From IMG/VR virus record IMGVR_UViG_3300027754_000003, positions 34,061-98,060 of that record: a stretch of 64,000 nt of DNA; one strand, written 5' to 3'. Shown here piece by piece: positions 1 through 64,000 of this stretch. The first letter of the stretch is position 1. Each line of letters starts with the position of its first letter. The notes beneath the pieces were generated by a model. That model saw nothing but the letters and a program-made list of their open reading frames with translations, did not search any database and was not told the DNA's origin. The stretch is from a virus. Made by a program: the position numbers and the translations under genes.

Positions 1-5
1 AGCCA

Positions 6-647
6 TTAGATACCGACAAACAAGAATGGGTGAAGTGGTTGTTCTCGTACGCCTTCGTATTTAGCAAGGTTTTGCCAACCAGTATCATCTGAGTAAACAT
101 ACAATGATGATTGTTCTACTGCTGGTGTACCAGTTTTAAAGTACAAGTCACCAGGTTCTGCCGCAGCACTAGGGGCTGAAGAACCAGAACGAATAATTGT
201 TTCAAGAAAAACTCGCTTATCTACACAACTCTTTGAGTCAAAAGTTTCACCAGACTTACGGTAAAGCGCATACATAACCGTTTGGTTCTCAGTGATTGAA
301 GGGAACACTGGGTTAGTGGCAGAAGGAGTACCAACAACAGTTGTGTAGAAGAAAGAAGTTCCAGACTTTTCTGCACAAATAAGATCAAACCTTGCTTCAA
401 CAGCAGGTGCAGTAAAAGTTAATGTTGCAGCCGATACATAACCATAATAACTGTTGACATAAACTTCAGCAGCAGTAAGTGCAGCACTACCGTTACCTGC
501 TGAGAAAATAGTAACGTCAGCACCACTAAGTACACCGTGGTTACTGTTTCCTAGGATGTAAAAATCAAGCGAATCTGGTTCCGCTTGGTCAAGGCTTTGG
601 ATTGTTGTTCCGTACTCGCTTGCATTAGGTACTGTAAATCCAGCCAT
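6..647 (-). CDS. Putative head/tail appendage protein, 213 aa
   Basis: Acidic, Ser/Thr/Ala-rich protein with no recognised enzymatic domain. The C-terminal third carries a segment with GDLYFKTG followed by SLYVYSDDTGWQNLA; segments of this style are common in phage fibre and decoration proteins. It lies 7 bases after the 85-aa gene, with GAGGT five bases before the ATG, and is the last complete gene of the leftward capsid operon in this window. A virion role (decoration, neck or appendage) is inferred from position after the capsid gene; no motif proves it. Confidence 0.55.
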   Translation of the reverse strand: MAGFTVPNASEYGTTIQSLDQAEPDSLDFYILGNSNHGVLSGADVTIFSAGNGSAALTAAEVYVNSYYGYVSAATLTFTAPAVEARFDLICAEKSGTSFFYTTVVGTPSATNPVFPSITENQTVMYALYRKSGETFDSKSCVDKRVFLETIIRSGSSAPSAAAEPGDLYFKTGTPAVEQSSLYVYSDDTGWQNLAKYEGVREQPLHPFLFVGI

Positions 648-654
648 TTAAACC

Positions 655-912
655 TCAGAGAGTGTCGTAGATATTGCCATTCTTCTTTAAATACTCAAAC
701 AATCCACGTGGAAGTCTGTAACGCTTACCGTCATTAAACAACCATGTGTCTTGACCCCAGAACATTGTCCATGTACCTTTGACACGAGCGCTAACAGTGT
801 CGCTCTTTATCTCAGATTCAGTTTCTTCTGCTTGAGGAACTTCTGATACAAAAAGAATCTCTTCTTCTTGCTCTACAAATTCTTGAATGATTGATTTCTT
901 TTTTGCTGCCAT
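655..912 (-). CDS. Small conserved-looking head-region protein, 85 aa
   Basis: Short protein with a basic N-terminus (MAAKKKS), an acidic Glu-rich middle and an aromatic C-terminal module (FWGQDTWLFNDGKRYRLPRG). A GGAG ribosome binding site precedes the ATG. It sits directly after the major capsid gene in the direction of transcription, a place often held by head decoration or completion proteins. The C-terminal part looks like a small folded domain and the N-terminal part like a flexible charged arm. Family not recognised; a head-associated role is inferred only from context. Confidence 0.55.
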   Translation of the reverse strand: MAAKKKSIIQEFVEQEEEILFVSEVPQAEETESEIKSDTVSARVKGTWTMFWGQDTWLFNDGKRYRLPRGLFEYLKKNGNIYDTL

Positions 913-983
913 TTTATTCTCCGATTGTGAAAGGGTTGGGGGAATCGGGTTTTACCCCGACCCCCCAATACTATTTGACTTAA

Positions 984-2063
984 TTACGAGGAAGCGATTG
1001 CTCCGCCCTTGGTGTTCAGCAACACACGTGATTCGTGTGTAATCATGCCGAAGCCCCAAATGGCGTACCAAGCAAGACCATGCTCACGACCAAAGTCAAT
1101 TACGCCACCGTCACGGAGTTCAACTGGCAATGCAATTGCATGTCCAAAAGCGTTGTCACCGATCATAATTGCGTTGTACGACTCTGCGTTCATTGCCTGC
1201 ACACCCGATGCTGAGTTGTTAATGTCTGCTGGGCCAGCAGCCTTCGTAACCTGTGTGGTTTCAATGAAGACTACGTCATACAGACGACCAATTTCACCAA
1301 GCATGAAGTTTCCTGGAGCAGCATACTTAGATACTTCAATGAATTCAGGCCAGTCACGAAGCGCACGGCTCTGTGAAGGGTGAACGAAGCACACGTACGT
1401 GTCGCCAAGGCGTGGGATGTTCTGACCAGCAAGGATTTCAACTGCATCCTTGATAGTTGCAGGTGAGAGGTAACCTGGGTTTGTTGCGTCACCCAAGGTG
1501 CCTGCATCGTAAGGAGCAATTGAACCACGAGTTGCACCGAGAGTTTTGCGACCAAACACGATGTTTGGAGGAACTGCGGAACCACCAGCAAATGGAATTG
1601 CGGTCTTGTACAGGGTGTTACGAGCCTGGATGTCCATAGACTGTGCCATGTGACGACCAAGCAAGCGGCTTGACGATGCCATAACGTCATCAAATGATGC
1701 GTTAAGGAGCAATTCAGTAACTGCAAGAGCCTGACCTTGTTCGCCAACCGTGATTTGAATCTGTGATGCAGACAGTGATACTGGCTCCATACGGACACCT
1801 TCATCAAGGGTTGCGCCTTCGTCTTGGTCTACTGCAAGGTTGCTGTAACGCATGAAGTTGATGGTCAAACCTGGTTGAACACCAAGTTCGGTCTTCTTCA
1901 CTGCGAACTGCTCAAAACGTAGAACAGGCATTGCTTGGAACAAAATCTCTTTGGACCAGATAGTTTGAATTGCTGGGGATAAAGCGGAATCGCTACTGTA
2001 GCCAGTTGAACTGATGTTCGCTGTTGCAGTAATCGCACCGCCTGTTGGTGCTGGAAATGCCAT
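984..2063 (-). CDS. Major capsid protein (N4 gp56-like)
   Basis: 359-residue protein that should form the icosahedral shell. Its pattern resembles the N4-gp56 capsid family: an early 'IWSKEILFQA' helix, 'LRFEQFAVKK', 'GLTINFMRYSNLA', then a 'LDEGVRMEP' loop and 'ITVGEQGQALAVTELLL'. A strong AAGGAG lies before the ATG, fitting high expression. The gene order portal, scaffold, capsid is the classic head cassette. No delta-domain or protease-processing site is evident. Family assignment is by pattern recognition; the capsid role is strongly supported by context. Confidence 0.85.
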   Translation of the reverse strand: MAFPAPTGGAITATANISSTGYSSDSALSPAIQTIWSKEILFQAMPVLRFEQFAVKKTELGVQPGLTINFMRYSNLAVDQDEGATLDEGVRMEPVSLSASQIQITVGEQGQALAVTELLLNASFDDVMASSSRLLGRHMAQSMDIQARNTLYKTAIPFAGGSAVPPNIVFGRKTLGATRGSIAPYDAGTLGDATNPGYLSPATIKDAVEILAGQNIPRLGDTYVCFVHPSQSRALRDWPEFIEVSKYAAPGNFMLGEIGRLYDVVFIETTQVTKAAGPADINNSASGVQAMNAESYNAIMIGDNAFGHAIALPVELRDGGVIDFGREHGLAWYAIWGFGMITHESRVLLNTKGGAIASS

Positions 2064-2095
2064 GATGTCTCCTTAAGTGACTATGGATAGATTAT

Positions 2096-2875
2096 TTAAA
2101 ACCGACCTTTTGATCGGGAACTTAAAAGCCTGTCTCGCATTTTAACATACTGGTCCATTGTCATGTTTCGGATGTCCTCCGCATTCAATGTTTGGTATTC
2201 CGTTTGAGTTTCCATTGGCCCAACGGATGGTGACGTTACTGCCACACCCCTAACACGACTCGGTTGAGTCGCTTGTTGGATACTCTCAATAATAGCAGCA
2301 CTCCGTTGACGAAGGATTTCCACTGATGCTTCAATCTCTTCTGGGGTGTTGCCTGCGACCAAATCAATCAGTTCTGGAATGATTTCGTCTTGAGACTCGT
2401 GTACACGGCGCTGGCGGTAGGTTTCAACCTCACGCAACTGGCGCTCTTTATCTAGGAGTGCCGACTGTGCTGCACGTTCTGCTTCAATCTGAGCAAAACG
2501 ACTCTGCCATTCAGCATCCACATTCTTAATCTTGACATTGAAATCATCCTCGGTTCGCTTGAGAAGTTCTTTTGCACTCAACTCATCAAACTCACGCTGG
2601 CGGCGAATCTCTTCGTCTTTACGGGCAATTTCCTGTGCTTCACGGATTGCCTTTTCACGGTCTGAAGCAAGGGATGTAACTTGCTCTTCCATGCTCTTGT
2701 AGCGGCTTTCAGCCTCTTCAATGCGCTTGTAGAGTTTGTCCTTCTCTTGCTTGCGGATGTTTTCTACTTCATCTTCAGTGAAGATTTTGCCCTTTGGGGC
2801 TACTGTGTTTGCCTCCGCATGAAAGGCTTCTGTAGCCTCCACAGGGATGACAATTTCGTCATTACCTTTTGCCAT
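2096..2875 (-). CDS. Capsid scaffolding protein
   Basis: 259-residue, highly charged protein predicted to be largely coiled coil: residues about 35-165 are Glu/Lys/Arg/Gln rich with heptad-like spacing (RKQEKDKLYKRIEEAE, EIRRQREFDELSAKELL). The C-terminal tail ends in a basic segment (RDRLLSSRSKGRF), like the capsid-binding end of many scaffolds. It lies between portal and capsid genes, the canonical scaffold position, with AGGAG before the ATG. No protease motif is visible, so a separate protease or none may remove it during maturation. Confidence 0.8.
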   Translation of the reverse strand: MAKGNDEIVIPVEATEAFHAEANTVAPKGKIFTEDEVENIRKQEKDKLYKRIEEAESRYKSMEEQVTSLASDREKAIREAQEIARKDEEIRRQREFDELSAKELLKRTEDDFNVKIKNVDAEWQSRFAQIEAERAAQSALLDKERQLREVETYRQRRVHESQDEIIPELIDLVAGNTPEEIEASVEILRQRSAAIIESIQQATQPSRVRGVAVTSPSVGPMETQTEYQTLNAEDIRNMTMDQYVKMRDRLLSSRSKGRF

Positions 2876-2928
2876 GATTTTCTCCTAAGTGTTGTTTAGC
2901 AAATATTGACTTGAATTATTTATACGTG

Positions 2929-4620
2929 TTATTTATCTTCGTCAGGTATACGGCGCTGGGCGAACCTTGCTCCGTATGCCTTACTAGTCATTTGATTCAT
3001 CAATTCCATTTCTACTGGCGGTACAGCAGTTCCTGGAAGCACTCCGCCCCCTTGAGGGCTTCCTGCACTAGTTACATTACCATCTCCTGAAGGAGCAGGT
3101 TCAAGACCCCCTCCATTAGGAAGTAGTCCTGTAGCCATCATTACCGCTTGACCAATTTGAGCACGAATCATATCCAGTGCTCCTTGGTCAACAGCGTCAT
3201 CTCGTAGTTCCTCAAAGACTTCAATCATCTTCTCATTCGGGAACTCTTCACCTAGGGCTCGTAGTGCGCCCTTCTTAGACTCAATACCTAAAGCCATCTT
3301 TGCCTGCACTTCATTGAGTTTGATGAGAGCATCAACAGGAAGGGGGTCGGGCCAATGGATTGTTGTCTTATATGTATTTGGGTCATTGGGGTCCAACTGC
3401 GTGAGCATGTCTGGCTCAGGCATTGCCGTTTGTGAAGGGTTGTAAATAAGCAACTCTGGAATAAACACAGCACAAGTTTTAATAATGATTTCGTTAAGTT
3501 TCTCAAGACCCTGTGTAAAGTGAATCTTCTTCATCTGGTAACGGTTCATCAAAGGCTGATACTGGATAGCCAAAGCAACACCTGAAGTGTTAGATACTGG
3601 TTGGAATTGACCAAGGGCAGTTTCAGGAACACCAGTGATTTCGTGCATTGCTCGTTTAATCATTTGCACGTATTCAATAGCACCAGACATTTCACCACGT
3701 GATTCAAGGTTAAATACTTGTGCTTCTTTTGGAAGTCCAGCCCAAACCTTTTTAGGACCACGCTCAAGTTGTGAAGCCTTAGCGCCTGTAATAATTGTTA
3801 CAGGAGCAGCATGGTAGTTAATGATGTCTGAAATTTCAGTCATCTTCTCGTTGAGTTCACGGTTCAACTGGATAATGTCCCAGATGTCTGACTGACCCCA
3901 AGGTGATGAAGTTATTGTAATGTTCGGAATGTGAACGATTGGAACAACACCAATTGGGTTTTCGTACTCGTCAATTAACTCATCATTGATAAATTGTTGC
4001 ACGGTGTTATCCGTGAGGATTTCAGTAAAGGTGTAAACCTGACGAGTACCTTCGGGTGATGTACCCCAAAAGCGGTACTTAAGTTTGAAACGAATCAAAC
4101 GCTCACGGTCATGGGGGTGATACTCAGGGAAACAATGCGCTGGGTTTAACGGGAGAATACGAACACGACCTGGATGTTGTAGACCAACACCGTCAGCGTA
4201 AGGCTCATCAAAAGCAACCTTTACAAAGCAGTCTCCAGTGATACTTGCAAGTTGTCCCATTTGCCACAACAAATAATGTTTGTTGTTGTGGTTATCCCAA
4301 ACCTCATGGAGGAGTTGGGGAATGATTGCTTCGTTTTGCTCAGGTACTTTAAATTGAATACCTTTACCAAAACAAAAGTTTGTAATGAAGTCCGACATGG
4401 TCTTCACATAGTTCATGGTGACATTGTTTTCACCTTGCTCACGGCGGTGTGACCAGTGGTGTCCTAGATACCAAGCCCAAGCAGCAGAATACCTGTTGAG
4501 TCTTGGTCCGTGAACTTCAAACTCTTCGTCAGCAAGTTCAACCAATCCAAGTGGACTAATCGCTACGGTTAAGTCGCTAGATGCCGCCCTATAAGACGGG
4601 GACCAAAAATCAACAGGCAT
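2929..4620 (-). CDS. Phage portal protein
   Basis: 563-residue protein expected to form the ring at the capsid vertex through which DNA passes and to which terminase docks. It shows portal features: an N-terminal alpha/beta region (NYVKTMSDFITNFCFGKGIQF), a central segment with 'SPWGQSDIWDIIQLNRELNEKMTEISDII' spread over the stem region, 'ITGVPETALGQ', and a helical crown with acidic repeats. The C-terminus (residues about 490-540) is Gly/Pro-rich and flexible. AAGGTG precedes the ATG. Directly followed by scaffold and capsid genes, which supports the call. Confidence 0.88.
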   Translation of the reverse strand: MPVDFWSPSYRAASSDLTVAISPLGLVELADEEFEVHGPRLNRYSAAWAWYLGHHWSHRREQGENNVTMNYVKTMSDFITNFCFGKGIQFKVPEQNEAIIPQLLHEVWDNHNNKHYLLWQMGQLASITGDCFVKVAFDEPYADGVGLQHPGRVRILPLNPAHCFPEYHPHDRERLIRFKLKYRFWGTSPEGTRQVYTFTEILTDNTVQQFINDELIDEYENPIGVVPIVHIPNITITSSPWGQSDIWDIIQLNRELNEKMTEISDIINYHAAPVTIITGAKASQLERGPKKVWAGLPKEAQVFNLESRGEMSGAIEYVQMIKRAMHEITGVPETALGQFQPVSNTSGVALAIQYQPLMNRYQMKKIHFTQGLEKLNEIIIKTCAVFIPELLIYNPSQTAMPEPDMLTQLDPNDPNTYKTTIHWPDPLPVDALIKLNEVQAKMALGIESKKGALRALGEEFPNEKMIEVFEELRDDAVDQGALDMIRAQIGQAVMMATGLLPNGGGLEPAPSGDGNVTSAGSPQGGGVLPGTAVPPVEMELMNQMTSKAYGARFAQRRIPDEDK

Positions 4621-4657
4621 TTGTTACACCTTTTCTGAAAAGAAGAATACTAAGATA

Positions 4658-4927
4658 TTACTTCTTTTTTGCTGGTGAGGCTTTTTTGGCTGGGGACTTC
4701 TTAGCAACTGGTGCTGCTTCCAAAGCCTTAGTCGCCACGCTCAAGAGAAGAGCCGTGTTCTTAGGACCAATCTTGGTTGAAATAACCGAGACAATTGCTG
4801 CTGCTGCAGGTACTGCAATTGCAATCATTTCTGGGGTCAAGTCCAACTTGGCTCCTAGATAAGTAAGTGCGCCCAAAATTGCGCCCTTGATTGCTGCATC
4901 TGCTGTTTCTACTTTTGCTTGATTCAT
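4658..4927 (-). CDS. Small hydrophobic protein with Lys/Pro/Ala tail (holin-like or DNA-binding tail)
   Basis: 89 residues. The N-terminal two thirds contain hydrophobic stretches (AAIKGAILGALTYLGA and MIAIAVPAAAAIVSVIS), compatible with one or two membrane helices. The last 14 residues, KKSPAKKASPAKKK, resemble the SPKK/SPAKK tails of histone H1-type DNA-binding proteins. AAGGAG lies six bases before the ATG. It sits between portal and an Ntn hydrolase gene, not next to the endolysin, so it may be an internal virion or membrane protein rather than the main holin. Function not assigned. Confidence 0.55.
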   Translation of the reverse strand: MNQAKVETADAAIKGAILGALTYLGAKLDLTPEMIAIAVPAAAAIVSVISTKIGPKNTALLLSVATKALEAAPVAKKSPAKKASPAKKK

Positions 4928-4954
4928 GTTAACTCCTTAATAGGGGATACCCGA

Positions 4955-5587
4955 TTATACAGGCTTACGGGTTTTACTTGTTTCGTACTCCTGAATGTAC
5001 GTGTGATACGGAGGACCCGTATGAGGGTCAAATCTAGCACTAACTGTCAGAGCCTTCAAAGCGTTAGTTTTAGCCTGTTGCACAGTTTGCTTCTTATTGT
5101 GCGTAAGTATTTGCATAGCCCCTAACGCATACTCACCACCAGAACCAATTACGTAAAGACCACTGGCTTCTGAAGCCCAAGCGTAATCACCATCAACGAT
5201 ATAAATAGTTCCATTAATGGCTACAAGGATTAACGACCCTTGCTCCGCAATATGTTCTTTATTCTCGTTGAGGTCGGGGATGGAGTATCCCTGAGCATCA
5301 AAGCATTCTCTGAGTGCTGGGATAAACTTCGCCGTAAAGAACTGGTCAAGTTTCTTCCCCTTAAGGTTTGGTGGTGGGGTCGGCGGTTGAAACACGTGAT
5401 GGAGAATGTTGATGGCTCGTACATCTCCAGCAGCACCAAGTAAATATTTTCCATTAGTTGATACCTTGCTGCTTCCTTCACGAAGCGTTCCTATTTGCGT
5501 GGCAATGCCCCCATCAATAGATGAGATACGAGAGTCCACACATACGACAGCGAAACCATCACCTTGGACAGCAACGATAGTAGTCAT
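4955..5587 (-). CDS. HslV/proteasome beta-like Ntn hydrolase
   Basis: 210-residue protein that matches the N-terminal-nucleophile peptidase fold. It begins MTTIVAV, as HslV begins MTTIV; after Met removal Thr2 would be the nucleophile. An Asp in 'CVDSR' (Asp18) and a Lys in 'SSKVS' (Lys41) occupy positions equivalent to the catalytic Asp and Lys of HslV/proteasome subunits, and 'IGSGGEYALGA' (about 147-157) matches the conserved GSGG helix cap. Length is close to bacterial HslV plus about 30 residues (an inserted Pro-rich loop PPTPPPN near 68-74). No HslU-like ATPase is present nearby. It lies in the head cassette, so processing of virion proteins or action on host targets are both possible. 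Confidence 0.75.
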   Translation of the reverse strand: MTTIVAVQGDGFAVVCVDSRISSIDGGIATQIGTLREGSSKVSTNGKYLLGAAGDVRAINILHHVFQPPTPPPNLKGKKLDQFFTAKFIPALRECFDAQGYSIPDLNENKEHIAEQGSLILVAINGTIYIVDGDYAWASEASGLYVIGSGGEYALGAMQILTHNKKQTVQQAKTNALKALTVSARFDPHTGPPYHTYIQEYETSKTRKPV

Positions 5588-5590
5588 GGT

Positions 5591-6748
5591 CTACTCGGCA
5601 ATAAATTCTTTACCATGATACAACGCCCATCCGTTGTAAATAGGAATAACATCGTATGAGAACCTGTGATTTCCGTCATCTTCGTAAGTGACAACACCAA
5701 TACCTTGTTGCCAGTTCTCATACCGAGTTAGAGGTCGCCCGTCTAAATCCACCCCACCCCTAGTGCTAGGAATAGCCCCGTCAATCCTAGCCAAGCAGCC
5801 AGGAGAAGCAGCCATGATAGTTCTGGGACCATCAAAGTCTTCACGAGTTTTAAACGCTGTTTCAATGCGGTGAATGTGACCATAGATAACACTTGTCTTT
5901 TCTTGGTTGAGGTAAACATGTGCGGTTGACCCTGAAGATTTTACACGGTCACCGTGAATGATGCGAAGTTTTTCATTAACCCAATAATCTGATGCTGGGT
6001 AACCTGGTCGGTATTCAATACCAAACTCTTCCATGCGACAGAGATAAGGAACTGAAAGAACAGGCCATGACGCTGGTGTGTTTCCTTTGCGAAGACCATA
6101 AGCAGCACCTGCGTTTTGCACAAGGTACTTAGGCATACGCTCTTCGTGGTTTCCTGCAAGCCAGATAATCTTTGCATCTGGAGCAGCAGCACGAAGTTGA
6201 GCGCAGAACAAAGTTGCACGGTCAATTGATGCTTGCGTAGTTTGTGCGTACGCAGGATATGTCACATACTTACCCATCTCAGGTAAGTCAAGGTTGTCAC
6301 CAACAAGAGCAACAACTTCAGGCTGTAAATCTTCTACAAGTTTGATGCAGATTTCAAGAGCCTTTTCATCATGCGTTGCTTCTAGCAAACCCTCACGGTT
6401 ACGGAAATATCCAATTTGAATATCTGGTGGAACCACACAAGTTTTAAAACCTGTTAATTTTTTCTTAGTTGCTTTTGGCGTTGGCAATTTAATTGCAGGA
6501 CCTTGTTGTACAACAGGCCATTCAGGACCTGATTCCCACTTAGGTGAGAATTTAAATTGCACACCAGCAAGGTCATGGATTTCCGCTTCACCTTCTTCGT
6601 TCTTGGTAAGCGATTGATACAAAGATACCCTTTGAATTTGGCCTATTTCATCTACGTCAATTCCTTGACGAGCAAATAAATCAGCAAGTTTTCCGAGCAC
6701 TTCTTTAGGACTCTGTGGTCCAGCAGTTAGTTCTTCTTTAATGGACAT
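5591..6748 (-). CDS. Calcineurin-like metallophosphoesterase
   Basis: 385-residue protein with the metallophosphoesterase motif series in order: PDIQIGY (the first motif has DxQ where DxH is usual), GDNLD, GNHEER, HGD and GHIHR. This family hydrolyses phosphomonoesters or phosphodiesters using two metal ions. Residues 1-110 lack the motifs and may be a regulatory or DNA-contact region. It starts inside the end of the upstream 93-aa gene (11-base overlap) and ends 3 bases before the Ntn hydrolase gene. Substrate unknown; similar enzymes in phages are often placed beside DNA-handling genes. Confidence 0.8.
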   Translation of the reverse strand: MSIKEELTAGPQSPKEVLGKLADLFARQGIDVDEIGQIQRVSLYQSLTKNEEGEAEIHDLAGVQFKFSPKWESGPEWPVVQQGPAIKLPTPKATKKKLTGFKTCVVPPDIQIGYFRNREGLLEATHDEKALEICIKLVEDLQPEVVALVGDNLDLPEMGKYVTYPAYAQTTQASIDRATLFCAQLRAAAPDAKIIWLAGNHEERMPKYLVQNAGAAYGLRKGNTPASWPVLSVPYLCRMEEFGIEYRPGYPASDYWVNEKLRIIHGDRVKSSGSTAHVYLNQEKTSVIYGHIHRIETAFKTREDFDGPRTIMAASPGCLARIDGAIPSTRGGVDLDGRPLTRYENWQQGIGVVTYEDDGNHRFSYDVIPIYNGWALYHGKEFIAE

Positions 6749-7019
6749 CGCAACTACACATCTTTCTACTATGTTTTTCTACCATTCGGATTGTTACATC
6801 ATGCTCATGTTTTTTAAGCAAATCAGAAAGCCACTTATACGTGTAGCCACTAGTTTGGATTGAGCGAGGTGAAGCGTTCTTTTCTCGTATCTTAACGAAC
6901 GCATCGTCTAATGCTGCTTGCTCTTCAACAGACATTTCATTACGGACTTTGCCAATACCGCAAAGTTTTAGAGGAGCAGAACCTGCTTTAAGTTCGTCTA
7001 ATAAACTATTTTTTGACAT
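6738..7019 (-). CDS. Small hypothetical protein, 93 aa (possible HTH)
   Basis: Charged 93-residue protein. The centre (residues about 48-80, ASPRSIQTSGYTYKWLSDLLKKH spread over the region) suggests a small helical bundle with a possible helix-turn-helix, but no family is certain. A GGAG site precedes the ATG. It overlaps the preceding 47-aa gene by 14 bases and the following phosphoesterase by 11 bases, so the three are translated as one unit. A small-terminase role is conceivable from size and charge but not supported by any diagnostic motif. Confidence 0.6.
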   Translation of the reverse strand: MSKNSLLDELKAGSAPLKLCGIGKVRNEMSVEEQAALDDAFVKIREKNASPRSIQTSGYTYKWLSDLLKKHEHDVTIRMVEKHSRKMCSCDVH

Positions 7020-7149
7020 TTTTCTTCTCCAACTTGTGTCGTTCTTTTTGAAGCACCTCTATTACTCTGAACAATTCTTCAGTATCAGAAGGCCCAACAA
7101 AGACCTTACTGAGATAATAGAGGATACGGTCAATGTCATGTACCTTCAT
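7006..7149 (-). CDS. Hypothetical small protein, 47 aa
   Basis: Encodes MKVHDIDRILYYLSKVF... and ends in a basic Lys-rich tail (EKKNVKK). Starts at the ATG at 7149-7147 with a purine-rich AAAGGGTGG upstream and overlaps the next gene by 14 bases. It is the first gene downstream of the TTGACA-N17-TACGCT promoter at 7178-7206, so it heads the leftward head operon. Helical and amphipathic by composition; family unknown. Confidence 0.55.
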   Translation of the reverse strand: MKVHDIDRILYYLSKVFVGPSDTEELFRVIEVLQKERHKLEKKNVKK

Positions 7150-7177
7150 GCTACCACCCTTTTGGTTTAGGTTGTGT

Positions 7178-7206
7178 AGCGTATCCTACCTAAGTAGGTG
7201 TGTCAA
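7178..7206 (-). promoter_or_regulatory. Sigma-70-like promoter, leftward
   Basis: On the minus strand a perfect TTGACA (7206-7201) is followed after exactly 17 bases by TACGCT (7183-7178), which fits TAnnnT. The spacer contains the inverted repeat CCTAC-n4-GTAGG, a possible operator. It begins right after the endolysin stop codon and would drive the 47-aa gene and the head cassette. The same -35/-10 pair with the same spacing occurs at 58343-58371. Confidence 0.7.
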
Positions 7207-7743
7207 CTACCCCTGAAAGGAAGCGACAGCCTCTGGCATATTGTCACCACATACGTAGCGCAAGTGCCAAGGCTCTTCGGGAACGACTTCCCATGAGAAA
7301 CCAAATTTCTTAACATTGGCAATAAGCCAATTAAGACGCTTTGCTTCACCTGCATTAGCCACATCAACGGCAATGCCGAGGTTGTGCTGGGACTTACCAG
7401 GTGTCGCCAGGGTCGCCATACCTTTCTTCAAATACCAAGTCTTTCCTTCAAAAGTCTTGGTTTTGCCAGTTCCCGTATCGGCTAGTTGATAGCGTGTGAG
7501 GAAACCTTTTTTCTGTGTTTCGTAATCACGATATGTGTCGCCTGCTGAAGTCGGCTTGAGTTCAATACCTTCAGCCTTTGCAGCAGCAACCATTGCAGCC
7601 CATGCTTTTGCTGCAATGTGGTGCATCTTTCCGCCACCTACTGCTGGAACAAGAAGGTTTGCTGGCAACTTTCCAGGCTCAATGCCCTTAAGGTCTTTTG
7701 GCAATACAACTGGAACAATGTAATCCCATGCAACTTTACTCAT
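7207..7743 (-). CDS. Endolysin, VanY/M15 D-alanyl-D-alanine carboxypeptidase type
   Basis: 178-residue peptidase that should cut the peptide stems of peptidoglycan at lysis. The zinc-site signature is complete: SQHNLGIAVD (118-127, supplying His120 and Asp127) and a downstream EPWHLRY (His160). 'SAGDTYRDYETQ' at about 66-76 is the usual upstream Ser/Arg element of this family. No signal peptide, so it depends on a holin. GGAGGAAG precedes the ATG, and the gene overlaps the holin-like gene by four bases (ATGA), forming a compact lysis module. Confidence 0.85.
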   Translation of the reverse strand: MSKVAWDYIVPVVLPKDLKGIEPGKLPANLLVPAVGGGKMHHIAAKAWAAMVAAAKAEGIELKPTSAGDTYRDYETQKKGFLTRYQLADTGTGKTKTFEGKTWYLKKGMATLATPGKSQHNLGIAVDVANAGEAKRLNWLIANVKKFGFSWEVVPEEPWHLRYVCGDNMPEAVASFQG

Positions 7744-8024
7744 ACTTCTTCCTCCTCAGTAGGAATTTCTGTAATGTCATCTTTTTTCTTAATACCGTTA
7801 GACATTACTAAACCTCCAAGAGAGCCAGTAAGGAACACGGTAAGAGTTTTTAGCAAGTCAATAAAGGCAGCATCGTTAGGTGCTTGTGCTCCAATTGGTT
7901 GTGTAATAAACATAAGAGCGTAAACAAAACCAAACACACAGGCTGCAAATACAAGAGCAAGAACTATGCCAACAAAGAAAATAAGTCGGGCGTGAAGTTC
8001 TTCTGGGCTAAATCGTTTTTTCAT
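7740..8024 (-). CDS. Holin-like two-helix membrane protein
   Basis: 94 residues with two hydrophobic segments: about 13-40 (ARLIFFVGIVLALVFAAC and following) and about 55-75 (LLKTLTVFLTGSLGGLVMS), joined by a short polar loop 'QPIGAQAPNDAAF', and a charged acidic C-terminus. This topology and the 'PND..F..LL..LTG.LGG' pattern are typical of holins in actinobacteriophages. It overlaps the endolysin start and the upstream lipoprotein gene by four bases each, so the lysis genes are translationally coupled. It should form the membrane lesions that release the endolysin. Confidence 0.75.
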   Translation of the reverse strand: MKKRFSPEELHARLIFFVGIVLALVFAACVFGFVYALMFITQPIGAQAPNDAAFIDLLKTLTVFLTGSLGGLVMSNGIKKKDDITEIPTEEEEV

Positions 8025-8239
8025 GGGGCTACTGTCTCCTGTGGGGCTGTGGTATCTACAGTGGATTCATGTGGGTCAAAACCAATCACATCTACGGTGC
8101 AGGTTCCTGAAACTTTGCACTCTGGCGGTGTACATTCTTTAGCATCCCAGTTTGCTGGGTCTTGGCATGTATATCTGTACGCACCGTCATAGCCACAACT
8201 TGCCAAAAGCATTACTGAAACAAAGAATAACTTTTTCAT
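8021..8239 (-). CDS. Small lipoprotein (possible lysis accessory)
   Basis: 72 residues starting MKKLFFVSVMLLASCGYDG: a short basic N-terminus, hydrophobic core and the lipobox LLASC, so signal peptidase II processing with a lipid-modified Cys15 is expected. The mature part has five further Cys and a Thr/Pro-rich end. It lies between two membrane proteins in the lysis block, a place where spanin-like or lysis-regulating proteins occur; in a Gram-positive host a spanin is not expected, so the role is open. It overlaps both neighbours by four bases. Confidence 0.65.
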   Translation of the reverse strand: MKKLFFVSVMLLASCGYDGAYRYTCQDPANWDAKECTPPECKVSGTCTVDVIGFDPHESTVDTTAPQETVAP

Positions 8240-8454
8240 TTCTTTTCTTTATCCATATGCCAGTCAATGTGGGTACTTAAACGATTAGCCACGTTTTCAA
8301 CACCAGTACGAACTTTACGAAGTTCAACCATTACGTTTGCGTGGTCTTGGCGATTTTCTTTTCTAAAGTTTTTGAATTCCCTTAACAGAAAACCTAATCC
8401 TGCCCCTACTACAGGTATAGCAGCAGCGATGATGATTGCCCACGAGTCCGTCAT
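8236..8454 (-). CDS. Small single-pass membrane protein, lysis block
   Basis: 72 residues. One N-terminal transmembrane helix (about 4-25, SWAIIIAAAIPVVGAGLGFLL) is followed by a basic, helical cytoplasmic segment (REFKNFRKENRQDHANVMVELRKV...). This topology resembles phage class III-like holins or pinholin partners. It precedes the lipoprotein with a four-base overlap and follows the GP88-like gene by three bases. A second holin or holin regulator is the most likely role, inferred from topology and position. Confidence 0.6.
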   Translation of the reverse strand: MTDSWAIIIAAAIPVVGAGLGFLLREFKNFRKENRQDHANVMVELRKVRTGVENVANRLSTHIDWHMDKEKK

Positions 8455-8457
8455 AGA

Positions 8458-9612
8458 TCACTCAGCATTCCAAAATTGAGGACCATTCATTTTCCTACGA
8501 ACAACATCGTGCATTGGAATATTGAATGTTTGTACTGGAGAAACTGGTGATTCGTCACCTTCAAAAGTTGCACCTGGTGTGTACGGTGTGTGTTTGTCAG
8601 TTAAAAACTGTTCTGCTTTTGCTTGACGTTCAGGAGCACGTTTTGAAAATCCAGGGCTTTTAGCACGAAGCATTCCAGCACTACCAGTAAATGGGCGTAA
8701 TGGGATAACGTCATGTTCGTCATAATCAACAGCAGACATTACCAATGGTCCACCTTTAAACTGAACGCTTACATGAGATGGGATTTCTTTAGGGTGCGTG
8801 GATGTTCCATAGTTTGTTGCAGGAACGGCAATGTCAATACCACGACTTTGTAATTGTTTGCCACGAGCAAGAGTTGTTTGCCCACTCCAACTAGGTACTC
8901 GCACTACGTTAGGTTGTCTCCAAGTAGGCTCTGGTCCTGGAAGCACATCTTTTGCTAACCCTTTTCCATACTCTGAGACAAGTAAACTTGGATAACCTTT
9001 GAATGGACCATCTTCTTGAGGTTTTGAGTGTCTACCTATTACGTAGTCACCAATGTCCATTTCGTCTATTAGCAATTCACTTGTTGCGTCAAACCTACCC
9101 ACAGCAAGTTTTGGTCCATGACCTTTTGCTCTGTTATAGGTTGCCGCATCTCTCACGTGGTTATCAACCTCATTAGCAAGAAGAGCAACAGCATCTGGAC
9201 CCATTTGCTCAAGAGCATTAGTTCTTGCTATTTGATTAGCAAGGTCTTGAAAACCACTGTCATGCAGACAAGCCGCAGTACATGGGCCAGTCTTATGTCG
9301 GCAAGTATCCGCAGTAGCAAATTTACCTGCTGGTGTCAGGTACATTCCTCTCATAAGTGCATGTTGCACCGTTGGGTCCGATGCGCTTCCTGTTTTATCA
9401 AATTTTATACTGCCACTTAAAAACTTAATGTCCTTACTGGCTCTTAATGGTTCTCCAGTTTTCTTGTCATTACGCATAGGATTCTCAGTTGCGTCTGCAA
9501 TACTTTGAAATTTCTTTTGAGCCATTTGTAGTTTTCGGTCATCTTTGTGGACCTTTTCTACATCTGCATATGAAATTTTGGCTAATTGTTCGTCAAGCCA
9601 TCGCCGTGCCAT
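8458..9612 (-). CDS. GP88-like protein
   Basis: 384-residue protein. Residues about 90-180 fit the pattern of the phage GP88 domain: 'YLTPAGKFATADTCRH', 'GPCTAACLHDSG', an 'ARTNAL' helix, then 'LANEVDNHVRDA' and 'LAVGRFDATSELL'. The paired Cys residues (TCRHKTGPCTAAC) suggest a metal or Fe-S site. The N-terminus is rich in charged residues and the C-terminal half is Pro/Gly-rich. AGGGG precedes the ATG. Function of the family is not established; it is common in actinobacteriophages. Family call is by pattern only. Confidence 0.6.
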   Translation of the reverse strand: MARRWLDEQLAKISYADVEKVHKDDRKLQMAQKKFQSIADATENPMRNDKKTGEPLRASKDIKFLSGSIKFDKTGSASDPTVQHALMRGMYLTPAGKFATADTCRHKTGPCTAACLHDSGFQDLANQIARTNALEQMGPDAVALLANEVDNHVRDAATYNRAKGHGPKLAVGRFDATSELLIDEMDIGDYVIGRHSKPQEDGPFKGYPSLLVSEYGKGLAKDVLPGPEPTWRQPNVVRVPSWSGQTTLARGKQLQSRGIDIAVPATNYGTSTHPKEIPSHVSVQFKGGPLVMSAVDYDEHDVIPLRPFTGSAGMLRAKSPGFSKRAPERQAKAEQFLTDKHTPYTPGATFEGDESPVSPVQTFNIPMHDVVRRKMNGPQFWNAE

Positions 9613-9616
9613 GTTG

Positions 9617-10159
9617 TTACCCCTGCTCGTAGTCGTACTGGTCTTTACGACCCTTACTCACGTGAATAGCCCTACGGCGAAGGTCAGTCTCTTTTACTAA
9701 ACGACCTTCATCCTCTGGGAGAACTGTGTCTTTAAGTTTCTTGTCAAGCATTGGTTTACCAGGACCAAACGCAGAATCAATTGGGTCAGACAACGGGTCA
9801 CGTTGTCTGAATTGAGATTCCTGTAATGTGTCTGCTGCTTGTAGGTCACGGGGAACTACATAACCAGTTGGTTGATAAACCTTGACACCCATGTCATTCT
9901 TAAGATAAGAGGTAAGAACAAATGGGTGTCGGCGTTCACGAGTTTTAGGTGGTGGGGCGACCTGAAAGGAAGAGTAGAACTGACCAGTTCTGCTTACGTA
10001 CAAACTAGGACTATACGCTCCCGTAGGGCTTAGTCCATACGTTTGGGCAATGCTTTCCTTTAGGTCATCAGTTGAAGTTAGAGCAGGCGAGTCAGAACCA
10101 AGTGGTTCAGAACCCGTTGCACCAGCGTCAACACCTGAGTCGCCGCCGACATCTGACAT
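9617..10159 (-). CDS. Hypothetical virion-region protein, 180 aa
   Basis: Polar, Pro/Gly/Ser-rich protein with an acidic low-complexity N-terminus (SDVGGDSGVDAGATGSEP) and a basic C-terminus (HVSKGRKDQYDYEQG). Contains 'RTGQFYSSFQVAPP' near residue 55. No fold recognised. It sits two bases from the next gene upstream and four bases before the GP88-like gene, in the block directly following terminase, where minor virion proteins are usual. Low complexity and charge are consistent with an internal or unstructured virion protein. Confidence 0.5.
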   Translation of the reverse strand: MSDVGGDSGVDAGATGSEPLGSDSPALTSTDDLKESIAQTYGLSPTGAYSPSLYVSRTGQFYSSFQVAPPPKTRERRHPFVLTSYLKNDMGVKVYQPTGYVVPRDLQAADTLQESQFRQRDPLSDPIDSAFGPGKPMLDKKLKDTVLPEDEGRLVKETDLRRRAIHVSKGRKDQYDYEQG

Positions 10160-10161
10160 GG

Positions 10162-10563
10162 TTAGTCGTTAACAACCGTCACGTTTGGTCGGTTCATGTG
10201 ACCACCTGAGTTATATGAGTACTCAAACTGTGGCATGTCATCGCCTGCCATTGCACCTTCAACAAACTCTGAAAGCACTGATGGCGCTTCAACCCACGAT
10301 GCTGAACCAACATGAGCACGTTCACGCATGGTGTCTGCTGCATGCTTGTAGAACATCTCTGGGTTGTTCTGGTTCATTCGCAAAGGCGATGGTGCGGTGT
10401 CCTCGTAGGCTCCACGACCAAAGTCGTTTGGAACGTCAGTGTCTGTTGCGACACCTTCTTCAAAACGGAGAGGTCCTTTGTTGCCTGGGATGCTTGGGGC
10501 CATGTTGCGTTCAAAAACGGTTGAGTCCCGTTCAGGAAACATTGGCGATGGTGCTACTGTCAT
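10162..10563 (-). CDS. Hypothetical virion-region protein, 133 aa
   Basis: Pro/Asn/Gly-rich protein, probably largely unstructured (for example MFPERDSTVFERNMAPS near the start and YSYNSGGHMNRPNVTVVND at the end). A strong AAGGAG ribosome binding site precedes the ATG. It follows the large terminase gene by about 40 bases and precedes the 180-aa gene by two bases. Nothing diagnostic is seen; a minor structural or head-assembly role is inferred from neighbours only. Confidence 0.5.
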   Translation of the reverse strand: MTVAPSPMFPERDSTVFERNMAPSIPGNKGPLRFEEGVATDTDVPNDFGRGAYEDTAPSPLRMNQNNPEMFYKHAADTMRERAHVGSASWVEAPSVLSEFVEGAMAGDDMPQFEYSYNSGGHMNRPNVTVVND

Positions 10564-10603
10564 GTGTTACTCCTTGGAAAATAAGGTTTCCATAAGAATA
10601 CCA

Positions 10604-12169
10604 CTAATTGAAAAAGGGATTTTCGCCAACTTGAATAGTGGGCATGGCATCGTACACAGACATGGCACAGGCAAGAGCCAATGAGTCTGGGTAGTCGTCA
10701 AATGCGCCCTTCTCATTAGGGGCTTCAGCCAACATATATGGACCACGATAGACCTTTTCAAGGTCATTCATCTGCTGATTAAAGCGCTTCCATGAACGGG
10801 TACGGCGAGCCTTAGAGTGTCCTGGGATTACTAATTGCTCACGTTGAATCAATTCAGTTAGGTGTACCCAACGCTGGTTTTGATTTTTAGAGTCAGAAGT
10901 CATTGAAATCACTTCTATCTGGGGTAGCAAAATCTTAAGTCGTTCTGCCACAGCACCACCGACACCTTGTGAATCCACACCAATACGAAGAACATCGTAG
11001 TTTCTTAGGAAGTCAATGATTTGAAAATACTGCTGTTCCCATTCTTGGTCGTTGATTTCTAGCCAGTTAAGAATGCGGTGCTCGTAAAAACCAAAAGGGT
11101 CTGGATGGTCCCAGTCAACCCAGCAGACAGTTACTACGGTAGAGTCGTTTGAACGAGCAACGTCAATCCCCACTACTACAGGAGTACGCCACCACTGTTT
11201 TACCAACGGCATAGATGGGTCGTAAAGTCTTTCCATACGTTCCTCAGTGACGAACATTCCCTTTTCCAACATCCATCGGTTGCAATACGACATCTGAAAT
11301 TCGTCAGAGTCTTCACCAATGCGGAGTTTTTCTTTAGCAATAAACTTCCCATAGTTAGAGTTGTATTTAGAAGCAACTTTGTAGTCGTACTCAAAATGGC
11401 AATCTCGTATTACTTTCCTGCTTTGGTTAATACGCCGTTTGTTGTATTGAATCATCTTGTAGAAATAGGACTTGTTACGAGAAGCCGTTCCAGTGAGCAT
11501 GATGCTCCCGTTGTTAAACGCCAACATCGGCTTGATTGACTTGGTAATCATAAACTCATCGGCTTCCTGAGCCTCGTCAATAAGCACAAAGTGGTAGGTC
11601 TTTGACTCAATCTTTGCCTTTGGGTTACAGGTCTGCATTCGGCAGATAGAACCAGAGCGCTTCATGGTGATGATTTTTCCCTTACCACGAGTACCACCAG
11701 AGGTAGCCTTGTCATCTAGTTCAGGGTCAAGGAGAAAACCAAGAGCGTGGTCGCTAGTCAAACGACTGACAATACGGCTAAACACGGTGTCTGCTTGGTC
11801 TTCAGTTGGGGCAAATACTCCAACCCAGAAACCTTTTTCAAACTTAGATAACCACGTTGGATAGATGCCTGAAAGTTTTGGAAGGATAACCATCATTGAT
11901 GCAAGCACGTTGGAAAGCACTTCTGATTTACCAGATTGGCGAGTTGCAATTAAAGTTATTTCTTCACCGTCACCTAAGACAATGGACTCAATGATTCGGT
12001 ACGCAATAGGGATTTGGTACGGAAATAGTTCAACATTGCAAAATTGCTCGGTAAAGAGAACCAGTTTTGTAACTAACTGGTCAACAAATTCAGCCGAGGT
12101 TTCGTCAAGTTCCTCAACTAATTCTTCGGCTAGTAACTCTTGTTCTTGGTCCAATAGGGAATCCGACAT
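10604..12169 (-). CDS. terL: Terminase large subunit
   Basis: 521-residue DNA-packaging motor and nuclease. The ATPase half has the phage-type Walker A 'ATRQSGKS' (75-82) and Walker B 'FVLIDEA' with Asp198-Glu199, followed by a coupling motif (LTGTAS, about 226-230). The C-terminal RuvC-like nuclease half shows acidic residues in 'VVGIDVARS' (Asp336), 'RIGVDSQG' (Asp399) and 'DDYPDSLALA' near the end. Length is normal. The gene lies upstream of portal and capsid in the leftward direction. No small terminase could be recognised next to it. Confidence 0.93.
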   Translation of the reverse strand: MSDSLLDQEQELLAEELVEELDETSAEFVDQLVTKLVLFTEQFCNVELFPYQIPIAYRIIESIVLGDGEEITLIATRQSGKSEVLSNVLASMMVILPKLSGIYPTWLSKFEKGFWVGVFAPTEDQADTVFSRIVSRLTSDHALGFLLDPELDDKATSGGTRGKGKIITMKRSGSICRMQTCNPKAKIESKTYHFVLIDEAQEADEFMITKSIKPMLAFNNGSIMLTGTASRNKSYFYKMIQYNKRRINQSRKVIRDCHFEYDYKVASKYNSNYGKFIAKEKLRIGEDSDEFQMSYCNRWMLEKGMFVTEERMERLYDPSMPLVKQWWRTPVVVGIDVARSNDSTVVTVCWVDWDHPDPFGFYEHRILNWLEINDQEWEQQYFQIIDFLRNYDVLRIGVDSQGVGGAVAERLKILLPQIEVISMTSDSKNQNQRWVHLTELIQREQLVIPGHSKARRTRSWKRFNQQMNDLEKVYRGPYMLAEAPNEKGAFDDYPDSLALACAMSVYDAMPTIQVGENPFFN

Positions 12170-12190
12170 ACCCTACAAGCCTACCTCACT

Positions 12191-12427
12191 TTAGAAAAGT
12201 GATAGTTGGTCAGGGTTATTAGGGGCAAATAGGCGGCGTTGTTCTTCCATTTCTTCCACTACCTTTTCTACCTGACGGAGAAAATCATGCATGTCTGCTG
12301 TGTCTGCAACTAGTCGGTAGTCAATTCTCTTTAGCAACCCATTGTGTGGGAATGCTTGAACACGAACCGCTAGGTCATTGGCTAACCCAATGGTTTGGTC
12401 CATCTTAAGTTCTTCAGGTGCTCTCAT
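12191..12427 (-). CDS. Small protein with C-terminal QLSLF (clamp-binding-like motif)
   Basis: 78 residues, mostly helical by composition, ending in NNPDQLSLF at the extreme C-terminus. QLSLF is a consensus-type beta sliding clamp binding pentapeptide (QL[SD]LF), as in DNA polymerases and other clamp partners. AGGAAAC precedes the ATG, and the gene overlaps the upstream 80-aa gene by four bases. It lies 21 bases before terminase, where a small terminase is often found; a link between the replication clamp and packaging, or a clamp competitor, is possible but inferred. Confidence 0.55.
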   Translation of the reverse strand: MRAPEELKMDQTIGLANDLAVRVQAFPHNGLLKRIDYRLVADTADMHDFLRQVEKVVEEMEEQRRLFAPNNPDQLSLF

Positions 12428-12666
12428 TGTTTCCTACTCTCTAGTTCTGACCAAATTATTTGTAATGCTTCCACACAATCGCTAACTTCACTTGCAGGAG
12501 CATCTTTAAATCTCCAGGCATCAAAAGAAGCGCCTAAAGACATGATTGAATTATCCATCCAACCATACAAAGCGGAGTTGTCTAATTTAGAGGCTCGTTG
12601 CTGTGCCTTGCTTGGCGGAAGTTTATCATGTGATTTTTCTTCCTTTTTAAATATTCCTAGTGCCAC
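12424..12666 (-). CDS. Hypothetical protein, 80 aa (GTG start)
   Basis: Starts at GTG 12666-12664, with GAGGAG upstream. N-terminus is basic (MALGIFKKEEKSHDKLPPSKAQQR), the rest helical with a terminal acidic/basic end (WSELESRKQ). Overlaps the following gene by four bases and the preceding gene by ten. Family not recognised; by operon position it may help DNA packaging. Confidence 0.55.
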   Translation of the reverse strand: MALGIFKKEEKSHDKLPPSKAQQRASKLDNSALYGWMDNSIMSLGASFDAWRFKDAPASEVSDCVEALQIIWSELESRKQ

Positions 12667-12926
12667 TGCTTTATCTCCTCTACTGTTGTATCCATCTCAC
12701 GACCACCAAGAGCAAATAGTAGTCCTTCTCTTTCACCTTTGATGTTGTTCTTTTTGCATACTCCAAATTGTAATAAATACTTACCAAACTTTAATTGTGG
12801 TCCTTTACCTGTTCGCCAGTACCCACCAAGTTCTTGACATGTACCCATAGCAATATGCGGAATGTTGGGCGTACCTGTATTGCGAACAATCCAATAAAAA
12901 GACCAAAACCCACGAACTTTATTCAT
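12657..12926 (-). CDS. Hypothetical protein, 89 aa
   Basis: Aromatic- and Gly-rich basic protein (MNKVRGFWSFYWIVRNTG...), with two Cys and a charged C-terminus. No domain recognised. On the minus strand TAGTAT lies eight bases before the ATG, close to but not at the 5-6 base spacing of the leaderless promoters elsewhere in the window. It overlaps the 80-aa gene by ten bases. It is likely real because it fills the gap exactly between two coupled genes. Confidence 0.5.
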   Translation of the reverse strand: MNKVRGFWSFYWIVRNTGTPNIPHIAMGTCQELGGYWRTGKGPQLKFGKYLLQFGVCKKNNIKGEREGLLFALGGREMDTTVEEIKQWH

Positions 12927-12944
12927 GGTTTTAGATACTAGCGG

Positions 12945-13505
12945 TTATTGCCAGTCAAGTGGGAGTTGACCCTGTCGTGTATCTTGTTTCTCAATACCAG
13001 GATAACCTTGATCTGCTTGTTGTTGGCTAAACGCACCGTGTTGTAGTTTTTTACCTAACGGGGTTGCTTGTTGCCTATTGAAGTGGTCTGGGTCGTAATC
13101 CACATAACCACCACTCATACCGCCAGTATTAAAAGTTTTACCCTTTGACAAGGCTTCGTAGAAACTTTTTGCTTGGTACACAGGGACATTGTTGAATACG
13201 TACTTGGTTGGGTTCTTCCTTCCCTTCTTTCCACGAAAGTCCATGTAGATATCCCCCACCATAGTTTCTGGGTTAAAGAAGTACTGGACAAAAGTAAAGC
13301 GAGTACTATCTTGTCCGTTGGTTCGTTCACCCAGCATGTCATCAGTTGCGTTATCCACGCCACCACTGTTGGCTACCCAAGGGTCAAAGCACTCTTCTCG
13401 GTTAAACAAGTTTTCTTTTGTTTGTTCATCAGAAAGGGCAAACGCCTGTAAAGAGTCCTTGATTCTTGCTTTACCAGCGTTTCCTAAACCTCGTGCTCTA
13501 GCCAT
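12945..13505 (-). CDS. KTSC-domain-like protein with C-terminal QLPLDW
   Basis: 186 residues. Residues about 75-125 (QYFFNPETMVGDIYMDF, KYVFNNVPVYQAKSFYEALSKGKTFN in two pieces) match the pattern of the small KTSC domain, a beta-rich domain with a 'VP..Y..L..A.S.G..FN' end, often found with lysyl-tRNA synthetase-like or phage proteins and of unknown role. The C-terminus GQLPLDWQ resembles a hexapeptide clamp-binding motif. The gene has a leaderless-type promoter (TATAAT six bases before ATG). Confidence 0.55.
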   Translation of the reverse strand: MARARGLGNAGKARIKDSLQAFALSDEQTKENLFNREECFDPWVANSGGVDNATDDMLGERTNGQDSTRFTFVQYFFNPETMVGDIYMDFRGKKGRKNPTKYVFNNVPVYQAKSFYEALSKGKTFNTGGMSGGYVDYDPDHFNRQQATPLGKKLQHGAFSQQQADQGYPGIEKQDTRQGQLPLDWQ

Positions 13506-13511
13506 ACCCTA

Positions 13512-13517
13512 ATTATA
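13512..13517 (-). promoter_or_regulatory. Leaderless-type -10 element
   Basis: TATAAT on the minus strand, six bases (TAGGGT) before the ATG at 13505. Transcription would start at or next to the A of the start codon, giving a leaderless mRNA. Confidence 0.6.
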
Positions 13518-13542
13518 GATTACTTCCCTAAGAAGTAGTTTA

Positions 13543-14409
13543 TTACCTTTGTTCCCGTACAGCCCTTGCAATTCCTTCTTCAAGGGATATCTTTGGGGTG
13601 TAGAAAGAAAGCATTTTCGTAGGGTCGCAAACACGATATTGAACACCTTCTGGTGCTCCAATTATTCTTTCAAACTCAGGAGAGTAACCGCATTCAGTTG
13701 CTACTAAAGTTGCCAAGTCATTAAATGAGGTAACTCGCCCAAGCCCTAAGTTTACTGGACCTTGTATGTCTTGTTGTACGGCTTCTAATGTTGCCGCAAC
13801 AACGTCTTCCATGTGTATAAAATCTCTTACTTGGTTTCCTGAACCCCAAATTTTAAATGGATTTGCTTGCTCTACACCACGTTTAATAAAAGATGGGAAA
13901 GGGTAGTCAAGCGACTGGTCTTCTCCGTATCCAGAAAACGGTCTGAACACATGGACTCTTAGCCCTTCTTTTTCTGCATAACTTGCAAGCATCTCTCCAG
14001 TTAGTTTTGCCCAACCGTATGTGTAGTCAGGAGATTGAATGTTGTTTAAATCAATATCCGACTCAGTTAGGTGGTGCGTAGAACCATAATCTTGTAACTT
14101 TATTGGATAAGCAGCCGAAGAAGAATAATAAATAATCTTTCCTGGTTTTGTTCTTAACGCCCACTGAAACAATTCAGAATCAATTGCGAGGTCTACTGCG
14201 ACAGATAGTGGCTCGCCCTCTATGGTCGCCCTTCCTCCAACAATTGCCGCTAAGTGAACAACGAGGTCAAAGTGTGTTTCATCTGTTGCAAAAAACTTAC
14301 GAGCATCTATTCCGTTTTTTATGTCTACACCTGTGATGTCGTGACCATCAAGCGCTTTGTGGAAATATCCCCCAACAAACCCTGCATCGCCAGTAATAAG
14401 AATTTTCAT
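13543..14409 (-). CDS. NAD-dependent sugar epimerase/dehydratase (extended SDR)
   Basis: 288-residue short-chain dehydrogenase of the sugar-nucleotide type. It shows the N-terminal Rossmann motif GDAGFVGG (7-14), an acidic residue binding NAD ribose in 'TGVDIKNG', the catalytic Ser in 'YYSSSAAYP', and YGWAK (Tyr-x3-Lys) for catalysis. Similar enzymes are UDP-glucose 4-epimerases and GDP-fucose synthases; the exact substrate cannot be read. It overlaps the methyltransferase by four bases, and the block continues with two glycosyltransferase-like genes, so it probably makes a sugar for glycan transfer to DNA, virion or host surface. Confidence 0.85.
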   Translation of the reverse strand: MKILITGDAGFVGGYFHKALDGHDITGVDIKNGIDARKFFATDETHFDLVVHLAAIVGGRATIEGEPLSVAVDLAIDSELFQWALRTKPGKIIYYSSSAAYPIKLQDYGSTHHLTESDIDLNNIQSPDYTYGWAKLTGEMLASYAEKEGLRVHVFRPFSGYGEDQSLDYPFPSFIKRGVEQANPFKIWGSGNQVRDFIHMEDVVAATLEAVQQDIQGPVNLGLGRVTSFNDLATLVATECGYSPEFERIIGAPEGVQYRVCDPTKMLSFYTPKISLEEGIARAVREQR

Positions 14410-14966
14410 TTACATCCCCACATTCCATATATGTATGGTTCGCCAAATACTGTTGTATCCAACATAACAAAAACATCTGGAGTCCAGCCAGCATTCTTCA
14501 GAAGAGTTTCAACATCTTGCCTGCCCCAGGCCCAATAGTGCTCTTCATTTGTGTCATACCAAGCATCAATTGGGGTTGAAAGGACCAATGTTTGTGATTT
14601 ACTTCTTATTAAGTTTAGGACTGAACTTGGGTCTTCAACATGCTCAATGCTTTCTGAACAAATATACAAGTCAACATTGTCAATCTTTGGCAAATTAACT
14701 TCAAGAGGCCCAGAGTATTCATGACCCTTTGCATAATCTCCAAGTATTGTTTTTTTGATGCCTAGCGCTTTAGCGATTGCACCATTGCCGCAACTCAGGT
14801 CAGCAACTGATTCCGCCTTTGCCTGGTAAGCCATGTCTTTAGCGAGTTGTATTGTTGTATTTACTCTGATTCCATGCCCACGCCCATATATTGCATGGTC
14901 GTGTGGTGTGGGATAGATTTCTGCTAGTTCTTTAACAGTATGGAACTCTCGTAATTTTTTTATCAC
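14406..14966 (-). CDS. Class I SAM-dependent methyltransferase
   Basis: 186 residues, GTG start at 14966-14964 overlapping the upstream stop (GTGA). SAM-binding motif I is 'VADLSCGNGAIAKAL' (about 50-64), followed by 'ILGDYAKG' and a motif with 'YICSESIEHVEDP' and 'VLSTPID'. This is the arrangement of class 11-type small-molecule methyltransferases. Placed between epimerase and glycosyltransferase genes it may methylate a sugar, although the substrate is not shown by sequence. Confidence 0.8.
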   Translation of the reverse strand: MIKKLREFHTVKELAEIYPTPHDHAIYGRGHGIRVNTTIQLAKDMAYQAKAESVADLSCGNGAIAKALGIKKTILGDYAKGHEYSGPLEVNLPKIDNVDLYICSESIEHVEDPSSVLNLIRSKSQTLVLSTPIDAWYDTNEEHYWAWGRQDVETLLKNAGWTPDVFVMLDTTVFGEPYIYGMWGCK

Positions 14967-15673
14967 CTGTGAACCGTCATGTCATGACCACGAGTTTCAA
15001 TAGCACCAACCGATTCTGGGAAATGTCGTGCAATACAGTCTTCACGCACATATGTCGGAATTTTTAGATAGTGGAGTGCATCATGATGGAAGCATGGGTC
15101 GTCTGACATGTTCCTGTCCATATCCCACCTCCATCTAATTCCAGAGAATACATCTCTTGCAATAAAGATTGCTGCGGCTGATGCCATTGCATCCATCACT
15201 GGAAATGGATACTTGTCAATTACTGGACCACGCAAACCATATGTCGTAATGTATGGAGCGCAAAGAGGGTGGTTCATCTCCAACATTCTTGGAAGAATAT
15301 CGTCTGGTGGCATGGTGTCAGCAGCAAGAAACAACATATGTGTGCATGCAGGATTTGACATTGCAAAATCATTTACCAAGTTCTGACCAACCGTGATGTG
15401 ACGAACTCTGTTCTTGGTGCTGACTTCGGTGCGCCCATCATCTAGTGAGTATGTCCAGTATGTTCCACCAATGGCTTCAAGGCGTTCAATAAACGGTTTA
15501 AGAGGTTCTAAACCACGAGCGTCTACCTGAATTGCTGCAAAATATGTAACATCAGTCCAATTCCCGAACTGCTGATACTGCTCTTTAACCTGTTCTGCAT
15601 TTCGCATCCACGAACCCCAATGGTCTTCGTTATCCATCACAAATGCATGCACTGTTGTTCCTACAACTATCAT
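14963..15673 (-). CDS. GT-A-like glycosyltransferase
   Basis: I choose ATG 15673-15671 because it makes an ATGA overlap with the upstream stop; the reading frame stays open further upstream to a TTG at 15706. Protein begins MIVVGTTVHAFV, a Rossmann-like strand, and carries 'MLFLAADTMPPDDIL', a region like the metal-binding acidic motif of GT-A enzymes, with a later 'DDPCFHHDALHYL'. It likely transfers a sugar and acts with the neighbouring epimerase and second glycosyltransferase. Family number cannot be given from sequence by eye. Confidence 0.65.
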   Translation of the reverse strand: MIVVGTTVHAFVMDNEDHWGSWMRNAEQVKEQYQQFGNWTDVTYFAAIQVDARGLEPLKPFIERLEAIGGTYWTYSLDDGRTEVSTKNRVRHITVGQNLVNDFAMSNPACTHMLFLAADTMPPDDILPRMLEMNHPLCAPYITTYGLRGPVIDKYPFPVMDAMASAAAIFIARDVFSGIRWRWDMDRNMSDDPCFHHDALHYLKIPTYVREDCIARHFPESVGAIETRGHDMTVHR

Positions 15674-16752
15674 AACTCCAGTATCCTTTCCATCACTTCG
15701 TTCCAATCAAAGCCACGTTTTTCCATTGAAAATTGTTCCCTAACTACTTCGTAGTTTACCATTGCCTCATCTTTACGCATATTTGGGTCAAGTAGTTCCT
15801 TTAGGTGGTACTTCCATTCATCTGGGCTTTTGGCAATACGACCTGCCCCAGCATCTGCAAGATACTGATATTCAGGTGAATACGAAGCAATAAAAGGAAC
15901 ACCAGCAGCGACATACTCAAGACCTTTGATAAAAGACTTTGCGTGGTTGAACTCAACATTGTTTAGGGGAACTAAACCAATGTCTATAGGTGGAAACAAC
16001 CTAGGGTAATCAAGTATTGGAGCCATCGGCATAGTTGTTGATTTCTGTCGGTAATGCCCAAGTTGTGAATACGCAAAAGGAGCATTTTCTGTGTGACCAG
16101 AATGATGAAAAGTTAAATTATGTTGTTTTAAAAACTTAGGAACGTGTGGATTAAGGCTTTCTAAGTCACTAGACCGCCAAGGTGTCGCACCAACCCAACC
16201 AACAACAGGCAATCGTTTTGCTTTATCCTTACGCATCTTCCAACGATAAATATCTATACCGTTGCGAACTAGAAACACATTCTTTCTCTTCTTTGAGTAG
16301 AAGTCGTACAAGAATGGAGTAGAAGTAATTACTGCATCGGCTTCGTCAATCATATGAAAGTAGTGGTCACGATTATTTTCTGGATTTAATTTTGGGTCTG
16401 TAGCCGCATACGCACGATTAGTTGGTTCAAGACCTTCAAAGAAATCGTCAATATCTACAACAATTTTTTGTCCCATTTTCTTTGCTATTTTTACCATGTC
16501 GGTAATTTCTTTACGCATTACCAACTTGAATACAAGAATTTCCCAACCGTGAACGGCTTTATCGTTAGCAACAATTAGCCCGTAGCCGTGTTCTTCGTGC
16601 CAGCGTGGGAAACCCATACCAACTCGCCAGCCAAACTTCTCTAACTCTTTCATAGGGAGAAAACAGCGATACCACGCACAACCGTTTGGTTGTAGTGGTT
16701 TTGTTCCGTGCGCCCAGTCGTATGTCAAAAAACCAATCGTTTTGTTACCCAT
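15670..16752 (-). CDS. Glycosyltransferase, GT-B (GT4-like)
   Basis: 360-residue protein with two Rossmann halves. N-terminal half: 'IGFLTYDWAHGTKPLQPNGCAWYR' pattern (residues 4-27 described in pieces) and 'IVVDIDDFFEGLEP'. C-terminal half: 'VGWVGATPWRSSDLESL', 'IGLVPLNNVEFNHAKS', then 'KGLEYVAAGVPFIAS', the E-x7-type nucleotide-sugar binding loop region of GT4 enzymes. GAGGT precedes the ATG. First of a four-gene glycan block with ATGA/GTGA overlaps; probably modifies virion or surface glycan. Confidence 0.8.
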   Translation of the reverse strand: MGNKTIGFLTYDWAHGTKPLQPNGCAWYRCFLPMKELEKFGWRVGMGFPRWHEEHGYGLIVANDKAVHGWEILVFKLVMRKEITDMVKIAKKMGQKIVVDIDDFFEGLEPTNRAYAATDPKLNPENNRDHYFHMIDEADAVITSTPFLYDFYSKKRKNVFLVRNGIDIYRWKMRKDKAKRLPVVGWVGATPWRSSDLESLNPHVPKFLKQHNLTFHHSGHTENAPFAYSQLGHYRQKSTTMPMAPILDYPRLFPPIDIGLVPLNNVEFNHAKSFIKGLEYVAAGVPFIASYSPEYQYLADAGAGRIAKSPDEWKYHLKELLDPNMRKDEAMVNYEVVREQFSMEKRGFDWNEVMERILEL

Positions 16753-16758
16753 GAACCT

Positions 16759-16935
16759 CTACTCTTCGTCTGTGTCACTACCCTTTCCAGCAACAGCAAC
16801 GAAGTGTACAACAAGTCCAGCCACAGTAATCCACACGCCCCAGGTCAGGGTTTTCCCAGACAGGGTAATAAGAACCATGCCTGTTCCAGCCAATGTCCAA
16901 ACTAGTCCATGCACTTCCTCAAAAAGTCTTTTCAC
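16759..16935 (-). CDS. Small two-helix membrane protein, 58 aa (GTG start)
   Basis: GTG start at 16935-16933 preceded by AAGGAG five bases away. Sequence starts MKRLFEEVHGLVWTLAGTG and contains two hydrophobic helices (about 9-27 and 33-50) with a short Gly/Thr turn, then a charged tail KGSDTDEE. Holin-like in size and topology, but far from the endolysin. Separated by seven bases from the glycosyltransferase start. Function unknown. Confidence 0.6.
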   Translation of the reverse strand: MKRLFEEVHGLVWTLAGTGMVLITLSGKTLTWGVWITVAGLVVHFVAVAGKGSDTDEE

Positions 16936-16982
16936 AATTCTCCTTAGTTAGGGTCGTTTTGCCTATTTACGCTTGTCTACGG

Positions 16983-16996
16983 GCCTCCTAGGAGGC
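16983..16996. repeat. 14-bp perfect palindrome GCCTCCTAGGAGGC
   Basis: Loop-free palindrome in the 79-base gap between the surface-protein gene and the 58-aa membrane gene. With no loop and no T-run it is more like an operator or restriction-type site than a terminator. Transcription from the upstream gene must cross it. Confidence 0.5.
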
Positions 16997-17014
16997 TCTA
17001 CGTGGCTTGTGGGC

Positions 17015-18589
17015 TTATCGTCTACGTCTAGATACGACTGGTGCAGGCAGTATAAATGATACCGTAGTGGCGGCTACCACGACACGGCGTACCCCTACAG
17101 ATACAGTAGAATCCGTAGGAACGTAATTATCAAAGCCACCTTCAAAGACGTTAATTTCTTCTTCAAAGGCTTCTTTTACCTCTGTTGGCGCATTTTGTAC
17201 AGCATCAACGATTGCTTGTGCTTGTTCTTCAGTTAACTCGCCAGTGTCTACTGTGGCGAAAATCTCAGTTGCTTGGTCAGCAGTTATGTTTTCCAGAACG
17301 GCTGCGCTCGTAGCAAGTTGTGTTGCTTGGTCGCTAGAAATGTCTGTAGACAAAATGGTATCCACAACGTCTTGAACTTGCTCTTGGGTAATGTTGTCTG
17401 ACTCCAAGATATTTAAAACCTCATCCAGAACCTCTGCGGTTATCTCAGTAAGGGTATCCAAGTTCTCAACCACGGCATCAACAATCTCTTGAACTTGCTC
17501 TTCTGTAATGTTGTCTGAGTTCAAAGCATCTACAACCTCGGACAAAATCTCTGGCGTAATTTCTGTAATGTTGGTCAGTTCTTCAACTACCGCATCTACT
17601 TCTTCTGCGGTAATTACGTTATCAACGACAGTATCTTCAGGGATAATTTCTTCAGGTGTAGTTGTGGTTGTGGTTTCTTCCTCAGTAGTATCAGGGTATG
17701 GTTCAGTTGTTGTTGTATCTGGCTCAATGGTCGTGGGCTCTGGCTCAGTTGTCGTGGTTGTTTCTTCGGGAAGCATCTCCTCTGGCGTGGGTTCCTCTAC
17801 TACTGTCGTTGTGGTGCCTGTCGGTACTTCTACGACCTCTTCGGGAACGGCAGGGGCGATAGATGTTGTTGTGGTGCTTACTGGCATCTCCGTTGTCGTG
17901 GTACTTGGTTCTGGGACTGTTGTGGAAGTTGAAGAAGTCGTTGTCGTCTGAGGCTCAGTCGTAGATGTTGACGTTTCTAACGGCAGTGTCGTGGTCGTGC
18001 TTGATACTGTTGATGTTGTTTGGGGTACGGAAGAAGAAGTAGATGTTGTTGTAGAACTAGTGGTTGTTGTAGTTGTAGAACTAGTGGTTGTTGATTCAAC
18101 AAGACCATTCCATAAAGACAAATTGCTAATTGTAAGATGCCCAGGTTGGCAGCAAGTATCTATTGAGTACTGGCGGAATGTGAACATATCACCTTCATTA
18201 ACAGGTATAGATTTGGTTCCTGTTGCATTGTTCTGTTGTGTAAGCAAGGTGTACACGCCGTTAACCGCATACTGGGGTGGGTCATACACCCAACCATCAT
18301 TGGTTTGATACGCCCACGTAAAATCAACTGTGTTCACATCGGCAGGGATTGTGGTTTCAATTTTGACCCAATGTGCTCCGCCACAAGGAGAACCTTGTGG
18401 TGCTAGTTGGTTATCAGGACCGTGCAAGGTAATACTGCTACCAGAAACTTCAATGTACCCACCACAGTTTTGAGATTGACTGTATGTCCAGTTTCCAAGA
18501 GCATCTGCCTTAACAGAAGTAACTGGTGCAAACCAAGCCAGAAGCGCTACAGGGAGGTAAAACCAAAATCCTTTGCGTAGTTTAGGCAC
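17015..18589 (-). CDS. Secreted Thr-rich surface-like protein with repeat region and C-terminal anchor
   Basis: 524 residues, GTG start at 18589, with TATAAT five bases upstream. A signal peptide (basic MPKLRKG, hydrophobic FWFYLPVALLAWFAP, then Ala-containing cleavage area near 28-30) is followed by a Cys-containing beta-rich domain (about 30-165), a long Thr/Ser/Val/Glu linker (165-310) and four degenerate helical repeats built on 'ITEEQVQEIVDAVVENL' (310-470). The end has a hydrophobic stretch and RRRR, like a membrane-anchored wall protein without LPXTG. Such proteins are typical of actinobacterial cell surfaces, so host origin is possible; on a phage it might alter the host envelope or be exposed on the virion. 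Confidence 0.75.
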   Translation of the reverse strand: MPKLRKGFWFYLPVALLAWFAPVTSVKADALGNWTYSQSQNCGGYIEVSGSSITLHGPDNQLAPQGSPCGGAHWVKIETTIPADVNTVDFTWAYQTNDGWVYDPPQYAVNGVYTLLTQQNNATGTKSIPVNEGDMFTFRQYSIDTCCQPGHLTISNLSLWNGLVESTTTSSTTTTTTSSTTTSTSSSVPQTTSTVSSTTTTLPLETSTSTTEPQTTTTSSTSTTVPEPSTTTTEMPVSTTTTSIAPAVPEEVVEVPTGTTTTVVEEPTPEEMLPEETTTTTEPEPTTIEPDTTTTEPYPDTTEEETTTTTTPEEIIPEDTVVDNVITAEEVDAVVEELTNITEITPEILSEVVDALNSDNITEEQVQEIVDAVVENLDTLTEITAEVLDEVLNILESDNITQEQVQDVVDTILSTDISSDQATQLATSAAVLENITADQATEIFATVDTGELTEEQAQAIVDAVQNAPTEVKEAFEEEINVFEGGFDNYVPTDSTVSVGVRRVVVAATTVSFILPAPVVSRRRR

Positions 18590-18594
18590 GACCC

Positions 18595-18600
18595 ATTATA
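18595..18600 (-). promoter_or_regulatory. Leaderless-type -10 element
   Basis: TATAAT on the minus strand, five bases (GGGTC) before the GTG at 18589. This spacing supports GTG as the true start. Confidence 0.6.
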
Positions 18601-18604
18601 GCCG

Positions 18605-18913
18605 TTAGGTGAGATTTTGAATTTGCCTTTGGTGGTCTGGCAATGCTTGATGTACAAAAGTGCCGTAAGCACTGATTGCTTGTAAGTACGCATACACACG
18701 TTGGTAGTTGTAGTAAATATTATGTTCTAGTGCGTCAACTACTTCTGCCAAAACTTCTTTTGTTGTTTGAAGGATGTGCTCTTTCATTACATCAACAAAT
18801 TCTGGGTGTTCCTCCACCAACTCAAAAAGGTCTGGAAAATCTTGAAGTGTGTAAACGGAATTATTATAAGTAATGACAGGACCAATATTGCTTACATTAA
18901 TTTTAAAAGACAT
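18605..18913 (-). CDS. Hypothetical protein, 102 aa
   Basis: Helical, aromatic-rich small protein (MSFKINVSNIGPVITYNNSV then acidic amphipathic helices with EEHPEFVDVMKEHIL and a Tyr-rich segment YNYQRVYAYLQAI). No family recognised. It starts three bases after the stop of the zinc-ribbon gene, without a clear ribosome binding site, so coupled translation is likely. It ends 15 bases before the GTG of the surface-protein gene. Confidence 0.55.
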   Translation of the reverse strand: MSFKINVSNIGPVITYNNSVYTLQDFPDLFELVEEHPEFVDVMKEHILQTTKEVLAEVVDALEHNIYYNYQRVYAYLQAISAYGTFVHQALPDHQRQIQNLT

Positions 18914-18916
18914 GTT

Positions 18917-19066
18917 CTACCACTTTCCAATTGGGCATGTTTGTGATTCAAGCCTAGTCTTTATTTTCATAAAGCAACCACATTCTTTACATTGAAATGT
19001 TGGTTTAAAAAGACGATCACAATTTCTACAGATTTCTAAACGCTTTTTTGTTAGTTCTTCGCTCAT
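18917..19066 (-). CDS. Zinc-ribbon small protein, 49 aa
   Basis: Encodes MSEELTKKRLEICRNC... with the Cys pairs CRNC and CKECGC and a final CPIGKW. Four or five Cys in two CxxC knuckles predict one zinc ribbon. Small proteins with this 'ICRNC...FQCKECGC..K.K.....CPIGKW' pattern are frequent in T4-like phages and in cyanophages. It overlaps the stop of the upstream 361-aa gene as ATGA and ends three bases before the 102-aa gene. Function unknown; possible adapter in transcription or translation. Confidence 0.75.
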   Translation of the reverse strand: MSEELTKKRLEICRNCDRLFKPTFQCKECGCFMKIKTRLESQTCPIGKW

Positions 19067-20148
19067 GCAGGCCAGTATACAACCGTTTCTACGGTTGTTG
19101 CTTGCGTACCAGAGGCTACAGGGGCAACAATAATTCCATGTCTTGTAGTTCTAGTCGGGCTGGCTGGAGTGGTTTGTATTTGGGCTACTGTTCCGCCAGC
19201 GCTCGTTTGTGCTGTTGCGGTTATTTGTCCAGCATCATTGGTTGCTACGTTCATATAGGAAACACCAATACTATTATCAGTGGTTGCCCCAAACCCTGAA
19301 GTGGCTACTTGTGAAACCACACCATTTTCCATTTTAATCAGTTTGATTGATGTGGTGTAATACGTAGTGGCGTTGTAAGTGTTTCCACCACCAGTAGCAG
19401 TACCCACACATGTTTGTTCAACATACTCTCCGCCTGTTTCTGAGTGCCACGCTAACGATGTTGGTGGAATGAGGGGGCAAGCGGTATACCCTGAGTAACA
19501 TTTATTTCCTACAAGACCACCACCAGGTCCACAAGGTCCTGGGCATCGTGCTTCACAAGTTAAACCTGAAGGTGAACCATAGTAAACGGCGTTACCTTTG
19601 AACGTGGTGTAATAACAACAACCGTTAGTGCCAAGTAAATACCCAGTTTGTGCGCCGCAGTAATAACCGCCTGCGTCATATCCACCACATATGAATACCC
19701 CAATATATTGAGTTCTGTCTGGTCCACAAGTACCACCAACGATTGGTGTGGTGTAACTACAGTCGTAGTTGTAGTTATACGAATACGGTGTTACGTAGCA
19801 AGTCCCATCCCCGTTATTAACGTCACCAGCACTACACCCAAATGAAGATGTTTTTTCGGAAACTACTGCCCACCAGTTTTCTGAGTCTTTTACCCAAAAA
19901 GCAACACCCCATCCACCTGCTAATTCTCCGTAGTCAGCCCTAATACTTACATTCTTTGTGTTTGCGTTAAACGTAGTAAGTGGGTATGTATTAGCGGCTG
20001 AATACGTAGCGGCTTTATTAGATTGAATGCTCCAAGAGCCTCTGATATTTGACCACTTTGAAGGCAACGAGGAGCCGTTAGAACCTACAAACGCATCCGC
20101 AAATGTTGGGAGAATGCCAGATGTGGAGGCAACAATGCCAGTAATCAT
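19063..20148 (-). CDS. Cys-rich receptor-type appendage protein, 361 aa
   Basis: Beta-rich protein. Residues about 12-110 (SLPSKWSNIRGSWSIQSN, RADYGELAGGWGVAFWVKDSENWW) resemble a concanavalin/LamG-like jelly-roll that binds glycans. A Cys/Tyr/Gly-rich middle (about 115-240) contains many Cys and turns. The C-terminal part returns to beta strands. It lies among small tail proteins, next to a zinc-ribbon gene. Likely a tail fibre or receptor-binding component; the ligand is not deducible. Confidence 0.6.
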   Translation of the reverse strand: MITGIVASTSGILPTFADAFVGSNGSSLPSKWSNIRGSWSIQSNKAATYSAANTYPLTTFNANTKNVSIRADYGELAGGWGVAFWVKDSENWWAVVSEKTSSFGCSAGDVNNGDGTCYVTPYSYNYNYDCSYTTPIVGGTCGPDRTQYIGVFICGGYDAGGYYCGAQTGYLLGTNGCCYYTTFKGNAVYYGSPSGLTCEARCPGPCGPGGGLVGNKCYSGYTACPLIPPTSLAWHSETGGEYVEQTCVGTATGGGNTYNATTYYTTSIKLIKMENGVVSQVATSGFGATTDNSIGVSYMNVATNDAGQITATAQTSAGGTVAQIQTTPASPTRTTRHGIIVAPVASGTQATTVETVVYWPA

Positions 20149-20151
20149 GGA

Positions 20152-20508
20152 TTAACTCGTGATGTTTCCGATAAGGACCCATGTGTTGGCTGCGGTCTTA
20201 ATCAAAGTAGCGGCTGCGTACTGACCGTTTAGTTTATATTTGTTGCTCTCCGCAAAAAGCGTGGCGTTGCCAGCAGAAACTGTCACTACGTTTGCCGCCG
20301 AGCCAGTCTGTAGAATATCTACACGGTCACCAATGCCAAAGTTTGCTTCACTATCGTTAGGTACAGAAATTGTCCACGCACCCGTAATTAATAGAATCTT
20401 TCCCAAGTCATTAAGAGTAAGAACTCTAGTCCCTGTGAAATCCTCAACTTGTGAGTTAAACCCAACCAAGTTCCTACTAGCGGTGTTTTCAGAAAGGCGA
20501 GAAATCAC
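20152..20508 (-). CDS. Tail appendage-like protein, 118 aa (GTG start)
   Basis: GTG start overlaps the upstream stop as GTGA. Short beta-rich protein with 'RVLTLNDLGKILLITGAWTISVPNDSEANFGIGDRV' spread over residues 29-65, followed by 'AGNATLFAESNKYKLNGQYAAATLI'. This style of segment (LNDLGK.L..., W..I.P) is common in phage capsid-decoration and fibre modules. It precedes the 361-aa appendage gene by three bases. Probably a virion component; exact place unknown. Confidence 0.6.
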   Translation of the reverse strand: MISRLSENTASRNLVGFNSQVEDFTGTRVLTLNDLGKILLITGAWTISVPNDSEANFGIGDRVDILQTGSAANVVTVSAGNATLFAESNKYKLNGQYAAATLIKTAANTWVLIGNITS

Positions 20509-20834
20509 GAAATTTCTGCCCCGAACAACGAGAACGAAAGGTTGGCGCTTGACGCATAGACAGTCACTACGTCAGTAGTTGCCAATGTCAAACCAACACT
20601 CAAAGTGACGGTGTCTTTTGCCAAGATGTTGGCATCATAAATCATGTAGTGCTGGTTAGCAATAGTTGCACCAACAGGGCGTACAGCCACACGATAGGTG
20701 GCTGCCGTTGTTCCACGGTTACACACGGACAGCGTTGAAGCCACTACTGATTTCCCAGCACCTACGGTGAGAAGGTCGGTATTGGTAGTCGCTGATGGTG
20801 CTGATTGGGCAAGAACTTTATATGCTTGGGCCAC
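20505..20834 (-). CDS. Tail appendage-like protein, 109 aa (GTG start)
   Basis: GTG start with AAGGAG seven bases upstream. Beta-rich: 'YKVLAQSAPSATTNTDLLTVGAGKSVVAS', then 'CNRGTTAATYRVAVRPVG' and 'DANILAKDTVTLSVGLTL' in the second half. The same layout (short beta domain with 'VCN.GTTA.TY.VAV.P') appears in the 120-aa protein at 29529-29891, so the two look like paralogues. Likely a virion surface or tail component. It follows the 94-aa membrane gene by 46 bases. Confidence 0.6.
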   Translation of the reverse strand: MAQAYKVLAQSAPSATTNTDLLTVGAGKSVVASTLSVCNRGTTAATYRVAVRPVGATIANQHYMIYDANILAKDTVTLSVGLTLATTDVVTVYASSANLSFSLFGAEIS

Positions 20835-20880
20835 GGGTGCTCCTTAGAAGTCTGTAATGACCCCCATTTTACCATCAATC

Positions 20881-21165
20881 TTATAAAAAGTGCTTGAGGA
20901 TAGCCGTGGTTGCTAGAACCACCCAACAAAGATTGAACCAAATGATTGTTGGCATGGTCTTGATTGTTGATGTGACAATCAAAGCGATGCTTGACGCAAG
21001 AGCAAAAAGGTACATCCACCACCATTGTTTATCAAAGATAAGACCTGGAACAATGATTGAAATCTTGGTCATAAAAGCCCAAGCCTCAATAATGTTCACC
21101 TTTGTCCAATAATCTCGGTCACCCCAACGGCGTGTTACCTGCATAATTTCTGATGGTTTTAACAT
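20881..21165 (-). CDS. Small membrane protein, 94 aa
   Basis: Predicted three-helix membrane protein: hydrophobic segments about 26-44 (AWAFMTKISIIVPGLIF), 48-66 (WWMYLFALASSIALIVTS) and 74-92 (IIWFNLCWVVLATTAIL). The N-terminus is basic and soluble. TAGGAT lies six bases before the ATG on the minus strand. Short membrane proteins of this size can be holins or transport helpers; no motif decides. It precedes the tail-appendage genes. Confidence 0.6.
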   Translation of the reverse strand: MLKPSEIMQVTRRWGDRDYWTKVNIIEAWAFMTKISIIVPGLIFDKQWWWMYLFALASSIALIVTSTIKTMPTIIWFNLCWVVLATTAILKHFL

Positions 21166-21171
21166 GGCTTT

Positions 21172-21177
21172 ATCCTA
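21172..21177 (-). promoter_or_regulatory. Leaderless-type -10 element
   Basis: TAGGAT (TAnnnT) on the minus strand, six bases (AAAGCC) before the ATG at 21165. The AGGAT inside it could alternatively act as a weak ribosome binding site, so the reading is less certain than at TATAAT sites. Confidence 0.4.
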
Positions 21178-21579
21178 CTTGCTCATTGACAATCCTGCTC
21201 TAGGGGTCAGGGAAATAACCTCATGGTTTACTGTTGCTGGGACATAGATAAGGTCCCCAGGTTCTAGCGTGTAATCACCATAATCCGTAATCCATTTTGT
21301 TGAACCCTGGCATTGCCAAAAATAAACATCTTCCGTATCGTTATGTTTACCGAATCCGTGGTTTCCTTTTGCCGTAGACACGTAAACATGAGCCACAGTT
21401 AAGCCTAGGGTTTCCAAAACCGCTTCTGCGGACTTCATGGTGTGTCCATCTACGGTTGTCGTAAAGCACCCCCCAATGCGGCGAAACGAACCACCAGATT
21501 CTTTTGACGCTTCAATATTTTCGTTTATCTCATCCCATGTTGGGGTAGGAAAATAAAACCCTTTTGTAAAGATCACCAT
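21175..21579 (-). CDS. Cupin-like protein
   Basis: 134 residues. A cupin fold is suggested by 'GKHNDTEDVYFWQCQGSTKWITDY' (residues about 76-99), and a second motif 'LEPGDLIYVPATVNHEVISL' with the PG-D-x-x-x-x-P-x-x-x-x-H arrangement (about 104-124). His residues at 'KHND' and 'NHE' could bind a metal. It likely belongs with the neighbouring oxygenase cluster, perhaps as a dioxygenase or isomerase. Start ATG has the divergent palindromic promoter at 21586-21601. Confidence 0.7.
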   Translation of the reverse strand: MVIFTKGFYFPTPTWDEINENIEASKESGGSFRRIGGCFTTTVDGHTMKSAEAVLETLGLTVAHVYVSTAKGNHGFGKHNDTEDVYFWQCQGSTKWITDYGDYTLEPGDLIYVPATVNHEVISLTPRAGLSMSK

Positions 21580-21585
21580 TTTCCC

Positions 21586-21601
21586 ATACTAGCGCTAGTA
21601 T
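21586..21601. promoter_or_regulatory. 16-bp palindromic bidirectional promoter, ATACTAGCGCTAGTAT
   Basis: A perfect palindrome fills the 28-base gap between divergent genes. Each half provides TAGTAT exactly six bases before an ATG: to the left 21579 (cupin) and to the right 21608 (YkgJ-like). Both transcripts would be leaderless. The symmetry also gives a natural dimeric operator, so one regulator could control both genes. Confidence 0.7.
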
Positions 21602-21607
21602 CTGGTC

Positions 21608-22099
21608 ATGGACAAAAAAGAACCATTTCATGTAGTTGTGCGAGATAGAAGTTGCGGAACATGCACAAAATGTTGTGAGGGTTACCTAGCAGGGGAAATC
21701 CAGGGGATACCTTTCTACGAAGGAAAACCCTGTCATTTTGTGGACATTGGTTCTGGATGTTCTATTTATGAAGACAGACCAGAAGAACCTTGTAAGGCAT
21801 TCAAGTGCTTATGGTTATCTGACCCAAACTACCCAGAATGGTTGAAACCAAATATTAGTAATGTCATGTTTGTTGACAGGTACATTGGTCCACATCCTTA
21901 TGTTTTTGCTAAAGAGGCTGGCGGGAAAATGGATGCCAGGACATTATCTTGGGCAATAAACTACATGTCATTCAATAAGTTTAATTTTGCTTGGCAATAT
22001 GACGGTGGGTGGAACGCAATAGGTACTGACGAGTTTGTTAAAGCCTATTTTGAAAATGAGCGATATTATGCCCCAAACGGAAAAGTTGAGAATCGCTAG
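21608..22099 (+). CDS. YkgJ-like metal-cluster binding protein
   Basis: 163 residues, on the opposite strand from its neighbours. The N-terminus has the Cys pattern of the YkgJ family: 'SCGTCTKCCEGYL' then 'KPCHFV', 'GCSIYEDRPEEPCKAFKC' (residues about 11-60). Such proteins are thought to bind Zn or an Fe-S cluster. The rest is a charged C-terminal domain ending NGKVENR. It overlaps the convergent 2OG gene by four bases (22096-22099). It could deliver iron or electrons to the adjacent oxygenases, an inference from context. Confidence 0.75.
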   Translation: MDKKEPFHVVVRDRSCGTCTKCCEGYLAGEIQGIPFYEGKPCHFVDIGSGCSIYEDRPEEPCKAFKCLWLSDPNYPEWLKPNISNVMFVDRYIGPHPYVFAKEAGGKMDARTLSWAINYMSFNKFNFAWQYDGGWNAIGTDEFVKAYFENERYYAPNGKVENR

Positions 22100-22653
22100 A
22101 TTGTTAGTTCAAGGAAATCAAAATTAAAAGCAATTACTGTCTTTCTTTTCTTTGAGTTATTCACTGGGGAGCGATGTATCAGGGATGCTGGAAATAGCAC
22201 AACGTCACCTTCGGATACGTTGAATCTTCTCACGATTGACGTATCAAACGGTTCAACAAACTCCGTCACACATTCCTGGTCTGGGAGTTCTAAATAATAA
22301 ATACCAGAAAAGTTTGAACCAGCGTGATTGTGCCAATGGTGGTAGTCGCCACTCTCATATTGTTGGAACCAAACACCACGCATTTCAAGTGTTTTATGCA
22401 GTATTGAATCTGGGAGACTAGCCATGAAACCATTAATGTATTCACAAAACAGAGATGACCACGGTCTTTCCTCTTCCAGCAATGAGAAATCATATCTAGA
22501 GATTCGTTCTAAGTTATTAGATGGGTCTTTCTTTGATTCAAAGTCAGCAGACTCTATGAGGCTTAACATAACTGGTTTTAGAGAGTCATGGTTTGGCATT
22601 TTTCTAACCATGTATGAACCGTGATATTGGTGTTTTGTTACAAAATCAGACAT
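22096..22653 (-). CDS. Putative 2-oxoglutarate/Fe(II) oxygenase
   Basis: 185-residue protein whose second half has the oxygenase signature: 'YHHWHNHAGSNFSGIYYLELP' (first metal His region) and 'GDVVLFPASLIHRSPVN' with the distal His, then a basic pair before 'VIAFNFDF'. It fits the pattern of small phage/proteobacterial 2OG-Fe(II) proteins where the double-stranded beta helix is short. Such enzymes hydroxylate amino acids, lipids or nucleobases. The substrate is not deducible; it is one of four such genes around the halogenase gene. Confidence 0.75.
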   Translation of the reverse strand: MSDFVTKHQYHGSYMVRKMPNHDSLKPVMLSLIESADFESKKDPSNNLERISRYDFSLLEEERPWSSLFCEYINGFMASLPDSILHKTLEMRGVWFQQYESGDYHHWHNHAGSNFSGIYYLELPDQECVTEFVEPFDTSIVRRFNVSEGDVVLFPASLIHRSPVNNSKKRKTVIAFNFDFLELTI

Positions 22654-22663
22654 TGTTCCTCTT

Positions 22664-23308
22664 TTACACGTATTTTTGGTAGGTATTCATTGACTTGTGT
22701 AAGTACTTTTTTATCATTTTATTTTCACGTTTTTTGTAAGCGGTATGGTATTCCTCTGTACGAAGTGGGCTTACCCCTGTATTATTAAAAAACCAATGAT
22801 CTGGTTCAGCATAGTGTGCAATAAATACTTCTACATAATCGTTATAGTTTTCTTTAGGAAACTCTGGCCTCCAGTGTAACTGCTTTACACCATTATACAA
22901 AAGAGCATCCCTGTCCCCCCATGTATATTCTTTTCCGTTTACGTACATAGGCCATGAGACAGTTGATTTGAGTTGTATATCAATTGTGTATGTGCAGGCA
23001 TTGTCGTCTAGATGTGGTGGCAAATTTGGAACGCCGTACTGTGGAGAGTACCGAAACCATTTAAAATAAGATGGTAATGCTGTACTAGAAAAGTTATCAA
23101 CAACAATTTTATTTAATGTTTCGTATATTTCAAAAGGTAAAGATTCTCCATCAACAAATGTTGCTCTTGGGTCTGCACTTTTTCTTCCAACTGCGTTATT
23201 AAAATGGTTCTTTTTTTGTGGATGTGTGTTGATGTACTCAAGTATCACGCTCTGTTGCTGTTCAGAGATGACGTTTTTTAAAACTTTTGGTTTTTTTACC
23301 CTTTTCAT
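22664..23308 (-). CDS. Putative 2OG/Fe(II) oxygenase
   Basis: I use ATG 23308-23306, which makes an ATGA overlap with the upstream stop; an in-frame GTG lies at 23329. The protein has 'FKWFRYSPQYGVPNLPPHLDDNACTYTI' in two pieces, with an HxD (HLD), then 'WPMYVNGKEYTWGDRDALLYNG' and 'QLHWRPEF' with the distal His. The basic C-terminus (KKRENKMIKKYL) is unusual. It lies between two other oxygenase-like genes. Product and substrate unknown. Confidence 0.65.
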   Translation of the reverse strand: MKRVKKPKVLKNVISEQQQSVILEYINTHPQKKNHFNNAVGRKSADPRATFVDGESLPFEIYETLNKIVVDNFSSTALPSYFKWFRYSPQYGVPNLPPHLDDNACTYTIDIQLKSTVSWPMYVNGKEYTWGDRDALLYNGVKQLHWRPEFPKENYNDYVEVFIAHYAEPDHWFFNNTGVSPLRTEEYHTAYKKRENKMIKKYLHKSMNTYQKYV

Positions 23309-23985
23309 ATAACTAATGAAGGTTTGCACTCAAACTGGATTGGTTTATGCGGTGGTTCGTGGCAATCAATGAATGTACTAATCATCCATTTATCTCCAGA
23401 AATTGGAACTCTACCGACATGTGGGTGTGTCCAATACGCTGGAAATATTGATATGTCCCCTACAGATGCTGGAATAACAATATTGTGTGATGGGAATCCA
23501 GTCCCACCACCTACATCAACTGTGTTTAGGTACATGACAACACCAAGAACACGCAAATTAATAGGGTTTGAGGACCAAGGGTCACCATCAGTATGTGACC
23601 TGTAAAACCCATCTCTTGGGGAGTACCTTTGGAGTCTATAACCAGTGTCTTTTAAATCAACATGAAACAACTCAACGTATTCCTGAACGTACAATGCTAA
23701 AGCAGAATAAAGACCAACAGTTACTGCATCTTCACATTTAGTAAATACTGAACTGTTAATACCAAAAGAATCAACAACTGACTTTGAAAAAGAAAAGTCC
23801 ATAGTGTTTTTTATTTTTGGGTTAAGCCCACCAAGTGTTGGCCCTGGTGAAAAAAGAGTTTCAAAGTTTTCAAGGCACTTAGTGACTAACTCAGAACATA
23901 CGTTTTCTGGTATTGCATTTTTAACTACAGCAATAGCAGAAGATTTTCCAGCAGGGAATTCTATCCTCATTTGATTATCCGTCAT
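23305..23985 (-). CDS. Prolyl 4-hydroxylase-like 2OG/Fe(II) oxygenase
   Basis: 226 residues. The conserved core is 'RYSPRDGFYRSHTDGD' (HxD metal ligands), 'VVMYLNTVDVGGGTGFP', then 'GDISIFPAYWTHPHVG' (distal His) and 'GDKWMISTFI', where a Lys would bind 2-oxoglutarate in place of Arg. This is the P4Hc-type layout used to hydroxylate proline, lysine or asparagine in proteins. Starts at ATG overlapping the previous stop; overlaps the next oxygenase by four bases. Confidence 0.8.
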   Translation of the reverse strand: MTDNQMRIEFPAGKSSAIAVVKNAIPENVCSELVTKCLENFETLFSPGPTLGGLNPKIKNTMDFSFSKSVVDSFGINSSVFTKCEDAVTVGLYSALALYVQEYVELFHVDLKDTGYRLQRYSPRDGFYRSHTDGDPWSSNPINLRVLGVVMYLNTVDVGGGTGFPSHNIVIPASVGDISIFPAYWTHPHVGRVPISGDKWMISTFIDCHEPPHKPIQFECKPSLVI

Positions 23986-24398
23986 GGTATGAATACTAGC
24001 GCCGAATCAACGAGATTTCCACCCTTCAAAATTTGGATTAAAAACTCTCCAGATTCTTCTGGAGTAAACGAACCTATTAGAGAATGTTTGTCCCGTAAAA
24101 ATGAGTAATAAACACATTCTTTATCCCCGTTAGTCACGACTAACTTGCAGTTTTCTACGGTTTCAAAATCGTTCAAATAATCAAACAATATTGGAAATGC
24201 GTGGTTAACTTCATCGGGTATATGCATCATAAACCCGTTGTTAACGGGAACTACTACTACACATGGTTTTGACCTATCAAACTCAATAGATTTTGTTTTT
24301 TCCGAATCACCTATTTGGATTGGAAGGCTCCACTCCTTGGCAAGTTCCTCTGCTTCTTCTAGTTGTTCTTCAGATTGGCAATAAACAATCCTATCCAT
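23982..24398 (-). CDS. Hypothetical protein, 138 aa, halogenase cluster
   Basis: Acidic protein with alternating hydrophobic strands (IVYCQSEEQLEEAEELAKE, CVVVVPVNNGFMMHI, CKLVVTNGDKECVYY) and no family recognised. It overlaps the next gene (upstream, DUF6065-like) by eight bases and the P4H-like gene by four, so it is an integral cluster member. It may bind substrate or bridge partners; nothing in its sequence decides this. Confidence 0.6.
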   Translation of the reverse strand: MDRIVYCQSEEQLEEAEELAKEWSLPIQIGDSEKTKSIEFDRSKPCVVVVPVNNGFMMHIPDEVNHAFPILFDYLNDFETVENCKLVVTNGDKECVYYSFLRDKHSLIGSFTPEESGEFLIQILKGGNLVDSALVFIP

Positions 24399-25260
24399 TT
24401 TTGTTTTCCTTACGCAGTTTTGTATCTATCTTATTTTGTTCTGCTTTGTACTTTCCATGAAAATCTTCGTTTCTCCACGCACCATCAAATCCAAGATTAT
24501 CAAGGAGCGCATACATGGATGAATCTCCTCGTTTTAATGTTGATTTCTTTGTAGTGTCCTCACGTTTGAATGGGATTACGTGGTACAGAGGGGTTCCTTC
24601 TTTAATTACAAACTCGTTATCAACTTTTATATTCAAAACTATGTTTGCATGATGGTAATAGTCAGTATTGACAACTCCAGCCATAACTTGGTAATTTTGG
24701 TTTGGTTCCCATTGAGGACCTATAAGCAATGATGAGTAGCCTGGTGCTGTCTTAATAAGCCAAGGATTTAGCAATTTTACATAATTAGATGTTTTTAATT
24801 TTCTATCGTTTGCCATTGGACACTCACCAGTTTGGGCAAAATTAAACTGATTTTGAGCAACACCCTCGTCTGAAAAGTACTGTTTTTTTTCTTCTTCTGT
24901 AAGTACGCCCGTTTCCAATACAGTACTACTGGAGTGGTTGTATTTAGTATCCCATGTAGCATTTAACTTGCTTATAGGTGGTCGTATGGATATTTCTGCC
25001 CACATAGGTATTGTATACCCAGAACGCAAAAAATCTGATAGACCAGAACACGTACGAAGACTTGCATCTCCCTTTTGTAGTTTTTCATACCACTCTGCAA
25101 ATTTTGTATTGCTTGCATAAGCGGAAATTGATGGATGATAAAAATGATTTGTTGGTGGTACCATCAAAACTTCATTTGGTTTAATTTCTGGTATTTGCTC
25201 CCAGGTATCTGCTTTTACTAGCCCATCTTCATTATTTTTGATTTTTGAAAATAGACGCAT
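24391..25260 (-). CDS. DUF6065-like protein
   Basis: 289 residues. The C-terminal half has 'NPWLIKTAPGYSSLLIGP', 'VNTDYYHHANIVLNI' and 'EGTPLYHVIPFKRE', a pattern I associate with DUF6065 proteins, which are found beside tryptophan-halogenase and oxygenase genes in marine bacteria and phages. Catalytic residues are unknown. It overlaps the halogenase gene by 29 bases at its N-terminus (the ends lie in different frames) and the 138-aa gene by eight. Family call is tentative. Confidence 0.6.
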   Translation of the reverse strand: MRLFSKIKNNEDGLVKADTWEQIPEIKPNEVLMVPPTNHFYHPSISAYASNTKFAEWYEKLQKGDASLRTCSGLSDFLRSGYTIPMWAEISIRPPISKLNATWDTKYNHSSSTVLETGVLTEEEKKQYFSDEGVAQNQFNFAQTGECPMANDRKLKTSNYVKLLNPWLIKTAPGYSSLLIGPQWEPNQNYQVMAGVVNTDYYHHANIVLNIKVDNEFVIKEGTPLYHVIPFKREDTTKKSTLKRGDSSMYALLDNLGFDGAWRNEDFHGKYKAEQNKIDTKLRKENKNG

Positions 25261-26710
25261 GTGGAACTCTCTTTCGTTGTAGTGTCATTGACCTTAGTGA
25301 CGTATAGTGTTGAATTATTGGTTCTCTTGATTGATAAGCATCTAGACCCATAGATGCTACTTCTTTTGGTATTAACCCCTGCCCTTGTGCAACGTGCCAC
25401 AAATGAGGAGTAGCAAATAACTCATAACCAAACCTAGGAATATCAGTGTCTAATGGTACTCGTTCTTTCCACAATTCAAGAAGAAAACTCAGTGTATCTG
25501 GAATTTTTGCGTTTTTCTGAGCAACCCACATAGCCGAATCTTCTCTATCTGATATGTAGTGCAATGAAATCATAGTCAGGATGTTATCCATTAAAGAATC
25601 AAAGGTTTTTCTGTAATGTTCAACCTGGGCTACTGACGAAGGTCCAAATGTTGGCAAAATTGCACAAATCATTCTTGCCTGTTGAATTGAGGTTGAAATT
25701 GATGTTGCCTCAAGTGGTTCTACAAAGGAGGAAGCAAGACCAACGGAAGCACAGTTGAACTCAAAGGAGTGTTTAAAATACCCAGATTTGTATCTGATTA
25801 TTCTTGCTGGGGTTATTTCCCTACCATATGCTTCAGAGAGTTCTTTAACGGCCTGATCGTCTGAGCAAAAATCAGATGCAAAGATATAACCATTTCCTCT
25901 GCGTTCTTGAGTTGGTATCTCAAACACCCAGCCATTTGCTAACGCTCGTGCTCTTGTGTATGGTCGGATTTCCCCAGACTCGTCTGGTGGTGTTGGAAAT
26001 ACTGCAGCAGAGTCAGTGGGCAAATAGTCTCTGTACGAAATAAAAGTATCTTCTTTAACTAGTTGTGACATCAACATACGTTTAAACCCAGTTGCATCAA
26101 TATAGAAATCTGCGGCAATGTTTAAACCAGTGTCTGTTGAAATTGATGTAATAAACCCGTTTTCTGGGTTTCTTTCAATTTTTTCAACAATTCCTTCATG
26201 CAACTCAACCCCTCTATCCTGAGCAAGTCGTTTGAGGTAATTGTTTAGTTTGAAAGTGTCAAAATGAAATTGATTTGTTGTGTTGTGTTGTTGATGTGGG
26301 TCTTCCGTTTGGATAACCTCGTTATCCCATAGATGATCTGAGTTTACGGCTGCTGTGAGAGGCCACCCGTTTTCAAGTGCAAATGCATAGTTTGAGTAAT
26401 AGTCGTTTGGCCCAAAGCCACCCTCTGAAACGCTATGAAAATAGTCTGGTGTATGATTTGTCCAGTTTTCAAACCTGATTCCGTATTTGTGCGTTGCAGC
26501 GCATTCACGAACCATTTCATTAACATCTATACCGTGTGGGGTAGTAAAGAACTGTTTCCAGTGCTCTGTTGAGCCTTCCCCAACGCCAATTATTCCTATC
26601 TTTGCTGAAGATACAACTGTTAATTTGTAGTGTGGAAAAAAACCACGGGCCATTATCGCAGTAAGTAATCCAGCAGTACCAGAACCAACTATACAAACAT
26701 GTTTTTGCAT
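25232..26710 (-). CDS. Flavin-dependent tryptophan halogenase homologue
   Basis: 492 residues, normal for this family. FAD-binding GxGxxG is GSGTAG (9-14). 'IGIIGVGEGST' (about 38-48) and the conserved 'THKYGIRFENW' with Lys75 match the halogenase Lys that carries the hypohalous species. 'YIDATGFKRML' (about 203-213) and 'SSFVEPLEATS' (Glu near 334-339) are also conserved. The WxWxIP motif appears as WVFEIP (261-266), so the second Trp is Phe. Such enzymes chlorinate or brominate indoles; cyanophages carry relatives with broad or iodinating activity. The flanking oxygenase genes suggest a shared pathway; the substrate is unknown. Confidence 0.88.
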   Translation of the reverse strand: MQKHVCIVGSGTAGLLTAIMARGFFPHYKLTVVSSAKIGIIGVGEGSTEHWKQFFTTPHGIDVNEMVRECAATHKYGIRFENWTNHTPDYFHSVSEGGFGPNDYYSNYAFALENGWPLTAAVNSDHLWDNEVIQTEDPHQQHNTTNQFHFDTFKLNNYLKRLAQDRGVELHEGIVEKIERNPENGFITSISTDTGLNIAADFYIDATGFKRMLMSQLVKEDTFISYRDYLPTDSAAVFPTPPDESGEIRPYTRARALANGWVFEIPTQERRGNGYIFASDFCSDDQAVKELSEAYGREITPARIIRYKSGYFKHSFEFNCASVGLASSFVEPLEATSISTSIQQARMICAILPTFGPSSVAQVEHYRKTFDSLMDNILTMISLHYISDREDSAMWVAQKNAKIPDTLSFLLELWKERVPLDTDIPRFGYELFATPHLWHVAQGQGLIPKEVASMGLDAYQSREPIIQHYTSLRSMTLQRKRVPHASIFKNQK

Positions 26711-26713
26711 GTA

Positions 26714-27319
26714 CTACCTAAACCAAGAAACAATTGAATACTTTACTTCCTCGCTGTTTTCTCCAACAGGGTTAGCGTAATGGAAATACGGAAAGTTACT
26801 TGGGAACAAAACTACAGAACCAGCCTTTGGTTTTACTGTCACATTAAGCAACGGGAATGTAAGTTCTCCACCATCACTAACGTCATTTACAAATCCAACA
26901 AGACTAAATACTCTCCCGTTATCTTGGTGGTGGTCAACATGGCCCCGATATTCAGCGCCAGAACCATACTTAAGAATTCTGTAACCTTCGTTTGTTGATA
27001 CTTCAATATTGAATGAATTTCTGTAATGCCAAATAACTTTTTCTAATTGTTCAGTAATATCTTGTGCGGATTTAGCCAAAGGTATTACTCTTTCAACTTG
27101 GATATTGTCAACTGGAGACATTAATGGAGAAAGTTCACAACCTTGTGAAGAACGGTACGAACTTGTTGTTGCGGTGCTTTCTCCGCCAGTTTGCGACCTA
27201 AACCATTGGACATATCCCCAATCTTGTTTACATTCTCCTTCTAAAAGTTCTATAAAGTTTGATGGTTTAAAAGCATTCTCATACACGTATATACATGTAC
27301 CAAGTTCAATTGGTTTCAT
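26714..27319 (-). CDS. 2OG/Fe(II) oxygenase-like protein
   Basis: 201 residues. A complete small oxygenase core: 'GYRILKYGSGAEYRGHVDHHQ' (HxD metal ligands in GHVD), 'VGFVNDVSDGGELTFP', 'GSVVLFPSNFPYFHYANP' (distal His), and 'EVKYSIVSWF' with Lys for 2OG binding. It resembles P4H-type and phage-specific 2OG enzymes. It is three bases from the halogenase gene and just after a His-rich tail fibre gene, so it could act on the fibre or on the same substrate as the halogenase. Confidence 0.78.
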   Translation of the reverse strand: MKPIELGTCIYVYENAFKPSNFIELLEGECKQDWGYVQWFRSQTGGESTATTSSYRSSQGCELSPLMSPVDNIQVERVIPLAKSAQDITEQLEKVIWHYRNSFNIEVSTNEGYRILKYGSGAEYRGHVDHHQDNGRVFSLVGFVNDVSDGGELTFPLLNVTVKPKAGSVVLFPSNFPYFHYANPVGENSEEVKYSIVSWFR

Positions 27320-27334
27320 TTTGTTAGTCTTTCG

Positions 27335-28795
27335 TTAGGAATCTATGTCTTTGATTATAGTCACGTTTGAGTTGGGTATGTGCGTAGAAATGTTTCTTGT
27401 GAAAACAACAAGGGTTCCAGGGGCTCCAGGGTTTCCACTAGCGCCAGGGTTTCCAGGGTTTCCAGAGTTTGCTGTCCCACCAGTACCACCTGGGTAGGTA
27501 GGGTTGTGATTTGCTACGGTTCCTGGGGTATGACCAGTGACGTTGTGGGTATTGGCGTTATGACCACTGACATTGTGGGTATTAGCGTTATGATTAGCGA
27601 CATCGTGGTGATTAGCGTTATGACCACTGACGTGGAAGTGGTTTGCATGGTGTCCATCTTGTGCAGCAACATGTTTTGTGTGTGAGTGACCTTTATGCGT
27701 TGGGTGACCAGCGTTATGCGCTGCGTTTCCTGCAGTATGGGCTGCTGGTCTATGGTGCGCTGGGTTATGGGTTTTTGGGGGAGTTGCACGAATAACGGTT
27801 GAAGCGTTATGAAGCGCTCCAAGGAAATGACTAGGGTTATGGTATGGGTTTCCAGGAACTGTATGTGGGTGTTGGTGGTTTGGGTTTGAATATGGATGAT
27901 TTGAAGCAGCAATATGCCACGCAATTGCTCCGCCTTCTGCATGATTTGCATAAGCCCCACTACCAGAATCATGGTGGTTTGCAGTAGCCCCACTACCAGA
28001 ATCTGAATGGTTTGCAGTAGCCCCAGTACCAGCATCCGTATGGTTTGCAGTCGCTGGGTTTAAGTTTGCAGTACCAGCAACTGTTGTTCCAGCATTTCCT
28101 GCTACTCCAGCATTTCCAGAAGTGCCAGAAGTACCCGATGCTCCAGTAGTTCCCTCGCTCACAAAAGTTCCACTCCCAGTAATGTTGTTTGCAACAATAA
28201 CCACTGAACCACCTGCTTGACCAAACGACCCACCAGTTCCCTTTAATCCCTTTGTCCCAGCAGTTCCAGCGTTTCCAGCAGTTGCGCCGCCTGCTGGTGA
28301 AGGAGCCGCTCCGCCTGGATTTGCAGTTCCGTCTGCTCCGTCTGCTCCGTCAGAACCAGCAGTTCCTTTTGTTCCAGGATACCAACGCTTAACTTGCAAC
28401 CCAGTTTGACGTACTCCATAAATAAGTGAGTCGTAATCATCAATAGAAGCAATAGATGCAATGCTTCCGTCAATAGCATCGGCAGAATTGTATCCAGCAG
28501 TCCCGTCATCACGAGTCATCACGCTTCCAGCAAGAACAGACGTTGTCTGCGAGGTTCCGCTTGGCATACCTACTGTGCCACTGTTAGCAAGCGTTCCTTT
28601 TACAAATATCTTAAATCCGTTTGTGAATAACGTAATTCCGCTATTTACAGTCAGGTTGTTGTAGTACATATCTCTAGAAATAGTTTGATTAGTAGATATG
28701 ACAACATTACCGTCAGCACCGTTTCCAAATAATTTTAACGCTCTGTCGTTTTGAGCAGTCTTGTTTGAAGGTTTGTTGAGTCTAATTTTTTTCAT
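27335..28795 (-). CDS. Long His-rich, Gly-rich tail fibre
   Basis: 486 residues. N-terminal part (about 30-130) resembles the start of the next protein (paralogous fibre head: 'MYYNNLTVNSGITLFTNGFKIFVKG'). A middle Gly/Ala/Thr segment (145-225) is collagen-like without strict periodicity. Residues about 255-435 are extremely His/Asn rich, built on short units such as NANTHNVSGH and 'NHHDSGSGA'. The end has 'LVVFTRN'. His-rich fibre regions can bind metal ions, as in T4 fibre tips. It is likely a host-recognising fibre and a possible target of nearby oxygenases. Confidence 0.65.
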   Translation of the reverse strand: MKKIRLNKPSNKTAQNDRALKLFGNGADGNVVISTNQTISRDMYYNNLTVNSGITLFTNGFKIFVKGTLANSGTVGMPSGTSQTTSVLAGSVMTRDDGTAGYNSADAIDGSIASIASIDDYDSLIYGVRQTGLQVKRWYPGTKGTAGSDGADGADGTANPGGAAPSPAGGATAGNAGTAGTKGLKGTGGSFGQAGGSVVIVANNITGSGTFVSEGTTGASGTSGTSGNAGVAGNAGTTVAGTANLNPATANHTDAGTGATANHSDSGSGATANHHDSGSGAYANHAEGGAIAWHIAASNHPYSNPNHQHPHTVPGNPYHNPSHFLGALHNASTVIRATPPKTHNPAHHRPAAHTAGNAAHNAGHPTHKGHSHTKHVAAQDGHHANHFHVSGHNANHHDVANHNANTHNVSGHNANTHNVTGHTPGTVANHNPTYPGGTGGTANSGNPGNPGASGNPGAPGTLVVFTRNISTHIPNSNVTIIKDIDS

Positions 28796-29529
28796 TATCC
28801 AACCTGCATGTAATAGACAGTTCCACTAGCACAGCCAGTACCCCCAGTTACGTCTGTTGATACTGCTGCATTTAAACTTGAATCAGAAGAGATAATTAAG
28901 ACTACACCACCGCCACCGCCACCTGCTCCTGGAGTTCCAGGGGCAGAAATGTAAGCAGTGCCTGAAGTTACTGTAATGTACCTAGCAACGACCATAACAA
29001 CGCCACCACCTGCGCCAGCAGTTCCACCAGCGCCACCACGAAGAAATGTCGGGGTTGGACTAGCGGCAGATACCGCCCATCCTTTAACTGCTTGGAGTGG
29101 TTGTTGGTAATAGATAGAACTACCAAGGGCTGCTGTTGGGGCAGTGGCGGTTTGTGAGGCACTAGCACCACCAAGACTGTGAGTAACTGATGCCGATGTA
29201 CCCCCACCTTGTCCTAACGTGCCAGCAGTAGAATAACCAGTCGTATAACCGATTCTTGCTCCAGGACCAAGTGTTAGGACATTACGAACAAACAACCTAT
29301 AGCCGTTTGTTGACACGGTAATACCACCAGCAATAGTTAGGTTTGTATAAAACTTGTCCTCAGTCAAAGAAGTGTTAGCGGAAATTGTTGCATCACCGTC
29401 TGAGCCAGAACTGTAAATAGGGTCAGGAACATTAATGTAATCAACTACATCAGTCCATGTACTTGAGATTGTAGATGTACTTTCCGCAGTTGATATTGTC
29501 GTTCCATTTAAGCGAACGAACGATGCCAT
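28795..29529 (-). CDS. Tail fibre-like protein, 244 aa
   Basis: Shares an N-terminal layout with the His-rich fibre: 'DKFYTNLTIAGGITVSTNGYRLFVR' (about 57-81). Further on there are Gly-rich strands and the segment 'GTPGAGGGGGGVVLIISSDSS'. GAGGAG precedes the ATG and the two fibre genes touch end to start (28795). Most likely a virion fibre component; the chain may assemble as a trimer. No host receptor can be inferred. Confidence 0.65.
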   Translation of the reverse strand: MASFVRLNGTTISTAESTSTISSTWTDVVDYINVPDPIYSSGSDGDATISANTSLTEDKFYTNLTIAGGITVSTNGYRLFVRNVLTLGPGARIGYTTGYSTAGTLGQGGGTSASVTHSLGGASASQTATAPTAALGSSIYYQQPLQAVKGWAVSAASPTPTFLRGGAGGTAGAGGGVVMVVARYITVTSGTAYISAPGTPGAGGGGGGVVLIISSDSSLNAAVSTDVTGGTGCASGTVYYMQVG

Positions 29530-29891
29530 TACGACTCCTCAATACCAGTAAGGATAATATTTACTGCTGAGTTAGTACTTGCCGAACCAATGATTTGGTC
29601 GCTATTTGTAGCGTTTGCAGTGCTTCCGTTGTTGTTTAACACCAAAGATGTTGAAATGGTTACAGTTTCGTTTGCTGCTAAAGAAAGAACATTTAAGAAG
29701 TTTTGTGACGAAGCCTGAGCCACGTTGAGGGGTTTTAGCACCAAAGTAACTGTTACAGCACTACCAGTGGTGTTACATAGCAAGATTTGCTTGATGATTG
29801 TGGTAGTACTGATTGGCGTGGTGTACAGCACCGTTGATGTTGTCGTAGTCAACTGGGTTGGCCCAGAAAGACGTTTTTGGGTGACTGGCAT
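29529..29891 (-). CDS. Small tail protein, 120 aa
   Basis: Beta-rich Thr/Asn/Val protein ('LLCNTTGSAVTVTLVLKPLN', 'NFLNVLSLAANETVTIS'), resembling the 109-aa protein at 20505-20834. GGAGG precedes its ATG, and it overlaps the stop of the 839-residue fibre as TAATG. Probably a collar, baseplate or decoration component. Function inferred from paralogue and position only. Confidence 0.6.
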   Translation of the reverse strand: MPVTQKRLSGPTQLTTTTSTVLYTTPISTTTIIKQILLCNTTGSAVTVTLVLKPLNVAQASSQNFLNVLSLAANETVTISTSLVLNNNGSTANATNSDQIIGSASTNSAVNIILTGIEES

Positions 29892-32410
29892 TACATAACC
29901 TCCATATAGAATCTTATTAAGTTATCACGAACTACATTACTATCTACCCAGGCAGTACCATTCCACAGTAACACTTCTCCAGTTGTAGGAGATGGGGCCG
30001 CCACATTACCAATATCGTCAAGAGCATTGATAGTAGGAATGCTGTCTGCAACCCATGCTGTTCCATTCCACTTAAGGAACTGACCACTTGATGGAGTTGC
30101 TGCCGAAACATCACCAATGTCATCAAGCGCATTAATTGTTGGTATTGCTGCTGGAACCCAGGCAGAAGAAGCAGAAACATACTTTAGGAAGTTTCCGTCT
30201 GCTGGTGATGGGACAGTAACATTGGACAGGTTATCCAGTGTTGCATTTAACGACACCGAAGCAGAAGAACCTTCACCTGGCGTATGTGAAACCGTAAGCC
30301 CAGTACCAGCAGTAATGTCTGACATATAGTTGCCAGTGGTTTGCGTACCAAGAGCAACAGTGTTATTTGGGAGAGTTACTGTTCCTGTAAATGTTGGCGA
30401 ATTTAAGTTTGCTTTAAGGTCAAGTGCTGTTTGTTGTGCAGTAGAAACTGGTTTTGCCGTGTCTGCGGTATTATCAACGGAACCAAGACCAACCATTGTT
30501 GCCGTAACACCAGAAACTGTTCCAGTAAAAGTTGGGGAAGCAATTGGTGCTTTAGTGTCAATCTGTGTTTGGATTGCAGATGTCACGCCATTCAGGTAAC
30601 CAATTTCCGTATCGGAAACATCTGTTACTCGTGCTTGAATCGTTGTGGTATCAACTGACAGCACATTGGATACTAGATTGATTCCACTCCCGTTAGTTAT
30701 TGTTTGTGCGGCGTTAAACGGGGCGTATGTGATGTTGTCAGTTCCAATAACAATTGGATTTGTAGCACTGTTATTTATATATCCGTACCCAGCGTTGGTG
30801 TTTCCACCCATAACAAAGCAGAAGTCTCCAGTAGCCAGTTCTCCAGACGGGTTATTGTCAGCGTCTGTTGCTCTTGTGACTACCCAAGGGGCGCTTACGC
30901 TACCGACTGCCGTAATGGTATAAATACCATTTTCTTTTGAATCGGTCTGCGACTTAACAAGAATTCTGTTTCCAACAACAACTGAGGCTCCATCAATAGT
31001 TCCAATTGAACCGTTTGTTGCTTTTGTAATTGTTGCACCAACACCGCTAGTTCCATTGTCATATGTGCCAGCGAGGTTGCCAATTGTTGCTGCAACTACT
31101 GCTGCATGAAAATTGATTCCAGCAGTCACATTATCTACATATTGTTTAGTAACTGCCTGAAGCGCTGATGATGGGTCTGCAGCAAGTGTCACCGTTCCAG
31201 TTGCAGTAATGTTTGCAAAAGTTACTGATGCACTTGTCCCAACTGCCTGCCCAATGGCTACAGTCGGAGTTGCTGTTTCCCCAGAGTTATTGGTAAGGGT
31301 TACACCCGTTCCAGCAACAAGAGATGCAACGTAATCACCAGTAGTCTTTGTTCCAAGAGCAACTGTGTTGTCTGGAAGAGTTACAACACCAGTAAAAGTT
31401 GGTGAAGCACTTGGGGCCTTAGTATCAATCTGTGTCTGAATAGCAGAAGTGACTCCGTCTAAGTAGCCAATTTCCGTATCGGTTACGTTAGCAACACGTT
31501 CTTGGATAACTGAGGTATTAACGGCAATTGCGCCTGTTCCGTCTGTATAAGTAAGACCAGTACCAACAGCGTTTCCAATAGCGTCTTGTGCTCGCTCGTC
31601 AGTAAAGTAAAGGGATGTTCCTTCGGCAATATCTGTCGTGGTTAAACCATCAGCGTAAGCAACAGCGTTAGTATATGCAGTTGATGCTGCACCAATAGCA
31701 TCATATGTTGCTGAAGCAGCATTAATTGCACGTAAATTAGTAAAATAACGGTTAGTTCCTTCTGGGACAGACGTTGTTGTTAGAGCAGAAAAACGACCAT
31801 CGGTATAGATAGTTGATTGACTAACTGCGCTAATTGTCGCAACAGAGGCACTTCCTACATGGTCATATGATGATATGGTTGCATCAATGGCCCGTTGATT
31901 TGTAAAGTATAGATTTGTATTTTCTGCAATGTCTGCCGTTGTAAGAACATCAATTGCTTCGTAAAGCGATTCTACTTCTCCCATTAGGGATGCTTGTATG
32001 GCATTTCCTGTTCCATATGCATCGTAAGCACTTGCACTTACTGCAATAGTGGGGGTGGAACCTTCACCTGAATTGTTTGTAATGGTCAGACCAGTACCAG
32101 CAACTAGTGACTCAACATAGTTACCAATGGTGTCAGTAGCAAGGTTTATGGCATCGTTATACCAAACAGATGAGGAGTTGTTATAACGGAGAAAATCACC
32201 TGCGGCTGCTCCCGTAATAGTTACATCAAGTAACTCTGCAAGTTTTGTGTCTTCATAAACAAAATAGTCAGTGCTGGACCAGTTAGCGCCAGTACCAATC
32301 TTCATCCTGCCACTGTCTGTTTCGTAGCAAAGTTCACCAGCAAGAAGTGCTGGGTTAGCACTAGTCCAGTTTGCTGCAGTATCTCTACGTATTTGGATTC
32401 TAGAAGCCAT
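29891..32410 (-). CDS. Large tail fibre, 839 aa
   Basis: I use ATG 32410-32408 (MASRIQIRRDTAANW), preceded by GGAGG with eight bases between, although the frame extends slightly upstream. The N-terminus with 'WTSANPALLAGELCYETDSGRMKIGTG' (described in pieces) is the start of a phage fibre with the typical 'GE..YETD..R.KIG.G' segment. The body is a tandem of beta repeats with 'ATDADNNPSGELATGDF' and 'NRILVKSQTDSKENGIYTI', a module shared with the next fibre. The C-terminal part has three repeats of 'FLKWNGTAWV'. Host-recognition fibre or side fibre. Confidence 0.75.
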   Translation of the reverse strand: MASRIQIRRDTAANWTSANPALLAGELCYETDSGRMKIGTGANWSSTDYFVYEDTKLAELLDVTITGAAAGDFLRYNNSSSVWYNDAINLATDTIGNYVESLVAGTGLTITNNSGEGSTPTIAVSASAYDAYGTGNAIQASLMGEVESLYEAIDVLTTADIAENTNLYFTNQRAIDATISSYDHVGSASVATISAVSQSTIYTDGRFSALTTTSVPEGTNRYFTNLRAINAASATYDAIGAASTAYTNAVAYADGLTTTDIAEGTSLYFTDERAQDAIGNAVGTGLTYTDGTGAIAVNTSVIQERVANVTDTEIGYLDGVTSAIQTQIDTKAPSASPTFTGVVTLPDNTVALGTKTTGDYVASLVAGTGVTLTNNSGETATPTVAIGQAVGTSASVTFANITATGTVTLAADPSSALQAVTKQYVDNVTAGINFHAAVVAATIGNLAGTYDNGTSGVGATITKATNGSIGTIDGASVVVGNRILVKSQTDSKENGIYTITAVGSVSAPWVVTRATDADNNPSGELATGDFCFVMGGNTNAGYGYINNSATNPIVIGTDNITYAPFNAAQTITNGSGINLVSNVLSVDTTTIQARVTDVSDTEIGYLNGVTSAIQTQIDTKAPIASPTFTGTVSGVTATMVGLGSVDNTADTAKPVSTAQQTALDLKANLNSPTFTGTVTLPNNTVALGTQTTGNYMSDITAGTGLTVSHTPGEGSSASVSLNATLDNLSNVTVPSPADGNFLKYVSASSAWVPAAIPTINALDDIGDVSAATPSSGQFLKWNGTAWVADSIPTINALDDIGNVAAPSPTTGEVLLWNGTAWVDSNVVRDNLIRFYMEVM

Positions 32411-32915
32411 TAGCATTTCCTCCGTCAATTGGTGACATATCAAAGGTACTACTTGCTGTACCACCGTCTAAATAGCCTGAAAAACCACCACCACCAATGT
32501 TGTCTTGGTTTACCCAGTTTGTGCCGTTATATGCAAGAACTTGCCCGTTAGCAGCAGTTGTAATAATAACATCTGATAGATCATCAATGGAGCCAACGGT
32601 GCTGGCAACACCTGGAATAAACTTAGTACCGTTAAACTTAAGTACTTGGTTGGTTGTAGCACCAGTTGGGTCAATTTCAATGTTGTCTACGTAGAGGATT
32701 GGCGCTTTGAAAGTGTCGTCTGTTTTAAGAACATTGGCAGAATCACGGTATAGGTTTACATCGCCAACAGCAGAACCATCTCCCCAAGTAAGTCGCCCAC
32801 CTGCTTCAACTTTTAAGCGAGCATATGTATCTTGGTCAACATAGACAGTTACAGCGTCAGAACCAGCAGATGATAATTGCTTAACGGTAATAGGTACTGT
32901 AAATTTTTGTGCCAC
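32400..32915 (-). CDS. Tail fibre-associated protein, 171 aa (GTG start)
   Basis: GTG start with GAGGTC upstream. 'ITVKQLSSAGSDAVTVYVDQDTYARLKVEAGGRLTWGDGS' spread over the first 50 residues is a typical N-terminal fibre attachment region, and the C-terminus contains 'GQVLAYNGTNWVNQ', the same unit as in the large fibre. It ends inside the start region of the large fibre. Probably a short fibre or chaperone-like domain that assembles with the large fibre. Confidence 0.65.
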   Translation of the reverse strand: MAQKFTVPITVKQLSSAGSDAVTVYVDQDTYARLKVEAGGRLTWGDGSAVGDVNLYRDSANVLKTDDTFKAPILYVDNIEIDPTGATTNQVLKFNGTKFIPGVASTVGSIDDLSDVIITTAANGQVLAYNGTNWVNQDNIGGGGFSGYLDGGTASSTFDMSPIDGGNANGF

Positions 32916-32963
32916 GACCTCAATCGCTTTCTATGTTGTGACTCCTCAGAGTCTGTTTGACTA

Positions 32964-34268
32964 TCAGCCAGTTACAACAATGGTGTAGTCGTTAGCCGAA
33001 ATAGTTCCGTACAAGACAACTGACACGGTGTCTGCGTTGGCACGGGTTACGTCACCAATTACCGTAGCACCAGTTGCTACTTCATAAACTTGTACAAGCA
33101 CATCAGACGTGTTGAAAAGGTGACTCACTGTTGTCGTGGAAACTCCAGTAGAAGAAGCCGCACAACCCTGCTTGGCAACACGAGCAAGTTTTGAAGCACT
33201 TGTTGTGGCAGTTCCAGCACTTGTCTTAATACCAAGGTTTGTGCGAGCACCAGCAGCGTCTGAAGCGCCAGTACCACCGTCTGCAACGGCAACGTCTGTA
33301 CCGTTCCAAACACCTGTGGTGATTGTACCGAGCGTGGTGATTGAGGACTGACCAACGTAAGTTGATGCAATGTCAATCGCATCAGCCGTAATTGCCGTGC
33401 GGTTTGCTGTGACGTTGACATTGATAGTGTTTCCGTCTTTTGAAAGACCATCACCTGAAGTGAATGAGCCAGCGCCAGAGAACTGAGTCCAAGCAATTGC
33501 GGTTGAATCAATGGTGATTGTTCCATTGGTGGATACAATAAATCCCTTGTCAGAGTTGGCTGAACCTTCTTCAACGAAGGTAAATGTTCCTGGCTTTAGT
33601 TCACCTGTGTCGGCTGTACCGTTAGCATCAGATGAGCGTGATGCTGCACCTGATGTTGTTGCTACGTAAATGCCGTTTTCAAGGGCAGTGCTTTGGTTCT
33701 TTACGAGAACACGATCACCAGCAACAAGTGTTACCCCGTCAATCGTGTCTCCAGCATTGAGGTCTGAAGCAAGGTTGATTGGGTCAGTTGTTGCAACTCT
33801 TACGGATTGCTTGACATCAAGACCTTGACGGGCAGCATCAACATAACCCTTAGTGGCAATGTGGTTAGAATCTGTTGGGGTAGCGACCTTTGCATTGCCG
33901 TTTCCATCACGTTTTACAAGTTTAGAAACTGTTGCATCTGAGGTTGCATCTGTGAGCATTTGCCACATTGCGGCTGGCAATAGACCAGCGCTGTCGGTGT
34001 CAGCAACATTGAGGGTAAGCGTGACAGTACCATTTGATTCTGATACGGTAAGGGCTTCAGCAATACCAGCACCACCACCAGAAACGATAGTGTGAGGGAG
34101 TGAAACAAACGCCGCACCCGTGTACACCTTAATGGTGTCGGTTGCAGTGTTGTAAATTAGGCGACCTTCAAAGTTACCCGATGAAGGGTCTGTGCCTAGT
34201 TTTTCAAAGGTGGCACTAATCAGTTGGTTCTGATTGAGGTCAATATTAGTTAGAAATTTTTGAGCCAT
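32964..34268 (-). CDS. Tail fibre, 434 aa
   Basis: Begins MAQKFLTNIDLNQNQLISATFEKLGTDP, a well-known style of fibre N-terminus. Contains 'GYVDAARQGLDVKQSVRVAT', 'VAGDRVLVKNQSTALENGIYV' and 'SSDANGTADTGELKPGTF', a module repeated in the large fibre and common in cyanophage and T4-like tail fibres. AAGGAT precedes the ATG. The C-terminal end (residues about 340-434) is a separate beta domain with 'VSTTTVSHLFNTSDVLVQVYE'. Role: receptor binding. Confidence 0.75.
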   Translation of the reverse strand: MAQKFLTNIDLNQNQLISATFEKLGTDPSSGNFEGRLIYNTATDTIKVYTGAAFVSLPHTIVSGGGAGIAEALTVSESNGTVTLTLNVADTDSAGLLPAAMWQMLTDATSDATVSKLVKRDGNGNAKVATPTDSNHIATKGYVDAARQGLDVKQSVRVATTDPINLASDLNAGDTIDGVTLVAGDRVLVKNQSTALENGIYVATTSGAASRSSDANGTADTGELKPGTFTFVEEGSANSDKGFIVSTNGTITIDSTAIAWTQFSGAGSFTSGDGLSKDGNTINVNVTANRTAITADAIDIASTYVGQSSITTLGTITTGVWNGTDVAVADGGTGASDAAGARTNLGIKTSAGTATTSASKLARVAKQGCAASSTGVSTTTVSHLFNTSDVLVQVYEVATGATVIGDVTRANADTVSVVLYGTISANDYTIVVTG

Positions 34269-34277
34269 GAAGAATCC

Positions 34278-34706
34278 TTACGTGAGGTAGGCGTAGCCTG
34301 AGAACGCTGATGAAAAGTTTACTACAATTTGTGAGGTGCTTGTATAACTGATTTCTCCGAATACAACCGTTTTTGCACTATCAACAATAGATACGGATGG
34401 GTAACCACCTAAAGAGTGGGTAATTGTCCATATTGTTGATGCTGTTCCTTGTGTATGCACATGGCGTGATGCCTTGGGATAAACAAGGTTAAGAACTTGG
34501 TTTGGCGAAATTCCTGTAATGCTGGCAGAAGCAGTTTCACCAGTAGTAACTGTGCCAATAGTTAGAACATTTGGGGGACCAGCAACACCAGGGTCGCTGA
34601 CAACTATGTCAACGGTTGAAGAGTTTACACTTAAGTTACCAAGAGCAGATTCGTCTACATAGACAATGCTGTCATCTGGACTAAGTACAAGGGTGTAATC
34701 AGGCAT
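34278..34706 (-). CDS. Fibre tip-like protein, 142 aa
   Basis: C-terminal half 'TIWTITHSLGGYPSVSIVDSAK' followed by 'FGEISYTSTSQIVVNFSSAFSGYAYLT' is a beta domain common at the end of phage tail fibres and baseplate proteins (W.I.H.LG..PSV pattern). The central 'NQVLNLVYPKASRHVH' is a hinge. It overlaps the preceding baseplate-type gene by eight bases. It probably sits at the distal end of a fibre or a baseplate appendage. Confidence 0.65.
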   Translation of the reverse strand: MPDYTLVLSPDDSIVYVDESALGNLSVNSSTVDIVVSDPGVAGPPNVLTIGTVTTGETASASITGISPNQVLNLVYPKASRHVHTQGTASTIWTITHSLGGYPSVSIVDSAKTVVFGEISYTSTSQIVVNFSSAFSGYAYLT

Positions 34707-35412
34707 ACGGGTTAGTTGCCACCGAAGCGTCTACAACAATGGTTCCTGAAGCAATTCTGTCCCAATCTCCAGCGCTGTCTTGAACAAACAGGTCAAAGGT
34801 ATGCCTACCTGCAGGAATAGGGTTTTTATCCGAAATATGCATTTCTAAGGTAGTCCCAGTCTTTGGGGCCAAGTAACCACGTCTGTTAGCAGTGAGGGCA
34901 ATAATTGTTGCTTCGTTGGGGGCAGTTGAGTACCAACGCAAGTCAAGAGTCTTTACATTGTTAGCGTCTACTGCCTGAAGGTATGCATTAGAAACAACCT
35001 GAAGTACCCCAAGACTATCTTTCCACGTAAATGTTTTACGGAAATCCTGGTTTTGGGTCATACGGAGTTCCATTGATTGCGCCTCACTTCCATCGGTTAC
35101 TGTATTATTGGCTTCTACTGCAATAACTCCACTACTAATTTTGTAGTAAACACCGTCATACTCGGCTAAAACATCATACTCTAAGTCACCAATTGGTAAT
35201 TCAGCAGTTTCAGCAGCAGTAAGAGATAACATAATTTCACCAGAGCCAGTTATCTCCGCAGTAAGTTTTCTCTTAGAGTTACTAGTGGATTGTATTTGAG
35301 CCTTAACAGCAGTAGGAACCATCAACCGATGACGGGCTTTACTTTTGGTTACAAGGATACGGTAAAGGGGAAGACCCTGAGTAATGGTGTAATTAACAGT
35401 ACGAGCGCCCAT
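34699..35412 (-). CDS. Baseplate-type protein, BppU-like, 237 aa
   Basis: Contains two Ig-like beta domains: residues 1-105 (NYTITQGLPLYRILVTKSK...) and about 115-235 (RMTQNQDFRKTFTWKDSLGVLQ..., ASGTIVVDAS). The 'D.RKTFTWKDS.G..' second domain fits the N-terminal module of BppU-type upper baseplate proteins. Translation starts at ATG 35412 with TACAAT six bases before it. It links the fibre cluster to the small genes at 35.4-36.5 kb. A baseplate or fibre connector is likely. Confidence 0.65.
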   Translation of the reverse strand: MGARTVNYTITQGLPLYRILVTKSKARHRLMVPTAVKAQIQSTSNSKRKLTAEITGSGEIMLSLTAAETAELPIGDLEYDVLAEYDGVYYKISSGVIAVEANNTVTDGSEAQSMELRMTQNQDFRKTFTWKDSLGVLQVVSNAYLQAVDANNVKTLDLRWYSTAPNEATIIALTANRRGYLAPKTGTTLEMHISDKNPIPAGRHTFDLFVQDSAGDWDRIASGTIVVDASVATNPYA

Positions 35413-35418
35413 CTACCT

Positions 35419-35424
35419 ATTGTA
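35419..35424 (-). promoter_or_regulatory. Leaderless-type -10 element
   Basis: TACAAT on the minus strand, six bases (AGGTAG) before the ATG at 35412. Confidence 0.5.
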
Positions 35425-35430
35425 CCCCAA

Positions 35431-35745
35431 TTACTTTTTACCTTTACCTTTGCCACCAGTCTTCTTTGGGAAGTCGTGACCAATCTCAGCCATTTTTCTA
35501 CGTACAAGACTTTCCATGTTTTTTACGGCACGGTGGTCTGAAGGGGTACTAGCCATGTGGACAACCCCGTCACCTTTGATGCGAAGTTGGATGTGACCGC
35601 TTTGGGTCTTGTGACCCATCACAGGGGTGCTTCCTTGCCCTACACGGGACAACATCTCACGAAAGGGCTTGTCGGTGGTCAAACTACGGACACGGTCTTC
35701 ATTAAGAGCGTGTTGGTCCCAATTAAGATGCTCTTCTGTACCCAT
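35431..35745 (-). CDS. HicA-like small protein, 104 aa
   Basis: Residues about 40-90 ('GHKTQSGHIQLRIKGDGVV', then ASTPSDHRAVKNMESLVRRKM) match the pattern of HicA/YcfA-type RNA-binding mini-domains: a beta hairpin with 'H..L...G..V....TPSDHRA..N'. HicA toxins cleave mRNA; phage versions may be virion or host-directed RNases. The N-terminus MGTEEHLNWDQH belongs to a set of shared N-terminal peptides in this zone. The active-site His in the HicA pattern is partly retained (GHI). Its own leaderless promoter (TACAAT) precedes it. Confidence 0.6.
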   Translation of the reverse strand: MGTEEHLNWDQHALNEDRVRSLTTDKPFREMLSRVGQGSTPVMGHKTQSGHIQLRIKGDGVVHMASTPSDHRAVKNMESLVRRKMAEIGHDFPKKTGGKGKGKK

Positions 35746-35751
35746 GCATAG

Positions 35752-35757
35752 ATTGTA
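35752..35757 (-). promoter_or_regulatory. Leaderless-type -10 element
   Basis: TACAAT on the minus strand, six bases (CTATGC) before the ATG at 35745. Confidence 0.5.
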
Positions 35758-36003
35758 CTACTCTCTAGGCATACGGTACGGGAGAATGTCCTCCATGCGC
35801 TTGAGGGCTTCATCAAACTCTTCTGGGGTGCTGAAGACACGGATTACGTGCATGCAAGGGTCAGCCCCATCTTCCATCTCGTTTTCTTCTTCGTCTGTGG
35901 TTGGGATACCATCGTGCATGTAACAGGTTGGATACAGACACCATTTGTTGTCAACCCCCATTGCCAACCATGTGTCAAAGTCAAGTTCTTCTTTGTTTGT
36001 CAT
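35758..36003 (-). CDS. Acidic hypothetical protein, 81 aa
   Basis: Strongly acidic (EELDFDTWLAMGVDNKWC..., EEENEMEDGADPC) with 4 Cys. It may be a mimic of nucleic acid or a small regulator, but no family is recognised. AAAGGAAC precedes the ATG. It follows the 52-aa gene by ten bases and shares direction with neighbours. Confidence 0.5.
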   Translation of the reverse strand: MTNKEELDFDTWLAMGVDNKWCLYPTCYMHDGIPTTDEEENEMEDGADPCMHVIRVFSTPEEFDEALKRMEDILPYRMPRE

Positions 36004-36013
36004 CTTTGTTCCT

Positions 36014-36172
36014 TTACTTCATTACGGATAGTGTTACCTGATATTCACCATACTCTGGCTGGTCAATCGCAGTAACCATGACTGAACTAAAGCCTTGGTT
36101 GTGAGCGAGTATAACAGCCTGTTCCTTTGCGTCAAGCATCTGAGGCGTATTTATTGTGTAGGTGATTACCAT
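36014..36172 (-). CDS. Hypothetical protein, 52 aa
   Basis: Read as MVITYTINTPQMLDAKEQAVI... and ending VTLSVMK. Beta-rich with regular spacing and a plausible small fold. TAGGAT lies six bases before the ATG. It overlaps nothing but sits 10 bases from the acidic 81-aa gene. Function unknown. Confidence 0.5.
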   Translation of the reverse strand: MVITYTINTPQMLDAKEQAVILAHNQGFSSVMVTAIDQPEYGEYQVTLSVMK

Positions 36173-36178
36173 ATCTAA

Positions 36179-36184
36179 ATCCTA
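36179..36184 (-). promoter_or_regulatory. Leaderless-type -10 element
   Basis: TAGGAT on the minus strand, six bases (TTAGAT) before the ATG at 36172. Weaker match than the TATAAT sites. Confidence 0.4.
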
Positions 36185-36187
36185 TCG

Positions 36188-36340
36188 TCAGTAGTCGTAC
36201 TTTGAAAACTTCTTTATCTTCTTTTTTTCTTTGCGGTCATTTGAAGATTTGCGGTTTTCTTTATGAATGTGGTAATCCTCGTACGACTCATCCTCTTCAT
36301 CGGGAAACTGCGAACTTAGATTATTATTTTTTTGGTTCAT
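36188..36340 (-). CDS. Charged hypothetical protein, 50 aa
   Basis: Very polar: an acidic centre (PDEEDEDESYEDY region) and a basic end (NRKSSNDRKEKKKIKKFSKYDY). It overlaps the upstream 43-aa gene by 17 bases. Probably unstructured. No known family; could bind nucleic acid through its Lys-rich end. Confidence 0.45.
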   Translation of the reverse strand: MNQKNNNLSSQFPDEEDESYEDYHIHKENRKSSNDRKEKKKIKKFSKYDY

Positions 36341-36455
36341 CTGTTTTACGGAACAACTCGGAAAGTCGCTGTTCTACACGAGCATCACGGGTTGTAACCA
36401 ATTCACGGAAGCGTTGCTTACCGTATTCTCCTAAACCATTTTGAAAGTCTGTCAT
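36324..36455 (-). CDS. Hypothetical protein, 43 aa
   Basis: Read as MTDFQNGLGEYGKQRFRELVTTRDARVEQ... and ending FRKTDEPKK. A single amphipathic helix with basic charge. AGGGG lies just before the ATG. It overlaps the 50-aa gene and precedes it. The small size and overlap suggest a genuine phage microprotein, but no function can be given. Confidence 0.45.
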   Translation of the reverse strand: MTDFQNGLGEYGKQRFRELVTTRDARVEQRLSELFRKTDEPKK

Positions 36456-36477
36456 GTCCCCTACCATAGCAGTTTTG

Positions 36478-37881
36478 TTAGAACTTAAACATACTGGACC
36501 AAGGGTCCGATTTTTCCCTTGCTCTTATAGCCTTATTATGTGCTTTTGCTTTTTGTTGTCTTTCAAAGGCAGGGTCGTCACGGGTAAGTTGTTTTTTACT
36601 CAATGGTTTTGGCATTGGGTTTGCGGCGGCATTAACATTAAGTTCATCGTATGCCTCCATTCCTGGAAGGGTGTTTTGAACACCAATGCCTCTTGCTGAA
36701 ACACGTTCATTATCAACGCTTAAACTTAATGAATTATCAACAGACCCAGCACCTAATCTTTCCACAAGGTCTAATGCTTCATTTTTTGCTTCCCTAACCC
36801 GTACTGGGGTGTTTGCAACATGGTGTCTGTAAAAGGCTTGCGAATAGTTAGAAACATCACCTAATCCCATTGATTCTAATTGACCATGTATTGCAGGGTT
36901 TTCATGGGTTAATTGACCTAGGTAAAGATGACGAGCAGCAGTTTGGTATTCAGGCTGTTCTTCTAGTGGTTTAACAGACCCACTTTTATTTGATTTTATT
37001 AATGCCGCCCTCTTTTTTTCTTTTATTTCCTTACCTAAACCTCCTAAGTGAGTTTTAGCAAGTTCAGTCATATCAGGTAGTGTTTCTAGAGCAGATTTAC
37101 CGCCAGTTGCTACATGCAGACGAGTAGCAGCGTATAAAGCCATTTCATGCTTATCTTTCCACCCTCTAAAGTCAGCGTGATAACCACCTGTTGAATTTGC
37201 CATCCATAGGTCGTTAAACCTTCCTGGATTTTGTGCTGGGTCAAGTGTGGGCTCACGCCTTTTTGGTGTTCCACTATCCCAACCTGGTTGTTCTGCGTAG
37301 CGGTCAGTGTACGCATCAGCAGCACCTTCAAGAATTGGTGAGGTAACTGTTCTTGTTCTTCCTGACCCTTTTTCTGCTGCATTTATTTCAAGAGACTTTG
37401 CGCTTCTACGGCTTCCTGTTCTTTCTTTTGATACATCAAAATCTTCTTTATGACCCATTTCGTGGGCAAAGGAACCAGGACCAGTATTATGCGTGTCATT
37501 ATTAGAACTTAATTGTATTTTGTGAGCACCAATCTCGTATCTTCCTGCTTTAACAGATGAAGATGTCATTGTTGTTGCATTAATTTTGTTAGGGTCTTTT
37601 AACCCAGCGACACTTGGGCTCATTACGTGTGTTGGCATATCCGTATTTTCGGCATAACTAACTGCAAGTTTTGAAGATGTGTTTAGCGCTTTAGAAATAT
37701 CACTACGGCGTTTTTCTTGTGGGTATGTTGGGTCATCTGAGGTCATAGTCCCTGTTGCAGGGTGAAACAACATTCCTTGGGGATTTTCCCATTGTTGATA
37801 AGGGTGTACAAAATCTTGAGTTTCCCCACCACCATCAGGGGTAAAGTAGGTGTTATTGAACTGTGAACCAAGAGTAGGCAT
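36478..37881 (-). CDS. Putative HExxH zinc metallopeptidase, 467 aa
   Basis: Contains HEMGH at 140-144 in 'GSFAHEMGHKEDFD', the zinc-binding active-site pattern of zincins. The N-terminus 'MPTLGSQFNNTYFTPDGG' and the element 'NPQGMLFHPATG' (about 33-44) match those of the next protein, indicating paralogy. The C-terminus is basic. It has its own leaderless promoter (TATAAT five bases before ATG). Possible roles: processing virion or host-surface proteins. Confidence 0.65.
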   Translation of the reverse strand: MPTLGSQFNNTYFTPDGGGETQDFVHPYQQWENPQGMLFHPATGTMTSDDPTYPQEKRRSDISKALNTSSKLAVSYAENTDMPTHVMSPSVAGLKDPNKINATTMTSSSVKAGRYEIGAHKIQLSSNNDTHNTGPGSFAHEMGHKEDFDVSKERTGSRRSAKSLEINAAEKGSGRTRTVTSPILEGAADAYTDRYAEQPGWDSGTPKRREPTLDPAQNPGRFNDLWMANSTGGYHADFRGWKDKHEMALYAATRLHVATGGKSALETLPDMTELAKTHLGGLGKEIKEKKRAALIKSNKSGSVKPLEEQPEYQTAARHLYLGQLTHENPAIHGQLESMGLGDVSNYSQAFYRHHVANTPVRVREAKNEALDLVERLGAGSVDNSLSLSVDNERVSARGIGVQNTLPGMEAYDELNVNAAANPMPKPLSKKQLTRDDPAFERQQKAKAHNKAIRAREKSDPWSSMFKF

Positions 37882-37886
37882 GACTA

Positions 37887-37892
37887 ATTATA
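37887..37892 (-). promoter_or_regulatory. Leaderless-type -10 element
   Basis: TATAAT on the minus strand, five bases (TAGTC) before the ATG at 37881. It overlaps the stop codon of the upstream gene at 37888. Confidence 0.55.
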
Positions 37893-39528
37893 GACCAGGT
37901 AATTCTGGCTGTTCATAAACGTCACGCTTCATACCCTTCATGCTTCCTTTTCCTCGCATTGCAGAAGGGTCTGCTACTCGTGACATGTACGTTTCATGTG
38001 CTGTTTTAGCAGTTTTACCAAAACCAAGTTCATTTAGTACAGGGCGAACATGTGGCATATGTTCGTACATATGACCAAGCATTAGTTTTGTTGTTGGTAT
38101 TTCAATATTGTTATAGGAATGGGAACGATTAAATAATGTGTCTCCCAATTCTTTGCGGTTTTTCATTCCTTCTATTCGCTCAGGGTGTGCTGCTACGTGA
38201 AAACGAACAGCAGAATAAAGCGCTCGTTCTTCTGCATTCCACCTACCAAAGGTAGACGAATACCCAGTCGTACTAATATCTTTTGCACGTAGTTGTGGGT
38301 TAGTCAAATGCTTTTCAAATTGACCAGAATAGTGATGCGCCCTGTCGGATAAAGAATCTGCATACCCTTCACTAACTGGGTCATAGATGGCTATATCTAT
38401 CCCACGCCTACCTTTACTGAAGATGTCTCTTTGGTTCTCATCTCCATAAGGTTCTGTTGTGTGACCCAACTCGTGAGCAAGGGTATTAGCGTTGGCTTCG
38501 TACCCGCTTATGTTAGTACTGTGCTTATACGTGATTTTAGGTGGTTTTGTTGTATCTGGCTCATACCGTGAATGCCATGTTTGGTAGGTATACCCAAAAC
38601 CAAAGTTTTCTGGCAAGTAACCACTTTCAATTTCAATCTTTTTACCAACTGCGTGTTTTTTACCACTCTCTCCTTTAGTCGGGTACACGTTTGGTCGGTA
38701 GTTATTGTCTTTCAACCAATCCATTGCTTCAATCTCAGATACACCAAACCCACCATTAACACTTTCAATATGGTCAAATGGTTTACCTTGAATCGTGTGT
38801 CCCTCATCATTTGTCCAATGGACATCTTTTTCACCAACAAGTGAATGAATATCCCCAGGGTGTTGAACTTTCTTTCTGTATTGTGACCAAAAATTCTTAT
38901 TTGGAATAGGTTTGTCAGATGGTTCGTGTGTTGATATTTCTTCTACAACATCTGTTTTCCTTTGGCGAACCCCAACAACAATTTCGTCACCACCACGTGC
39001 ATTTGCCCAACCTGCATTCCATTCGGTTGGTTTAGTGGTAACACCTTTACCTTGTTCATACATATGTGTTGGTATATCTAAATTATTTGCTGCGTTTGCA
39101 AGTGCTACATTTTTTTCGTACCTAGTCTTAGTATCACCATAATTTGGTAAATTCTTGCGATAAGGTTTTTTAGCCACAAACCGTTCATGGGAACTATTGT
39201 AAGCATCTATTTCTTTGTTTTTTTGTATTCTGGCATCTGCTTGCTGTTGAAGTTCATCCATGCCCATTAGACGCAATGTTTTGTTAATAGCGCCCATTCG
39301 TTGCTCAGTAGGAATAGTTGGGTCGTCTTTTAGCCCCGTATAAGAGTGTGGGCTAAACAACATCCCTTGTGGACTATCAGATGTACCAAAACCATCAGCA
39401 ATTTGAGGAGTACGTTGTTCTTTTGTGGGCAATTCACCTTCTGGAGTAGCCAACTCTGTAGAAGACATAACAGACTTTGACTTGGGGTCTTCCCAGTATG
39501 TGTTGCTAAATTGCGGTCCTAAAGGCAT
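37888..39528 (-). CDS. Putative HExxH zinc metallopeptidase, 546 aa
   Basis: Contains HELGH at 352-356 in 'NTLAHELGHTTEPYG'. N-terminus 'MPLGPQFSNTYWEDP' and 'SPQGMLFSPHSYTG' (52-65) correspond to similar elements in the neighbouring 467-aa paralogue. The extra length lies before the active site. The C-terminus ends with 'YEQPELPGL'. Its own promoter TATAAT is five bases before the ATG. Zincin proteases of this shape could cleave host surface proteins or mature the virion; the prefixes suggest a shared targeting signal. Confidence 0.65.
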   Translation of the reverse strand: MPLGPQFSNTYWEDPKSKSVMSSTELATPEGELPTKEQRTPQIADGFGTSDSPQGMLFSPHSYTGLKDDPTIPTEQRMGAINKTLRLMGMDELQQQADARIQKNKEIDAYNSSHERFVAKKPYRKNLPNYGDTKTRYEKNVALANAANNLDIPTHMYEQGKGVTTKPTEWNAGWANARGGDEIVVGVRQRKTDVVEEISTHEPSDKPIPNKNFWSQYRKKVQHPGDIHSLVGEKDVHWTNDEGHTIQGKPFDHIESVNGGFGVSEIEAMDWLKDNNYRPNVYPTKGESGKKHAVGKKIEIESGYLPENFGFGYTYQTWHSRYEPDTTKPPKITYKHSTNISGYEANANTLAHELGHTTEPYGDENQRDIFSKGRRGIDIAIYDPVSEGYADSLSDRAHHYSGQFEKHLTNPQLRAKDISTTGYSSTFGRWNAEERALYSAVRFHVAAHPERIEGMKNRKELGDTLFNRSHSYNNIEIPTTKLMLGHMYEHMPHVRPVLNELGFGKTAKTAHETYMSRVADPSAMRGKGSMKGMKRDVYEQPELPGL

Positions 39529-39533
39529 GGTTA

Positions 39534-39539
39534 ATTATA
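39534..39539 (-). promoter_or_regulatory. Leaderless-type -10 element
   Basis: TATAAT on the minus strand, five bases (TAACC) before the ATG at 39528. Confidence 0.55.
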
Positions 39540-39544
39540 AACCA

Positions 39545-39718
39545 TTATCCTCCGTTGGAATAAAAGCCTCTACCTACAAGATTTACTGCTGGAGAGAAGT
39601 AAACAGGGCGCAACTTCTCATTACAGTCTGGACACAGACTTGTCTTCTGCTCATCGTAGATACTGCGAGTTTCCTCGTGACGATGGTTGTTTGGGCATTT
39701 ATAAGCGTATGTTGGCAT
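39545..39718 (-). CDS. FmdB-type zinc-ribbon protein, 57 aa
   Basis: Begins MPTYAYKCPNNHRHEETRS and has a second knuckle CPDC (33-36), then 'LRPVYFSPAVNLVGRGFY', the classic FmdB ending. The first knuckle has Cys8 and a following His (CPNNH) in place of the usual second Cys. FmdB-family zinc ribbons are common and mostly uncharacterised regulators. It shares a 20-base divergent promoter with the Arr-like gene on the plus strand. Confidence 0.8.
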   Translation of the reverse strand: MPTYAYKCPNNHRHEETRSIYDEQKTSLCPDCNEKLRPVYFSPAVNLVGRGFYSNGG

Positions 39719-39724
39719 ACTTCA

Positions 39725-39732
39725 ACTATAAT
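39725..39732. promoter_or_regulatory. Overlapping divergent leaderless promoters
   Basis: Minus-strand TATAGT (39730-39725) lies six bases before the ATG at 39718, and plus-strand TATAAT (39727-39732) lies six bases before the ATG at 39739. The two -10 hexamers overlap by four bases in a 20-base intergenic gap. Both genes would be leaderless, and only one polymerase could occupy the site at a time. Confidence 0.65.
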
Positions 39733-39738
39733 TGATAA

Positions 39739-40104
39739 ATGGCGGCGCATGAGAGCATAAATGATAAGCAATTCTTTCATGGGACTACTTTTCGCTTTGG
39801 TCACATCAAAGCAGGTGACCACATTAGACCAGGGGTAGAAATTGATGCAGAACCGTACCATGATGCAGAGATGTTCCCTGAAGCAAGGCATTGGGCGCAT
39901 GCCACCCCGTTTTTATCTGCTGCTCGTAACTACGCTGAGTGGAATGCCAATGGTGACCATGAAAATGCTGCTGAGTACGACAACTATGAACCGCATGTGT
40001 TTCAAGTAGAGCCTGTAGGGGAAGCAATGCAAGACCCAAGACACCTTGCTGGTATTCGTGCAAAGAGACTTCGTGTAATACGAAGAGTGCTACCTGACGA
40101 ATAA
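39739..40104 (+). CDS. Arr-like ADP-ribosyltransferase
   Basis: 121 residues. 'FFHGTTFRFGHIKAGDHIRPG' (11-31) matches the opening of rifampicin ADP-ribosyltransferase (Arr: F.HGT....GD...PG), and 'HVFQVEPVGEAMQDPRHL' (about 86-103) matches Arr's 'IYVVEPTG...DDPN'. A 'WAHATPFLSAARNYAEW' segment fills the middle helix, where Arr has 'YFTATLDAAIWG'. Such a phage enzyme could modify host RNA polymerase, RNA or protein, or have a different target. Compared with Arr (about 140 aa) it is slightly short. Its N-terminus MAAHESIND fits the shared N-terminal peptide set. Confidence 0.68.
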   Translation: MAAHESINDKQFFHGTTFRFGHIKAGDHIRPGVEIDAEPYHDAEMFPEARHWAHATPFLSAARNYAEWNANGDHENAAEYDNYEPHVFQVEPVGEAMQDPRHLAGIRAKRLRVIRRVLPDE

Positions 40105-40106
40105 CC

Positions 40107-40112
40107 TATACT
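40107..40112 (+). promoter_or_regulatory. Leaderless-type -10 element
   Basis: TATACT on the plus strand, six bases (TGTTTT) before the ATG at 40119. Confidence 0.5.
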
Positions 40113-40118
40113 TGTTTT

Positions 40119-40607
40119 ATGCCACGAGAGCCACGAGACACACATAACAAGGAATACCCCCTTGAAAAACTAAGTCAGGTTCAATTTCGTTATTTGTACG
40201 ACAAACCCATTAGTCCTGGCGGAATGCATAGAATTAATGTTCAAGCAAGGCATTATTACCCTGCCAATAAAAAAGACCCCACAACAGGGAAATTGGTGGA
40301 AGATGCAAGTGGCAACCATGTACAAGTAGCAAAACAAAACACTTTCCACGATGCTGGGCATATGGACTGGGATGGTTCTGGGAAACTAGAAGAAATCCAC
40401 GTTGATACCAACTTTAGAAGGAAGGGTGTGGCTACAAAGATGTGGAATGTTGCCAAAGCATATTCTGCTACAAGTTCTGGTGCAATACCGCACCCAACAC
40501 ACTCTAATGAAAGAACGCTTGAAGGTGACCAATGGGCAAAGAGCACAGGTGACCCTGTACCCAAAAATGAACACCCAAGTAATTGGCCTGATGCTGAGTG
40601 GGAATAA
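40119..40607 (+). CDS. GNAT acetyltransferase-like protein
   Basis: 162 residues. The only clear motif is 'KLEEIHVDTNFRRKGVATKMWNVAK' (about 88-112, given in pieces), which fits GNAT motif A with the acetyl-CoA loop 'RRKGVATKMW'. The N-terminal part is a charged, variable region. It overlaps the next gene (ParB-like) as TAATG. In phages such enzymes may acetylate host proteins or counter restriction; here the target is unknown. Confidence 0.6.
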   Translation: MPREPRDTHNKEYPLEKLSQVQFRYLYDKPISPGGMHRINVQARHYYPANKKDPTTGKLVEDASGNHVQVAKQNTFHDAGHMDWDGSGKLEEIHVDTNFRRKGVATKMWNVAKAYSATSSGAIPHPTHSNERTLEGDQWAKSTGDPVPKNEHPSNWPDAEWE

Positions 40608-41011
40608 TGGCTAAAGAACACCTTTACGGCGAACAATTACAGATGTTCATGCCTGCCCGTGACTTGATGAGCGTACCTGCTGGGGACTCATGGCCCATAC
40701 TCATAGGTCACGAAAGAAGCCCTTACCCTGATGGTTTAAAGTTCCTAAAATCAATGTCTGAAGACAAGCGTACATACAACTCCAAAATTTATGACGCAAA
40801 ACAGTTAAATCGGAAAACAAACACGACATTGGAAGAAAGCATCAAAGAAAGAGGCGTAGAAGAACCTGTGTCTATAACCCACATTAAACAGTTTCCACAT
40901 AAGATGATTGCAGATGGGCATCACAGAATTGCTGTAGCGCACTCTTTAGACCCAAATATGGAGATTCCAGTAAAACATCACGCAAGTAAGTTCTGGGATG
41001 AGGAACAGTAA
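40607..41011 (+). CDS. ParB-like nuclease domain protein, 134 aa
   Basis: Starts at ATG 40607, which overlaps the previous stop (TAATG); the frame is open further upstream but without a better start. N-terminus is MAKEHLYGEQLQMFMPARD, with QLQMF at 10-14. The C-terminal part 'IADGHHRIAVAHSLDPNMEIPV' is the ParB/Srx-like motif (DGHHR). One of three such proteins here. ParB-type folds bind CTP/DNA or phosphorylate proteins; phage versions often modify DNA or protein. Function unproven. Confidence 0.65.
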   Translation: MAKEHLYGEQLQMFMPARDLMSVPAGDSWPILIGHERSPYPDGLKFLKSMSEDKRTYNSKIYDAKQLNRKTNTTLEESIKERGVEEPVSITHIKQFPHKMIADGHHRIAVAHSLDPNMEIPVKHHASKFWDEEQ

Positions 41012-41541
41012 TGGCATTAAATCCTGACCAATTTGTAACCGTTTATCGTGGTTTATCGGGTATAGACCACCCCGATGGTCTTGACCCTGAATTGATTGGT
41101 CCCCATTGGACACACATTAAAGAAGCAGCACAAGGTTTTGCTGGAAAAACAGGTTCGGTAGTTACTGCACAAGTTAATAAAAAACACTTGTTGCAAGATA
41201 GTAGCACTGGTGAAACCCACCCTGACTTATTGCACAATTATGGAATGGGATATGACATTGTGCATAAAGTATTCCCAGATGATACGGAGATGGAAACATT
41301 TGTCCAACCTGGCAACAAAGTACATATTACGCATATGGAAACGCACCCTAACAACCCAATTCGGGATAAGTGGGAGTTTAACCCCCCAATGGTTAGAGAC
41401 AGTACAAAACTATGGGCGTACACTGCAAAACCAGATGATGGACCTGAACCTGATTGGAATGTTAGTAAAAACGACCCTGAGTACGATTATAAAACAACAC
41501 ACCCTGGAGATGTTGTTGAATGGCACAAAGGAGAAGATTAG
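41011..41541 (+). CDS. Putative ADP-ribosyltransferase-like protein, 176 aa
   Basis: 'DQFVTVYRGLSGIDHPDG' at 6-23 suggests the first strand with the catalytic Arg (VYRG) of ADP-ribosyltransferase toxins, and 'HWTHIKEAAQGFA' the second helix. A later 'PDDGPEPDWN' segment may carry an acidic residue, but the canonical E-x-E is not certain. It overlaps its predecessor by one base (TAATG). The ART call is tentative because residues beyond Arg and the helix are weakly conserved. Confidence 0.45.
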   Translation: MALNPDQFVTVYRGLSGIDHPDGLDPELIGPHWTHIKEAAQGFAGKTGSVVTAQVNKKHLLQDSSTGETHPDLLHNYGMGYDIVHKVFPDDTEMETFVQPGNKVHITHMETHPNNPIRDKWEFNPPMVRDSTKLWAYTAKPDDGPEPDWNVSKNDPEYDYKTTHPGDVVEWHKGED

Positions 41542-41569
41542 CCCTTTCAACGGCAAATTTTTTACCATC

Positions 41570-41575
41570 TATAAT
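41570..41575 (+). promoter_or_regulatory. Leaderless-type -10 element, GTG gene
   Basis: TATAAT on the plus strand, six bases (TAGTAA) before GTG at 41582. This exact spacing supports the GTG start of the next gene. Confidence 0.6.
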
Positions 41576-41581
41576 TAGTAA

Positions 41582-41755
41582 GTGGACCCTAGACACGAAA
41601 GCCCCCAATTCCGTTGGAAATCTAATACCAACCCTAAAGGGCATACCTATGTAGACGGAGAGGCTGTCAACATAGACGACCTCCATCAAGCAGCAGGGTT
41701 TACCAAGCGTGACCCACAATACCTTCTAGAGAAGCGTAAAGCAAAGAAGAAGTAA
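41582..41755 (+). CDS. Small basic protein, 57 aa (GTG start)
   Basis: GTG start at 41582-41584. Reads MDPRHESPQFRWKSNTNPKG... and ends EKRKAKKK. A stretch 'NIDDLHQAAGFTKRDPQYLL' looks like a short helical domain; the end is Lys-rich. The stop overlaps the next ATG (TAATG). The N-terminus 'ESPQF' resembles the 'GPQF/GSQF' prefixes of the two metallopeptidases. It could be DNA- or capsid-associated. Confidence 0.6.
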   Translation: MDPRHESPQFRWKSNTNPKGHTYVDGEAVNIDDLHQAAGFTKRDPQYLLEKRKAKKK

Positions 41756-42180
41756 TGGCTGCACACGAACATTTAAACCCTGACCAACTTAAGGGTATAG
41801 CCGAAGCACATGGTGCTAAGTACTTTGCCAACTATCAAGACCCAGAGAAGCGTGACCGAGGCATGTGTTATGAGTATTCAGACCATTTTGGAAATTACAG
41901 TGGGATAAAAGGAGTACACAGTAAGAGTTGGGATATGGATGGCGGTGGTCATTCAATGAGCGTTGTTCCAACCACTCAAGGACCTCACGCAGTAGATTTT
42001 ACGTATATACAGTACGATAAAACAGCAAAAATGCCTATTGTTGAACATTTAGATGCTTATCGTGCTCGTGCTCATAGGGACCATAAAGAACCAAATGAAG
42101 ACCCTAAAAGGTATAAACCAGAGCACATTGATGAACACATCTACCCAAGCATGGACTGGAAACACGGGGACCCACTGTAA
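41755..42180 (+). CDS. Hypothetical protein, 141 aa
   Basis: Begins MAAHEHLNPDQLKG, one of the shared N-terminal peptides. Middle has 'MCYEYSDHFGNYSGIKGVHS' and 'DMDGGGHSMSVVPTTQGPHAVDFTYIQYD', a beta-rich pattern, and several His residues that could form a metal site, but no known family is recognised. The stop overlaps the next ATG (TAATG). A toxin- or enzyme-like effector is possible; nothing more can be said. Confidence 0.55.
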   Translation: MAAHEHLNPDQLKGIAEAHGAKYFANYQDPEKRDRGMCYEYSDHFGNYSGIKGVHSKSWDMDGGGHSMSVVPTTQGPHAVDFTYIQYDKTAKMPIVEHLDAYRARAHRDHKEPNEDPKRYKPEHIDEHIYPSMDWKHGDPL

Positions 42181-42527
42181 TGGCGGCTCAAGAGCACTTA
42201 AGCGGTCAGTTGTCTATGTTCATCCCTGCACGGGAACTGATGGACTACACCGCAGGGCATACCGAGGGCTTTGGCGACAAGTACCTACTTTTGTCTGAGT
42301 CCCCTGGGGTTATCAGAGAAAAGTTGCAAGAATCTAAAGAAAAGTCATCATCGGGTCGCTACGGCAGTAAAGATAGCCTTCACGACAGTATTAGAAAAGA
42401 AGGTGTTAAATACCCAATAGCACTACGTATCCGTAAAAATGGCGTACAAATCAATGATGGTCACCACCGAGTCGTATCGGCACATGACATCAACCCAAAT
42501 ATGGAAGTACCAGTGAGGTACATGTAA
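42180..42527 (+). CDS. ParB-like nuclease domain protein, 115 aa
   Basis: N-terminus MAAQEHLSGQLSMFIPARE nearly repeats that of the protein at 40607 (QLSMF at 10-14). 'QINDGHHRVVSAHDINPNMEVPV' (about 89-111, described in pieces) is the ParB-like DGHHR motif. It lies between two other members of the cassette, each overlapping by one base (TAATG). A protein- or DNA-modifying function is possible; the strong N-terminal similarity suggests a shared fate such as packaging. Confidence 0.65.
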   Translation: MAAQEHLSGQLSMFIPARELMDYTAGHTEGFGDKYLLLSESPGVIREKLQESKEKSSSGRYGSKDSLHDSIRKEGVKYPIALRIRKNGVQINDGHHRVVSAHDINPNMEVPVRYM

Positions 42528-42823
42528 TGGGTAAGCGTCTTACTGCACAACAAATCATGGATAACTACCAACCTGGGGATATGTTGCGTGAAGACACCCC
42601 TGAAACCTTCTGGGCAGGCAAGTTAGAATCTGCTAAAACTACTAAAGTATCTGAGGACAAGACTTTGTACCAAGACCTTGAAGAGCGTGGTCAACAGAAG
42701 CCAGTCACTATTGGCTATAAGGGGTTTGGGTCACCGTCTATCTTAGATGGTCATCACCGTTTAGCAGCATTACACCACATGAACCCTAACCAGTTTGTGA
42801 AATACCGAAGGGTAACCCCGTAG
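42527..42823 (+). CDS. ParB-like nuclease domain protein, 98 aa
   Basis: Third ParB-like protein: 'SILDGHHRLAALHHMNPNQFVKY' (about 70-92, in pieces) near the end of the protein. Its N-terminus (MGKRLTAQQIMDNYQPGDM) differs from the two other members. Stop TAG at 42821-42823 runs straight into a hairpin. It closes the rightward cassette. As with its paralogues, activity is not proven by sequence. Confidence 0.6.
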   Translation: MGKRLTAQQIMDNYQPGDMLREDTPETFWAGKLESAKTTKVSEDKTLYQDLEERGQQKPVTIGYKGFGSPSILDGHHRLAALHHMNPNQFVKYRRVTP

Positions 42824-42850
42824 TACTAAATTTAGAGCGAAATTTAGTAC
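42823..42850 (+). terminator. Hairpin at end of rightward cassette
   Basis: Perfect inverted repeat GTACTAAATTT (42823-42833), loop AGAGCG, AAATTTAGTAC (42840-42850), beginning in the stop codon of the last plus-strand gene. It is AT-rich and lacks a T-run, so it may act as an RNA 3' end stabiliser, a processing site or a weak terminator. Confidence 0.5.
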
Positions 42851-43412
42851 AAACAGTAGCCTACTGAAGTCGGAATAGATGTGAAATAAGCCTATGTATG
42901 GGCAAAATTGATGTGTGTGTCCAATTTTTTGGGGTGGGTCTATCTAGTGGGGTGGTGCGTATTGGCTAGTGGGGGCTCCACCCCTCACAACCCTCAACCT
43001 CTACTAAAGGGTGGGGGGGTCTAACCCTCAACTAGAGAGTTAGGGTTAGAGTTTGCCCAAGTCTCAACCACTACTAGAGGGTTCATCCACCGTGTATACC
43101 CCATAGTCTCTACCTACAGTAGAGGGTTATACCATGTGGTTTAGTGTTTGGGCGAATCCTTACTGGGCATGGAGCAACGCTCAACAACGCATTAGGAGGC
43201 TCTAGGAGCGTTTGGGATGGCGTAATAGCCCAGATACAGCACTACCCCGTCTGCATCGCTCTACGAGGCTCTACGTGGGCAATCCATGCCTACTTCTGGG
43301 TCTATGGCTGGGGCATGAATCGGTATCGGGGACTAGGTGGAGCATTAGCCCTATGCCACGTGTGCCAGTAGCAACTATTCGCTGGCACAGCACCAGAACG
43401 CTCCAGATGCTC
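42851..43412. other. Convergent non-coding region with hairpins and direct repeats
   Basis: No convincing gene. It holds a hairpin CTAACCCTcAACT-AGAG-AGTTAGGGTTAG (43021-43049) and three related blocks at about 42983, 43061 and 43107 that resemble CTCAACC.CTACTA.AGGGT. A short ORF at 43134 (23 codons) and a GTG frame at 43144-43371 exist but have no ribosome binding site or leaderless -10, so I do not call them. The region separates the rightward cassette from the leftward non-structural block. Confidence 0.5.
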
Positions 43413-43661
43413 CTACACGCTCCAGACCGCTACAGACTCACCATTCAGCGTTACCGACTCCAGAACACGCTCACGCATCCCTACGGCATACTCCAGCGAC
43501 TCCAGATGCTCCTGTATTCCCTCCATGATGAGGATGATGTCCATGACTCCAGATGGTGAATGTCGGGCGATTCTGCACGAGTACTCAGCCAGACTCACCA
43601 GCACCATCTGGGCATCCAGTCTTTGCTCCTCGGTGTACGTGTCCACGTCATGTATGAGCAT
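43413..43661 (-). CDS. Possible small acidic protein, 82 aa
   Basis: Reads MLIHDVDTYTEEQRLDAQMVL... with regular amphipathic helices (LAEYSCRIARHS, DIILIMEGIQEHLESLEYA), unlike the noisy frames around it. No clear ribosome binding site; GAAGG lies directly against the ATG. TTGACA occurs about 22 bases upstream, without a good -10. It could be a small regulatory protein. Called with caution because the plus strand here also has open frames. Confidence 0.4.
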   Translation of the reverse strand: MLIHDVDTYTEEQRLDAQMVLVSLAEYSCRIARHSPSGVMDIILIMEGIQEHLESLEYAVGMRERVLESVTLNGESVAVWSV

Positions 43662-43903
43662 CCTTCGGTATCAGAGTGTCAAGTATCTGGGCGAAAAAAT
43701 GGCTTTAGCGGCGAGATGAAATCATCAATAAAAATGGGGCTTATTTGCAGGCCGTATTCACGTCAATGGAATGCAGTTGTCACGAGCATTCGACCCACGT
43801 CATTCAATGAATCCAGTATGAATTGCCATGACTCATCATCCATGAGCATTCATTCCAGAGGCTTAGAACGCCTCCTATCGCCTGTAAATCTGGGCATAAA
43901 TGC
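43662..43903. other. Short convergent spacer with repeat blocks
   Basis: Contains the block TTGCAGGCCGTAT (about 43745), also found at about 46495, and CTTAGAACGCCTCCTAT (about 43862), also found in variant form at about 47599. A 28-codon minus-strand ORF at 43763-43849 (ends AFH) looks amphipathic but lacks a ribosome binding site. I see no certain gene here. Confidence 0.4.
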
Positions 43904-43939
43904 AAAAAACCCCGATACCCATCAATCTGGGTATCGGGG
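43904..43939 (-). terminator. Intrinsic terminator of leftward operons
   Basis: Perfect 11-bp stem (CCCCGATACCC at 43910-43920, GGGTATCGGGG at 43929-43939), 8-base loop, and on the minus strand a run of six T (43909-43904) directly after the stem. Ends the DUF3072/DUF6011-like gene transcript about 20 bases after its stop. Confidence 0.85.
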
Positions 43940-43958
43940 CTCGTGCAGAGCGATTGAC

Positions 43959-44792
43959 TCACCAGATGTCAGAGCCCTCCGCACACTTCGCACCCATGCC
44001 ACGCTTCCGTGATTCATCATCGGTCAGGATGCGATTGCAATGAAAACATCTGCCGAGATTCTGGGCGAATTGCATCTGGGCTTCATCCCATTGGGCTGAG
44101 TCCATTGCTTCAATCGCATCCATCACACGCTTCGCCTCGGTGAGTGACATGACTGGCGAATTGCTTGTGTCCTCGTGGTGAAATGCTCCACCAACGATTC
44201 GCTTCAGAACGTAAATCGTTCCCGACTTCCGCCTGCTCACAACGAAACCATAGAAATCCAAATCGTTGTTGCCCGTGTGCGATGGCAATGCGAAGTAAGC
44301 ATCGCCATCCAAATCTGCACACGCTTCAGCGATGAATGCTTCAACACGCTTCGCAAGAATTGATGAAGGCTTCGCAGGCTCAATGCACTCACCCTTCAGA
44401 TGCCACGTGCTCCATCCACTCTGACTCATCACGGCGAGTCCACTCATGTAAGCGACATCATGTCCGCAGAGTTCGCATGACTTCGCAAACTTATTTTGGA
44501 TGATGCGTGTCATTCCAGATGTTCCTGCATCAACGATGTGCGAACAGTCGTACGAGTAGAACACTTCGCTTTGCGATGACTTCGCAGGAGTGATGACATC
44601 AACAGGCTTGTCCTTCAATTCTGAAATCAATTTGCTCGCCTGTGACTTGGTGATGTTCGCATTCTTGGATTCAATCCACGACTTCGCAGATTCAATCGTT
44701 GGCTCAATGCCGAACAACGATGCACGTTGTGACATGAGCGTGAGCAGAAACTTCATCTGCGGTTCGGTGATTGGTTCGGTACTTACTGACAT
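43959..44792 (-). CDS. DUF3072/DUF6011-like zinc-binding protein, 277 aa
   Basis: N-terminus 'TEPQMKFLLTLMSQRASLFG' is a DUF3072-type helical element. A central 'CELCGH' and the C-terminal 'GRCFHCNRILTDDESRKRGMGAKC' carry Cys/His knuckles, the last one matching DUF6011 (C..C...LTD..S...G.G..C). GGAGG precedes the ATG and the TGTACTGT element lies about 30 bases further upstream. Proteins of this make-up are frequent in actinobacteriophages; a nucleic-acid role is probable. Confidence 0.72.
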   Translation of the reverse strand: MSVSTEPITEPQMKFLLTLMSQRASLFGIEPTIESAKSWIESKNANITKSQASKLISELKDKPVDVITPAKSSQSEVFYSYDCSHIVDAGTSGMTRIIQNKFAKSCELCGHDVAYMSGLAVMSQSGWSTWHLKGECIEPAKPSSILAKRVEAFIAEACADLDGDAYFALPSHTGNNDLDFYGFVVSRRKSGTIYVLKRIVGGAFHHEDTSNSPVMSLTEAKRVMDAIEAMDSAQWDEAQMQFAQNLGRCFHCNRILTDDESRKRGMGAKCAEGSDIW

Positions 44793-44822
44793 GGTGACCT
44801 CCTCTGGTCATTTGGGTTGATT

Positions 44823-44833
44823 GAACAGTACAG
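44823..44833 (-). promoter_or_regulatory. TGTACTGT element, promoter-like
   Basis: Minus strand reads CTGTACTGTTC, containing TACTGT (TAnnnT), about 32 bases before the ATG at 44792. One of a set of six (44.8, 46.4, 48.2, 51.0, 54.6, 55.8 kb) upstream of non-structural genes. No conserved -35 hexamer is evident. Confidence 0.55.
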
Positions 44834-44861
44834 ATATTTTGGGCGAAATTGGTGCTGGGTC

Positions 44862-46349
44862 TTAGCCCTCCCATCCATAGGACTCCAGCACCAACATGGC
44901 AACGGCTTTGCGCTCGTCATCCAGAAGGTCATCTGCCTCGCCATCCAGAACGCTGGACAGGATTCGGTTCTTCATCAGGATGATTTGAAGCATTCGCTCA
45001 TCAATCGTTGAGTGCTCCTCAATCGCTGACAACATGACGTGCGAAACGACATCACGCTTCTGTCCGATTCTCTGCAGACGGTCTTCGCATTGCAGAAGGT
45101 CTGCTGATGTCCACGGCAACGATGCACTCACGTGGTGACGTGCTGACGTGAGTGTGAGTCCAGTTCCCGATGCAATGATGTTGCCAACCAACACTCGTGC
45201 TGTTCCGTTCTGGAATGCATCAACACTCGCCATCTTCGCTGAGTCACTCATGCCACCAACAACTTGTACTGCATTCACATCTGCAAATGCATCCATGTAT
45301 CGCTGTGCCTCTTCCTTGAATGCACAAGTGATGAACACCTGCTCATCGTTCTCCAGAAGTTCACGCACGTAGGCAACGACTCCATTCACTTTGCCAAGCG
45401 ATGACAACTTGCGAAGTTCATTGATGCGAATCAATGCTTCTGCACGTTCAACATTGTTCGCCTTCTCCTGACCTTTGGTGATGCGAATCCACTCGTAGAG
45501 ATTCGCTTCGGCGTAGCGGTACAACTTCTCGTACTTCGCTTCCATCTCCATCGCAACTTCCATGCGACCCTTGTTCGGCAATTCCAGAACATCGGAACGC
45601 TTCATGCGAAGCATGAATGAGCCCACGAGAACATCGTGCAATTCATTCAAGCGTTGAGCACCACGTGTGCCGTAGTTGTCAATGCGTGGTGCATAGCGAG
45701 CCATGTATCCACGGATGCCACCTTCAAATGCTCCCTGTTGCTCCAGACCATTGATGACCGACAGCAATTCCATCGGGCGATTGATGAGTGGCGTTCCCGA
45801 CATCATCACTCGGATTCCAGACAACGGAATTGAGTGTGCAATATCAATTACGGCTTGCGAACGCTTTGCACGTTTGCCACCCTTGATGCGCTGACACTCA
45901 TCAACAATGATTCCCTTCGCATGACCCTTCAACAGATTCTTATAGCCATCTGCCGATGTGTCACCCATGATGAGTACATCAACATCTGGAAATGATTTGA
46001 TTCCTTGCTTCACAGGGTTAGTACCCGTGATGGTATGCACACTCATGTGCGGAGCGAAACGTGCGAACTCACGCTTGAATTGCAATCGCATTGTCGGTGG
46101 GCAAACGATGAGCATTGGTCGCATTCCTGCTTCAACACTTGATTGCGAAATCGCAACAGCAGTTGGTGACTTGCCAGTTCCCATCTCCATCGCAAGCAAC
46201 ACTCGCTGACGCTCCAATGCAAACTTGGTCGCTTCAATTTGATGTGGCATCAATGGCAATGCAGTTTCGTGAACAGCGAAGTTCAACTTGCTTGGTGCAT
46301 CATTCAAAATTGACATGAAGCCTTGAAGTGCATCTGATTGGGTTTTCAT
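44862..46349 (-). CDS. SNF2-like DEAD/DEAH helicase
   Basis: I choose ATG 46349-46347 (MKTQSDALQG) because GGAGGAAAT directly precedes it; an open frame upstream lacks a site. 495 residues. Motif I 'AMEMGTGKS' (53-61), motif II 'DECQ' (150-153), 'MMSGTPLINRP' (motif III), and late motifs 'ASGTGLTLTSA' and 'QRIGQKRD' (VI) show a SNF2/superfamily 2 ATPase. Typical DEAH has DEAH; DECQ is a variant. Likely remodels or moves along DNA during phage replication or recombination. Confidence 0.82.
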   Translation of the reverse strand: MKTQSDALQGFMSILNDAPSKLNFAVHETALPLMPHQIEATKFALERQRVLLAMEMGTGKSPTAVAISQSSVEAGMRPMLIVCPPTMRLQFKREFARFAPHMSVHTITGTNPVKQGIKSFPDVDVLIMGDTSADGYKNLLKGHAKGIIVDECQRIKGGKRAKRSQAVIDIAHSIPLSGIRVMMSGTPLINRPMELLSVINGLEQQGAFEGGIRGYMARYAPRIDNYGTRGAQRLNELHDVLVGSFMLRMKRSDVLELPNKGRMEVAMEMEAKYEKLYRYAEANLYEWIRITKGQEKANNVERAEALIRINELRKLSSLGKVNGVVAYVRELLENDEQVFITCAFKEEAQRYMDAFADVNAVQVVGGMSDSAKMASVDAFQNGTARVLVGNIIASGTGLTLTSARHHVSASLPWTSADLLQCEDRLQRIGQKRDVVSHVMLSAIEEHSTIDERMLQIILMKNRILSSVLDGEADDLLDDERKAVAMLVLESYGWEG

Positions 46350-46408
46350 ATTTCCTCCTGTGGAATTGGTTGGGTTCATCGTATCCAGAACGGAATGGAT
46401 TCGGCAGG

Positions 46409-46418
46409 ACATTACAGA
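46409..46418 (-). promoter_or_regulatory. TGTAATGT element, promoter-like
   Basis: Minus strand reads AGTCTGTAATGTCC after a run of eight A, about 60 bases before the helicase ATG. TAATGT fits TAnnnT. It sits downstream of the hairpin that ends the previous gene. Confidence 0.55.
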
Positions 46419-46446
46419 CTTTTTTTTACAGCCCCAGAATGCCCAA

Positions 46447-46481
46447 AGCCCCGACTCCACAGGGGTTCTGGAGTCAGGGCT
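46447..46481 (-). terminator. Hairpin terminator-like structure
   Basis: AGCCCCGACTCCA (46447-46459) pairs with TGGAGTCAGGGCT (46469-46481), one G-U wobble, ten-base loop. It follows the stop of the gene at 46506. On the minus strand the stem is followed by TTTGGG, a weak T-run, so termination may be partial. Confidence 0.6.
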
Positions 46482-46505
46482 CTGGCTGGCGATTTGCAGG
46501 CCGTA

Positions 46506-47243
46506 TCAACTGATTCGTTGAGTGCCATCCTGAGTCCACGTCTGTCCTCGGTGGTTTTCACATACCCAGTCATGCGTGGCATCGCATCCACACTCATCTT
46601 CTCCCCACGCACAGATGTCATCTTTGCCATCACGCTTATCCTCGTATTCGTGCAGAGCACTCAATTCAGCACCACGAGTGTCACCATCATCATCAGATGC
46701 TGTTGCCATTTTGACTGCCATCTCCATGATTGCATTGCCCATCTCAGCCGTGAATACAAACTCGTGACTTCGCACACCATCACGCCACGCCCTGCGAATC
46801 TGTCCGTCTGCAATCGCTGTCCACTTGACAGCACTCACAATGTCATGGCGAGACAAGCGTGTGAAGATTCCATCGTTGGCAACACGCTCAACTGTTGAAA
46901 GACTCATGTCGTACTGTTCCACTTCAATGAAGCAATCTCGGAATCCAATCGGATGATTGTTCTCTGAGTAACCAACGTCAATGCCGACATCTTTCCAGTT
47001 GCCAACACTTGCGAACTCGGAGAGAAGAACACCTTTGACAAGTTCATCGGTGAACTGTCCTGTGGTTACAAATGAGAGTCGCATTGCAAAGTCTTGCATC
47101 GCTTCCATCGTTCCACACTCAGAGCAAATCTCGGTCTGATTGTCTCGGCGTGACAATGCACCTGCGTACATTCCAGCGTGTTCACGATTTGGAATCGGCT
47201 GTCCGCAAATAGGACACATTTTGATTTCATTTTGAATTGACAT
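46506..47243 (-). CDS. Zinc-ribbon protein, 245 aa
   Basis: I use ATG 47243-47241, one base after the previous stop; the frame is open further upstream but without a start that fits. N-terminal 'MCPICGQPIPNREHAG' and 'CSECGTMEAM' make a two-knuckle zinc ribbon. The remainder is mixed alpha/beta with Cys near the C-terminus (CAWGEDECGCDATHDWVC). AAGGAG lies about ten bases before the ATG. Possibly a nucleic-acid binding or regulatory protein; family not assigned. Confidence 0.6.
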   Translation of the reverse strand: MSIQNEIKMCPICGQPIPNREHAGMYAGALSRRDNQTEICSECGTMEAMQDFAMRLSFVTTGQFTDELVKGVLLSEFASVGNWKDVGIDVGYSENNHPIGFRDCFIEVEQYDMSLSTVERVANDGIFTRLSRHDIVSAVKWTAIADGQIRRAWRDGVRSHEFVFTAEMGNAIMEMAVKMATASDDDGDTRGAELSALHEYEDKRDGKDDICAWGEDECGCDATHDWVCENHRGQTWTQDGTQRIS

Positions 47244-47244
47244 T

Positions 47245-47523
47245 TCAGTATGACTCCTTTGTGATTGTGATTGAGTTGTCAAATGATTCTGTTTCAACAG
47301 AGATGTTGATGATGTCTGCAAAGAACTCACCAATCGCTTGGGCTTGGTTTGCCATTGCAATGAAATGTTCTTCAACCCATTTGAAGTTGTCAGAAGTGTT
47401 CATTGTCTTTGCATCTTCACGGTACTTCTCTGATGCGTAACCAAGAATGCGAACAAGTGTGTACGCATCAATTACGCAAGCATCTTTTTTGGTATCTGGG
47501 ATTTCTACTTTTGCAAGTCTCAT
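47245..47523 (-). CDS. Hypothetical protein, 92 aa
   Basis: Starts MRLAKVEIPDTKKDACVID at ATG 47523, preceded by AAGGAG. The frame extends upstream but without a ribosome binding site. Helical (YTLVRILGYASEKYREDAK, HFIAMANQAQAIGEFF). It ends one base before the zinc-ribbon start. No family recognised; possible partner of that protein. Confidence 0.55.
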   Translation of the reverse strand: MRLAKVEIPDTKKDACVIDAYTLVRILGYASEKYREDAKTMNTSDNFKWVEEHFIAMANQAQAIGEFFADIINISVETESFDNSITITKESY

Positions 47524-47641
47524 TGACTGCTCCTTTTGTTTGGGTACTGACATCATATGTCGGGGGTGTATCAATGTCCAACATCTAATTTCATCGCCTT
47601 AGAACGCTTCCTATGAGGCGGTTTTTGGGGACATAACAGAA

Positions 47642-47674
47642 AAGAGCCCCAAACCACTTGGGTCTGGGGCTCTT
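47642..47674 (-). terminator. Hairpin terminator, GAGCCCCA stem
   Basis: Perfect 10-bp stem AAGAGCCCCA (47642-47651) and TGGGGCTCTT (47665-47674) with a 13-base loop, followed on the minus strand by TTTTCTG. Located about 70 bases after the stop at 47743, consistent with termination of that transcript. Confidence 0.65.
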
Positions 47675-47742
47675 CACCTGTGAGGCGGATTCCGATACTT
47701 AGCGGAGGCTTTGCATCGGACTCACAAGTACGTGGGCATCGC

Positions 47743-48057
47743 TTATCGTTTTTGGTACGTGGGCAAAGCATCTTCCAACGTGCGCTCGTACTCACCTGTC
47801 TCTGCAGAGAATCCGTTTGGGCGAGCAATGACTGTCCACACAACGAATGGCGTGTAGTTGTTTTGTGGAAGGAAGCACAACGCTTTCCATGATGCGTATG
47901 TCTCACCAACAACACGCTCTCCTTTTCTTTCACATTCCAGAACAATGCCACCAGTTGTACCAACAAGGTCACCTCTGTGTAACACGTCATTGCTCCTGTC
48001 TTTTGGACTGATGTCCAAGATTGAATCAACAATCTCTTTGAATACTTGCTCGTTCAT
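47743..48057 (-). CDS. Hypothetical protein, 104 aa
   Basis: Reads MNEQVFKEIVDSILDISPKDR... from ATG 48057, preceded by AAGGAG. The frame is open further upstream, and an ATG at 48120 would overlap the 23-codon ORF as TGATG, so a longer start is possible. Beta-rich with 'GTTGGIVLECERKGERVVGE' and 'YTPFVVWTVIARPNG'. No recognised family. It ends before the 47.65 kb terminator. Confidence 0.55.
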   Translation of the reverse strand: MNEQVFKEIVDSILDISPKDRSNDVLHRGDLVGTTGGIVLECERKGERVVGETYASWKALCFLPQNNYTPFVVWTVIARPNGFSAETGEYERTLEDALPTYQKR

Positions 48058-48119
48058 TTCTGCTCCTTCGTTAGGTTTGGGATAATCAGGGTATCTACTT
48101 GTCGGACACATTTCAAACA

Positions 48120-48191
48120 TCATTCCCAGAACAAATAAATCAGTAACAATGTGTAGAAGATGCACCAGCCGACTGTGGCGTAGTTGAACAT
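48120..48191 (-). CDS. Possible 23-aa membrane peptide
   Basis: Reads MFNYATVGWCIFYTLLLIYLFWE, one hydrophobic helix. Its stop overlaps a start in the frame of the next gene as TGATG. Ribosome binding site is weak. It starts about 50 bases after the TGTAATGT element in the 48211-48265 hairpin. Plausible but unproven microprotein. Confidence 0.35.
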   Translation of the reverse strand: MFNYATVGWCIFYTLLLIYLFWE

Positions 48192-48210
48192 ATTCGGGCT
48201 TTCAATAATG

Positions 48211-48265
48211 AAGGGCTCAGAGAGTCGCAATGTTGGGGGAACATTACAGACTTTTCTGAGCCCTT
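48211..48265 (-). promoter_or_regulatory. Stem-loop enclosing TGTAATGT element
   Basis: Perfect 11-bp stem AAGGGCTCAGA (48211-48221) with TCTGAGCCCTT (48255-48265), loop of 33 bases. The loop contains AATGTTGGGGGAACATT, itself a 6-bp inverted repeat, and the minus strand there reads CTGTAATGTTCC (48249-48240 region). Lies 15 bases after the DUF932 gene stop and before the next gene, so it may combine a terminator, a promoter and an operator. Confidence 0.55.
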
Positions 48266-48279
48266 CTGGGTTGATAGGA

Positions 48280-49344
48280 CTATGCAGTCACCAAAGCGAG
48301 TTTGGCGAGAACCATCTTGTCGTACTCCGCTTGCTGGTTTGAAACCAAGCGAGTGTAGTTACGGTTGTAACGATTCTTGTCAGAGCCTGACAAGTGCTGA
48401 TGGAATGTTGTTGTTGCCTGAACAACACCAAGTGCTGTGTTCTTCCACGGCAACACTCGTGGGTCTGTGCGCCACAAACCATTCAACAAGTCACGCTTCG
48501 GATTCTGCTTGCCAGCAGAACGTGTGTCCTGTGTGTTGGATGGAACGATGAGTGTCTTTCCAGACTCATCCTTCATGGTGAGTTCAACCATGTTGATTGG
48601 GAACAAGTCTTTCACCAGAGCATCAAACTGATTGTCAGTTACTGCCCATGATGACAACTTCTCCAACTCTTCCATCATGTCGCTTCCTGCGCTGTAGACA
48701 ATTTCCAGAGCCTCACGCAAACTGCCGAGGTCATTCAACTGTGCTGAACGGTTGTGGCGAATCTTCACCTTGTGGTCATCGTTCTCATTGAGTGCCAACT
48801 GCAACGTGTTATCGCAGACCACCGCCTGAAGGCAACGAAGATATTGAGTCTGTCGCATACCGTCATGTGACGTTGTTGCAATGAGTGTTGGGCGAAACTC
48901 AAACCCAGAACTGCTGGAGAGATTCTCTGGTACTGAGATTTGTACCCAAGCACGACTGCCCTTCTGGAGCAATCCTGCTGAGTCAATTCCGAGTTCGCTG
49001 TTGTCAAGAATCGCTTCCAAGTTCTTCAACAACACATCTTCGTATTGGTGAATCTGGTAACGATTAGAAACAACACCAAAAACTTCTCCGTTGTTGCTGT
49101 GTGTGATTGCTTGCTTGCCTTCAATCTCTTTGAATGAACCATCAAGATTCCTTGCGTAGACAGGCTTGCTAACTGCTTGAAAACTGAAGAGTCGGCGTTT
49201 GACATCTTCGGCAGGAACGAAACCTTCGTAATGATTTGACTCATCACCTTGTTCCTCTTGCCTCCAATGCCAAGCCTTGCCACGCTTCAACGTGTTTCCA
49301 ATGAGTGTCATTCGGTTGAGCCAACCGCTTGATTCTGCTGACAT
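48280..49344 (-). CDS. DUF932 family protein, 354 aa
   Basis: Matches the DUF932 pattern of phage/plasmid proteins: 'SFQAVSKPVYARNLDG', 'GVVSNRYQIHQYEDVLLKNLEAI', 'KGSRAWVQISVPENL', 'ATTSHDGMRQTQYLRCLQAVVCDNTL', and 'ARHNRSAQLND'-type sequence 'KIRHNRSAQLNDLGSL'. GGAGGAAAG precedes the ATG. Family members are common in actinobacteriophages and plasmids; the function is unknown but they often lie near replication or recombination genes. Confidence 0.8.
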   Translation of the reverse strand: MSAESSGWLNRMTLIGNTLKRGKAWHWRQEEQGDESNHYEGFVPAEDVKRRLFSFQAVSKPVYARNLDGSFKEIEGKQAITHSNNGEVFGVVSNRYQIHQYEDVLLKNLEAILDNSELGIDSAGLLQKGSRAWVQISVPENLSSSSGFEFRPTLIATTSHDGMRQTQYLRCLQAVVCDNTLQLALNENDDHKVKIRHNRSAQLNDLGSLREALEIVYSAGSDMMEELEKLSSWAVTDNQFDALVKDLFPINMVELTMKDESGKTLIVPSNTQDTRSAGKQNPKRDLLNGLWRTDPRVLPWKNTALGVVQATTTFHQHLSGSDKNRYNRNYTRLVSNQQAEYDKMVLAKLALVTA

Positions 49345-49453
49345 GATTTCTTTCCTCCTGAGCCCGTGGGCTCGTTATTTGTTTGGACTAATGATTCAAT
49401 CGGATGTTTTGTCTTTTTGCAACCTTTTCTTATTTTCTTTTTATTGCAAGGGT

Positions 49454-50263
49454 TTACCGCCATCCCTTGCCAAAGTCACGAGCGTTCTTCCAGATGGTGG
49501 AGGACTCTGGTACTTCCATTGCTTTGACTGCGTGAAGTTGTCGCATGACCTGCTGGCGAATCATCGTGTTCATCGCTTGGGCGAGTGCTTGCGTGAACTC
49601 TGTTTCTGACAGCATGGACATGACAATCTTTTTGAAATCAAAGTTCTTCATTTCATCTTGAACCATTTCTTTGAAATCCATTTCATCAATTTCATCCTGT
49701 ACTACTTCGCTGAAGTCGTAACCTCGGATTTCATCTTGAATGGTTTCGCTGAAGTCAAAGTTTGAAACTTCTCTGCTAATCATCATGTCCATTTCAGAGT
49801 TTGATGCTTTGCTGTCTTCCAACTCTGCAACCTGTGCTTCAAGCGCATCAATTCTGTTGCAAAGATTGTTCAACCACTCTGGTGCTTCTGGAACAATCTC
49901 TTCATCTTGTGATGCTGAGTTAGACACATCTTTGAATTGGAATGGATTCAAGTGGTCAATTTCCAGATGAGTTTTGTAAATCTTTTCTGGATTCACTTTG
50001 GTGTAGTACTCCAAGTACGAAGACATTACAGAAACTCGCATTCCATTTGGCAGTCTCAACATCTCCCAACCTTCAACAGCGTCACCTGCATCAGCAAGTG
50101 TGTACGCACCATCAATCCAGTTTGCTGGAAGAAGTGTGTTCGTTCCTGTTGTCGTTGCTGGAATGAGTAAGTCGCTGTCACCAGTCCAATGAACAACTCG
50201 TACGTAGAGTCGCTCATTTTCTGGAAGGTCATCTGCGATGTTCCAATCAGTTTGAATGTTCAT
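49454..50263 (-). CDS. Hypothetical protein with 13-residue helical repeats, 269 aa
   Basis: I choose ATG 50263 (MNIQTDWNIADD), two bases after the previous stop. The region about 165-215 has four 13-residue repeats of the form FDFSETIQDEIRG, i.e. [NGE][FYM]DF[SK][EK]..QDE[IM]. This predicts a repeating helical, acidic rod. The N-terminal part is a mixed beta fold and the C-terminus ends with a basic Trp/Arg segment. No family recognised. A coiled-coil or scaffold-like role is likely. Confidence 0.6.
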   Translation of the reverse strand: MNIQTDWNIADDLPENERLYVRVVHWTGDSDLLIPATTTGTNTLLPANWIDGAYTLADAGDAVEGWEMLRLPNGMRVSVMSSYLEYYTKVNPEKIYKTHLEIDHLNPFQFKDVSNSASQDEEIVPEAPEWLNNLCNRIDALEAQVAELEDSKASNSEMDMMISREVSNFDFSETIQDEIRGYDFSEVVQDEIDEMDFKEMVQDEMKNFDFKKIVMSMLSETEFTQALAQAMNTMIRQQVMRQLHAVKAMEVPESSTIWKNARDFGKGWR

Positions 50264-50265
50264 GT

Positions 50266-50700
50266 TTACTTTCCTTCTTTCGTTGTCCAATGGGTTTTGA
50301 TTTCATCTTTGATTGCGGTGGTAAATGTATCCCACATATAGTCCGAGTTCAAACATCCAGCGAACGATTCCAAATCTTCTTTTGGCAATCCAGCGAAATA
50401 CTTTGCTTTTTCTGTTTCATCTTCGCTGAAGTAGAACGCTGAGTTCTCTTGCAACTCTTGTTGAATTGCAACTGGACTAAATGCAATGGAGTTTGAGTAA
50501 TTCAAATCCCCGTAACCGCATCCTTCAAGCATTGGCTCCAACTCTTTACCCAGTTGTTCTGCGAGTTCCAATACATCTCCATCGCCACCTTGAAAGATTT
50601 CTTCTTGGTCTTGCTCCGAGAGTTCATCTACATCAACGATGACGCAATGTTCAACGTACAGAATTGTTCCAGATTGCTGGCAAATAATAATCTTTGACAT
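50266..50700 (-). CDS. Acidic hypothetical protein, 144 aa
   Basis: Begins MSKIIICQQSGTILYVEHCVIV and is Glu/Asp-rich (DELSEQDQEEIFQGGDGDVLELAE). Overlaps the previous stop by one base (TGATG). It resembles a conserved phage family of unknown function; a nucleic-acid mimic or regulatory role is possible. Followed by the repeat protein gene two bases away. Confidence 0.6.
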   Translation of the reverse strand: MSKIIICQQSGTILYVEHCVIVDVDELSEQDQEEIFQGGDGDVLELAEQLGKELEPMLEGCGYGDLNYSNSIAFSPVAIQQELQENSAFYFSEDETEKAKYFAGLPKEDLESFAGCLNSDYMWDTFTTAIKDEIKTHWTTKEGK

Positions 50701-50990
50701 CAGCGCACCACCACATCGTACTCAGTTACATAAAAGTCTTCGTGACTGACTGACATATGTCCGTTCATCAATCCTTTCAACTCTTCAACACCACCTGTTG
50801 CGTAGAAGAAGATTTGGTCATCTGGATGTCCAAACACATCTGCAACTACATCTCCGTTTTCATCTGTGACTTCATCACCAAATGAAATGTAAACGTAGTG
50901 GTCTTTCTTTGCTTCATCATCCCAATATCGGATGGTTGCATTCGCACCTTCTGGTTTCACTTTCGCTCCTCTGTTTGTTGGGACTCTCAT
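50700..50990 (-). CDS. Hypothetical protein, 96 aa
   Basis: Reads MRVPTNRGAKVKPEGANATIRYWDDE... and is beta-rich. There is no ribosome binding site; the TGTAATGT element lies only 18 bases before the ATG, so its RNA leader would be very short. The end overlaps the next start as TGATG. Family unknown. Confidence 0.55.
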   Translation of the reverse strand: MRVPTNRGAKVKPEGANATIRYWDDEAKKDHYVYISFGDEVTDENGDVVADVFGHPDDQIFFYATGGVEELKGLMNGHMSVSHEDFYVTEYDVVVR

Positions 50991-51008
50991 TGAATCAGAT
51001 TGGAACGG

Positions 51009-51015
51009 ACATTAC
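51009..51015 (-). promoter_or_regulatory. TGTAATGT element, promoter-like
   Basis: Minus strand reads GGTTGTAATGTCC after AAAAA. TAATGT is 18 bases before the ATG at 50990. Lies downstream of a block of hairpins (51040-51186). Confidence 0.5.
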
Positions 51016-51039
51016 AACCTTTTTCCATAGAAATGCGAA

Positions 51040-51186
51040 AGCCCCAGATGCCACTCACTAGGAGAGCATTATCTGGGGCTCAATGTCATACCGAAACCCA
51101 AATCGGTATGACATTACCTCTGCTATTACTCAGAGGCTCGCTTGGTTACCTGTCAAACGAAAGGAGGAAAGGAGACAGGCAACCAA
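51040..51186 (-). other. Three consecutive hairpins, structured non-coding element
   Basis: Stem A: AGCCCCAGAT (51040-51049) with ATCTGGGGCT (51071-51080). Stem B: AATGTCATACCGA (51082-51094) with TCGGTATGACATT (51103-51115), eight-base loop. Stem C: TTGGTTACCTGTC (51142-51154) with GACAGGCAACCAA (51174-51186), one mismatch. They fill the gap between the stop at 51191 and the next gene at 50990. Stem A is like the other operon-ending hairpins; B and C suggest an RNA element or small RNA. Confidence 0.65.
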
Positions 51187-51190
51187 TTCT

Positions 51191-51406
51191 TTACCAAAGT
51201 GCTTTTACATACTTATGTGTGTCTTCACTTACGGCATCTTTGTGGAACGGGTCGTGCATTGATGAGCGAAGTGTTTCGGCAACATCGGAACGCACGTTGG
51301 ACAGAACATTGAAATACGCTTGACCGTATCGCCATGTTGGTTTGAACTGGGCGTAGTACTTCTCTACACGCTCCAAGAACTCTGTGTACGTAACTTTCTC
51401 TTTCAT
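51191..51406 (-). CDS. Hypothetical protein, 71 aa
   Basis: Charged helical protein (MKEKVTYTEFLERVEKYYAQF... with DVAETLRSSMHDPFHKDAVS). GGGAG lies before the ATG, which overlaps the preceding gene's stop. It is last before the hairpin block. No family recognised. Confidence 0.55.
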   Translation of the reverse strand: MKEKVTYTEFLERVEKYYAQFKPTWRYGQAYFNVLSNVRSDVAETLRSSMHDPFHKDAVSEDTHKYVKALW

Positions 51407-51843
51407 TGCACTCCCATCAAATACTCAACACTAAATTGAACTGCATCAAACAAGTCATGTGTTACGTACAAGCCTTCTCCGCCAGAACTGTTGTTTGCAT
51501 CAAACACTTCAAACCACGGATTGTTCACGTACACGAATCGCTTTCGTTCTGTTACGAACTCATCAAGCGTTTCATCGTTAGTGATTCCCCATTGCTCCAA
51601 GTCAGTTGCGTTGTAAATCGCTCCATAATGGTCGTGACCTTTGGACACAATGTCAATCTTCAATTCACCTTGAACACATACTGCGAGTTGCATGGTCGGG
51701 CTTTGTGCAAACACAACGGTCTTGTTTGTACCTCCGACATACCATTCCGCACCAGCACGAGACAAGTTTGGTGGAACATTCCAGATGACTTGTGGGACAT
51801 TACGAACATTCCCACCTGTGACAATGATATTTCCTGTGCTCAT
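51403..51843 (-). CDS. Hypothetical protein, 146 aa
   Basis: Mixed alpha/beta protein starting MSTGNIIVTGGNVRNVPQVI. GAGGAG precedes the ATG. It overlaps the next two genes by four bases each, so the block 51191-52151 is one translational unit. The C-terminus is acidic. No recognised domain. Confidence 0.55.
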   Translation of the reverse strand: MSTGNIIVTGGNVRNVPQVIWNVPPNLSRAGAEWYVGGTNKTVVFAQSPTMQLAVCVQGELKIDIVSKGHDHYGAIYNATDLEQWGITNDETLDEFVTERKRFVYVNNPWFEVFDANNSSGGEGLYVTHDLFDAVQFSVEYLMGVQ

Positions 51844-52151
51844 TCTTCTTCTCCTCTTGCTACATCAAGACAAAGCAATGCAACGCTTGCATCGGTATCA
51901 ATTTCTTGAATCGTTTGCCCGTTCCATTCAACAGCGTGATATGGGTACGCAGTTGCTCGCATGAATGGTTCTCCATACACCGAGATGTTGATGTCCCATT
52001 CCCCACCGCCGAGTGCATCTGGGATTGTTACACCTTGCCATTCGTCAAAGTCACCGTAGAACACCTTCTGTTCACGAATCGCTTTCTCTGCCAAATGCAA
52101 TGCTTCTTCTGTGAGATAGTGAACTAACTCTTCGCTTTTTGTCAAGAACAT
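51840..52151 (-). CDS. Acidic hypothetical protein, 103 aa
   Basis: Reads MFLTKSEELVHYLTEEALHLAE... with a helical N-terminus and a beta C-terminus. GGAGGAAGT precedes the ATG. It overlaps its neighbours by four and ten bases. A host-takeover or regulator role is typical of such small acidic genes, but no evidence beyond position exists. Confidence 0.55.
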   Translation of the reverse strand: MFLTKSEELVHYLTEEALHLAEKAIREQKVFYGDFDEWQGVTIPDALGGGEWDINISVYGEPFMRATAYPYHAVEWNGQTIQEIDTDASVALLCLDVARGEEE

Positions 52152-52375
52152 ACTTCCTCCAAGTATTCCAAATCAATGTTGTATAAAATAACCGTGTGAC
52201 CTTCTGGAGCGTGAAACTTTACAAACGCTCCGTCAAACTCCTCTTCCATGTCTTCATTTACATTACAGACATATTTGAGTTTCGCAATATCCTCGTCACC
52301 ATAAAACTGGTTGGTGTTGAGTGCTGGAATCAGCAAATCGTCTGCAACTAAATCGGGGCGAACAATGTGTGGCAT
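52142..52375 (-). CDS. Hypothetical protein, 77 aa
   Basis: I choose ATG 52375 (MPHIVRPDLVADDLLIPAL) because its start overlaps the preceding stop (TAATG); the frame upstream has no other supported start. Acidic with Asp/Glu-rich motif 'DEDIAKLKYVCNVNEDMEEEF'. No domain recognised. Member of a dense cluster of small acidic proteins. Confidence 0.55.
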   Translation of the reverse strand: MPHIVRPDLVADDLLIPALNTNQFYGDEDIAKLKYVCNVNEDMEEEFDGAFVKFHAPEGHTVILYNIDLEYLEEVCS

Positions 52376-52881
52376 TAGAAGTGAAAATCCCACATAACAA
52401 CGAATTGTTCTTCTGGCTTTGCAACAACACGATTGCGGAAGTCTTTCAAGTTTGTGCTGTGGTACTCAATATCAAATACTTGTGAGTGTGAGCAGTAACC
52501 TTCGGACTCAACAATTTTGAGTGCCTTCTTTGCTCGGTACACCGCCAAGTAATCGTCACCAAAGTAGTCTTTGTCATCAGACTGATTTTTTCTGCCAATG
52601 CTTACAAGTTCGGAAATGGTGTAATTACCAACTTGGTCAATAAGTCGTTCAAGTTCCTGTTCCATTCCTTCTTGCCATTCTTTGATTTTCTTTTCAAAGA
52701 GTTCTTCATTGCCTTTGTAACAGAGAATGTTTGAACCATCAAACTCTCCATCCCATCTTCCGCCGATTTCGCTCCAGTCTGACCAACCGTTCTGAGCGTA
52801 CGATTCAACGAAATCATTTACTTTGTATTCTGCTTCTTTTTTGTCAGTTGCTTGAACTAACAGAATGTGTCCGATGTGCAT
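52375..52881 (-). CDS. Hypothetical protein, 168 aa
   Basis: Begins MHIGHILLVQATDKKEAEYKV and has a 'GWSDWSEIGGRWDGEFDG' core with Trp residues, then long helices. AAGGAG precedes the ATG. The end overlaps the next start as TAATG. This may be related to phage proteins of the Api92-like neighbourhood, with which it is adjacent, but the family is not identified. Confidence 0.6.
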   Translation of the reverse strand: MHIGHILLVQATDKKEAEYKVNDFVESYAQNGWSDWSEIGGRWDGEFDGSNILCYKGNEELFEKKIKEWQEGMEQELERLIDQVGNYTISELVSIGRKNQSDDKDYFGDDYLAVYRAKKALKIVESEGYCSHSQVFDIEYHSTNLKDFRNRVVAKPEEQFVVMWDFHF

Positions 52882-52891
52882 GATGTCTCCT

Positions 52892-53575
52892 TTATTGGGT
52901 TTGGGTTTGCTTAGACAACTTTACAGGTGCTGGGAGAGAAAGCAACGCCTCTTCCAACATTTTTCCAATCTCTTCCTGAACAAGGTCTTCCATCTCGTAA
53001 TGAACTTCTCCAGTATCGTCATTTGACATTCTCTTGAAGATGTCAATCCATTTTTCATCTTCTGAGTTTGCAATGTCAATGAATGATTCAAAGAATTGAC
53101 CACCACGGTAGTGAGCAGTCAGGCCGTAGAAGCCCATACCCATCTCTTCGTAAGTTTCAATGAATGCGAGTGTTGGATACAAGTTGCTGATGTTTTGCCA
53201 CAATGGTGAACAAGGTGACCATGCAGTTTGATAACTAAACTCTGCATAATTTCGTGTAATGAGGTTCTGGTAAATCTCTGCTGGTGACCATTTAGTTCCC
53301 CAGTTAGCAATGTTCCAGTCGTACCAATCTTTGTACCCGTACATTACAATGTTTTCTGCTTGCTTCTTCTCGTGCGCTTCTTTTTCTGGGCTACCTTCGG
53401 CATACCATCCTGAAACGGTGTTTGCCAATGCATCTGGTGTTGGGTGCAACTTGGTGAAATCGTAAACCGATTCATCATCGGTATTGCATCCATCAATTCT
53501 GACCCAATACAAGAAGTCAAGAAGTTCGTTTGCTTCTCCGACTACGGTGATTGTGTTGTTGCAGTAATTAGGCAT
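52892..53575 (-). CDS. Api92-like/DUF1281 ferredoxin-like protein, 227 aa
   Basis: The N-terminus 'MPNYCNNTITVVGEANELLDFL' and 'DFTKLHPTP', with 'WYDWNIANWGTKWSPAEIY' and 'YQTAWSPCSPLW', matches the DUF1281/YubB pattern (N-term 'NWC.N.......', 'P.P', 'W...NWGTKW'). Family members are widespread in phages and plasmids, fold like ferredoxin, and have no known function. Overlaps the previous gene by eight bases. Confidence 0.78.
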   Translation of the reverse strand: MPNYCNNTITVVGEANELLDFLYWVRIDGCNTDDESVYDFTKLHPTPDALANTVSGWYAEGSPEKEAHEKKQAENIVMYGYKDWYDWNIANWGTKWSPAEIYQNLITRNYAEFSYQTAWSPCSPLWQNISNLYPTLAFIETYEEMGMGFYGLTAHYRGGQFFESFIDIANSEDEKWIDIFKRMSNDDTGEVHYEMEDLVQEEIGKMLEEALLSLPAPVKLSKQTQTQ

Positions 53576-53885
53576 TTTCCTCTTCCTCTTCTTCGTAAAT
53601 ATCTACTTGGACTTCCATGTATTCCTGTGTGCATGGATTTTCAGTAACAAAGTATCCGATGCGATTGACCCAATGGTAACCACTCATAATCCATGTGCCT
53701 TCGTCACCATCTACCCATGTCCAAATGTTTGCATCTGGTTGTTTGGCAATGAACTCCAAGTCCTCTCCGTAGGTTTCAAACATCGTGCCATTCCATCCCA
53801 TGTCACCATTTGGATTTTGAATTGGTTTGAATGTTGTTTCCCACAACTCCAAATCCTTTTCCATTTGTTCTGTCACCTCAGCCAT
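53568..53885 (-). CDS. Acidic hypothetical protein, 105 aa
   Basis: Reads MAEVTEQMEKDLELWETTFK... with a beta-rich core and an extremely acidic end (YEEEEEENA). A strong GGAGG precedes the ATG. Could mimic nucleic acid or inhibit a host factor; not identified. Confidence 0.6.
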   Translation of the reverse strand: MAEVTEQMEKDLELWETTFKPIQNPNGDMGWNGTMFETYGEDLEFIAKQPDANIWTWVDGDEGTWIMSGYHWVNRIGYFVTENPCTQEYMEVQVDIYEEEEEENA

Positions 53886-54079
53886 TATTCCTCCTCCTTC
53901 AAGAGTTCAACTGTTTCGTACAACACTTGTTGTAACACCTCGTTACCCAATTCCACAACACGTTCGTGGACATAACCTTCAACTTCTTCCATTGCTTCAA
54001 TGCACTCGGCTTTTGACCAATGTGGGTACATTGCTTGGGCATCTTCCCAAGACCACTTGACTACAACTTCACTTGCCAT
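53885..54079 (-). CDS. Hypothetical protein, 64 aa
   Basis: Reads MASEVVVKWSWEDAQAMYPHW..., an acidic helical protein (EAMEEVEGYVHERVVELGNEVLQQVL). GGAGG is eight bases before the ATG. Shares its start with the end of the 42-aa gene. Confidence 0.6.
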   Translation of the reverse strand: MASEVVVKWSWEDAQAMYPHWSKAECIEAMEEVEGYVHERVVELGNEVLQQVLYETVELLKEEE

Positions 54080-54197
54080 GAATGTTCCTCCAGATTCTCA
54101 TTGCGAAGTATGTTTGTGCGCTTCCGTATGCGATACCAGTCCACATCCAGATTGTTTCTGTTTGAAGTGTGATTGTTACGTCTGCAAGAATTGACAT
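54069..54197 (-). CDS. Possible membrane-associated small protein, 42 aa
   Basis: Reads MSILADVTITLQTETIWMWTG..., ending IWRNIHGK. Start overlaps the upstream stop (TAATG) at 54197 and its own end overlaps the next start. A single helix with aromatic residues. Not recognised. Confidence 0.55.
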   Translation of the reverse strand: MSILADVTITLQTETIWMWTGIAYGSAQTYFAMRIWRNIHGK

Positions 54198-54370
54198 TAC
54201 AAAGTTCCTCCCTCTTCAACTGCTTCTGCTTCAATGAGTTCACGGGTTTCCAGAATGAACTCACCTTTGTCAAAGGCGTGTGTTTCGGCTGTGTGTGGGC
54301 TGTCTGCTTCAATTTCATACACATCAGTTGCTGTGTAGTAGTACGTGACTCGGTACTTCTGAAGTTTCAT
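54197..54370 (-). CDS. Hypothetical protein, 57 aa
   Basis: Reads MKLQKYRVTYYYTATDVYEIEADSP... and ends EAVEEGGTL. A beta hairpin followed by an acidic helix, resembling a conserved small phage protein family of 'YRVTYYYTATDVYEIEAD' type. Overlaps both neighbours. Function unknown. Confidence 0.6.
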   Translation of the reverse strand: MKLQKYRVTYYYTATDVYEIEADSPHTAETHAFDKGEFILETRELIEAEAVEEGGTL

Positions 54371-54600
54371 TAGAACTCACCTTCCCCTGTGATTGTGTAA
54401 TTGAGATTCATCCACACTTGTTCGTTCACGCTGTCGTATCCACCTTCAGCGTCAAACTCGTCTACTGCTTTGTTCCACTTGTCTTCTGAAACGATTACAT
54501 CGTCTGAGTCTGTGAACAAGTTGCGTTCCCACCATGAACAAGCGATTTGCTCGTCAGGGTTGAGTTCACTAAGTAACTCAATGACCTTGCTTACTTTCAT
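54370..54600 (-). CDS. Acidic hypothetical protein, 76 aa
   Basis: I use ATG 54600 (MKVSKVIELLSELNPDEQIAC), preceded by AAGGAG; the frame upstream to 54642 lacks a site. This type of small protein (MKVSKVIELL...NPDEQIACSWW) is common in phages. The promoter-like TGTACTGT lies about 30 bases upstream. The stop overlaps the next gene's ATG. Confidence 0.65.
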   Translation of the reverse strand: MKVSKVIELLSELNPDEQIACSWWERNLFTDSDDVIVSEDKWNKAVDEFDAEGGYDSVNEQVWMNLNYTITGEGEF

Positions 54601-54627
54601 GTCTTCTCCTTTGGTTGTTCGTGTATG

Positions 54628-54638
54628 GAACAGTACAG
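54628..54638 (-). promoter_or_regulatory. TGTACTGT element, promoter-like
   Basis: Minus strand reads GTCTGTACTGTTCC; TACTGT fits TAnnnT. About 30 bases before ATG 54600 and after the stop at 54676. Confidence 0.6.
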
Positions 54639-54675
54639 ACATTTGAGTGCAATAGCAACCACCATTTCAAACTTT

Positions 54676-55110
54676 TTATCCAGCCTTACCCCGTGTGGCT
54701 TTGCCAAGAAAACCATTGGCTCTGGCAAGCATCACTCGCTTGGCTGACGTGGACTTAGAGATACTGAATGCTTTTGATACAGCCTCAATAGGTGACACTC
54801 CGTAGTTCAATGCATCTTTGTAGATTCGGGCAACTTCTTCCAGAAGGTCATCTGGCAATGTTGCACCACGTTGTGCGCCTGTAAGTGTTGCTTTGAAATC
54901 TGGTTTCGGAAGAATACTTACAAGAGCATCTTTTGCTAATTGAATGATTGGTACTCGTCTGTAAATCTCCACCGTGATTGTGTCGTTAGAAACTGACGCA
55001 ACGCTGACACCTGTGAAGCGAAGCATTCCTCCAATTTTTGTGAACTTGATTCCAACTTCAAACTCTTGTTTGGTGACTGGGTCAGTCCATGTAAACATTT
55101 CTGAACTCAT
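54676..55110 (-). CDS. DNA-binding protein with C-terminal HTH, 144 aa
   Basis: N-terminal 100 residues form a beta domain. C-terminal 'LLEEVARIYKDALNYGVSPIEAVSKAFSISKSTSAKRVMLARANGFLG' (about 95-140, described in pieces) is a helix-turn-helix of the phage/actinobacterial type. AAGGAG precedes the ATG. Downstream is the TGTACTGT element, upstream the WhiB gene. It could regulate phage genes or be part of a replication-initiation control. Confidence 0.7.
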   Translation of the reverse strand: MSSEMFTWTDPVTKQEFEVGIKFTKIGGMLRFTGVSVASVSNDTITVEIYRRVPIIQLAKDALVSILPKPDFKATLTGAQRGATLPDDLLEEVARIYKDALNYGVSPIEAVSKAFSISKSTSAKRVMLARANGFLGKATRGKAG

Positions 55111-55409
55111 TGTTTGCTCCTTTGACTGCGAAGGTCTGTTCGCTTTCGTGCTGTAGTACCGCCCCAGATACCTAATTCATAATTATCTAATGCAAAGTTG
55201 AGACAACTTTCTTTTACAGAACAGACATTACAAAAATCTTCAATAACGACTTTGTAGTGCGCTCCAGCAGAAGACCTTTCTGGAAAGAATTGGTCTGAAT
55301 CAACTCCTCTGCAAGCACCCTGTTCCATCCATGTCATTGACTCACGAAGAATAAGTGTTTTGCGAATCTCTTCTTGTTGATTGTGGTAGATGCGTTCTGC
55401 TGAACTCAA
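55107..55409 (-). CDS. whiB: WhiB-family transcription regulator (TTG start), 100 aa
   Basis: I choose TTG at 55409-55407 because GGAGG lies before it and the start overlaps the previous stop (TTGA). The iron-sulfur Cys are in 'GACRGVD' and 'FCNVCSVKESC', followed by 'LGIWGGTTARKR', the WhiB G[VI]WGG turn and basic tail. It should bind [4Fe-4S] and act with the primary sigma factor. Phage WhiB proteins can lower host gene expression. It overlaps the HTH gene by four bases. Confidence 0.88.
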   Translation of the reverse strand: MSSAERIYHNQQEEIRKTLILRESMTWMEQGACRGVDSDQFFPERSSAGAHYKVVIEDFCNVCSVKESCLNFALDNYELGIWGGTTARKRTDLRSQRSKQ

Positions 55410-55738
55410 ACTGCTTCCTCCATTTGCCAGAAGCCAAAGCAAGCACCATCGGAATCCAATGTCCCAAACGTGCATCCTTCTGGTGCGATTGCATCCATCA
55501 CATTGAAGAGATGGTCTACAAGGTATTCCTCTTGTTCTTCGTCACGGTTTGATTTTGGGTCAATCATTGCGAACAGAACATCGTTCCAATCGTCAAGTAC
55601 TGAGTCTTTGATTTTTGGGTCATGTTCGCCAATGACTGCAAGAAAGGCTTTTGCCAAGTCCTCAGTACGAAGTGTTCCTTCGGAAACAATGGCATTTGTC
55701 CATTCGCTTCCTAAAGGCTTGATGTTTTCATAAGACAT
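55406..55738 (-). CDS. Acidic hypothetical protein, 110 aa
   Basis: Start ATG 55738 (MSYENIKPLGSEWTNAIV) with AAGGAG upstream; the open frame extends to 55858 without a site. The C-terminal end has 'EGCTFGTLDSDGACFGFWQMEEAV'. Common small phage protein type, family not named. The last four bases overlap the WhiB start. Confidence 0.6.
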   Translation of the reverse strand: MSYENIKPLGSEWTNAIVSEGTLRTEDLAKAFLAVIGEHDPKIKDSVLDDWNDVLFAMIDPKSNRDEEQEEYLVDHLFNVMDAIAPEGCTFGTLDSDGACFGFWQMEEAV

Positions 55739-55757
55739 AACTGCTCCTTCTGTAGGA

Positions 55758-55770
55758 GCATTACAGTACA
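55758..55770 (-). promoter_or_regulatory. Double TGTA(C/A)TGT element, promoter-like
   Basis: Minus strand reads CCTGTACTGTAATGCTCC: it contains TACTGT and a second overlapping TAATGC. About 20-25 bases before ATG 55738. Lies between the zinc-ribbon stop (55794) and the 110-aa gene. Confidence 0.55.
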
Positions 55771-55793
55771 GGTTTAGAACGGGAGTGGCAACC

Positions 55794-55949
55794 CTATTCT
55801 GAGGCTTTTTTGCCCACTTCATCCATAGGTAGGTATTTTTCTGGGCGGGAACTACCACCGCATTGGTGCATAGGTGGGTGATTGACTTTTACAAAAATCG
55901 TGACTTCTTGTCCACATTCTGGACAACTGTATTTAGTACCTTTTGACAC
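55794..55949 (-). CDS. Zinc-ribbon small protein, 51 aa (GTG start)
   Basis: GTG start at 55949-55947, one base overlapping the lysozyme-like stop; GGAG lies about six bases before it. Reads MSKGTKYSCPECGQEVTIFV..., with CPEC, a later His-Pro-Pro and Cys30 (HQCGG), giving a likely Zn site. Ends DEVGKKASE. Family not named; small zinc-ribbon proteins of this type are frequent in actinobacteriophages. Confidence 0.7.
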   Translation of the reverse strand: MSKGTKYSCPECGQEVTIFVKVNHPPMHQCGGSSRPEKYLPMDEVGKKASE

Positions 55950-56506
55950 TACAAACTCCAATGGTTTAGACCGCCGTTATCAAGTAAATACTTGCTCACT
56001 TTTAGGTTACAGTCAAGTGTTCTCAAAAGTTTGATGTCTCCGCCACAAATCTTCCGTGTCACGGTCTGCCATGAGGAATTGACCTGTAGGAGTCCAGAGT
56101 CATACGAGCCATTTTTGTTCAATGTCCAAGTGATGTTCCCGTTTGCATCCCATTTAGCATTTATAGCCTTTGGGTTACAACCGCTTTCACGCCATGCAAT
56201 GTACGAGAACACCTGCACAGGGACTAAGCCGTAGTCTCGGAATGCTTGTTCAAACTTAGGGCATCTTTTTGTTTTATCTGAAGGGATGCGACTATCTTCA
56301 GGTTCTGGAACTGTAGTAGTGGGAGCAGGGAGGGCAGTGGTAGTTGGGGGAAGAATTAGGTAGGGCGTTACATCTATGTATCTGATTGCTTGGGGGGTTG
56401 ATTCTGGTGGTGTTGAATTGTTTGGAGACATTACAGAAAAGATGGAAGCGAGGACAAGATTTCCAGTCAGCGCAACCGTTTTGAGTATTTCCGACAATCT
56501 AATCAT
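55949..56506 (-). CDS. Secreted lysozyme/transglycosylase-like protein, 185 aa
   Basis: N-terminal signal/anchor (about 10-25: VALTGNLVLASIFSV) followed by a Thr/Pro-rich linker (about 48-75) and a lysozyme-like domain from residue 80: 'FSYIAWRESGCNPKA' with Glu107 as candidate catalytic acid, and 'YDSGLLQVNSSWQ' typical of goose-type/SLT transglycosylases. It probably acts outside the membrane on peptidoglycan. Position among early genes rather than with the endolysin is unusual. Confidence 0.75.
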   Translation of the reverse strand: MIRLSEILKTVALTGNLVLASIFSVMSPNNSTPPESTPQAIRYIDVTPYLILPPTTTALPAPTTTVPEPEDSRIPSDKTKRCPKFEQAFRDYGLVPVQVFSYIAWRESGCNPKAINAKWDANGNITWTLNKNGSYDSGLLQVNSSWQTVTRKICGGDIKLLRTLDCNLKVSKYLLDNGGLNHWSL

Positions 56507-56529
56507 TCATTATCCTTTGTTCGGGTAAT

Positions 56530-56559
56530 AAAAAAGCCCCATCCATTGAAGTATGGGGC
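56530..56559 (-). terminator. Intrinsic terminator
   Basis: GCCCCAT (56536-56542) pairs with ATGGGGC (56553-56559), ten-base loop; on the minus strand it is followed by six T (56535-56530). Lies about 40 bases after the stop of the WhiB gene at 56600. Good terminator for the leftward transcript. Confidence 0.8.
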
Positions 56560-56599
56560 GCACGGCTCAATATGTGGAGCACTACAAGTTTACACCAGT

Positions 56600-57013
56600 T
56601 TATTCCGCTAACAACCCCTGTAGAAGTATTTTTAGGTCGGGAAGTGCTTCTCCCATAAGGGGAACAGAATCTATATCTATTTCTTTGCGTAATGGTCGTG
56701 ATGTGTGAGCCCAATCGCATTCATTACAAGAGCAACCTTGACGGAAGCGCACAACAGTTCCATGTTCAGCAAGATTATTTGTTGTGTCTTTTTGAAGAGG
56801 TATACGTTCTTGTGGTGTTAGTCCGCCCCACACTCCGAATGTTTCTTTTCTTCCTATTGATAGACAACTATCCCAAACAGGACAGACATTACAAACTTGT
56901 TTTGCAATGAGATAATTTATTTCTGGAGTTTGTGAGTCAAATGGTGGGAAGAAAATATCTCCATGCATTTTTCTGCACAGAGCATCTGACATCCATTCGG
57001 GAGTGTCTACCAC
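56600..57013 (-). CDS. whiB: WhiB-family transcription regulator with extra Cys-rich tail, 137 aa
   Basis: WhiB signature: 'DALCRKMHG', 'VCNVCPVWDSC', then 'TFGVWGGLTPQER', with four Cys for an Fe-S cluster. Unlike the other WhiB here it has an added segment 'QGCSCNECDWAHTSRP', three extra Cys, and a longer C-terminus. Its ATG overlaps the preceding stop by one base. As a second WhiB it may act at a different time or on a different promoter set. Confidence 0.88.
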   Translation of the reverse strand: MVDTPEWMSDALCRKMHGDIFFPPFDSQTPEINYLIAKQVCNVCPVWDSCLSIGRKETFGVWGGLTPQERIPLQKDTTNNLAEHGTVVRFRQGCSCNECDWAHTSRPLRKEIDIDSVPLMGEALPDLKILLQGLLAE

Positions 57014-57315
57014 TAGTTTTTCTCTCGGTACAAAACAAGAGCAATGATTGCGTATGACGCTAGGTCAATAAGAGAGTCTTCAATTCCTTCGTTACGAAGT
57101 TTGCTACCTTTCGCTGCGGATTGCAGACGAATCACTTTGTCGTTTGCACGAATAAGTGTCCCAATCCAAGCAGGTACTCCCCAGTCGGTTGATGCACGAA
57201 CATTTGCAAGAGGGTCTTGACCAGTTCCGTAATCGCTACCCTTTTTCTCATGCATATCTCCCAACTCTTGGAGTATGCGGTAGAACTCTGGATGTCCTGT
57301 TTTATCTACGTTCAT
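57013..57315 (-). CDS. DUF1599/Nmad1-like nucleotide-associated protein, 100 aa
   Basis: Start ATG 57315, ATGA overlap with the previous stop, GGAG upstream. Pattern: 'HPEFYRILQELGDMHEKKGSDYG', 'RANDKVIRLQSAA', 'NEGIEDSLIDLASYAIIALVL', which is like DUF1599 (nucleotide modification associated domain 1). These alpha-helical proteins are often with DNA-modification genes or nucleotide kinases. The call is tentative. It forms a unit with the deoxyribosyltransferase-like gene. Confidence 0.6.
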   Translation of the reverse strand: MNVDKTGHPEFYRILQELGDMHEKKGSDYGTGQDPLANVRASTDWGVPAWIGTLIRANDKVIRLQSAAKGSKLRNEGIEDSLIDLASYAIIALVLYREKN

Positions 57316-57734
57316 TCTGCTCCGTTTTCTGTCCACTCTTCAAGGCTTTCCGTACCGTAAAAAATCGGCATTTCCAACCTCTCTGCTTCTTGTATTTCTT
57401 CAACTGATTCGTAGGCTTCAAACACCAGAACAGCGTCACAACGCTTCATCACTTGAAAGCAATACTCATTCCAAAACTCTGTACTGTTGGGGTATTTTTG
57501 ATTCCAGAAGCCACAGGTGAGTACAGGGATTACTGGTAGACATATTCCAGAGGTATACAACTCTTCTGCTAGGTCAATAGCATCTTGATAATTGTCATCT
57601 ATGGTGTCACGGTGATACGGCCCAATAACGTAAACGTGGGGAAGCAGAATATGAGCAAGGGTTCGCATAAACTCTTTATTTACTCCTTCTGCCATGATGT
57701 CTTCGGAGTAGTTTCTTAGAACGAAATCCCCCAT
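57312..57734 (-). CDS. Nucleoside 2-deoxyribosyltransferase-like (DUF4406-type) protein, 140 aa
   Basis: 'VYVIGPYHRDTIDDNYQDAIDLAEELYTSG' (33-62, in pieces) and 'WNEYCFQVMKRCDAVLVFEAYES' match the fold of nucleoside deoxyribosyltransferase-like proteins: a GPY start, an acidic helix, and 'CDAVL' followed by an S/E end. 'EIQEAERLEMPIFYG' holds the conserved Glu. Start ATG overlaps the upstream stop (TAATG). Could salvage or modify nucleotides for phage DNA. Confidence 0.65.
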   Translation of the reverse strand: MGDFVLRNYSEDIMAEGVNKEFMRTLAHILLPHVYVIGPYHRDTIDDNYQDAIDLAEELYTSGICLPVIPVLTCGFWNQKYPNSTEFWNEYCFQVMKRCDAVLVFEAYESVEEIQEAERLEMPIFYGTESLEEWTENGAE

Positions 57735-57811
57735 TATGAATGCCTGTTCATACTAGAACGAATAGCCATGTAGTAGCAAGCAAGGGCGCAAACAATGAAT
57801 ACCTTTGTCAT
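57734..57811 (-). CDS. Small membrane peptide, 25 aa
   Basis: Reads MTKVFIVCALACYYMAIRSSMNRHS. Start overlaps the previous stop (TGATG), stop overlaps the next ATG (TAATG). One hydrophobic helix with a basic end. The perfect double overlap supports it as a real gene despite its length. Confidence 0.55.
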   Translation of the reverse strand: MTKVFIVCALACYYMAIRSSMNRHS

Positions 57812-58032
57812 CACTTGTCCTGTAACCATTTCAGACCATTACGGAAATATATGCTTGCATAGCAAAACGCCATGAATATAAACCCGTACTGTTTGGTGTG
57901 GATTGCGAAGGCAACCCAAAGCAGTTCATTGACTGTTAGAAAAAAGAATGCGTGGGCGTTTTTCTTGCCGACATACCACATCCCTGTAACGCCAATGATG
58001 GCAAGCACCCATGACCATATCTGTCCATCCAT
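57811..58032 (-). CDS. Small membrane protein, PnuC-like fragment, 73 aa
   Basis: Three hydrophobic segments: about 6-22 (WSWVLAIIGVTGMWYVG), 27-43 (HAFFFLTVNELLWVAFA) and 48-62. The 'N..LWVAFAI.T.QYGF' pattern reminds of the PnuC nicotinamide riboside transporter family, but it is only about one third of that length. AGGAG precedes the ATG. A nucleotide precursor uptake role would fit its neighbours but is speculative. Confidence 0.55.
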   Translation of the reverse strand: MDGQIWSWVLAIIGVTGMWYVGKKNAHAFFFLTVNELLWVAFAIHTKQYGFIFMAFCYASIYFRNGLKWLQDK

Positions 58033-58075
58033 TGTGTACTCCTAATATCCGTGTTAGGAATACCTTAGTACAAAA

Positions 58076-58315
58076 TTACTTCTCTGTACTCCAATGATGA
58101 ACTGACTGAATAAGTACACCCAAGATATCGTCTGGATTCTCATCTTCGTTTACCAGAGACTGGCAATAGGTGGAGGCGGACTTAGCCACACTCTCAGCCT
58201 TTTCCAATTTCTTTGCCATAGACGAAAGCATCTCACGAAGAGCCTGCTTGTCATCGTACGCACGAGCAAGTGATACCTGAAGGTCTTGAATTACTGCAAA
58301 CTCAAATGACTCCAT
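58076..58315 (-). CDS. Helical hypothetical protein, 79 aa
   Basis: Reads MESFEFAVIQDLQVSLARAYD..., a coiled-coil-like helix (DKQALREMLSSMAKKLEKAES) followed by a Cys and acidic stretch. Starts 28 bases after the -10 of the promoter at 58343-58371, with GAGAGAGG before the ATG. First gene of a new leftward transcript. Confidence 0.6.
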   Translation of the reverse strand: MESFEFAVIQDLQVSLARAYDDKQALREMLSSMAKKLEKAESVAKSASTYCQSLVNEDENPDDILGVLIQSVHHWSTEK

Positions 58316-58342
58316 AAAACCTCTCTCTTTAGGTTATATACA

Positions 58343-58371
58343 AGCGTACAACCTATGAATGGTCTTGTCAA
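58343..58371 (-). promoter_or_regulatory. Sigma-70-like promoter, leftward
   Basis: Minus strand TTGACA (58371-58366), exactly 17 bases, then TACGCT (58348-58343). The same hexamers and spacing as at 7178-7206. It overlaps the stop codon of the upstream 478-aa gene and drives the 79-aa gene and those after it. Confidence 0.7.
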
Positions 58372-59804
58372 GCCTCATCCGACAGGTCAATGACATCCTG
58401 ATACATACGGTCAGTCTGCTGGGCATTCAATCCACCACCAGATAGTTGTCTTGTGGACTCACCGACTGCCTGACCAAAGATGCGACTAAGCACCCCACTA
58501 CTGCCTCTTGCTTCTACTTCAAGGCGCATGACATCACGAGTATCCGATATGTCTTTGAACTTCTCTACCAAGTTGAATAGACGTTCTACTTCTCCCGATA
58601 GTGCTGGGTCAAGTCCTTGACCTTCTAGTTCTTCAGCGAAGCGAGCAAACAGAACACGACTCACTTGCATCTCCAGAAGAGCCCTCATTGCACCCTGCAA
58701 CTGGTCTTTGGTTTTGATTTCTACAGGCAACTTGAATCCACATTCTGCATTCTCCTTGAATGCAGGACATCTGGCACTCAAATAGCAACTATTACATTGT
58801 CTAAAGAGACTGCTTTGATACTGAATTACAGGTACTTTTTCAATACCTATTTCTTCAGATTCTCCTTCTCCTGCAAGGTCTTTAGCCAGTTGTGGGGTGT
58901 ACTGCTCAATACCCATAACTGGTAGCAATACTTTGTCATCCTCGTGCCTCTTCTCAGAGCCCCTAATAGTAATACTTGTACCCCCTGAAGCCACATTTGG
59001 CGAAGTAGGCAAATTACTCAAATAGTTACTATTATCCCCATTATCCGATAGACCTATTTCTTCTTCATCAGAGTCTGTTGCAGGGTCATAGACCCCTAAA
59101 ACACCTTGCTCCCATGCTTGCCAAGATTTGATTGCTAACTTTGCAACCTCAGCATTATCATCCTGAACTATCTGTTCATAGTCAATGCCTAAGCGAATAA
59201 TGTCGGCTCGGTGTTTCTTTCGGGCAGAATCTTTCTGCTGGGCTGGGTATCGGCGTAGACCGTGACCATCCCACACTTGGGTTTCGCCATAACGCACAGC
59301 CGATGTCCATGAACCAACAAGAACAGAATCCCAAGGAAGGGACTCAATAACCTCTGGCTTTGACGACAAGCCAATAAGTTTGGCATCCCATCTTTGGACT
59401 AGGTTTCGGATTCTGGAGATGGTCTTACCATTTACAGCCTTATCGCTAATCGCAGCCCGACCATAGCGTTGGCACAAATAGGCAAGCCTTTCCATATCAT
59501 CTGGGTCGTTCCATACGGGAATGTAACGCTCGTTTAGCCACGCACCGTCATAATCAGGTCTACCTATGATTGCTGTCAGGCTCTCGTAATGCTGGCGAAT
59601 AAAATCGTCATAACGAGTTACATCCTCATCGTTCTCAGAAGTGTAGAGAATGACCTCATTTCCCCCGAACATTACAGACAAATCAAGTTCCTTTTTCTTA
59701 GGAACAGCCAAGTGGGTGAGGTTTACAGCAAAGCGAGTTACGCCAGCATTCTGAAGGAGCGACCTATGTGATGACTTTTCGGCATTAGCAAAGTAAATCT
59801 TCAT
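58368..59804 (-). CDS. Hypothetical protein with TIM-barrel-like N-half and Cys cluster, 478 aa
   Basis: N-terminal half has repeating beta-alpha features (MKIYFANAEKSSHRSLLQ..., RWDAKLIGLSSKPEVIESL, SVLVGSWTSAVRYGETQVWDG). The end of this half 'RRYPAQQKDSARKKHRADI' is basic. A Cys cluster 'CNSCYLSARCPAFKENAECG' near residue 335-355 predicts a zinc or Fe-S site. The pattern recalls phage proteins related to tRNA-guanine transglycosylase-like (DpdA-type) enzymes, but catalytic residues were not verified. Terminal region is unstructured. Family uncertain. Confidence 0.55.
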   Translation of the reverse strand: MKIYFANAEKSSHRSLLQNAGVTRFAVNLTHLAVPKKKELDLSVMFGGNEVILYTSENDEDVTRYDDFIRQHYESLTAIIGRPDYDGAWLNERYIPVWNDPDDMERLAYLCQRYGRAAISDKAVNGKTISRIRNLVQRWDAKLIGLSSKPEVIESLPWDSVLVGSWTSAVRYGETQVWDGHGLRRYPAQQKDSARKKHRADIIRLGIDYEQIVQDDNAEVAKLAIKSWQAWEQGVLGVYDPATDSDEEEIGLSDNGDNSNYLSNLPTSPNVASGGTSITIRGSEKRHEDDKVLLPVMGIEQYTPQLAKDLAGEGESEEIGIEKVPVIQYQSSLFRQCNSCYLSARCPAFKENAECGFKLPVEIKTKDQLQGAMRALLEMQVSRVLFARFAEELEGQGLDPALSGEVERLFNLVEKFKDISDTRDVMRLEVEARGSSGVLSRIFGQAVGESTRQLSGGGLNAQQTDRMYQDVIDLSDEA

Positions 59805-60286
59805 TGTGGTTCTTTCGTAGTCCTATACAACGACTGTACTTCAATTTCACGAGTTAGGTCTGTCCACATCTGCTTTTCCCGTGGTTTATCCTCACGCCAT
59901 TCTGGGCGAACAAAGTTAGGAAGACCAACGAGAAGACATGGAATCGCTTCTTTCATAACAAGAGTAACTGCTTCTGGATTGGTGTCTACATACCAATCAA
60001 TCTTCCCATAGGCGGCGTGAAGAGCCTTCACACGTTCACAGAGGGCTTTAGCCCCTGTACCGTTTGCAACATCAACGTGGGCGTATTTGTAACCTTCACG
60101 CTTTGCCCATGATGACAACACATCTGCTGAAAGACCATTGTCTCCCAAGAGAATGAGCCTGCCGTTGTATCGGGCAAATAATGCCTCGTACAGCCTTTGA
60201 CCATCTGGAATCGGCTGTCGTGCGCCTGGAACTTGTGCTTTATCAGTCTGTGCGTACGCTATGACATCAAAAGTTACGATAAGCAT
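59801..60286 (-). CDS. HAD-like/phosphatase-like hypothetical protein, 161 aa
   Basis: 'MLIVTFDVIAYAQTDKAQVPG' begins with a hydrophobic strand then Asp (FDVI), and 'GRLILLGDNGLSADVLSSWAKREGYKYAH' with 'DWYVDTNPEAVTLVMKE' has the beta-alpha look of HAD enzymes, but DxD is not exact. TGATG overlap joins it with its neighbour. Function unassigned; it pairs with the zinc-ribbon protein in this unit. Confidence 0.5.
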   Translation of the reverse strand: MLIVTFDVIAYAQTDKAQVPGARQPIPDGQRLYEALFARYNGRLILLGDNGLSADVLSSWAKREGYKYAHVDVANGTGAKALCERVKALHAAYGKIDWYVDTNPEAVTLVMKEAIPCLLVGLPNFVRPEWREDKPREKQMWTDLTREIEVQSLYRTTKEPQ

Positions 60287-60744
60287 CAGTCGTACATGCC
60301 CATCGCTTTACGCTCTTGTGTTGCTACATAACCAGAACCAACTGGGCAGAAATGGCAAAGGTACTGCCATTGTTCTTTAGGTACACCGACTTTGCGACCA
60401 ATCGTTTTAGATTCATCTTCCCAGTCAATGCAACTTCCTTTAGGCGCACCATGTCGCTGAAAACATTTGAGTGCTTCTACTTTGAGGTCATCACGAACTT
60501 CACGAACCTCAATCTCGTTCTTCATCAACTCTTTTTTGATTCCAGTTTCACCATCAAGCGCATCGTAGGTGGCTTGGTCACAACGGAAGAGTTGGGACAT
60601 GTGTGCTTCGGGAGATTGATTTTGAGCACGAGCAAGGTGCATCTTAATAATTTCCTGTAACTCCATGTCATTGTCTGCATTACCTTCGTAATCACGAAGT
60701 TTGTGCATTGTTCCACAAGAATTGCAAACTAGAAGTCTTGGCAT
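60286..60744 (-). CDS. Zinc-ribbon hypothetical protein, 152 aa
   Basis: N-terminus 'MPRLLVCNSCGTMHKL' carries a CxxC knuckle and the C-terminus 'WQYLCHFCPVGSGY' a CxxC again, with other Cys in 'GSCIDWED'. The middle is a helical acidic region. Two metal sites or one split ribbon may form. It overlaps the next gene. Typical small nucleic acid or protein-binding phage gene. Confidence 0.65.
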   Translation of the reverse strand: MPRLLVCNSCGTMHKLRDYEGNADNDMELQEIIKMHLARAQNQSPEAHMSQLFRCDQATYDALDGETGIKKELMKNEIEVREVRDDLKVEALKCFQRHGAPKGSCIDWEDESKTIGRKVGVPKEQWQYLCHFCPVGSGYVATQERKAMGMYD

Positions 60745-60784
60745 ATTGTACTACTTTCTGTGAACTTGTTATTTAGTTAATGCT

Positions 60785-60856
60785 TTATTTCTTTTTCTTG
60801 GCGGTTTTCTCTTTAGCCTTGTCCTTACAGTTACAACCACATGCTTTACATGCCAT
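60785..60856 (-). CDS. Cys/Lys-rich micropeptide, 23 aa
   Basis: Reads MACKACGCNCKDKAKEKTAKKKK. The first ten residues contain four Cys in a CxxCxCxC pattern, followed by a Lys/Ala tail. It resembles a minimal metallothionein or zinc peptide. An AGG-rich site precedes the ATG. Too short for a secure call but the codon pattern and clean start/stop support it. Confidence 0.5.
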   Translation of the reverse strand: MACKACGCNCKDKAKEKTAKKKK

Positions 60857-60887
60857 ATTACTTACCTGCCTTTTTCTTGGTTTGGAA

Positions 60888-61208
60888 TTATTCTTCTGGA
60901 TTTCCCATGAAGCCTTTTAATGACGAATGGAAATCTGTATCGTTGGCTAGTTTCCAACGAACTTCATCGTAGTTTACATCCTTTAGGTCAAAGATGTCAA
61001 TCTGACGAGGAAGATGACCAAATGAAACAGCAAGTTCATGCAGTTTTTGGTCTGGGACTTTCTTCAAAACATCAAAAATAGGCTTGTTAGCCGTGCGCTT
61101 TGTCATCTCATCATTGGCATCGGAAAATAGTCCTTGCTTTGATACAGATGGGTGAAACTGTTGTTGTTCACCACGCCTTGCTATTTTCTTACGGCGAAAC
61201 TCCGCCAT
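60888..61208 (-). CDS. Hypothetical protein, 106 aa
   Basis: I choose ATG 61208 (MAEFRRKKIARRGEQQQFHPS), since an upstream GTG at 61292 would overlap the 66-aa gene too far. Basic N-terminus, then 'SKQGLFSDANDEMTKRTA' (QGLF is clamp-binding-like), then helices. Ends before the micropeptide. Likely a virion-associated or DNA-linked protein. Confidence 0.5.
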   Translation of the reverse strand: MAEFRRKKIARRGEQQQFHPSVSKQGLFSDANDEMTKRTANKPIFDVLKKVPDQKLHELAVSFGHLPRQIDIFDLKDVNYDEVRWKLANDTDFHSSLKGFMGNPEE

Positions 61209-61236
61209 GTCAATGATTTCGCCCACATTACAACCT

Positions 61237-61437
61237 TTAGAGGCTAATCGTTGGCTCAGTTGCCTCAGCAAGTGGGCTTTTTGGGGTAACACCGTACTGC
61301 GGTGGAACTACCATACTGCGCTTGATTGATGTACTTTCATCAACATCGCCACCACGGTCTGGGGTAAGGCTCTTGTATGACCCGTCAAGGATTCCCTTAC
61401 GAAGGTCTTGGTTCTGTGAGCGTGATGTATTTTGCAT
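61237..61437 (-). CDS. Low-complexity hypothetical protein, 66 aa
   Basis: Reads MQNTSRSQNQDLRKGILDGSY... and ends EATEPTISL. No stable fold expected; many Ser/Thr/Asp. AAGGAT precedes the ATG. Between two other low-complexity genes; virion component possible. Confidence 0.45.
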   Translation of the reverse strand: MQNTSRSQNQDLRKGILDGSYKSLTPDRGGDVDESTSIKRSMVVPPQYGVTPKSPLAEATEPTISL

Positions 61438-61476
61438 AATAATCCTTATCAGTTGTGGGCAGATGCACCCATTTTA

Positions 61477-62298
61477 TCATCTATGGTTTTGTGCATTTCC
61501 TGCTGTAGAAATAGCCATACCTTCAATTTTTCCAGCGTTCATAAAACCAGGTGCTGGAGAGCCATCACCACCGCCACCAAAAGTGTTGTCATTACCTTGA
61601 AATGCGTTGTTAGACGAAGCGTCATTGACAACTGCACCAGTCTTTGAAGAAGGCTTTGCAGGCTTTGCAGCAGGCTTTACAGGCTTTACAGGCTTAGGAG
61701 TTCTGCTTGGATTACGTGTACCATAGGCAGGATTTTCAGCCTTTTTCTGTGCTCGTTTTTCTGCTGTTTCTTTTTTCTGCTGTTCGGTGCGTGGTGCTCG
61801 TGGGGCTCGTGGGGTTTTTTCTGGTTGTTCACCACCACCCATATCACCGTAATTTTTGCTGGTGTCTTGCGGAGCAAAAGTAGTGCCTTGCCCACCTTGT
61901 GGTTGTTGCCAATTGCTTGTAACCCGTGGGCGGTCTACTGCACCTTGACCATAGTTCTTACTTGTGTCTTGTGGCGCAAAAGTAGCAGTTACAGGAGGAA
62001 GAGCGCCAACAATCTTGGTGATGTCATCGGCGCTAAAACCGCCTGCGCCACCGCCACCATCGCCACCGCCACTTCTAGGGCTATTACCATACCAACGGTG
62101 CATTTGACTGATGTTGTCAAAAGCGTCTGCAAAAGGGTTTGGTGACTTTTCTGGTCGTTTCATAGCAGACCAGTCACGTTGCGTACCAGCATTGGCAGGG
62201 CTGAAAGGGGCTACCTGTGGGGCTTCACCTCGGTTGATACGCCCTGTAGCGTTATACAACGGGGTTGTATTTACTTCACCGAAGCGGTTTGTAGGCAT
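61477..62298 (-). CDS. Low-complexity repeat protein with GAVVND module, 273 aa
   Basis: Pro/Thr/Ala/Lys-rich with two 'TFAPQDTSKNYG' units (residues about 109-120 and 140-151) and a basic Lys/Arg/Glu-rich segment (about 160-195). The C-terminal part ('GAVVNDASSNNAFQG', then 'NDNTFGGGG', 'GMAISTAGNAQNH') is nearly the same as in the 283-aa protein at 63139. A leaderless promoter (TATAAT) is five bases before the ATG. These two proteins probably share a virion role. Confidence 0.55.
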   Translation of the reverse strand: MPTNRFGEVNTTPLYNATGRINRGEAPQVAPFSPANAGTQRDWSAMKRPEKSPNPFADAFDNISQMHRWYGNSPRSGGGDGGGGAGGFSADDITKIVGALPPVTATFAPQDTSKNYGQGAVDRPRVTSNWQQPQGGQGTTFAPQDTSKNYGDMGGGEQPEKTPRAPRAPRTEQQKKETAEKRAQKKAENPAYGTRNPSRTPKPVKPVKPAAKPAKPSSKTGAVVNDASSNNAFQGNDNTFGGGGDGSPAPGFMNAGKIEGMAISTAGNAQNHR

Positions 62299-62303
62299 GT
62301 TCT

Positions 62304-62309
62304 ATTATA
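62304..62309 (-). promoter_or_regulatory. Leaderless-type -10 element
   Basis: TATAAT on the minus strand, five bases (AGAAC) before the ATG at 62298; it overlaps the stop codon of the upstream gene. Confidence 0.55.
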
Positions 62310-62625
62310 CCCACAGACTCTGCATAGAGTATCTACCGCTACCACTATAGGTATCGTCATTCATTTGGGCTCGGCGGAACATAACAGGAGCGCCTGAAAC
62401 CCATGAACGGTATGACGGAGCATTACGGTCTACGGACAAGATGTCCATAACACCAAGTTCTTGTTTCAAGAACCCACGAGTATTTGGAAATACCTGCTGA
62501 GGAACTACAGGGCGAGTAGCACGAATGGTTTCTGGGTCAGAAATAGCGTTTTGCAGTGCAATGTCCACCAGCATTTCTTCACGAGATTGCCAAGGTCTGC
62601 GAGTGCGCTGATTATCTACAGGCAT
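62305..62625 (-). CDS. Hypothetical protein, 106 aa
   Basis: Reads MPVDNQRTRRPWQSREEMLVD..., mixed with 'VSGAPVMFRRAQMNDDTYSGSG'. Basic and polar. Its start overlaps the preceding stop (TAATG). No family recognised; likely a minor virion protein given its low complexity and neighbours. Confidence 0.5.
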   Translation of the reverse strand: MPVDNQRTRRPWQSREEMLVDIALQNAISDPETIRATRPVVPQQVFPNTRGFLKQELGVMDILSVDRNAPSYRSWVSGAPVMFRRAQMNDDTYSGSGRYSMQSLWV

Positions 62626-62825
62626 TAGTCTTTCATTTCTTGTTCGCTGAAACCAGAATCAGGTTTTAAACCATCATTGCCACGAGCGTCTTCCATCGCT
62701 TCGTATGCATCACGGTCATCTTTACCGTAATTAGGACTAGTCATTGCAGCCATGTTTGCAATGTCAAACGAAAATCGGCTTACTCCACGATTTGGGTGAT
62801 GGCGAGTGTCTTTTCCTTTAGGCAT
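62625..62825 (-). CDS. Hypothetical protein with MPxGxDTRHH start, 66 aa
   Basis: N-terminus MPKGKDTRHHPNRGVS is almost identical to that of the next gene (MPRGEDTRHHGARIVS), so they are paralogues or share a targeting tag. The rest is short and acidic (DARGNDGLKPDSGFSEQEMKD). The start overlaps the previous stop (TAATG). Confidence 0.5.
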   Translation of the reverse strand: MPKGKDTRHHPNRGVSRFSFDIANMAAMTSPNYGKDDRDAYEAMEDARGNDGLKPDSGFSEQEMKD

Positions 62826-63139
62826 TACTTGTACGGCTTTCCTCTAAAAGTTCCACCATCTTTTTCATTCCAACCAAACAATGGTTTCTTCTCAACTCTT
62901 CCAGTGCCACCTTTAGCCTTATCAATAAGGTTACGAGGGGCAAGGTCAGACAAACGTGCTTGTTGTCCTGTGTACTCAGGCGTGTTTGGGTCATCCAAAT
63001 CTGTATTGTATGAACCTTCATCAAGACCTAACGTAGTTTTTATACGTTCCATAATAGAAGGCTTTGCCTTCTTAGCACGATGAGCGTCAAGACTTACAAT
63101 GCGAGCGCCGTGATGACGAGTATCTTCACCTCTAGGCAT
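62825..63139 (-). CDS. Hypothetical protein with MPxGxDTRHH start, 104 aa
   Basis: N-terminus MPRGEDTRHHGARIVSLDAHR, then helical and a basic Lys-rich C-terminus (GTFRGKPYK). It shares its prefix with the preceding small gene. The start overlaps the previous stop as TAATG. Perhaps a virion protein with a common N-terminal signal. Confidence 0.5.
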   Translation of the reverse strand: MPRGEDTRHHGARIVSLDAHRAKKAKPSIMERIKTTLGLDEGSYNTDLDDPNTPEYTGQQARLSDLAPRNLIDKAKGGTGRVEKKPLFGWNEKDGGTFRGKPYK

Positions 63140-63990
63140 TACGGTTGTTGAGTTCTTGGATTGTTAGTTGTTGGGCGACCCTGTCGTGTTGCATTGTGTC
63201 CACGGACATGTGCATTTCCACCAGTTGAAACAGCCATACCAGGGCCATCAGTGGTTGCATTTCCACCAGTTGAGATAGCCATACCGCCACCGCCAATGTT
63301 GCCAGCGTTGAAAGAGTTGTTACCGAAGGTGTTGTTGTTTCCTTGAAAAGCGTTATTACTTGAAGTGTCGTTAACAACTGCACCGTTCATGTTTCTGCCG
63401 TAGTTCTTGCTGGTGTTTTGTGGTGCATATGTGTTACCGCCACCGCCACTTGGGGGTGCTGGAGGGGCAAACCCACCTGAACCACCACCAGTTGGAGGTG
63501 CTGGAGGAGGATAACTACCACCACCAGGCTTTACACCCCCACCAGGAGGTGGGGGAGGTGCTCCACCGCCAGAACCCGATGTTGGGCGTGGAGGATTTGG
63601 AGGTGCTCCAGCACCAGCAGTTGGTGCTCCACCTTTACCGCCAGAACCTGCAATCCATCCACGAATACGTGAACCAAAACTTGGCTTAGTCGGTTTTGCT
63701 TCAGGAGCAGTTGCAGGCTCGCTTGCAGGAGCCGATTGTGGTTTTGGAGTCGTGTCTCGGCTACCGTTTGCCTTCATTTCACGAAGTTTGCGAATACGTT
63801 CAGCATTAGCCTTAGCCTCAGTAGCATCTCCGTAAACAGGCTCACTCTTACCAGACTTATCACCATTCAAAATAAACTTTTTACCATCACCTCGTGGTTT
63901 TGGTGCAGCATCTGCGTTCATGTCTGCTTCCCACTTGTCACCAACAGCATCCATGTCTGCTTTGTTTTGGGCTTTTTCTTCTGGTGACAT
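63139..63990 (-). CDS. Low-complexity Pro/Gly-rich protein with GAVVND module, 283 aa
   Basis: N-terminal 60 residues are charged helices; the middle (120-195) is a Gly/Pro-rich low-complexity linker (APPNPPRPTSGSGGGAPPPPPGGG style). A 'YAPQNTSKNYGRN' unit and 'GAVVNDTSSNNAFQG', 'MAISTGGNATTDG', 'MAVSTGGNAHVRG' follow. Paralogue of the 61477 protein. GAGGAC precedes the ATG. Possibly a virion protein with a disordered spacer. Confidence 0.55.
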   Translation of the reverse strand: MSPEEKAQNKADMDAVGDKWEADMNADAAPKPRGDGKKFILNGDKSGKSEPVYGDATEAKANAERIRKLREMKANGSRDTTPKPQSAPASEPATAPEAKPTKPSFGSRIRGWIAGSGGKGGAPTAGAGAPPNPPRPTSGSGGGAPPPPPGGGVKPGGGSYPPPAPPTGGGSGGFAPPAPPSGGGGNTYAPQNTSKNYGRNMNGAVVNDTSSNNAFQGNNNTFGNNSFNAGNIGGGGMAISTGGNATTDGPGMAVSTGGNAHVRGHNATRQGRPTTNNPRTQQP

Positions 63991-64000
63991 TTTGTCCTCA

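Follow-up and report, generated by a model that had tools for sequence, protein, structure and literature searches.

A proteasome-like peptidase gene beside the head genes of a probable actinophage is likely an accessory gene

We found that a virus with a probable actinobacterial host encodes a homolog of proteasome and HslV subunits, and that the gene is present in some related phages and absent from others next to an otherwise unchanged set of head genes. The gene is on the minus strand at positions 4955-5587 of the window, that is, the whole stretch of 64,000 nucleotides of viral DNA that was analyzed. We think it reasonably likely that the product is a phage-encoded, proteasome-like Ntn peptidase of group I of Fuchs et al. 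(similar to BPH and AAH), and that the gene is a swappable accessory gene that does not function in building the head. Related phages that share an unchanged head cassette but differ at a single slot, in having or lacking the protease, provide a natural comparison for function, and because of this pattern of presence and absence the function of the protease is testable. These results also extend the family to probable actinophages, where AAH has been reported absent, and take away a tempting idea, that of a head protease. Phage proteasome homologs have been known since 2021, and in the open-access literature on HslV-like proteases in phages the sole relevant source was the 2021 survey by Fuchs et al. 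(PMC8665760). The protease in the window is otherwise an expected addition to this catalogued family.

The ORF specifies 210 amino acids and starts with an ATG (5585-5587), and its product has the N-terminus MTTIV. The first-pass annotation had reported this start and likened it to that of HslV, naming no strand. The ORF listing and translation confirmed the start, gave exactly the same ends (4955-5587), and placed the gene on the minus strand. The ATG is the first start codon past the preceding in-frame stop, and therefore the protein has no propeptide. The second codon (5582-5584) specifies Thr2, the predicted nucleophile after removal of Met1. The codons for Asp18 (proteasome Asp17) and Lys41 (proteasome Lys33) are at 5534-5536 and 5465-5467, respectively, and those for a GSGG motif (Gly148-Ser149-Gly150-Gly151) are at 5135-5146, all on the minus strand.

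The gene order, also on the minus strand, is metallophosphoesterase (5591-6748; phrog_20266, 7.7e-79), protease, a small ORF (4658-4927), portal protein of the SPP1 type (2929-4620; phrog_64, 3.8e-47; SPP1_portal), probable scaffold protein (2096-2875), and major capsid protein (MCP; 984-2063; phrog_1357, 4.6e-63). The MCP has no visible N-terminal prodomain. The scaffold protein was assigned from its position and charged composition and has no family match, nor does the small ORF (89 amino acids, with a hydrophobic stretch and a Lys-rich tail). Three bases separate the end of the metallophosphoesterase gene, which is common to phages with and without the protease, from the start of the protease gene. 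The terminase gene (10604-12169) is further upstream, and lysis-type genes, including one for a VanY-type endolysin (7207-7743), are between it and the protease region. The earlier placement of the gene inside the head cassette thus holds as a statement of position: the gene is between that for the metallophosphoesterase and those for portal, scaffold, and MCP.

The predicted structure is that of an Ntn hydrolase. An AlphaFold2 model made with 31 relatives (pLDDT 86.2, pTM 0.82) has six strands, helices at residues 56-65 and 77-98, more strands, helices at 151-161 and 169-186, and a last strand at 194-200, giving stacked beta sheets flanked by pairs of helices. The top Foldseek match was BPH (5ovs; E = 9.2e-11, TM 0.68/0.77), followed by HslV. 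VIA-align gave Z scores of 18-19 to archaeal proteasome beta, BPH, HslV, and bacterial 20S beta subunits, with an rmsd near 3. The loop following helix 2 (about residues 99-117) is longer than that in HslV, and pLDDT is low at 106-115.

The residues predicted to be catalytic are conserved. Among 190 distinct homologs, taken from 307 matches, 189 have Thr as residue 2 and one has Ser. There are no exceptions to Asp18, Lys41, Gly148, and Gly150 (190/190), and 183 of the 190 have Ser or Thr at position 149. That is, each of these homologs has the N-terminal Thr or Ser and the equivalents of Asp17 and Lys33 that mark the superfamily. In an alignment these columns matched those of E. coli HslV and BPH, and the positions given earlier for Asp18, Lys41, and GSGG were correct, as was that of Thr2. 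The first-pass annotation had staked its reading on a structure prediction against HslV and proteasome beta subunits and on conservation of Thr2 among relatives; the prediction gave the Ntn hydrolase fold, and Thr2 is kept, apart from the one Ser. dN/dS relative to other family members was 0.045-0.16 in pairs without synonymous saturation. As judged from the sequences, strong purifying selection acts on the gene, whose catalytic residues are preserved, and from the alignments and the model the protein very probably has N-terminal-Thr peptidase activity.

The protein matched PHROG 1040 ("peptidase HslV family") with E = 5e-23. A chance ORF was ruled out by this match, by 281 relatives encoded in viral contigs, and by the Foldseek match to BPH (E = 9e-11). 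A profile made from 31 relatives matched BPH (5ovu; 1.4e-11) over almost its full length and, next, HslV and proteasome beta subunits. The Pfam Proteasome score was 22.2 bits, slightly below the cut-off of 22.4. The nearest annotated relative is the "ATP-dependent protease subunit" of Actinomycetia phage DSL-LC01, with 50% identity and the same catalytic residues. These residues are also found in the "protease" of Microbacterium phages WaterT and Pumpernickel and Arthrobacter phage Pitbull (28-32% identity). In contrast to the gene in the window, those of these four phages are in small-gene or tRNA/nucleotide regions and are not adjacent to the portal gene. Most annotated relatives are likewise outside the head region, among small ORFs or genes for thymidylate synthase, ribonucleotide reductase, or tRNAs.

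Relatives are also found on plasmids of Rhizobium, Sinorhizobium, Mesorhizobium, and Streptomyces. In the protein tree, the rhizobial and Streptomyces relatives clustered with other phage proteins and were not adjacent to the protease in the window. Two of the rhizobial plasmid relatives are at L271 3001-3546 and L269 3001-3519; that of Sinorhizobium americanum is between nifQ and nifS, and in that of Rhizobium tropici CIAT 899 the frame is broken after 38 codons. The placement of HslV and BPH in the tree is unreliable, with long branches joined, and therefore we make no claim about deep ancestry. A search of genome contigs with the DSL-LC01 relative as query found none. A search of genome contigs with the alignment of relatives found one contig, from a Gammaproteobacteria MAG (L173), in which the protease gene is directly 3' of an ORF resembling the same metallophosphoesterase. 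This contig is probably a mis-binned piece of phage DNA.

Fuchs et al. described two phage proteasome homologs, AAH and PPH, both of unknown function (PMC8665760). The protease in the window is a probable member of AAH, assigned by its features and not by the clusters of Fuchs et al. Like AAH, it is group I-like, with Thr, Asp, and Lys, no propeptide, and all four helices (H1-H4, with no S12 or H5, as in compact group I), and it matches PHROG 1040. AAH has relatives in alpha-proteobacteria, actinobacteria, and phages. The protease has relatives in phages and on rhizobial and Streptomyces plasmids; the plasmid relatives match the taxonomic spread of AAH but are not adjacent to the protease in the tree, and therefore membership is only probable. 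In contrast to AAH, which was not found in actinobacteria-specific phages (PMC8665760), the protease is in a phage with two WhiB-type genes (55107-55475 and 56600-57013, minus strand; Pfam Whib, 58 and 55 bits). Because WhiB genes serve as a mark of an actinobacterial host, by the criterion of PMC6802176, we conclude that the virus is likely an actinophage; its host would be a freshwater actinobacterium. PPH is also a phage-borne group I proteasome homolog. However, PPH has about 140 amino acids and lacks helix H2 (PMC8665760), and identity with PPH was ruled out by the length of 210 amino acids and the 22-residue second helix (77-98) in our model. BPH (5ovs/5ovt/5ovu) is the best match in both fold and profile, and it too has the longer loop after helix 2 and no linked unfoldase. 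It differs in that it is only about 20% identical, its gene is bacterial, and it is on a separate long branch.

We found no HslU-like unfoldase in the 98,060-base record from which the window comes (the record may be incomplete): searches with AAA_2 and ClpP gave nothing, and AAA matched only a DnaC-like loader. The earlier remark that there is no HslU or ATPase partner thus holds for the whole record as searched. It seems more likely that the protease acts independently of an unfoldase; host HslU or a proteasomal ATPase could also be its partner. One alternative, which we regard as unlikely, is that the protein is a true HslV that docks on host HslU, or replaces the peptidase of the host proteasomal ATPase, and so redirects host degradation. 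The fold is equally close to HslV (ClpQ) and BPH, the MTTIV start and GSGG are like those of HslV, and HslV models match residues 118-185. In contrast, the scores with these NCBIfam models were far below the cut-offs (NF003964, 27.5 bits vs 137; TIGR03692, 27.1 vs 157.75), there is an extra loop after helix 2, and Table 1 of Fuchs et al. does not mark HslV for Actinobacteria, the likely host phylum (PMC8665760). The earlier description as HslV/proteasome-like therefore stands for an Ntn hydrolase of the proteasome/HslV type and fails for HslV in the strict sense, at 27 bits vs cut-offs of 137-158.

It is also conceivable, although in our estimation improbable, that the protein is a ligase, transpeptidase, or amidohydrolase and not a degradative peptidase. 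The superfamily of proteasome homologs includes a ligase, connectase, along with AAH and PPH, which have no assigned function (PMC8665760). However, the mark of connectase, a helical insertion between strands 3 and 4, was not seen in the model, and the overall similarity is to BPH and HslV.

A proteasome-like Ntn peptidase of group I, the reading that we favor, might work as follows. Host methionine aminopeptidase would remove Met1 and free Thr2 as the nucleophile, and Lys41 and Asp18 would complete the triad. By analogy to BPH and HslV, the subunits would form a ring or double ring. With no dedicated phage unfoldase, peptides and unfolded segments would be admitted, and host or phage polypeptides would be cleaved during infection. 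It is possible that the protease degrades host proteins, and our guess is that the benefit is turnover of host or defense proteins.

Related loci differ in whether they contain the protease gene. The order metallophosphoesterase, protease, (small ORF), portal, scaffold, MCP was kept in nearly all of the best 80 viral loci. A scan with the portal protein gave 11 sister loci without the protease (L139, L140, L147, L150, L151, L154, L156, and L158-L161). All have the metallophosphoesterase, a portal protein with 77-80% identity to that in the window and, where covered, scaffold (51-60% identical) and MCP (78-82% identical from residue 1, with the same N-terminus). In two of these records, of 99,044 and 94,522 bases, the protease profile had no match anywhere in the record, and no S78 or ClpP protease was found. 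An unrelated ORF of about 100 amino acids fills the protease slot in L139, L147, L150, L156, and L158-L161 (e.g., L160:5319-5615). This ORF (~98 amino acids), between the metallophosphoesterase and the portal region, has a weak match to phrog_25889, of unknown function. On a tree of the portal proteins from 66 loci, the protease switched between present and absent at least four times, with three of the changes forced by well-supported branches. These sequence comparisons indicate that the protease gene is accessory and occupies a slot with exchangeable contents, and that it would not be required for building the shell.

In a second lineage, phages of about 39 kb, 72 loci extend far enough to judge; the protease gene immediately follows the portal gene in 61 of them, and 11 loci with portals 85-88% identical have no protease. 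The MCPs of these two portal-adjacent lineages are 27% identical. Adjacency to the portal gene in two lineages with such distantly similar capsids hints at late expression, and it could reflect a late or virion-related role. We assign a low probability to the more specific idea that the protease forms a self-sufficient proteasome-like particle, made late from the portal-adjacent slot in both lineages, and that it destroys a specific host or defense protein or is a packaged virion enzyme. Two contigs of 205-216 kb (L078 and L079) have proteases 71-73% identical to that in the window, located away from head genes. They share the protease and lysis-type ORFs with the 98-kb phage (in L078, 10001-10612 and 16832-17301), which suggests exchange between unrelated phages.

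There is very little chance that the protease is a prohead protease that functions in capsid maturation by cutting scaffold, capsid, or portal within the prohead. The location between lysis/packaging genes and portal-scaffold-MCP would fit, as would that in the second lineage, directly after portal, the usual site of prohead proteases, and searches of the 98-kb record turned up no prohead protease of the S78 or ClpP type. However, such a gene should be kept with a shared head cassette, and it is absent at the 11 sister loci, which retain portal, scaffold, and an MCP with the same N-terminus. The two long sister records also have no S78 or ClpP protease, and the at least three to four changes on the portal tree and the 11 protease-less phages of the second lineage argue in the same direction. 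WaterT and D'Alembert have the protease gene away from the head genes and, as a second gene, an annotated protease of the capsid or head. Thus, the first-pass suggestion that the protein replaces the usual prohead protease was not borne out.

Several proteins in the window have an N-terminus like MAAxEHLxxxQL (35434-35745, minus strand; 40598-41008, 41755-42177, and 42180-42524, plus strand), possibly a signal that directs injected proteins to the capsid or to export. Their neighbors include ADP-ribosyltransferase-like (39739-40101, weak Arr match), GNAT-like, and ParB-like proteins. In principle, the protease could trim the N-terminal tags of the effector-like proteins encoded at 35-42 kb, much as gp21 of T4 trims internal proteins that are targeted to the capsid; the shared N-termini and the weakly ADP-ribosyltransferase-like neighbor are what speak for this, and we consider it highly improbable. 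We know of no HslV- or BPH-type enzyme that is a site-specific processing protease. In addition, N-termini of this kind are found in proteins of a protease-less record (G002; L358). These proteins start MSASEHLQ, MSASDHINPDHL, and MSARNHLSPYQY, and two of them have homologs among the proteins of the window. Therefore a link between the protease and the tags is not supported, and the earlier proposal that the protease processes the tagged proteins describes no need that these phages appear to have.

Two other proteins of the 35-42 kb block (36478-37881 and 37888-39528, minus strand) have starts like MPxLGxQFxNTYx and an HExxH-type motif each (AHEMGH and AHELGH), with no Pfam match, and by these motifs they are possible metalloproteases. 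Elsewhere in the window, the ORF at 25232-26710 (minus strand) resembles, by eye, a flavin-dependent tryptophan halogenase, and beside it, at 21175-24398 and 26714-27319, are several short proteins that, again by eye, resemble 2-oxoglutarate/Fe(II) oxygenases.

Follow-up and report, generated by a model that had tools for sequence, protein, structure and literature searches.

A phage halogenase and oxygenase gene cassette associated with tail-fibre genes, and its possible role in fibre modification

On what do the halogenating and hydroxylating enzymes encoded in this phage locus act? The window, meaning the whole 64,000-nucleotide stretch analysed here, belongs to a ~98-kb myovirus record in which an enzyme cassette sits behind two tail-fibre genes. 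A preliminary description had named three possible targets: the adjacent His-rich fibre, a signalling molecule or the host surface. The fibre is favoured by fibre-first searches, by the fact that fibre residue type tracks the halogenase and by a second fibre type, and the other two candidates gained no positive support. We consider it reasonably likely that the cassette serves post-translational modification, adding halogen and hydroxyl groups to the low-complexity repeats of the fibre protein FIB2, with histidine as the most likely target.

Genes and enzyme motifs of the cassette

The cassette comprises a flavin-dependent halogenase (FDH), three oxygenases with an HxD...H triad, one HxH variant, a JmjC_2/cupin protein, a DUF6065-like protein and a YkgJ-like Cys protein. 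Every gene listed in the preliminary description was found where it had been placed. All lie on the minus strand except the YkgJ-like gene. The fibre genes are FIB1 (28795–29529, minus strand), which encodes a 244-aa Gly-rich fibre protein and is conserved together with FIB2 (alignment A2), and FIB2 itself (27335–28795, minus strand; PHROG tail fiber, 2e-4), the proposed substrate, with 8% His and 2% Tyr. FIB2 has a conserved N-terminal domain, a Gly-rich part and a His/Asn-rich repeat domain in its C-terminal half. A small protein, s20 (29529–29891, minus strand), directly precedes the fibres in most cassette loci, and a paralogue of it is present at 20505–20834.

The FDH gene (25232–26710) matches Pfam Trp_halogenase (PF04820) with E = 7.8e-97 and 325 bits versus a cut-off of 21, and phmmer searches with its product find PDB halogenases. 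An alignment of 28 sequences shows full or almost full conservation of the GxGxxG, Lys75, GWxxxIP and EPLE motifs, whereas the second W of the WxWxIP-type motif is replaced by F in the window protein. Judged by family membership and by its FAD-binding, catalytic-Lys and EPLE Glu motifs, the protein is a predicted halogenase, and its earlier description as a complete FDH homologue is borne out. The closest match in bacterial genomes is only ~34% identical; this lack of a close relative therefore gives no prophage or host link.

Three genes encode putative 2OG/Fe(II) oxygenases with the HxD/E...H triad. The P4H-like protein encoded at 26714–27319 (2OG-FeII_Oxy_3, Pfam 2e-13) keeps H127xD129..H180..K193 in 80 homologues, and the related protein at 23305–23985 (phrog_61, 2.5e-23) keeps H131xD133..H189..K199 in 56. 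The third, at 22664–23329, keeps H106xD108..H152 in 15 homologues, and its AlphaFold model (pLDDT 88) matches AlkB/PHD2-type 2OG dioxygenases; among the triad-bearing oxygenases it is the one for which a model confirms the double-stranded beta-helix fold. Its PHROG label 'ferrochelatase' looks wrong given this motif and fold. More generally, the labels 'ferrochelatase' and 'DNA endonuclease V' attached to these oxygenase families are rejected by the motifs, with a fold check for one. Four oxygenases had been proposed: three are canonical, but one (22096–22653) carries H108xH110..H160 in place of the HxD/E...H triad despite its Pfam 2OG-FeII_Oxy_5 match (1.2e-13). The JmjC_2/cupin protein (21175–21579; E = 1.2e-11), an optional member and a possible hydroxylase, carries H79xD81..H119 and is a possible fifth Fe enzyme.

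The product of 24391–25260 (phrog_7084, 8e-30) is matched to dUTPases by both profile and fold searches. It is called only DUF6065-like because its score against DUF6065 (PF19541), 18.9 bits, falls below the Pfam gathering cut-off of 26.6; a literature search on DUF6065 returned no match. The small conserved protein C138 (138 aa; 23982–24398), whose gene was absent from the earlier list, is present in 45 loci, and a structure search found no solved relative. The YkgJ-like CxxCxxCC protein (21608–22099, plus strand), an optional member, has eight Cys residues invariant in 11 homologues and a sub-threshold Pfam match.

The minus-strand genes down to 22096 overlap by no more than 29 bases or are separated by gaps of no more than 15. 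They fit one unit, as would be expected from the co-transcription proposed for all genes but the YkgJ-like one, but this convergent gene separates the cupin gene from the rest. The arrangement is not due to chance, because the same order recurs in dozens of phages. The 'dedicated pathway' of the preliminary description is thus supported as a conserved module.

Association of the cassette with His-rich fibres

The cassette recurs in ~80 non-redundant viral groups, rearranged gene orders included, and it is linked to the fibre in 63 of 72 loci across rearrangement and strand change. A fibre-first search recovers the cassette again. Among groups found only through the fibre, FDH is present in 28 of 37, and the His-rich ones that lack it are contig ends: in L155, L227, L260 and L191/L253/L364 the sequence stops at most 1.6 kb downstream, which makes them uninformative. 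When 5 kb is available on both sides, FDH is present in 58 of 59 His-rich groups and absent from all three His-poor groups. The His-poor L131/L235, in which no FDH is visible, was not counted as an FDH loss because in its relatives FDH lies on the upstream side of the fibre, of which only 0.5 kb is covered here. A tblastn search with the FIB2 N-domain found no isolate carrying the same fibre.

The residue type of the fibre follows the halogenase. His exceeds Tyr in the fibre repeats of 79/79 FDH-containing groups versus 0/29 cassette groups that lack FDH, whose repeats are Tyr-rich. One of the latter (L151) has a GlcNAc-type glycosyltransferase downstream of its fibres. A Fisher test of this association gives p = 6e-27 but ignores shared ancestry, and for that reason we set it aside as evidence. 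The 29 FDH-lacking groups fall mainly in one clade and so represent few independent events; the His/Tyr switch may even be a single event, which counts against fibre modification. The same holds for three loci (L034, L040 and L041) in which FDH adjoins Gly-rich fibres with only ~2% His.

Fibre loci recombine often. Cassette and fibre could be exchanged together as a single recombining unit within a variable tail region and not act on each other, and the concentration of FDH-lacking fibres in one clade fits this hitch-hiking. We nevertheless regard it as very unlikely, since the association spans fibre N-domains of 26–60% identity, different gene orders, both strands and an unrelated cyanophage fibre. 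Enzyme genes are thus linked to the presumed target structural gene across lineages, with shared ancestry limiting their independence. The halogenase cassette and the His-rich fibre co-occur so consistently that modification of the fibre by the phage's own enzymes is probable.

Cyanophage relatives and other known systems

Halogenases are frequent among cyanophage genomes. Seven cyanophage isolates carry an unrelated fibre of the Gly_rich_2 type that contains clusters of His, and all have FDH within 3 kb of it. The FDH of one of them, Syn10, is VirX1 (PDB 6QGM), and its relative syn9 has the same toolkit of FDH, DUF6065-like, Oxy_5, JmjC_2 and Oxy_3 genes. The Syn10 module thus resembles that of the window in its FDH family, its Gly-rich His-containing fibre and these accessory genes. 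However, the window FDH belongs to a diverged subfamily (phmmer E = 7e-38), and the Syn10 fibre belongs to a different fold family. The substrates on which VirX1 was studied are small molecules only (PMC8407142), and the literature searched names no physiological substrate for it. Its active site, however, is large and open (PMC8407142), which favours fibre modification, as does the action of the FDH-like QhpG on a protein residue (PMC7876137).

Halogenase and 2OG/cupin clusters in jumbo cyanophages have already been noted and were interpreted as serving the synthesis of a metabolite or capsule (Iyer et al. 2021, PMC7824862). The suggestion that the module is undescribed therefore holds in part: such clusters are described, but the fibre and VirX1 links of the halogenase cassette were not found in the literature searched, and a search combining tail fibre, halogenase and glycine-rich gave no match.

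The role proposed for the S-SSM6a cluster by Iyer et al. (PMC7824862), together with the use of free or carrier-bound small molecules by most characterised FDHs, would fit a pathway that synthesises or modifies a metabolite or host-surface glycan bearing halogen and hydroxyl groups. The fibre would then be adjacent through a shared host-surface role or by chance. In the S-SSM6a cluster, too, 2OG and cupin-like enzymes accompany a phage halogenase, but this cluster carries a carbamoyltransferase and sugar genes and has no fibre neighbour in the stretch examined. The window cassette has neither the carbamoyltransferase nor the sugar/amino-acid genes that mark that type of cluster, and it includes no carrier protein or transporter. 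Given also that fibre residue type tracks FDH, we judge a small-molecule pathway to be unlikely. The FDHs of S-SSM6a, S-RIM44 and HTVC008M all occur in other contexts with no such fibre neighbour, which counts against fibre modification.

It is also conceivable that the cassette modifies the fibre while its FDH homologue hydroxylates or oxidises, or targets the few Tyr/Trp residues, with the His repeats binding metal. QhpG, an FDH-like flavoprotein monooxygenase, has a protein as its substrate (PMC7876137), and HxH motifs in fibres have been proposed to bind iron (PMC11705849). QhpG shares an FDH-like fold that acts on a protein aromatic residue, and its sequence weakly resembles that of the window FDH (E = 7e-7, well short of the cut-off), but it is bacterial, hydroxylates Trp for a cofactor and is structurally closest to CmlS-type FDHs. 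Lys75 is invariant along with the remaining FDH motifs, and genuine halogenase activity is established for VirX1, which shares this gene context; the alternative therefore seems improbable to us.

A proposed model for fibre modification

According to the fibre-modification model, FIB1 and FIB2 would form a two-protein tail fibre in which FIB2 bears the His/Asn/Pro/Gly repeat domain. With FADH2 supplied by a host flavin reductase, FDH would halogenate aromatic side chains of this domain, most likely histidine, and the 2OG/Fe(II) oxygenases would hydroxylate neighbouring Asn, Pro, His or Asp residues. The DUF6065-like protein and C138 may serve as chaperones of the fibre or in its presentation. 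Modification could benefit the phage by changing how the fibre tip binds receptors or metal, or how stable it is. A point against this model is that searches of the literature gave no example of a histidine halogenase.

More tentatively, in phages of several lineages the low-complexity domain of the tail fibre may be halogenated on its histidines by the phage's own FDH and hydroxylated on adjacent residues by its 2OG enzymes. Such an FDH would be a halogenase of protein histidines and the virion would carry halogen; the literature searched described no case of either. The cassette would be swappable, with FDH accompanying His-rich fibres and a GlcNAc-type transferase or other proteins accompanying Tyr-rich ones.

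Gene context thus suggests the phage's own fibre as a candidate substrate for the orphan viral halogenase VirX1, which is already studied as a biocatalyst, and this idea is testable in the cultured isolates Syn10, syn9, P-TIM40 and S-WAM1. With a halogenated or hydroxylated fibre, a phage could extend the chemistry of receptor binding past what the twenty amino acids offer, and FDHs able to act on long peptides would be of practical use.

Partial parallels exist in other viruses. PBCV-1 encodes a prolyl 4-hydroxylase, a viral 2OG enzyme that hydroxylates peptides of viral proteins, as cited in PMC9301287. It resembles the window system in its virus-encoded enzyme and collagen-like or repetitive targets, but it involves a eukaryotic virus and no halogenase. 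In haloarchaeal HF2-type viruses, FDH and oxygenases are absent from the stretch examined and the adhesin is not His-rich, but a DUF6065-like gene lies ~1 kb from this adhesin, the start of which matches the FIB2 profile.

Cassette genes and their linkage to a fibre pair

The window corresponds to positions 34061-98060 of a virus record 98,060 bases long. Genes for portal, terminase, tail sheath, baseplate wedge, DNA polymerase and DnaB-like helicase are present in the record, a content that identifies a contractile-tailed phage. The cluster of halogenase and oxygenase genes at 21175-27319 noted in the preliminary description was confirmed, and its members lie where they had been placed. All are on the minus strand except the YkgJ-like gene (21608-22099), and down to position 22096 the genes overlap by at most 29 bases or are separated by at most 15.

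The flavin-dependent halogenase (FDH; 25232-26710) retains its FAD motif in a 28-sequence alignment, as well as Lys75, the GWxxxIP segment and the Glu of EPLE. The Fe-binding HxD...H triad, on which the preliminary description had staked its reading of the cluster, is present in three of the four 2OG/Fe(II)-type oxygenases (26714-27319, 23305-23985 and 22664-23329; two by sequence, one by sequence and model), so that for these the reading is not refuted; the fourth (22096-22653) has HxH in its place. The cupin (21175-21579) is a JmjC_2 protein carrying HxD...H. An AlphaFold model of the 22664 product (pLDDT 88) matches the dioxygenases AlkB, ALKBH and PHD2, which contradicts its PHROGs label of ferrochelatase. 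Labels of this kind (“ferrochelatase”, “DNA endonuclease V” and “minor coat protein”, from PHROGs or the records) sit on 2OG oxygenase-looking families at 22664-23329 and in the viral contig loci L079, L076 and L040.

An FDH query against viral contigs yielded 68 loci, on which ORFs were called and clustered. The resulting clusters cover 72 loci for FDH, 63 for the fibre and 64 for the DUF6065-like protein. Many loci share the order s20 (a small protein), FIB1, FIB2 (the tail-fibre pair; 28795-29529 and 27335-28795), 2OG, FDH, DUF6065-like, C138 (a 138-aa protein; 23982-24398), 2OG, 2OG; JmjC_2 (seven loci) and the YkgJ-like protein (11 loci) are optional. In one group the order is C138, 2OG, 2OG, FDH, further genes, DUF6065-like, s20, FIB1, FIB2, and in L056-L059 the fibres are on the opposite strand. 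The cassette parts thus remain linked despite rearranged order and, in the latter loci, a strand change.

Fibre composition and the presence of the halogenase

Besides a conserved N-terminal domain and Gly-rich stretches, FIB2 contains a low-complexity domain whose repeats include HNPGG and NHHHHT. Further scans used FIB2 and FIB1 domains as queries rather than the enzyme, to reduce circularity. FDH is present in 28 of the 37 groups recovered solely by fibre queries in the first two scans. After the third, groups with at least 5 kb on each side comprised 58 with a His-rich fibre and FDH, three His-poor without FDH, and L293, weak in His and also without it. Relatives of L151 and L293 were recovered in the final scan; they keep the DUF6065-like and 2OG genes, lack FDH, and carry Tyr-rich repeat domains (YATNYPV, NPTTYPVAGG, NNYSYGYSYPGNN).

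Over all scans, His exceeds Tyr in 79 of 79 groups with FDH (medians 9.4% His, 2.7% Tyr) and in 0 of 29 FDH-less cassette groups (medians 3.0% and 8.7%). The FDH-less cassettes mainly form one clade of the fibre tree (96/98), so that the His/Tyr switch may be a single event and the p-values of this comparison do not count as independent evidence. Both residues are low in four groups that lack the cassette. It is possible that the cassette hitch-hikes with the fibre module. Among the targets offered in the preliminary description, the fibre is best supported, by this association. The analysis establishes the gene set, its sequence motifs, two protein folds and the association; from these we infer that the cassette modifies the fibre, which we regard as its probable substrate. 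Histidine halogenation is a more tentative proposal for the reaction, held to be less likely than not. Two points count against the model: L034, L040 and L041 have Gly-rich fibres with only about 2% His, and the searched literature yielded no histidine halogenase.

The gene that follows the fibres of L151 (12888-14105) encodes a GlcNAc-type glycosyltransferase (PF11397, 1.2e-29), a family that includes the Skp1 hydroxyproline GlcNAc transferase. This could be a hydroxylase-plus-glycosylation version of the cassette. Such a transferase also follows Tyr-rich fibres in the related FDH-less loci L345, L347, L352, L354 and L363. About 24 FDH-less groups instead have a ~290-aa protein directly after the Tyr-rich fibres (L293, 12263-13156; L157, 11932-12807), whose match to a pullulanase-associated domain is weak (8e-5).

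A different fibre type among cultured cyanophages

In cultured cyanophages, genes ahead of FDH encode a distinct Gly-rich fibre (PF21722 Gly_rich_2, 2e-10) that has His clusters close to its end and gives no match to the FIB2 profile. With the P-TIM40 fibre as query, tblastn returned 12 records representing seven phages (P-TIM40, S-WAM1, S-CREM1, S-SZBM1, P-RSM6, syn9 and Syn10), each with FDH within 3 kb of a fibre of this type. Most T4-like cyanophages in the searched collection lack FDH, since at least 443 such records (recognised from a match to the portal and the opening word of the name) compare with 70 records of any kind that match FDH. The T4-like phage syn9 carries the same toolkit behind its fibres as the window: FDH, FDH, DUF6065-like, a small protein, Oxy_5, an unassigned protein, a weak Oxy_5, Oxy_5, JmjC_2 and Oxy_3. 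The second FDH of Syn10 is VirX1 itself.

It also counts against the model that some phage FDHs (S-SSM6a, S-RIM44, HTVC008M) have no comparable fibre as neighbour. For the related-looking halogenase cluster of S-SSM6a, Iyer et al. inferred a metabolite or capsule pathway (PMC7824862), a reading that might be extended to the present cassette, but the gene set of that cluster is unlike the one in the window.

Candidate mechanism and the DUF6065-like protein

If the fibre is the substrate, it would be produced together with its modifying enzymes. FDH would use oxygen, halide and FADH2, the last taken to be host-supplied because a search of the virus record for a PF01613 flavin reductase found none. 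The active site of VirX1 is large and accessible (PMC8407142), and QhpG is an example of an FDH-like flavoprotein whose target residue lies within a protein (PMC7876137). Hydroxylation of Asn, Pro, His or Asp in the repeats would fall to the oxygenases. Together these steps would alter the fibre tip chemically. By analogy with fibres whose HxH motifs have been argued to bind metal (PMC11705849), the FIB2 His repeats might bind metal in addition.

Profile and fold searches with the DUF6065-like protein (24391-25260) both returned dUTPases. The catalytic motif of dUTPases is typically of the GxxDxxY type, and the window copy has GVVNTDY at this position, which makes an enzymatic role doubtful. 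Most dUTPases are trimeric; from this and the gene context, our guess is that the protein might be a fibre partner. HF2-type haloarchaeal viruses, which have no FDH in the stretch examined, carry a DUF6065-like gene about 1 kb away from the gene of an adhesin, and the start of this adhesin is matched by the FIB2 profile (1.8e-8, assumed database of 1000). The dUTPase-type fold of DUF6065-like proteins (the window copy; L080, 7848-8729) and this occurrence suggest that the family could partner FIB2-type fibres in general.

Paralogues of s20 are found before the fibre pair (29529-29891) and downstream of the cassette (20505-20834), suggesting duplication of a fibre-linked unit. Also downstream, and conserved in 16 loci, is a 524-aa protein (17015-18589) with long Thr/Ser-rich (TTTSTT) low-complexity tracts, perhaps another surface protein. 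PHROGs matches further mark nucleotide-sugar epimerase-like (13543-14409), glycosyltransferase-like (15670-16752) and queuine tRNA-ribosyltransferase-like (58368-59804) genes.
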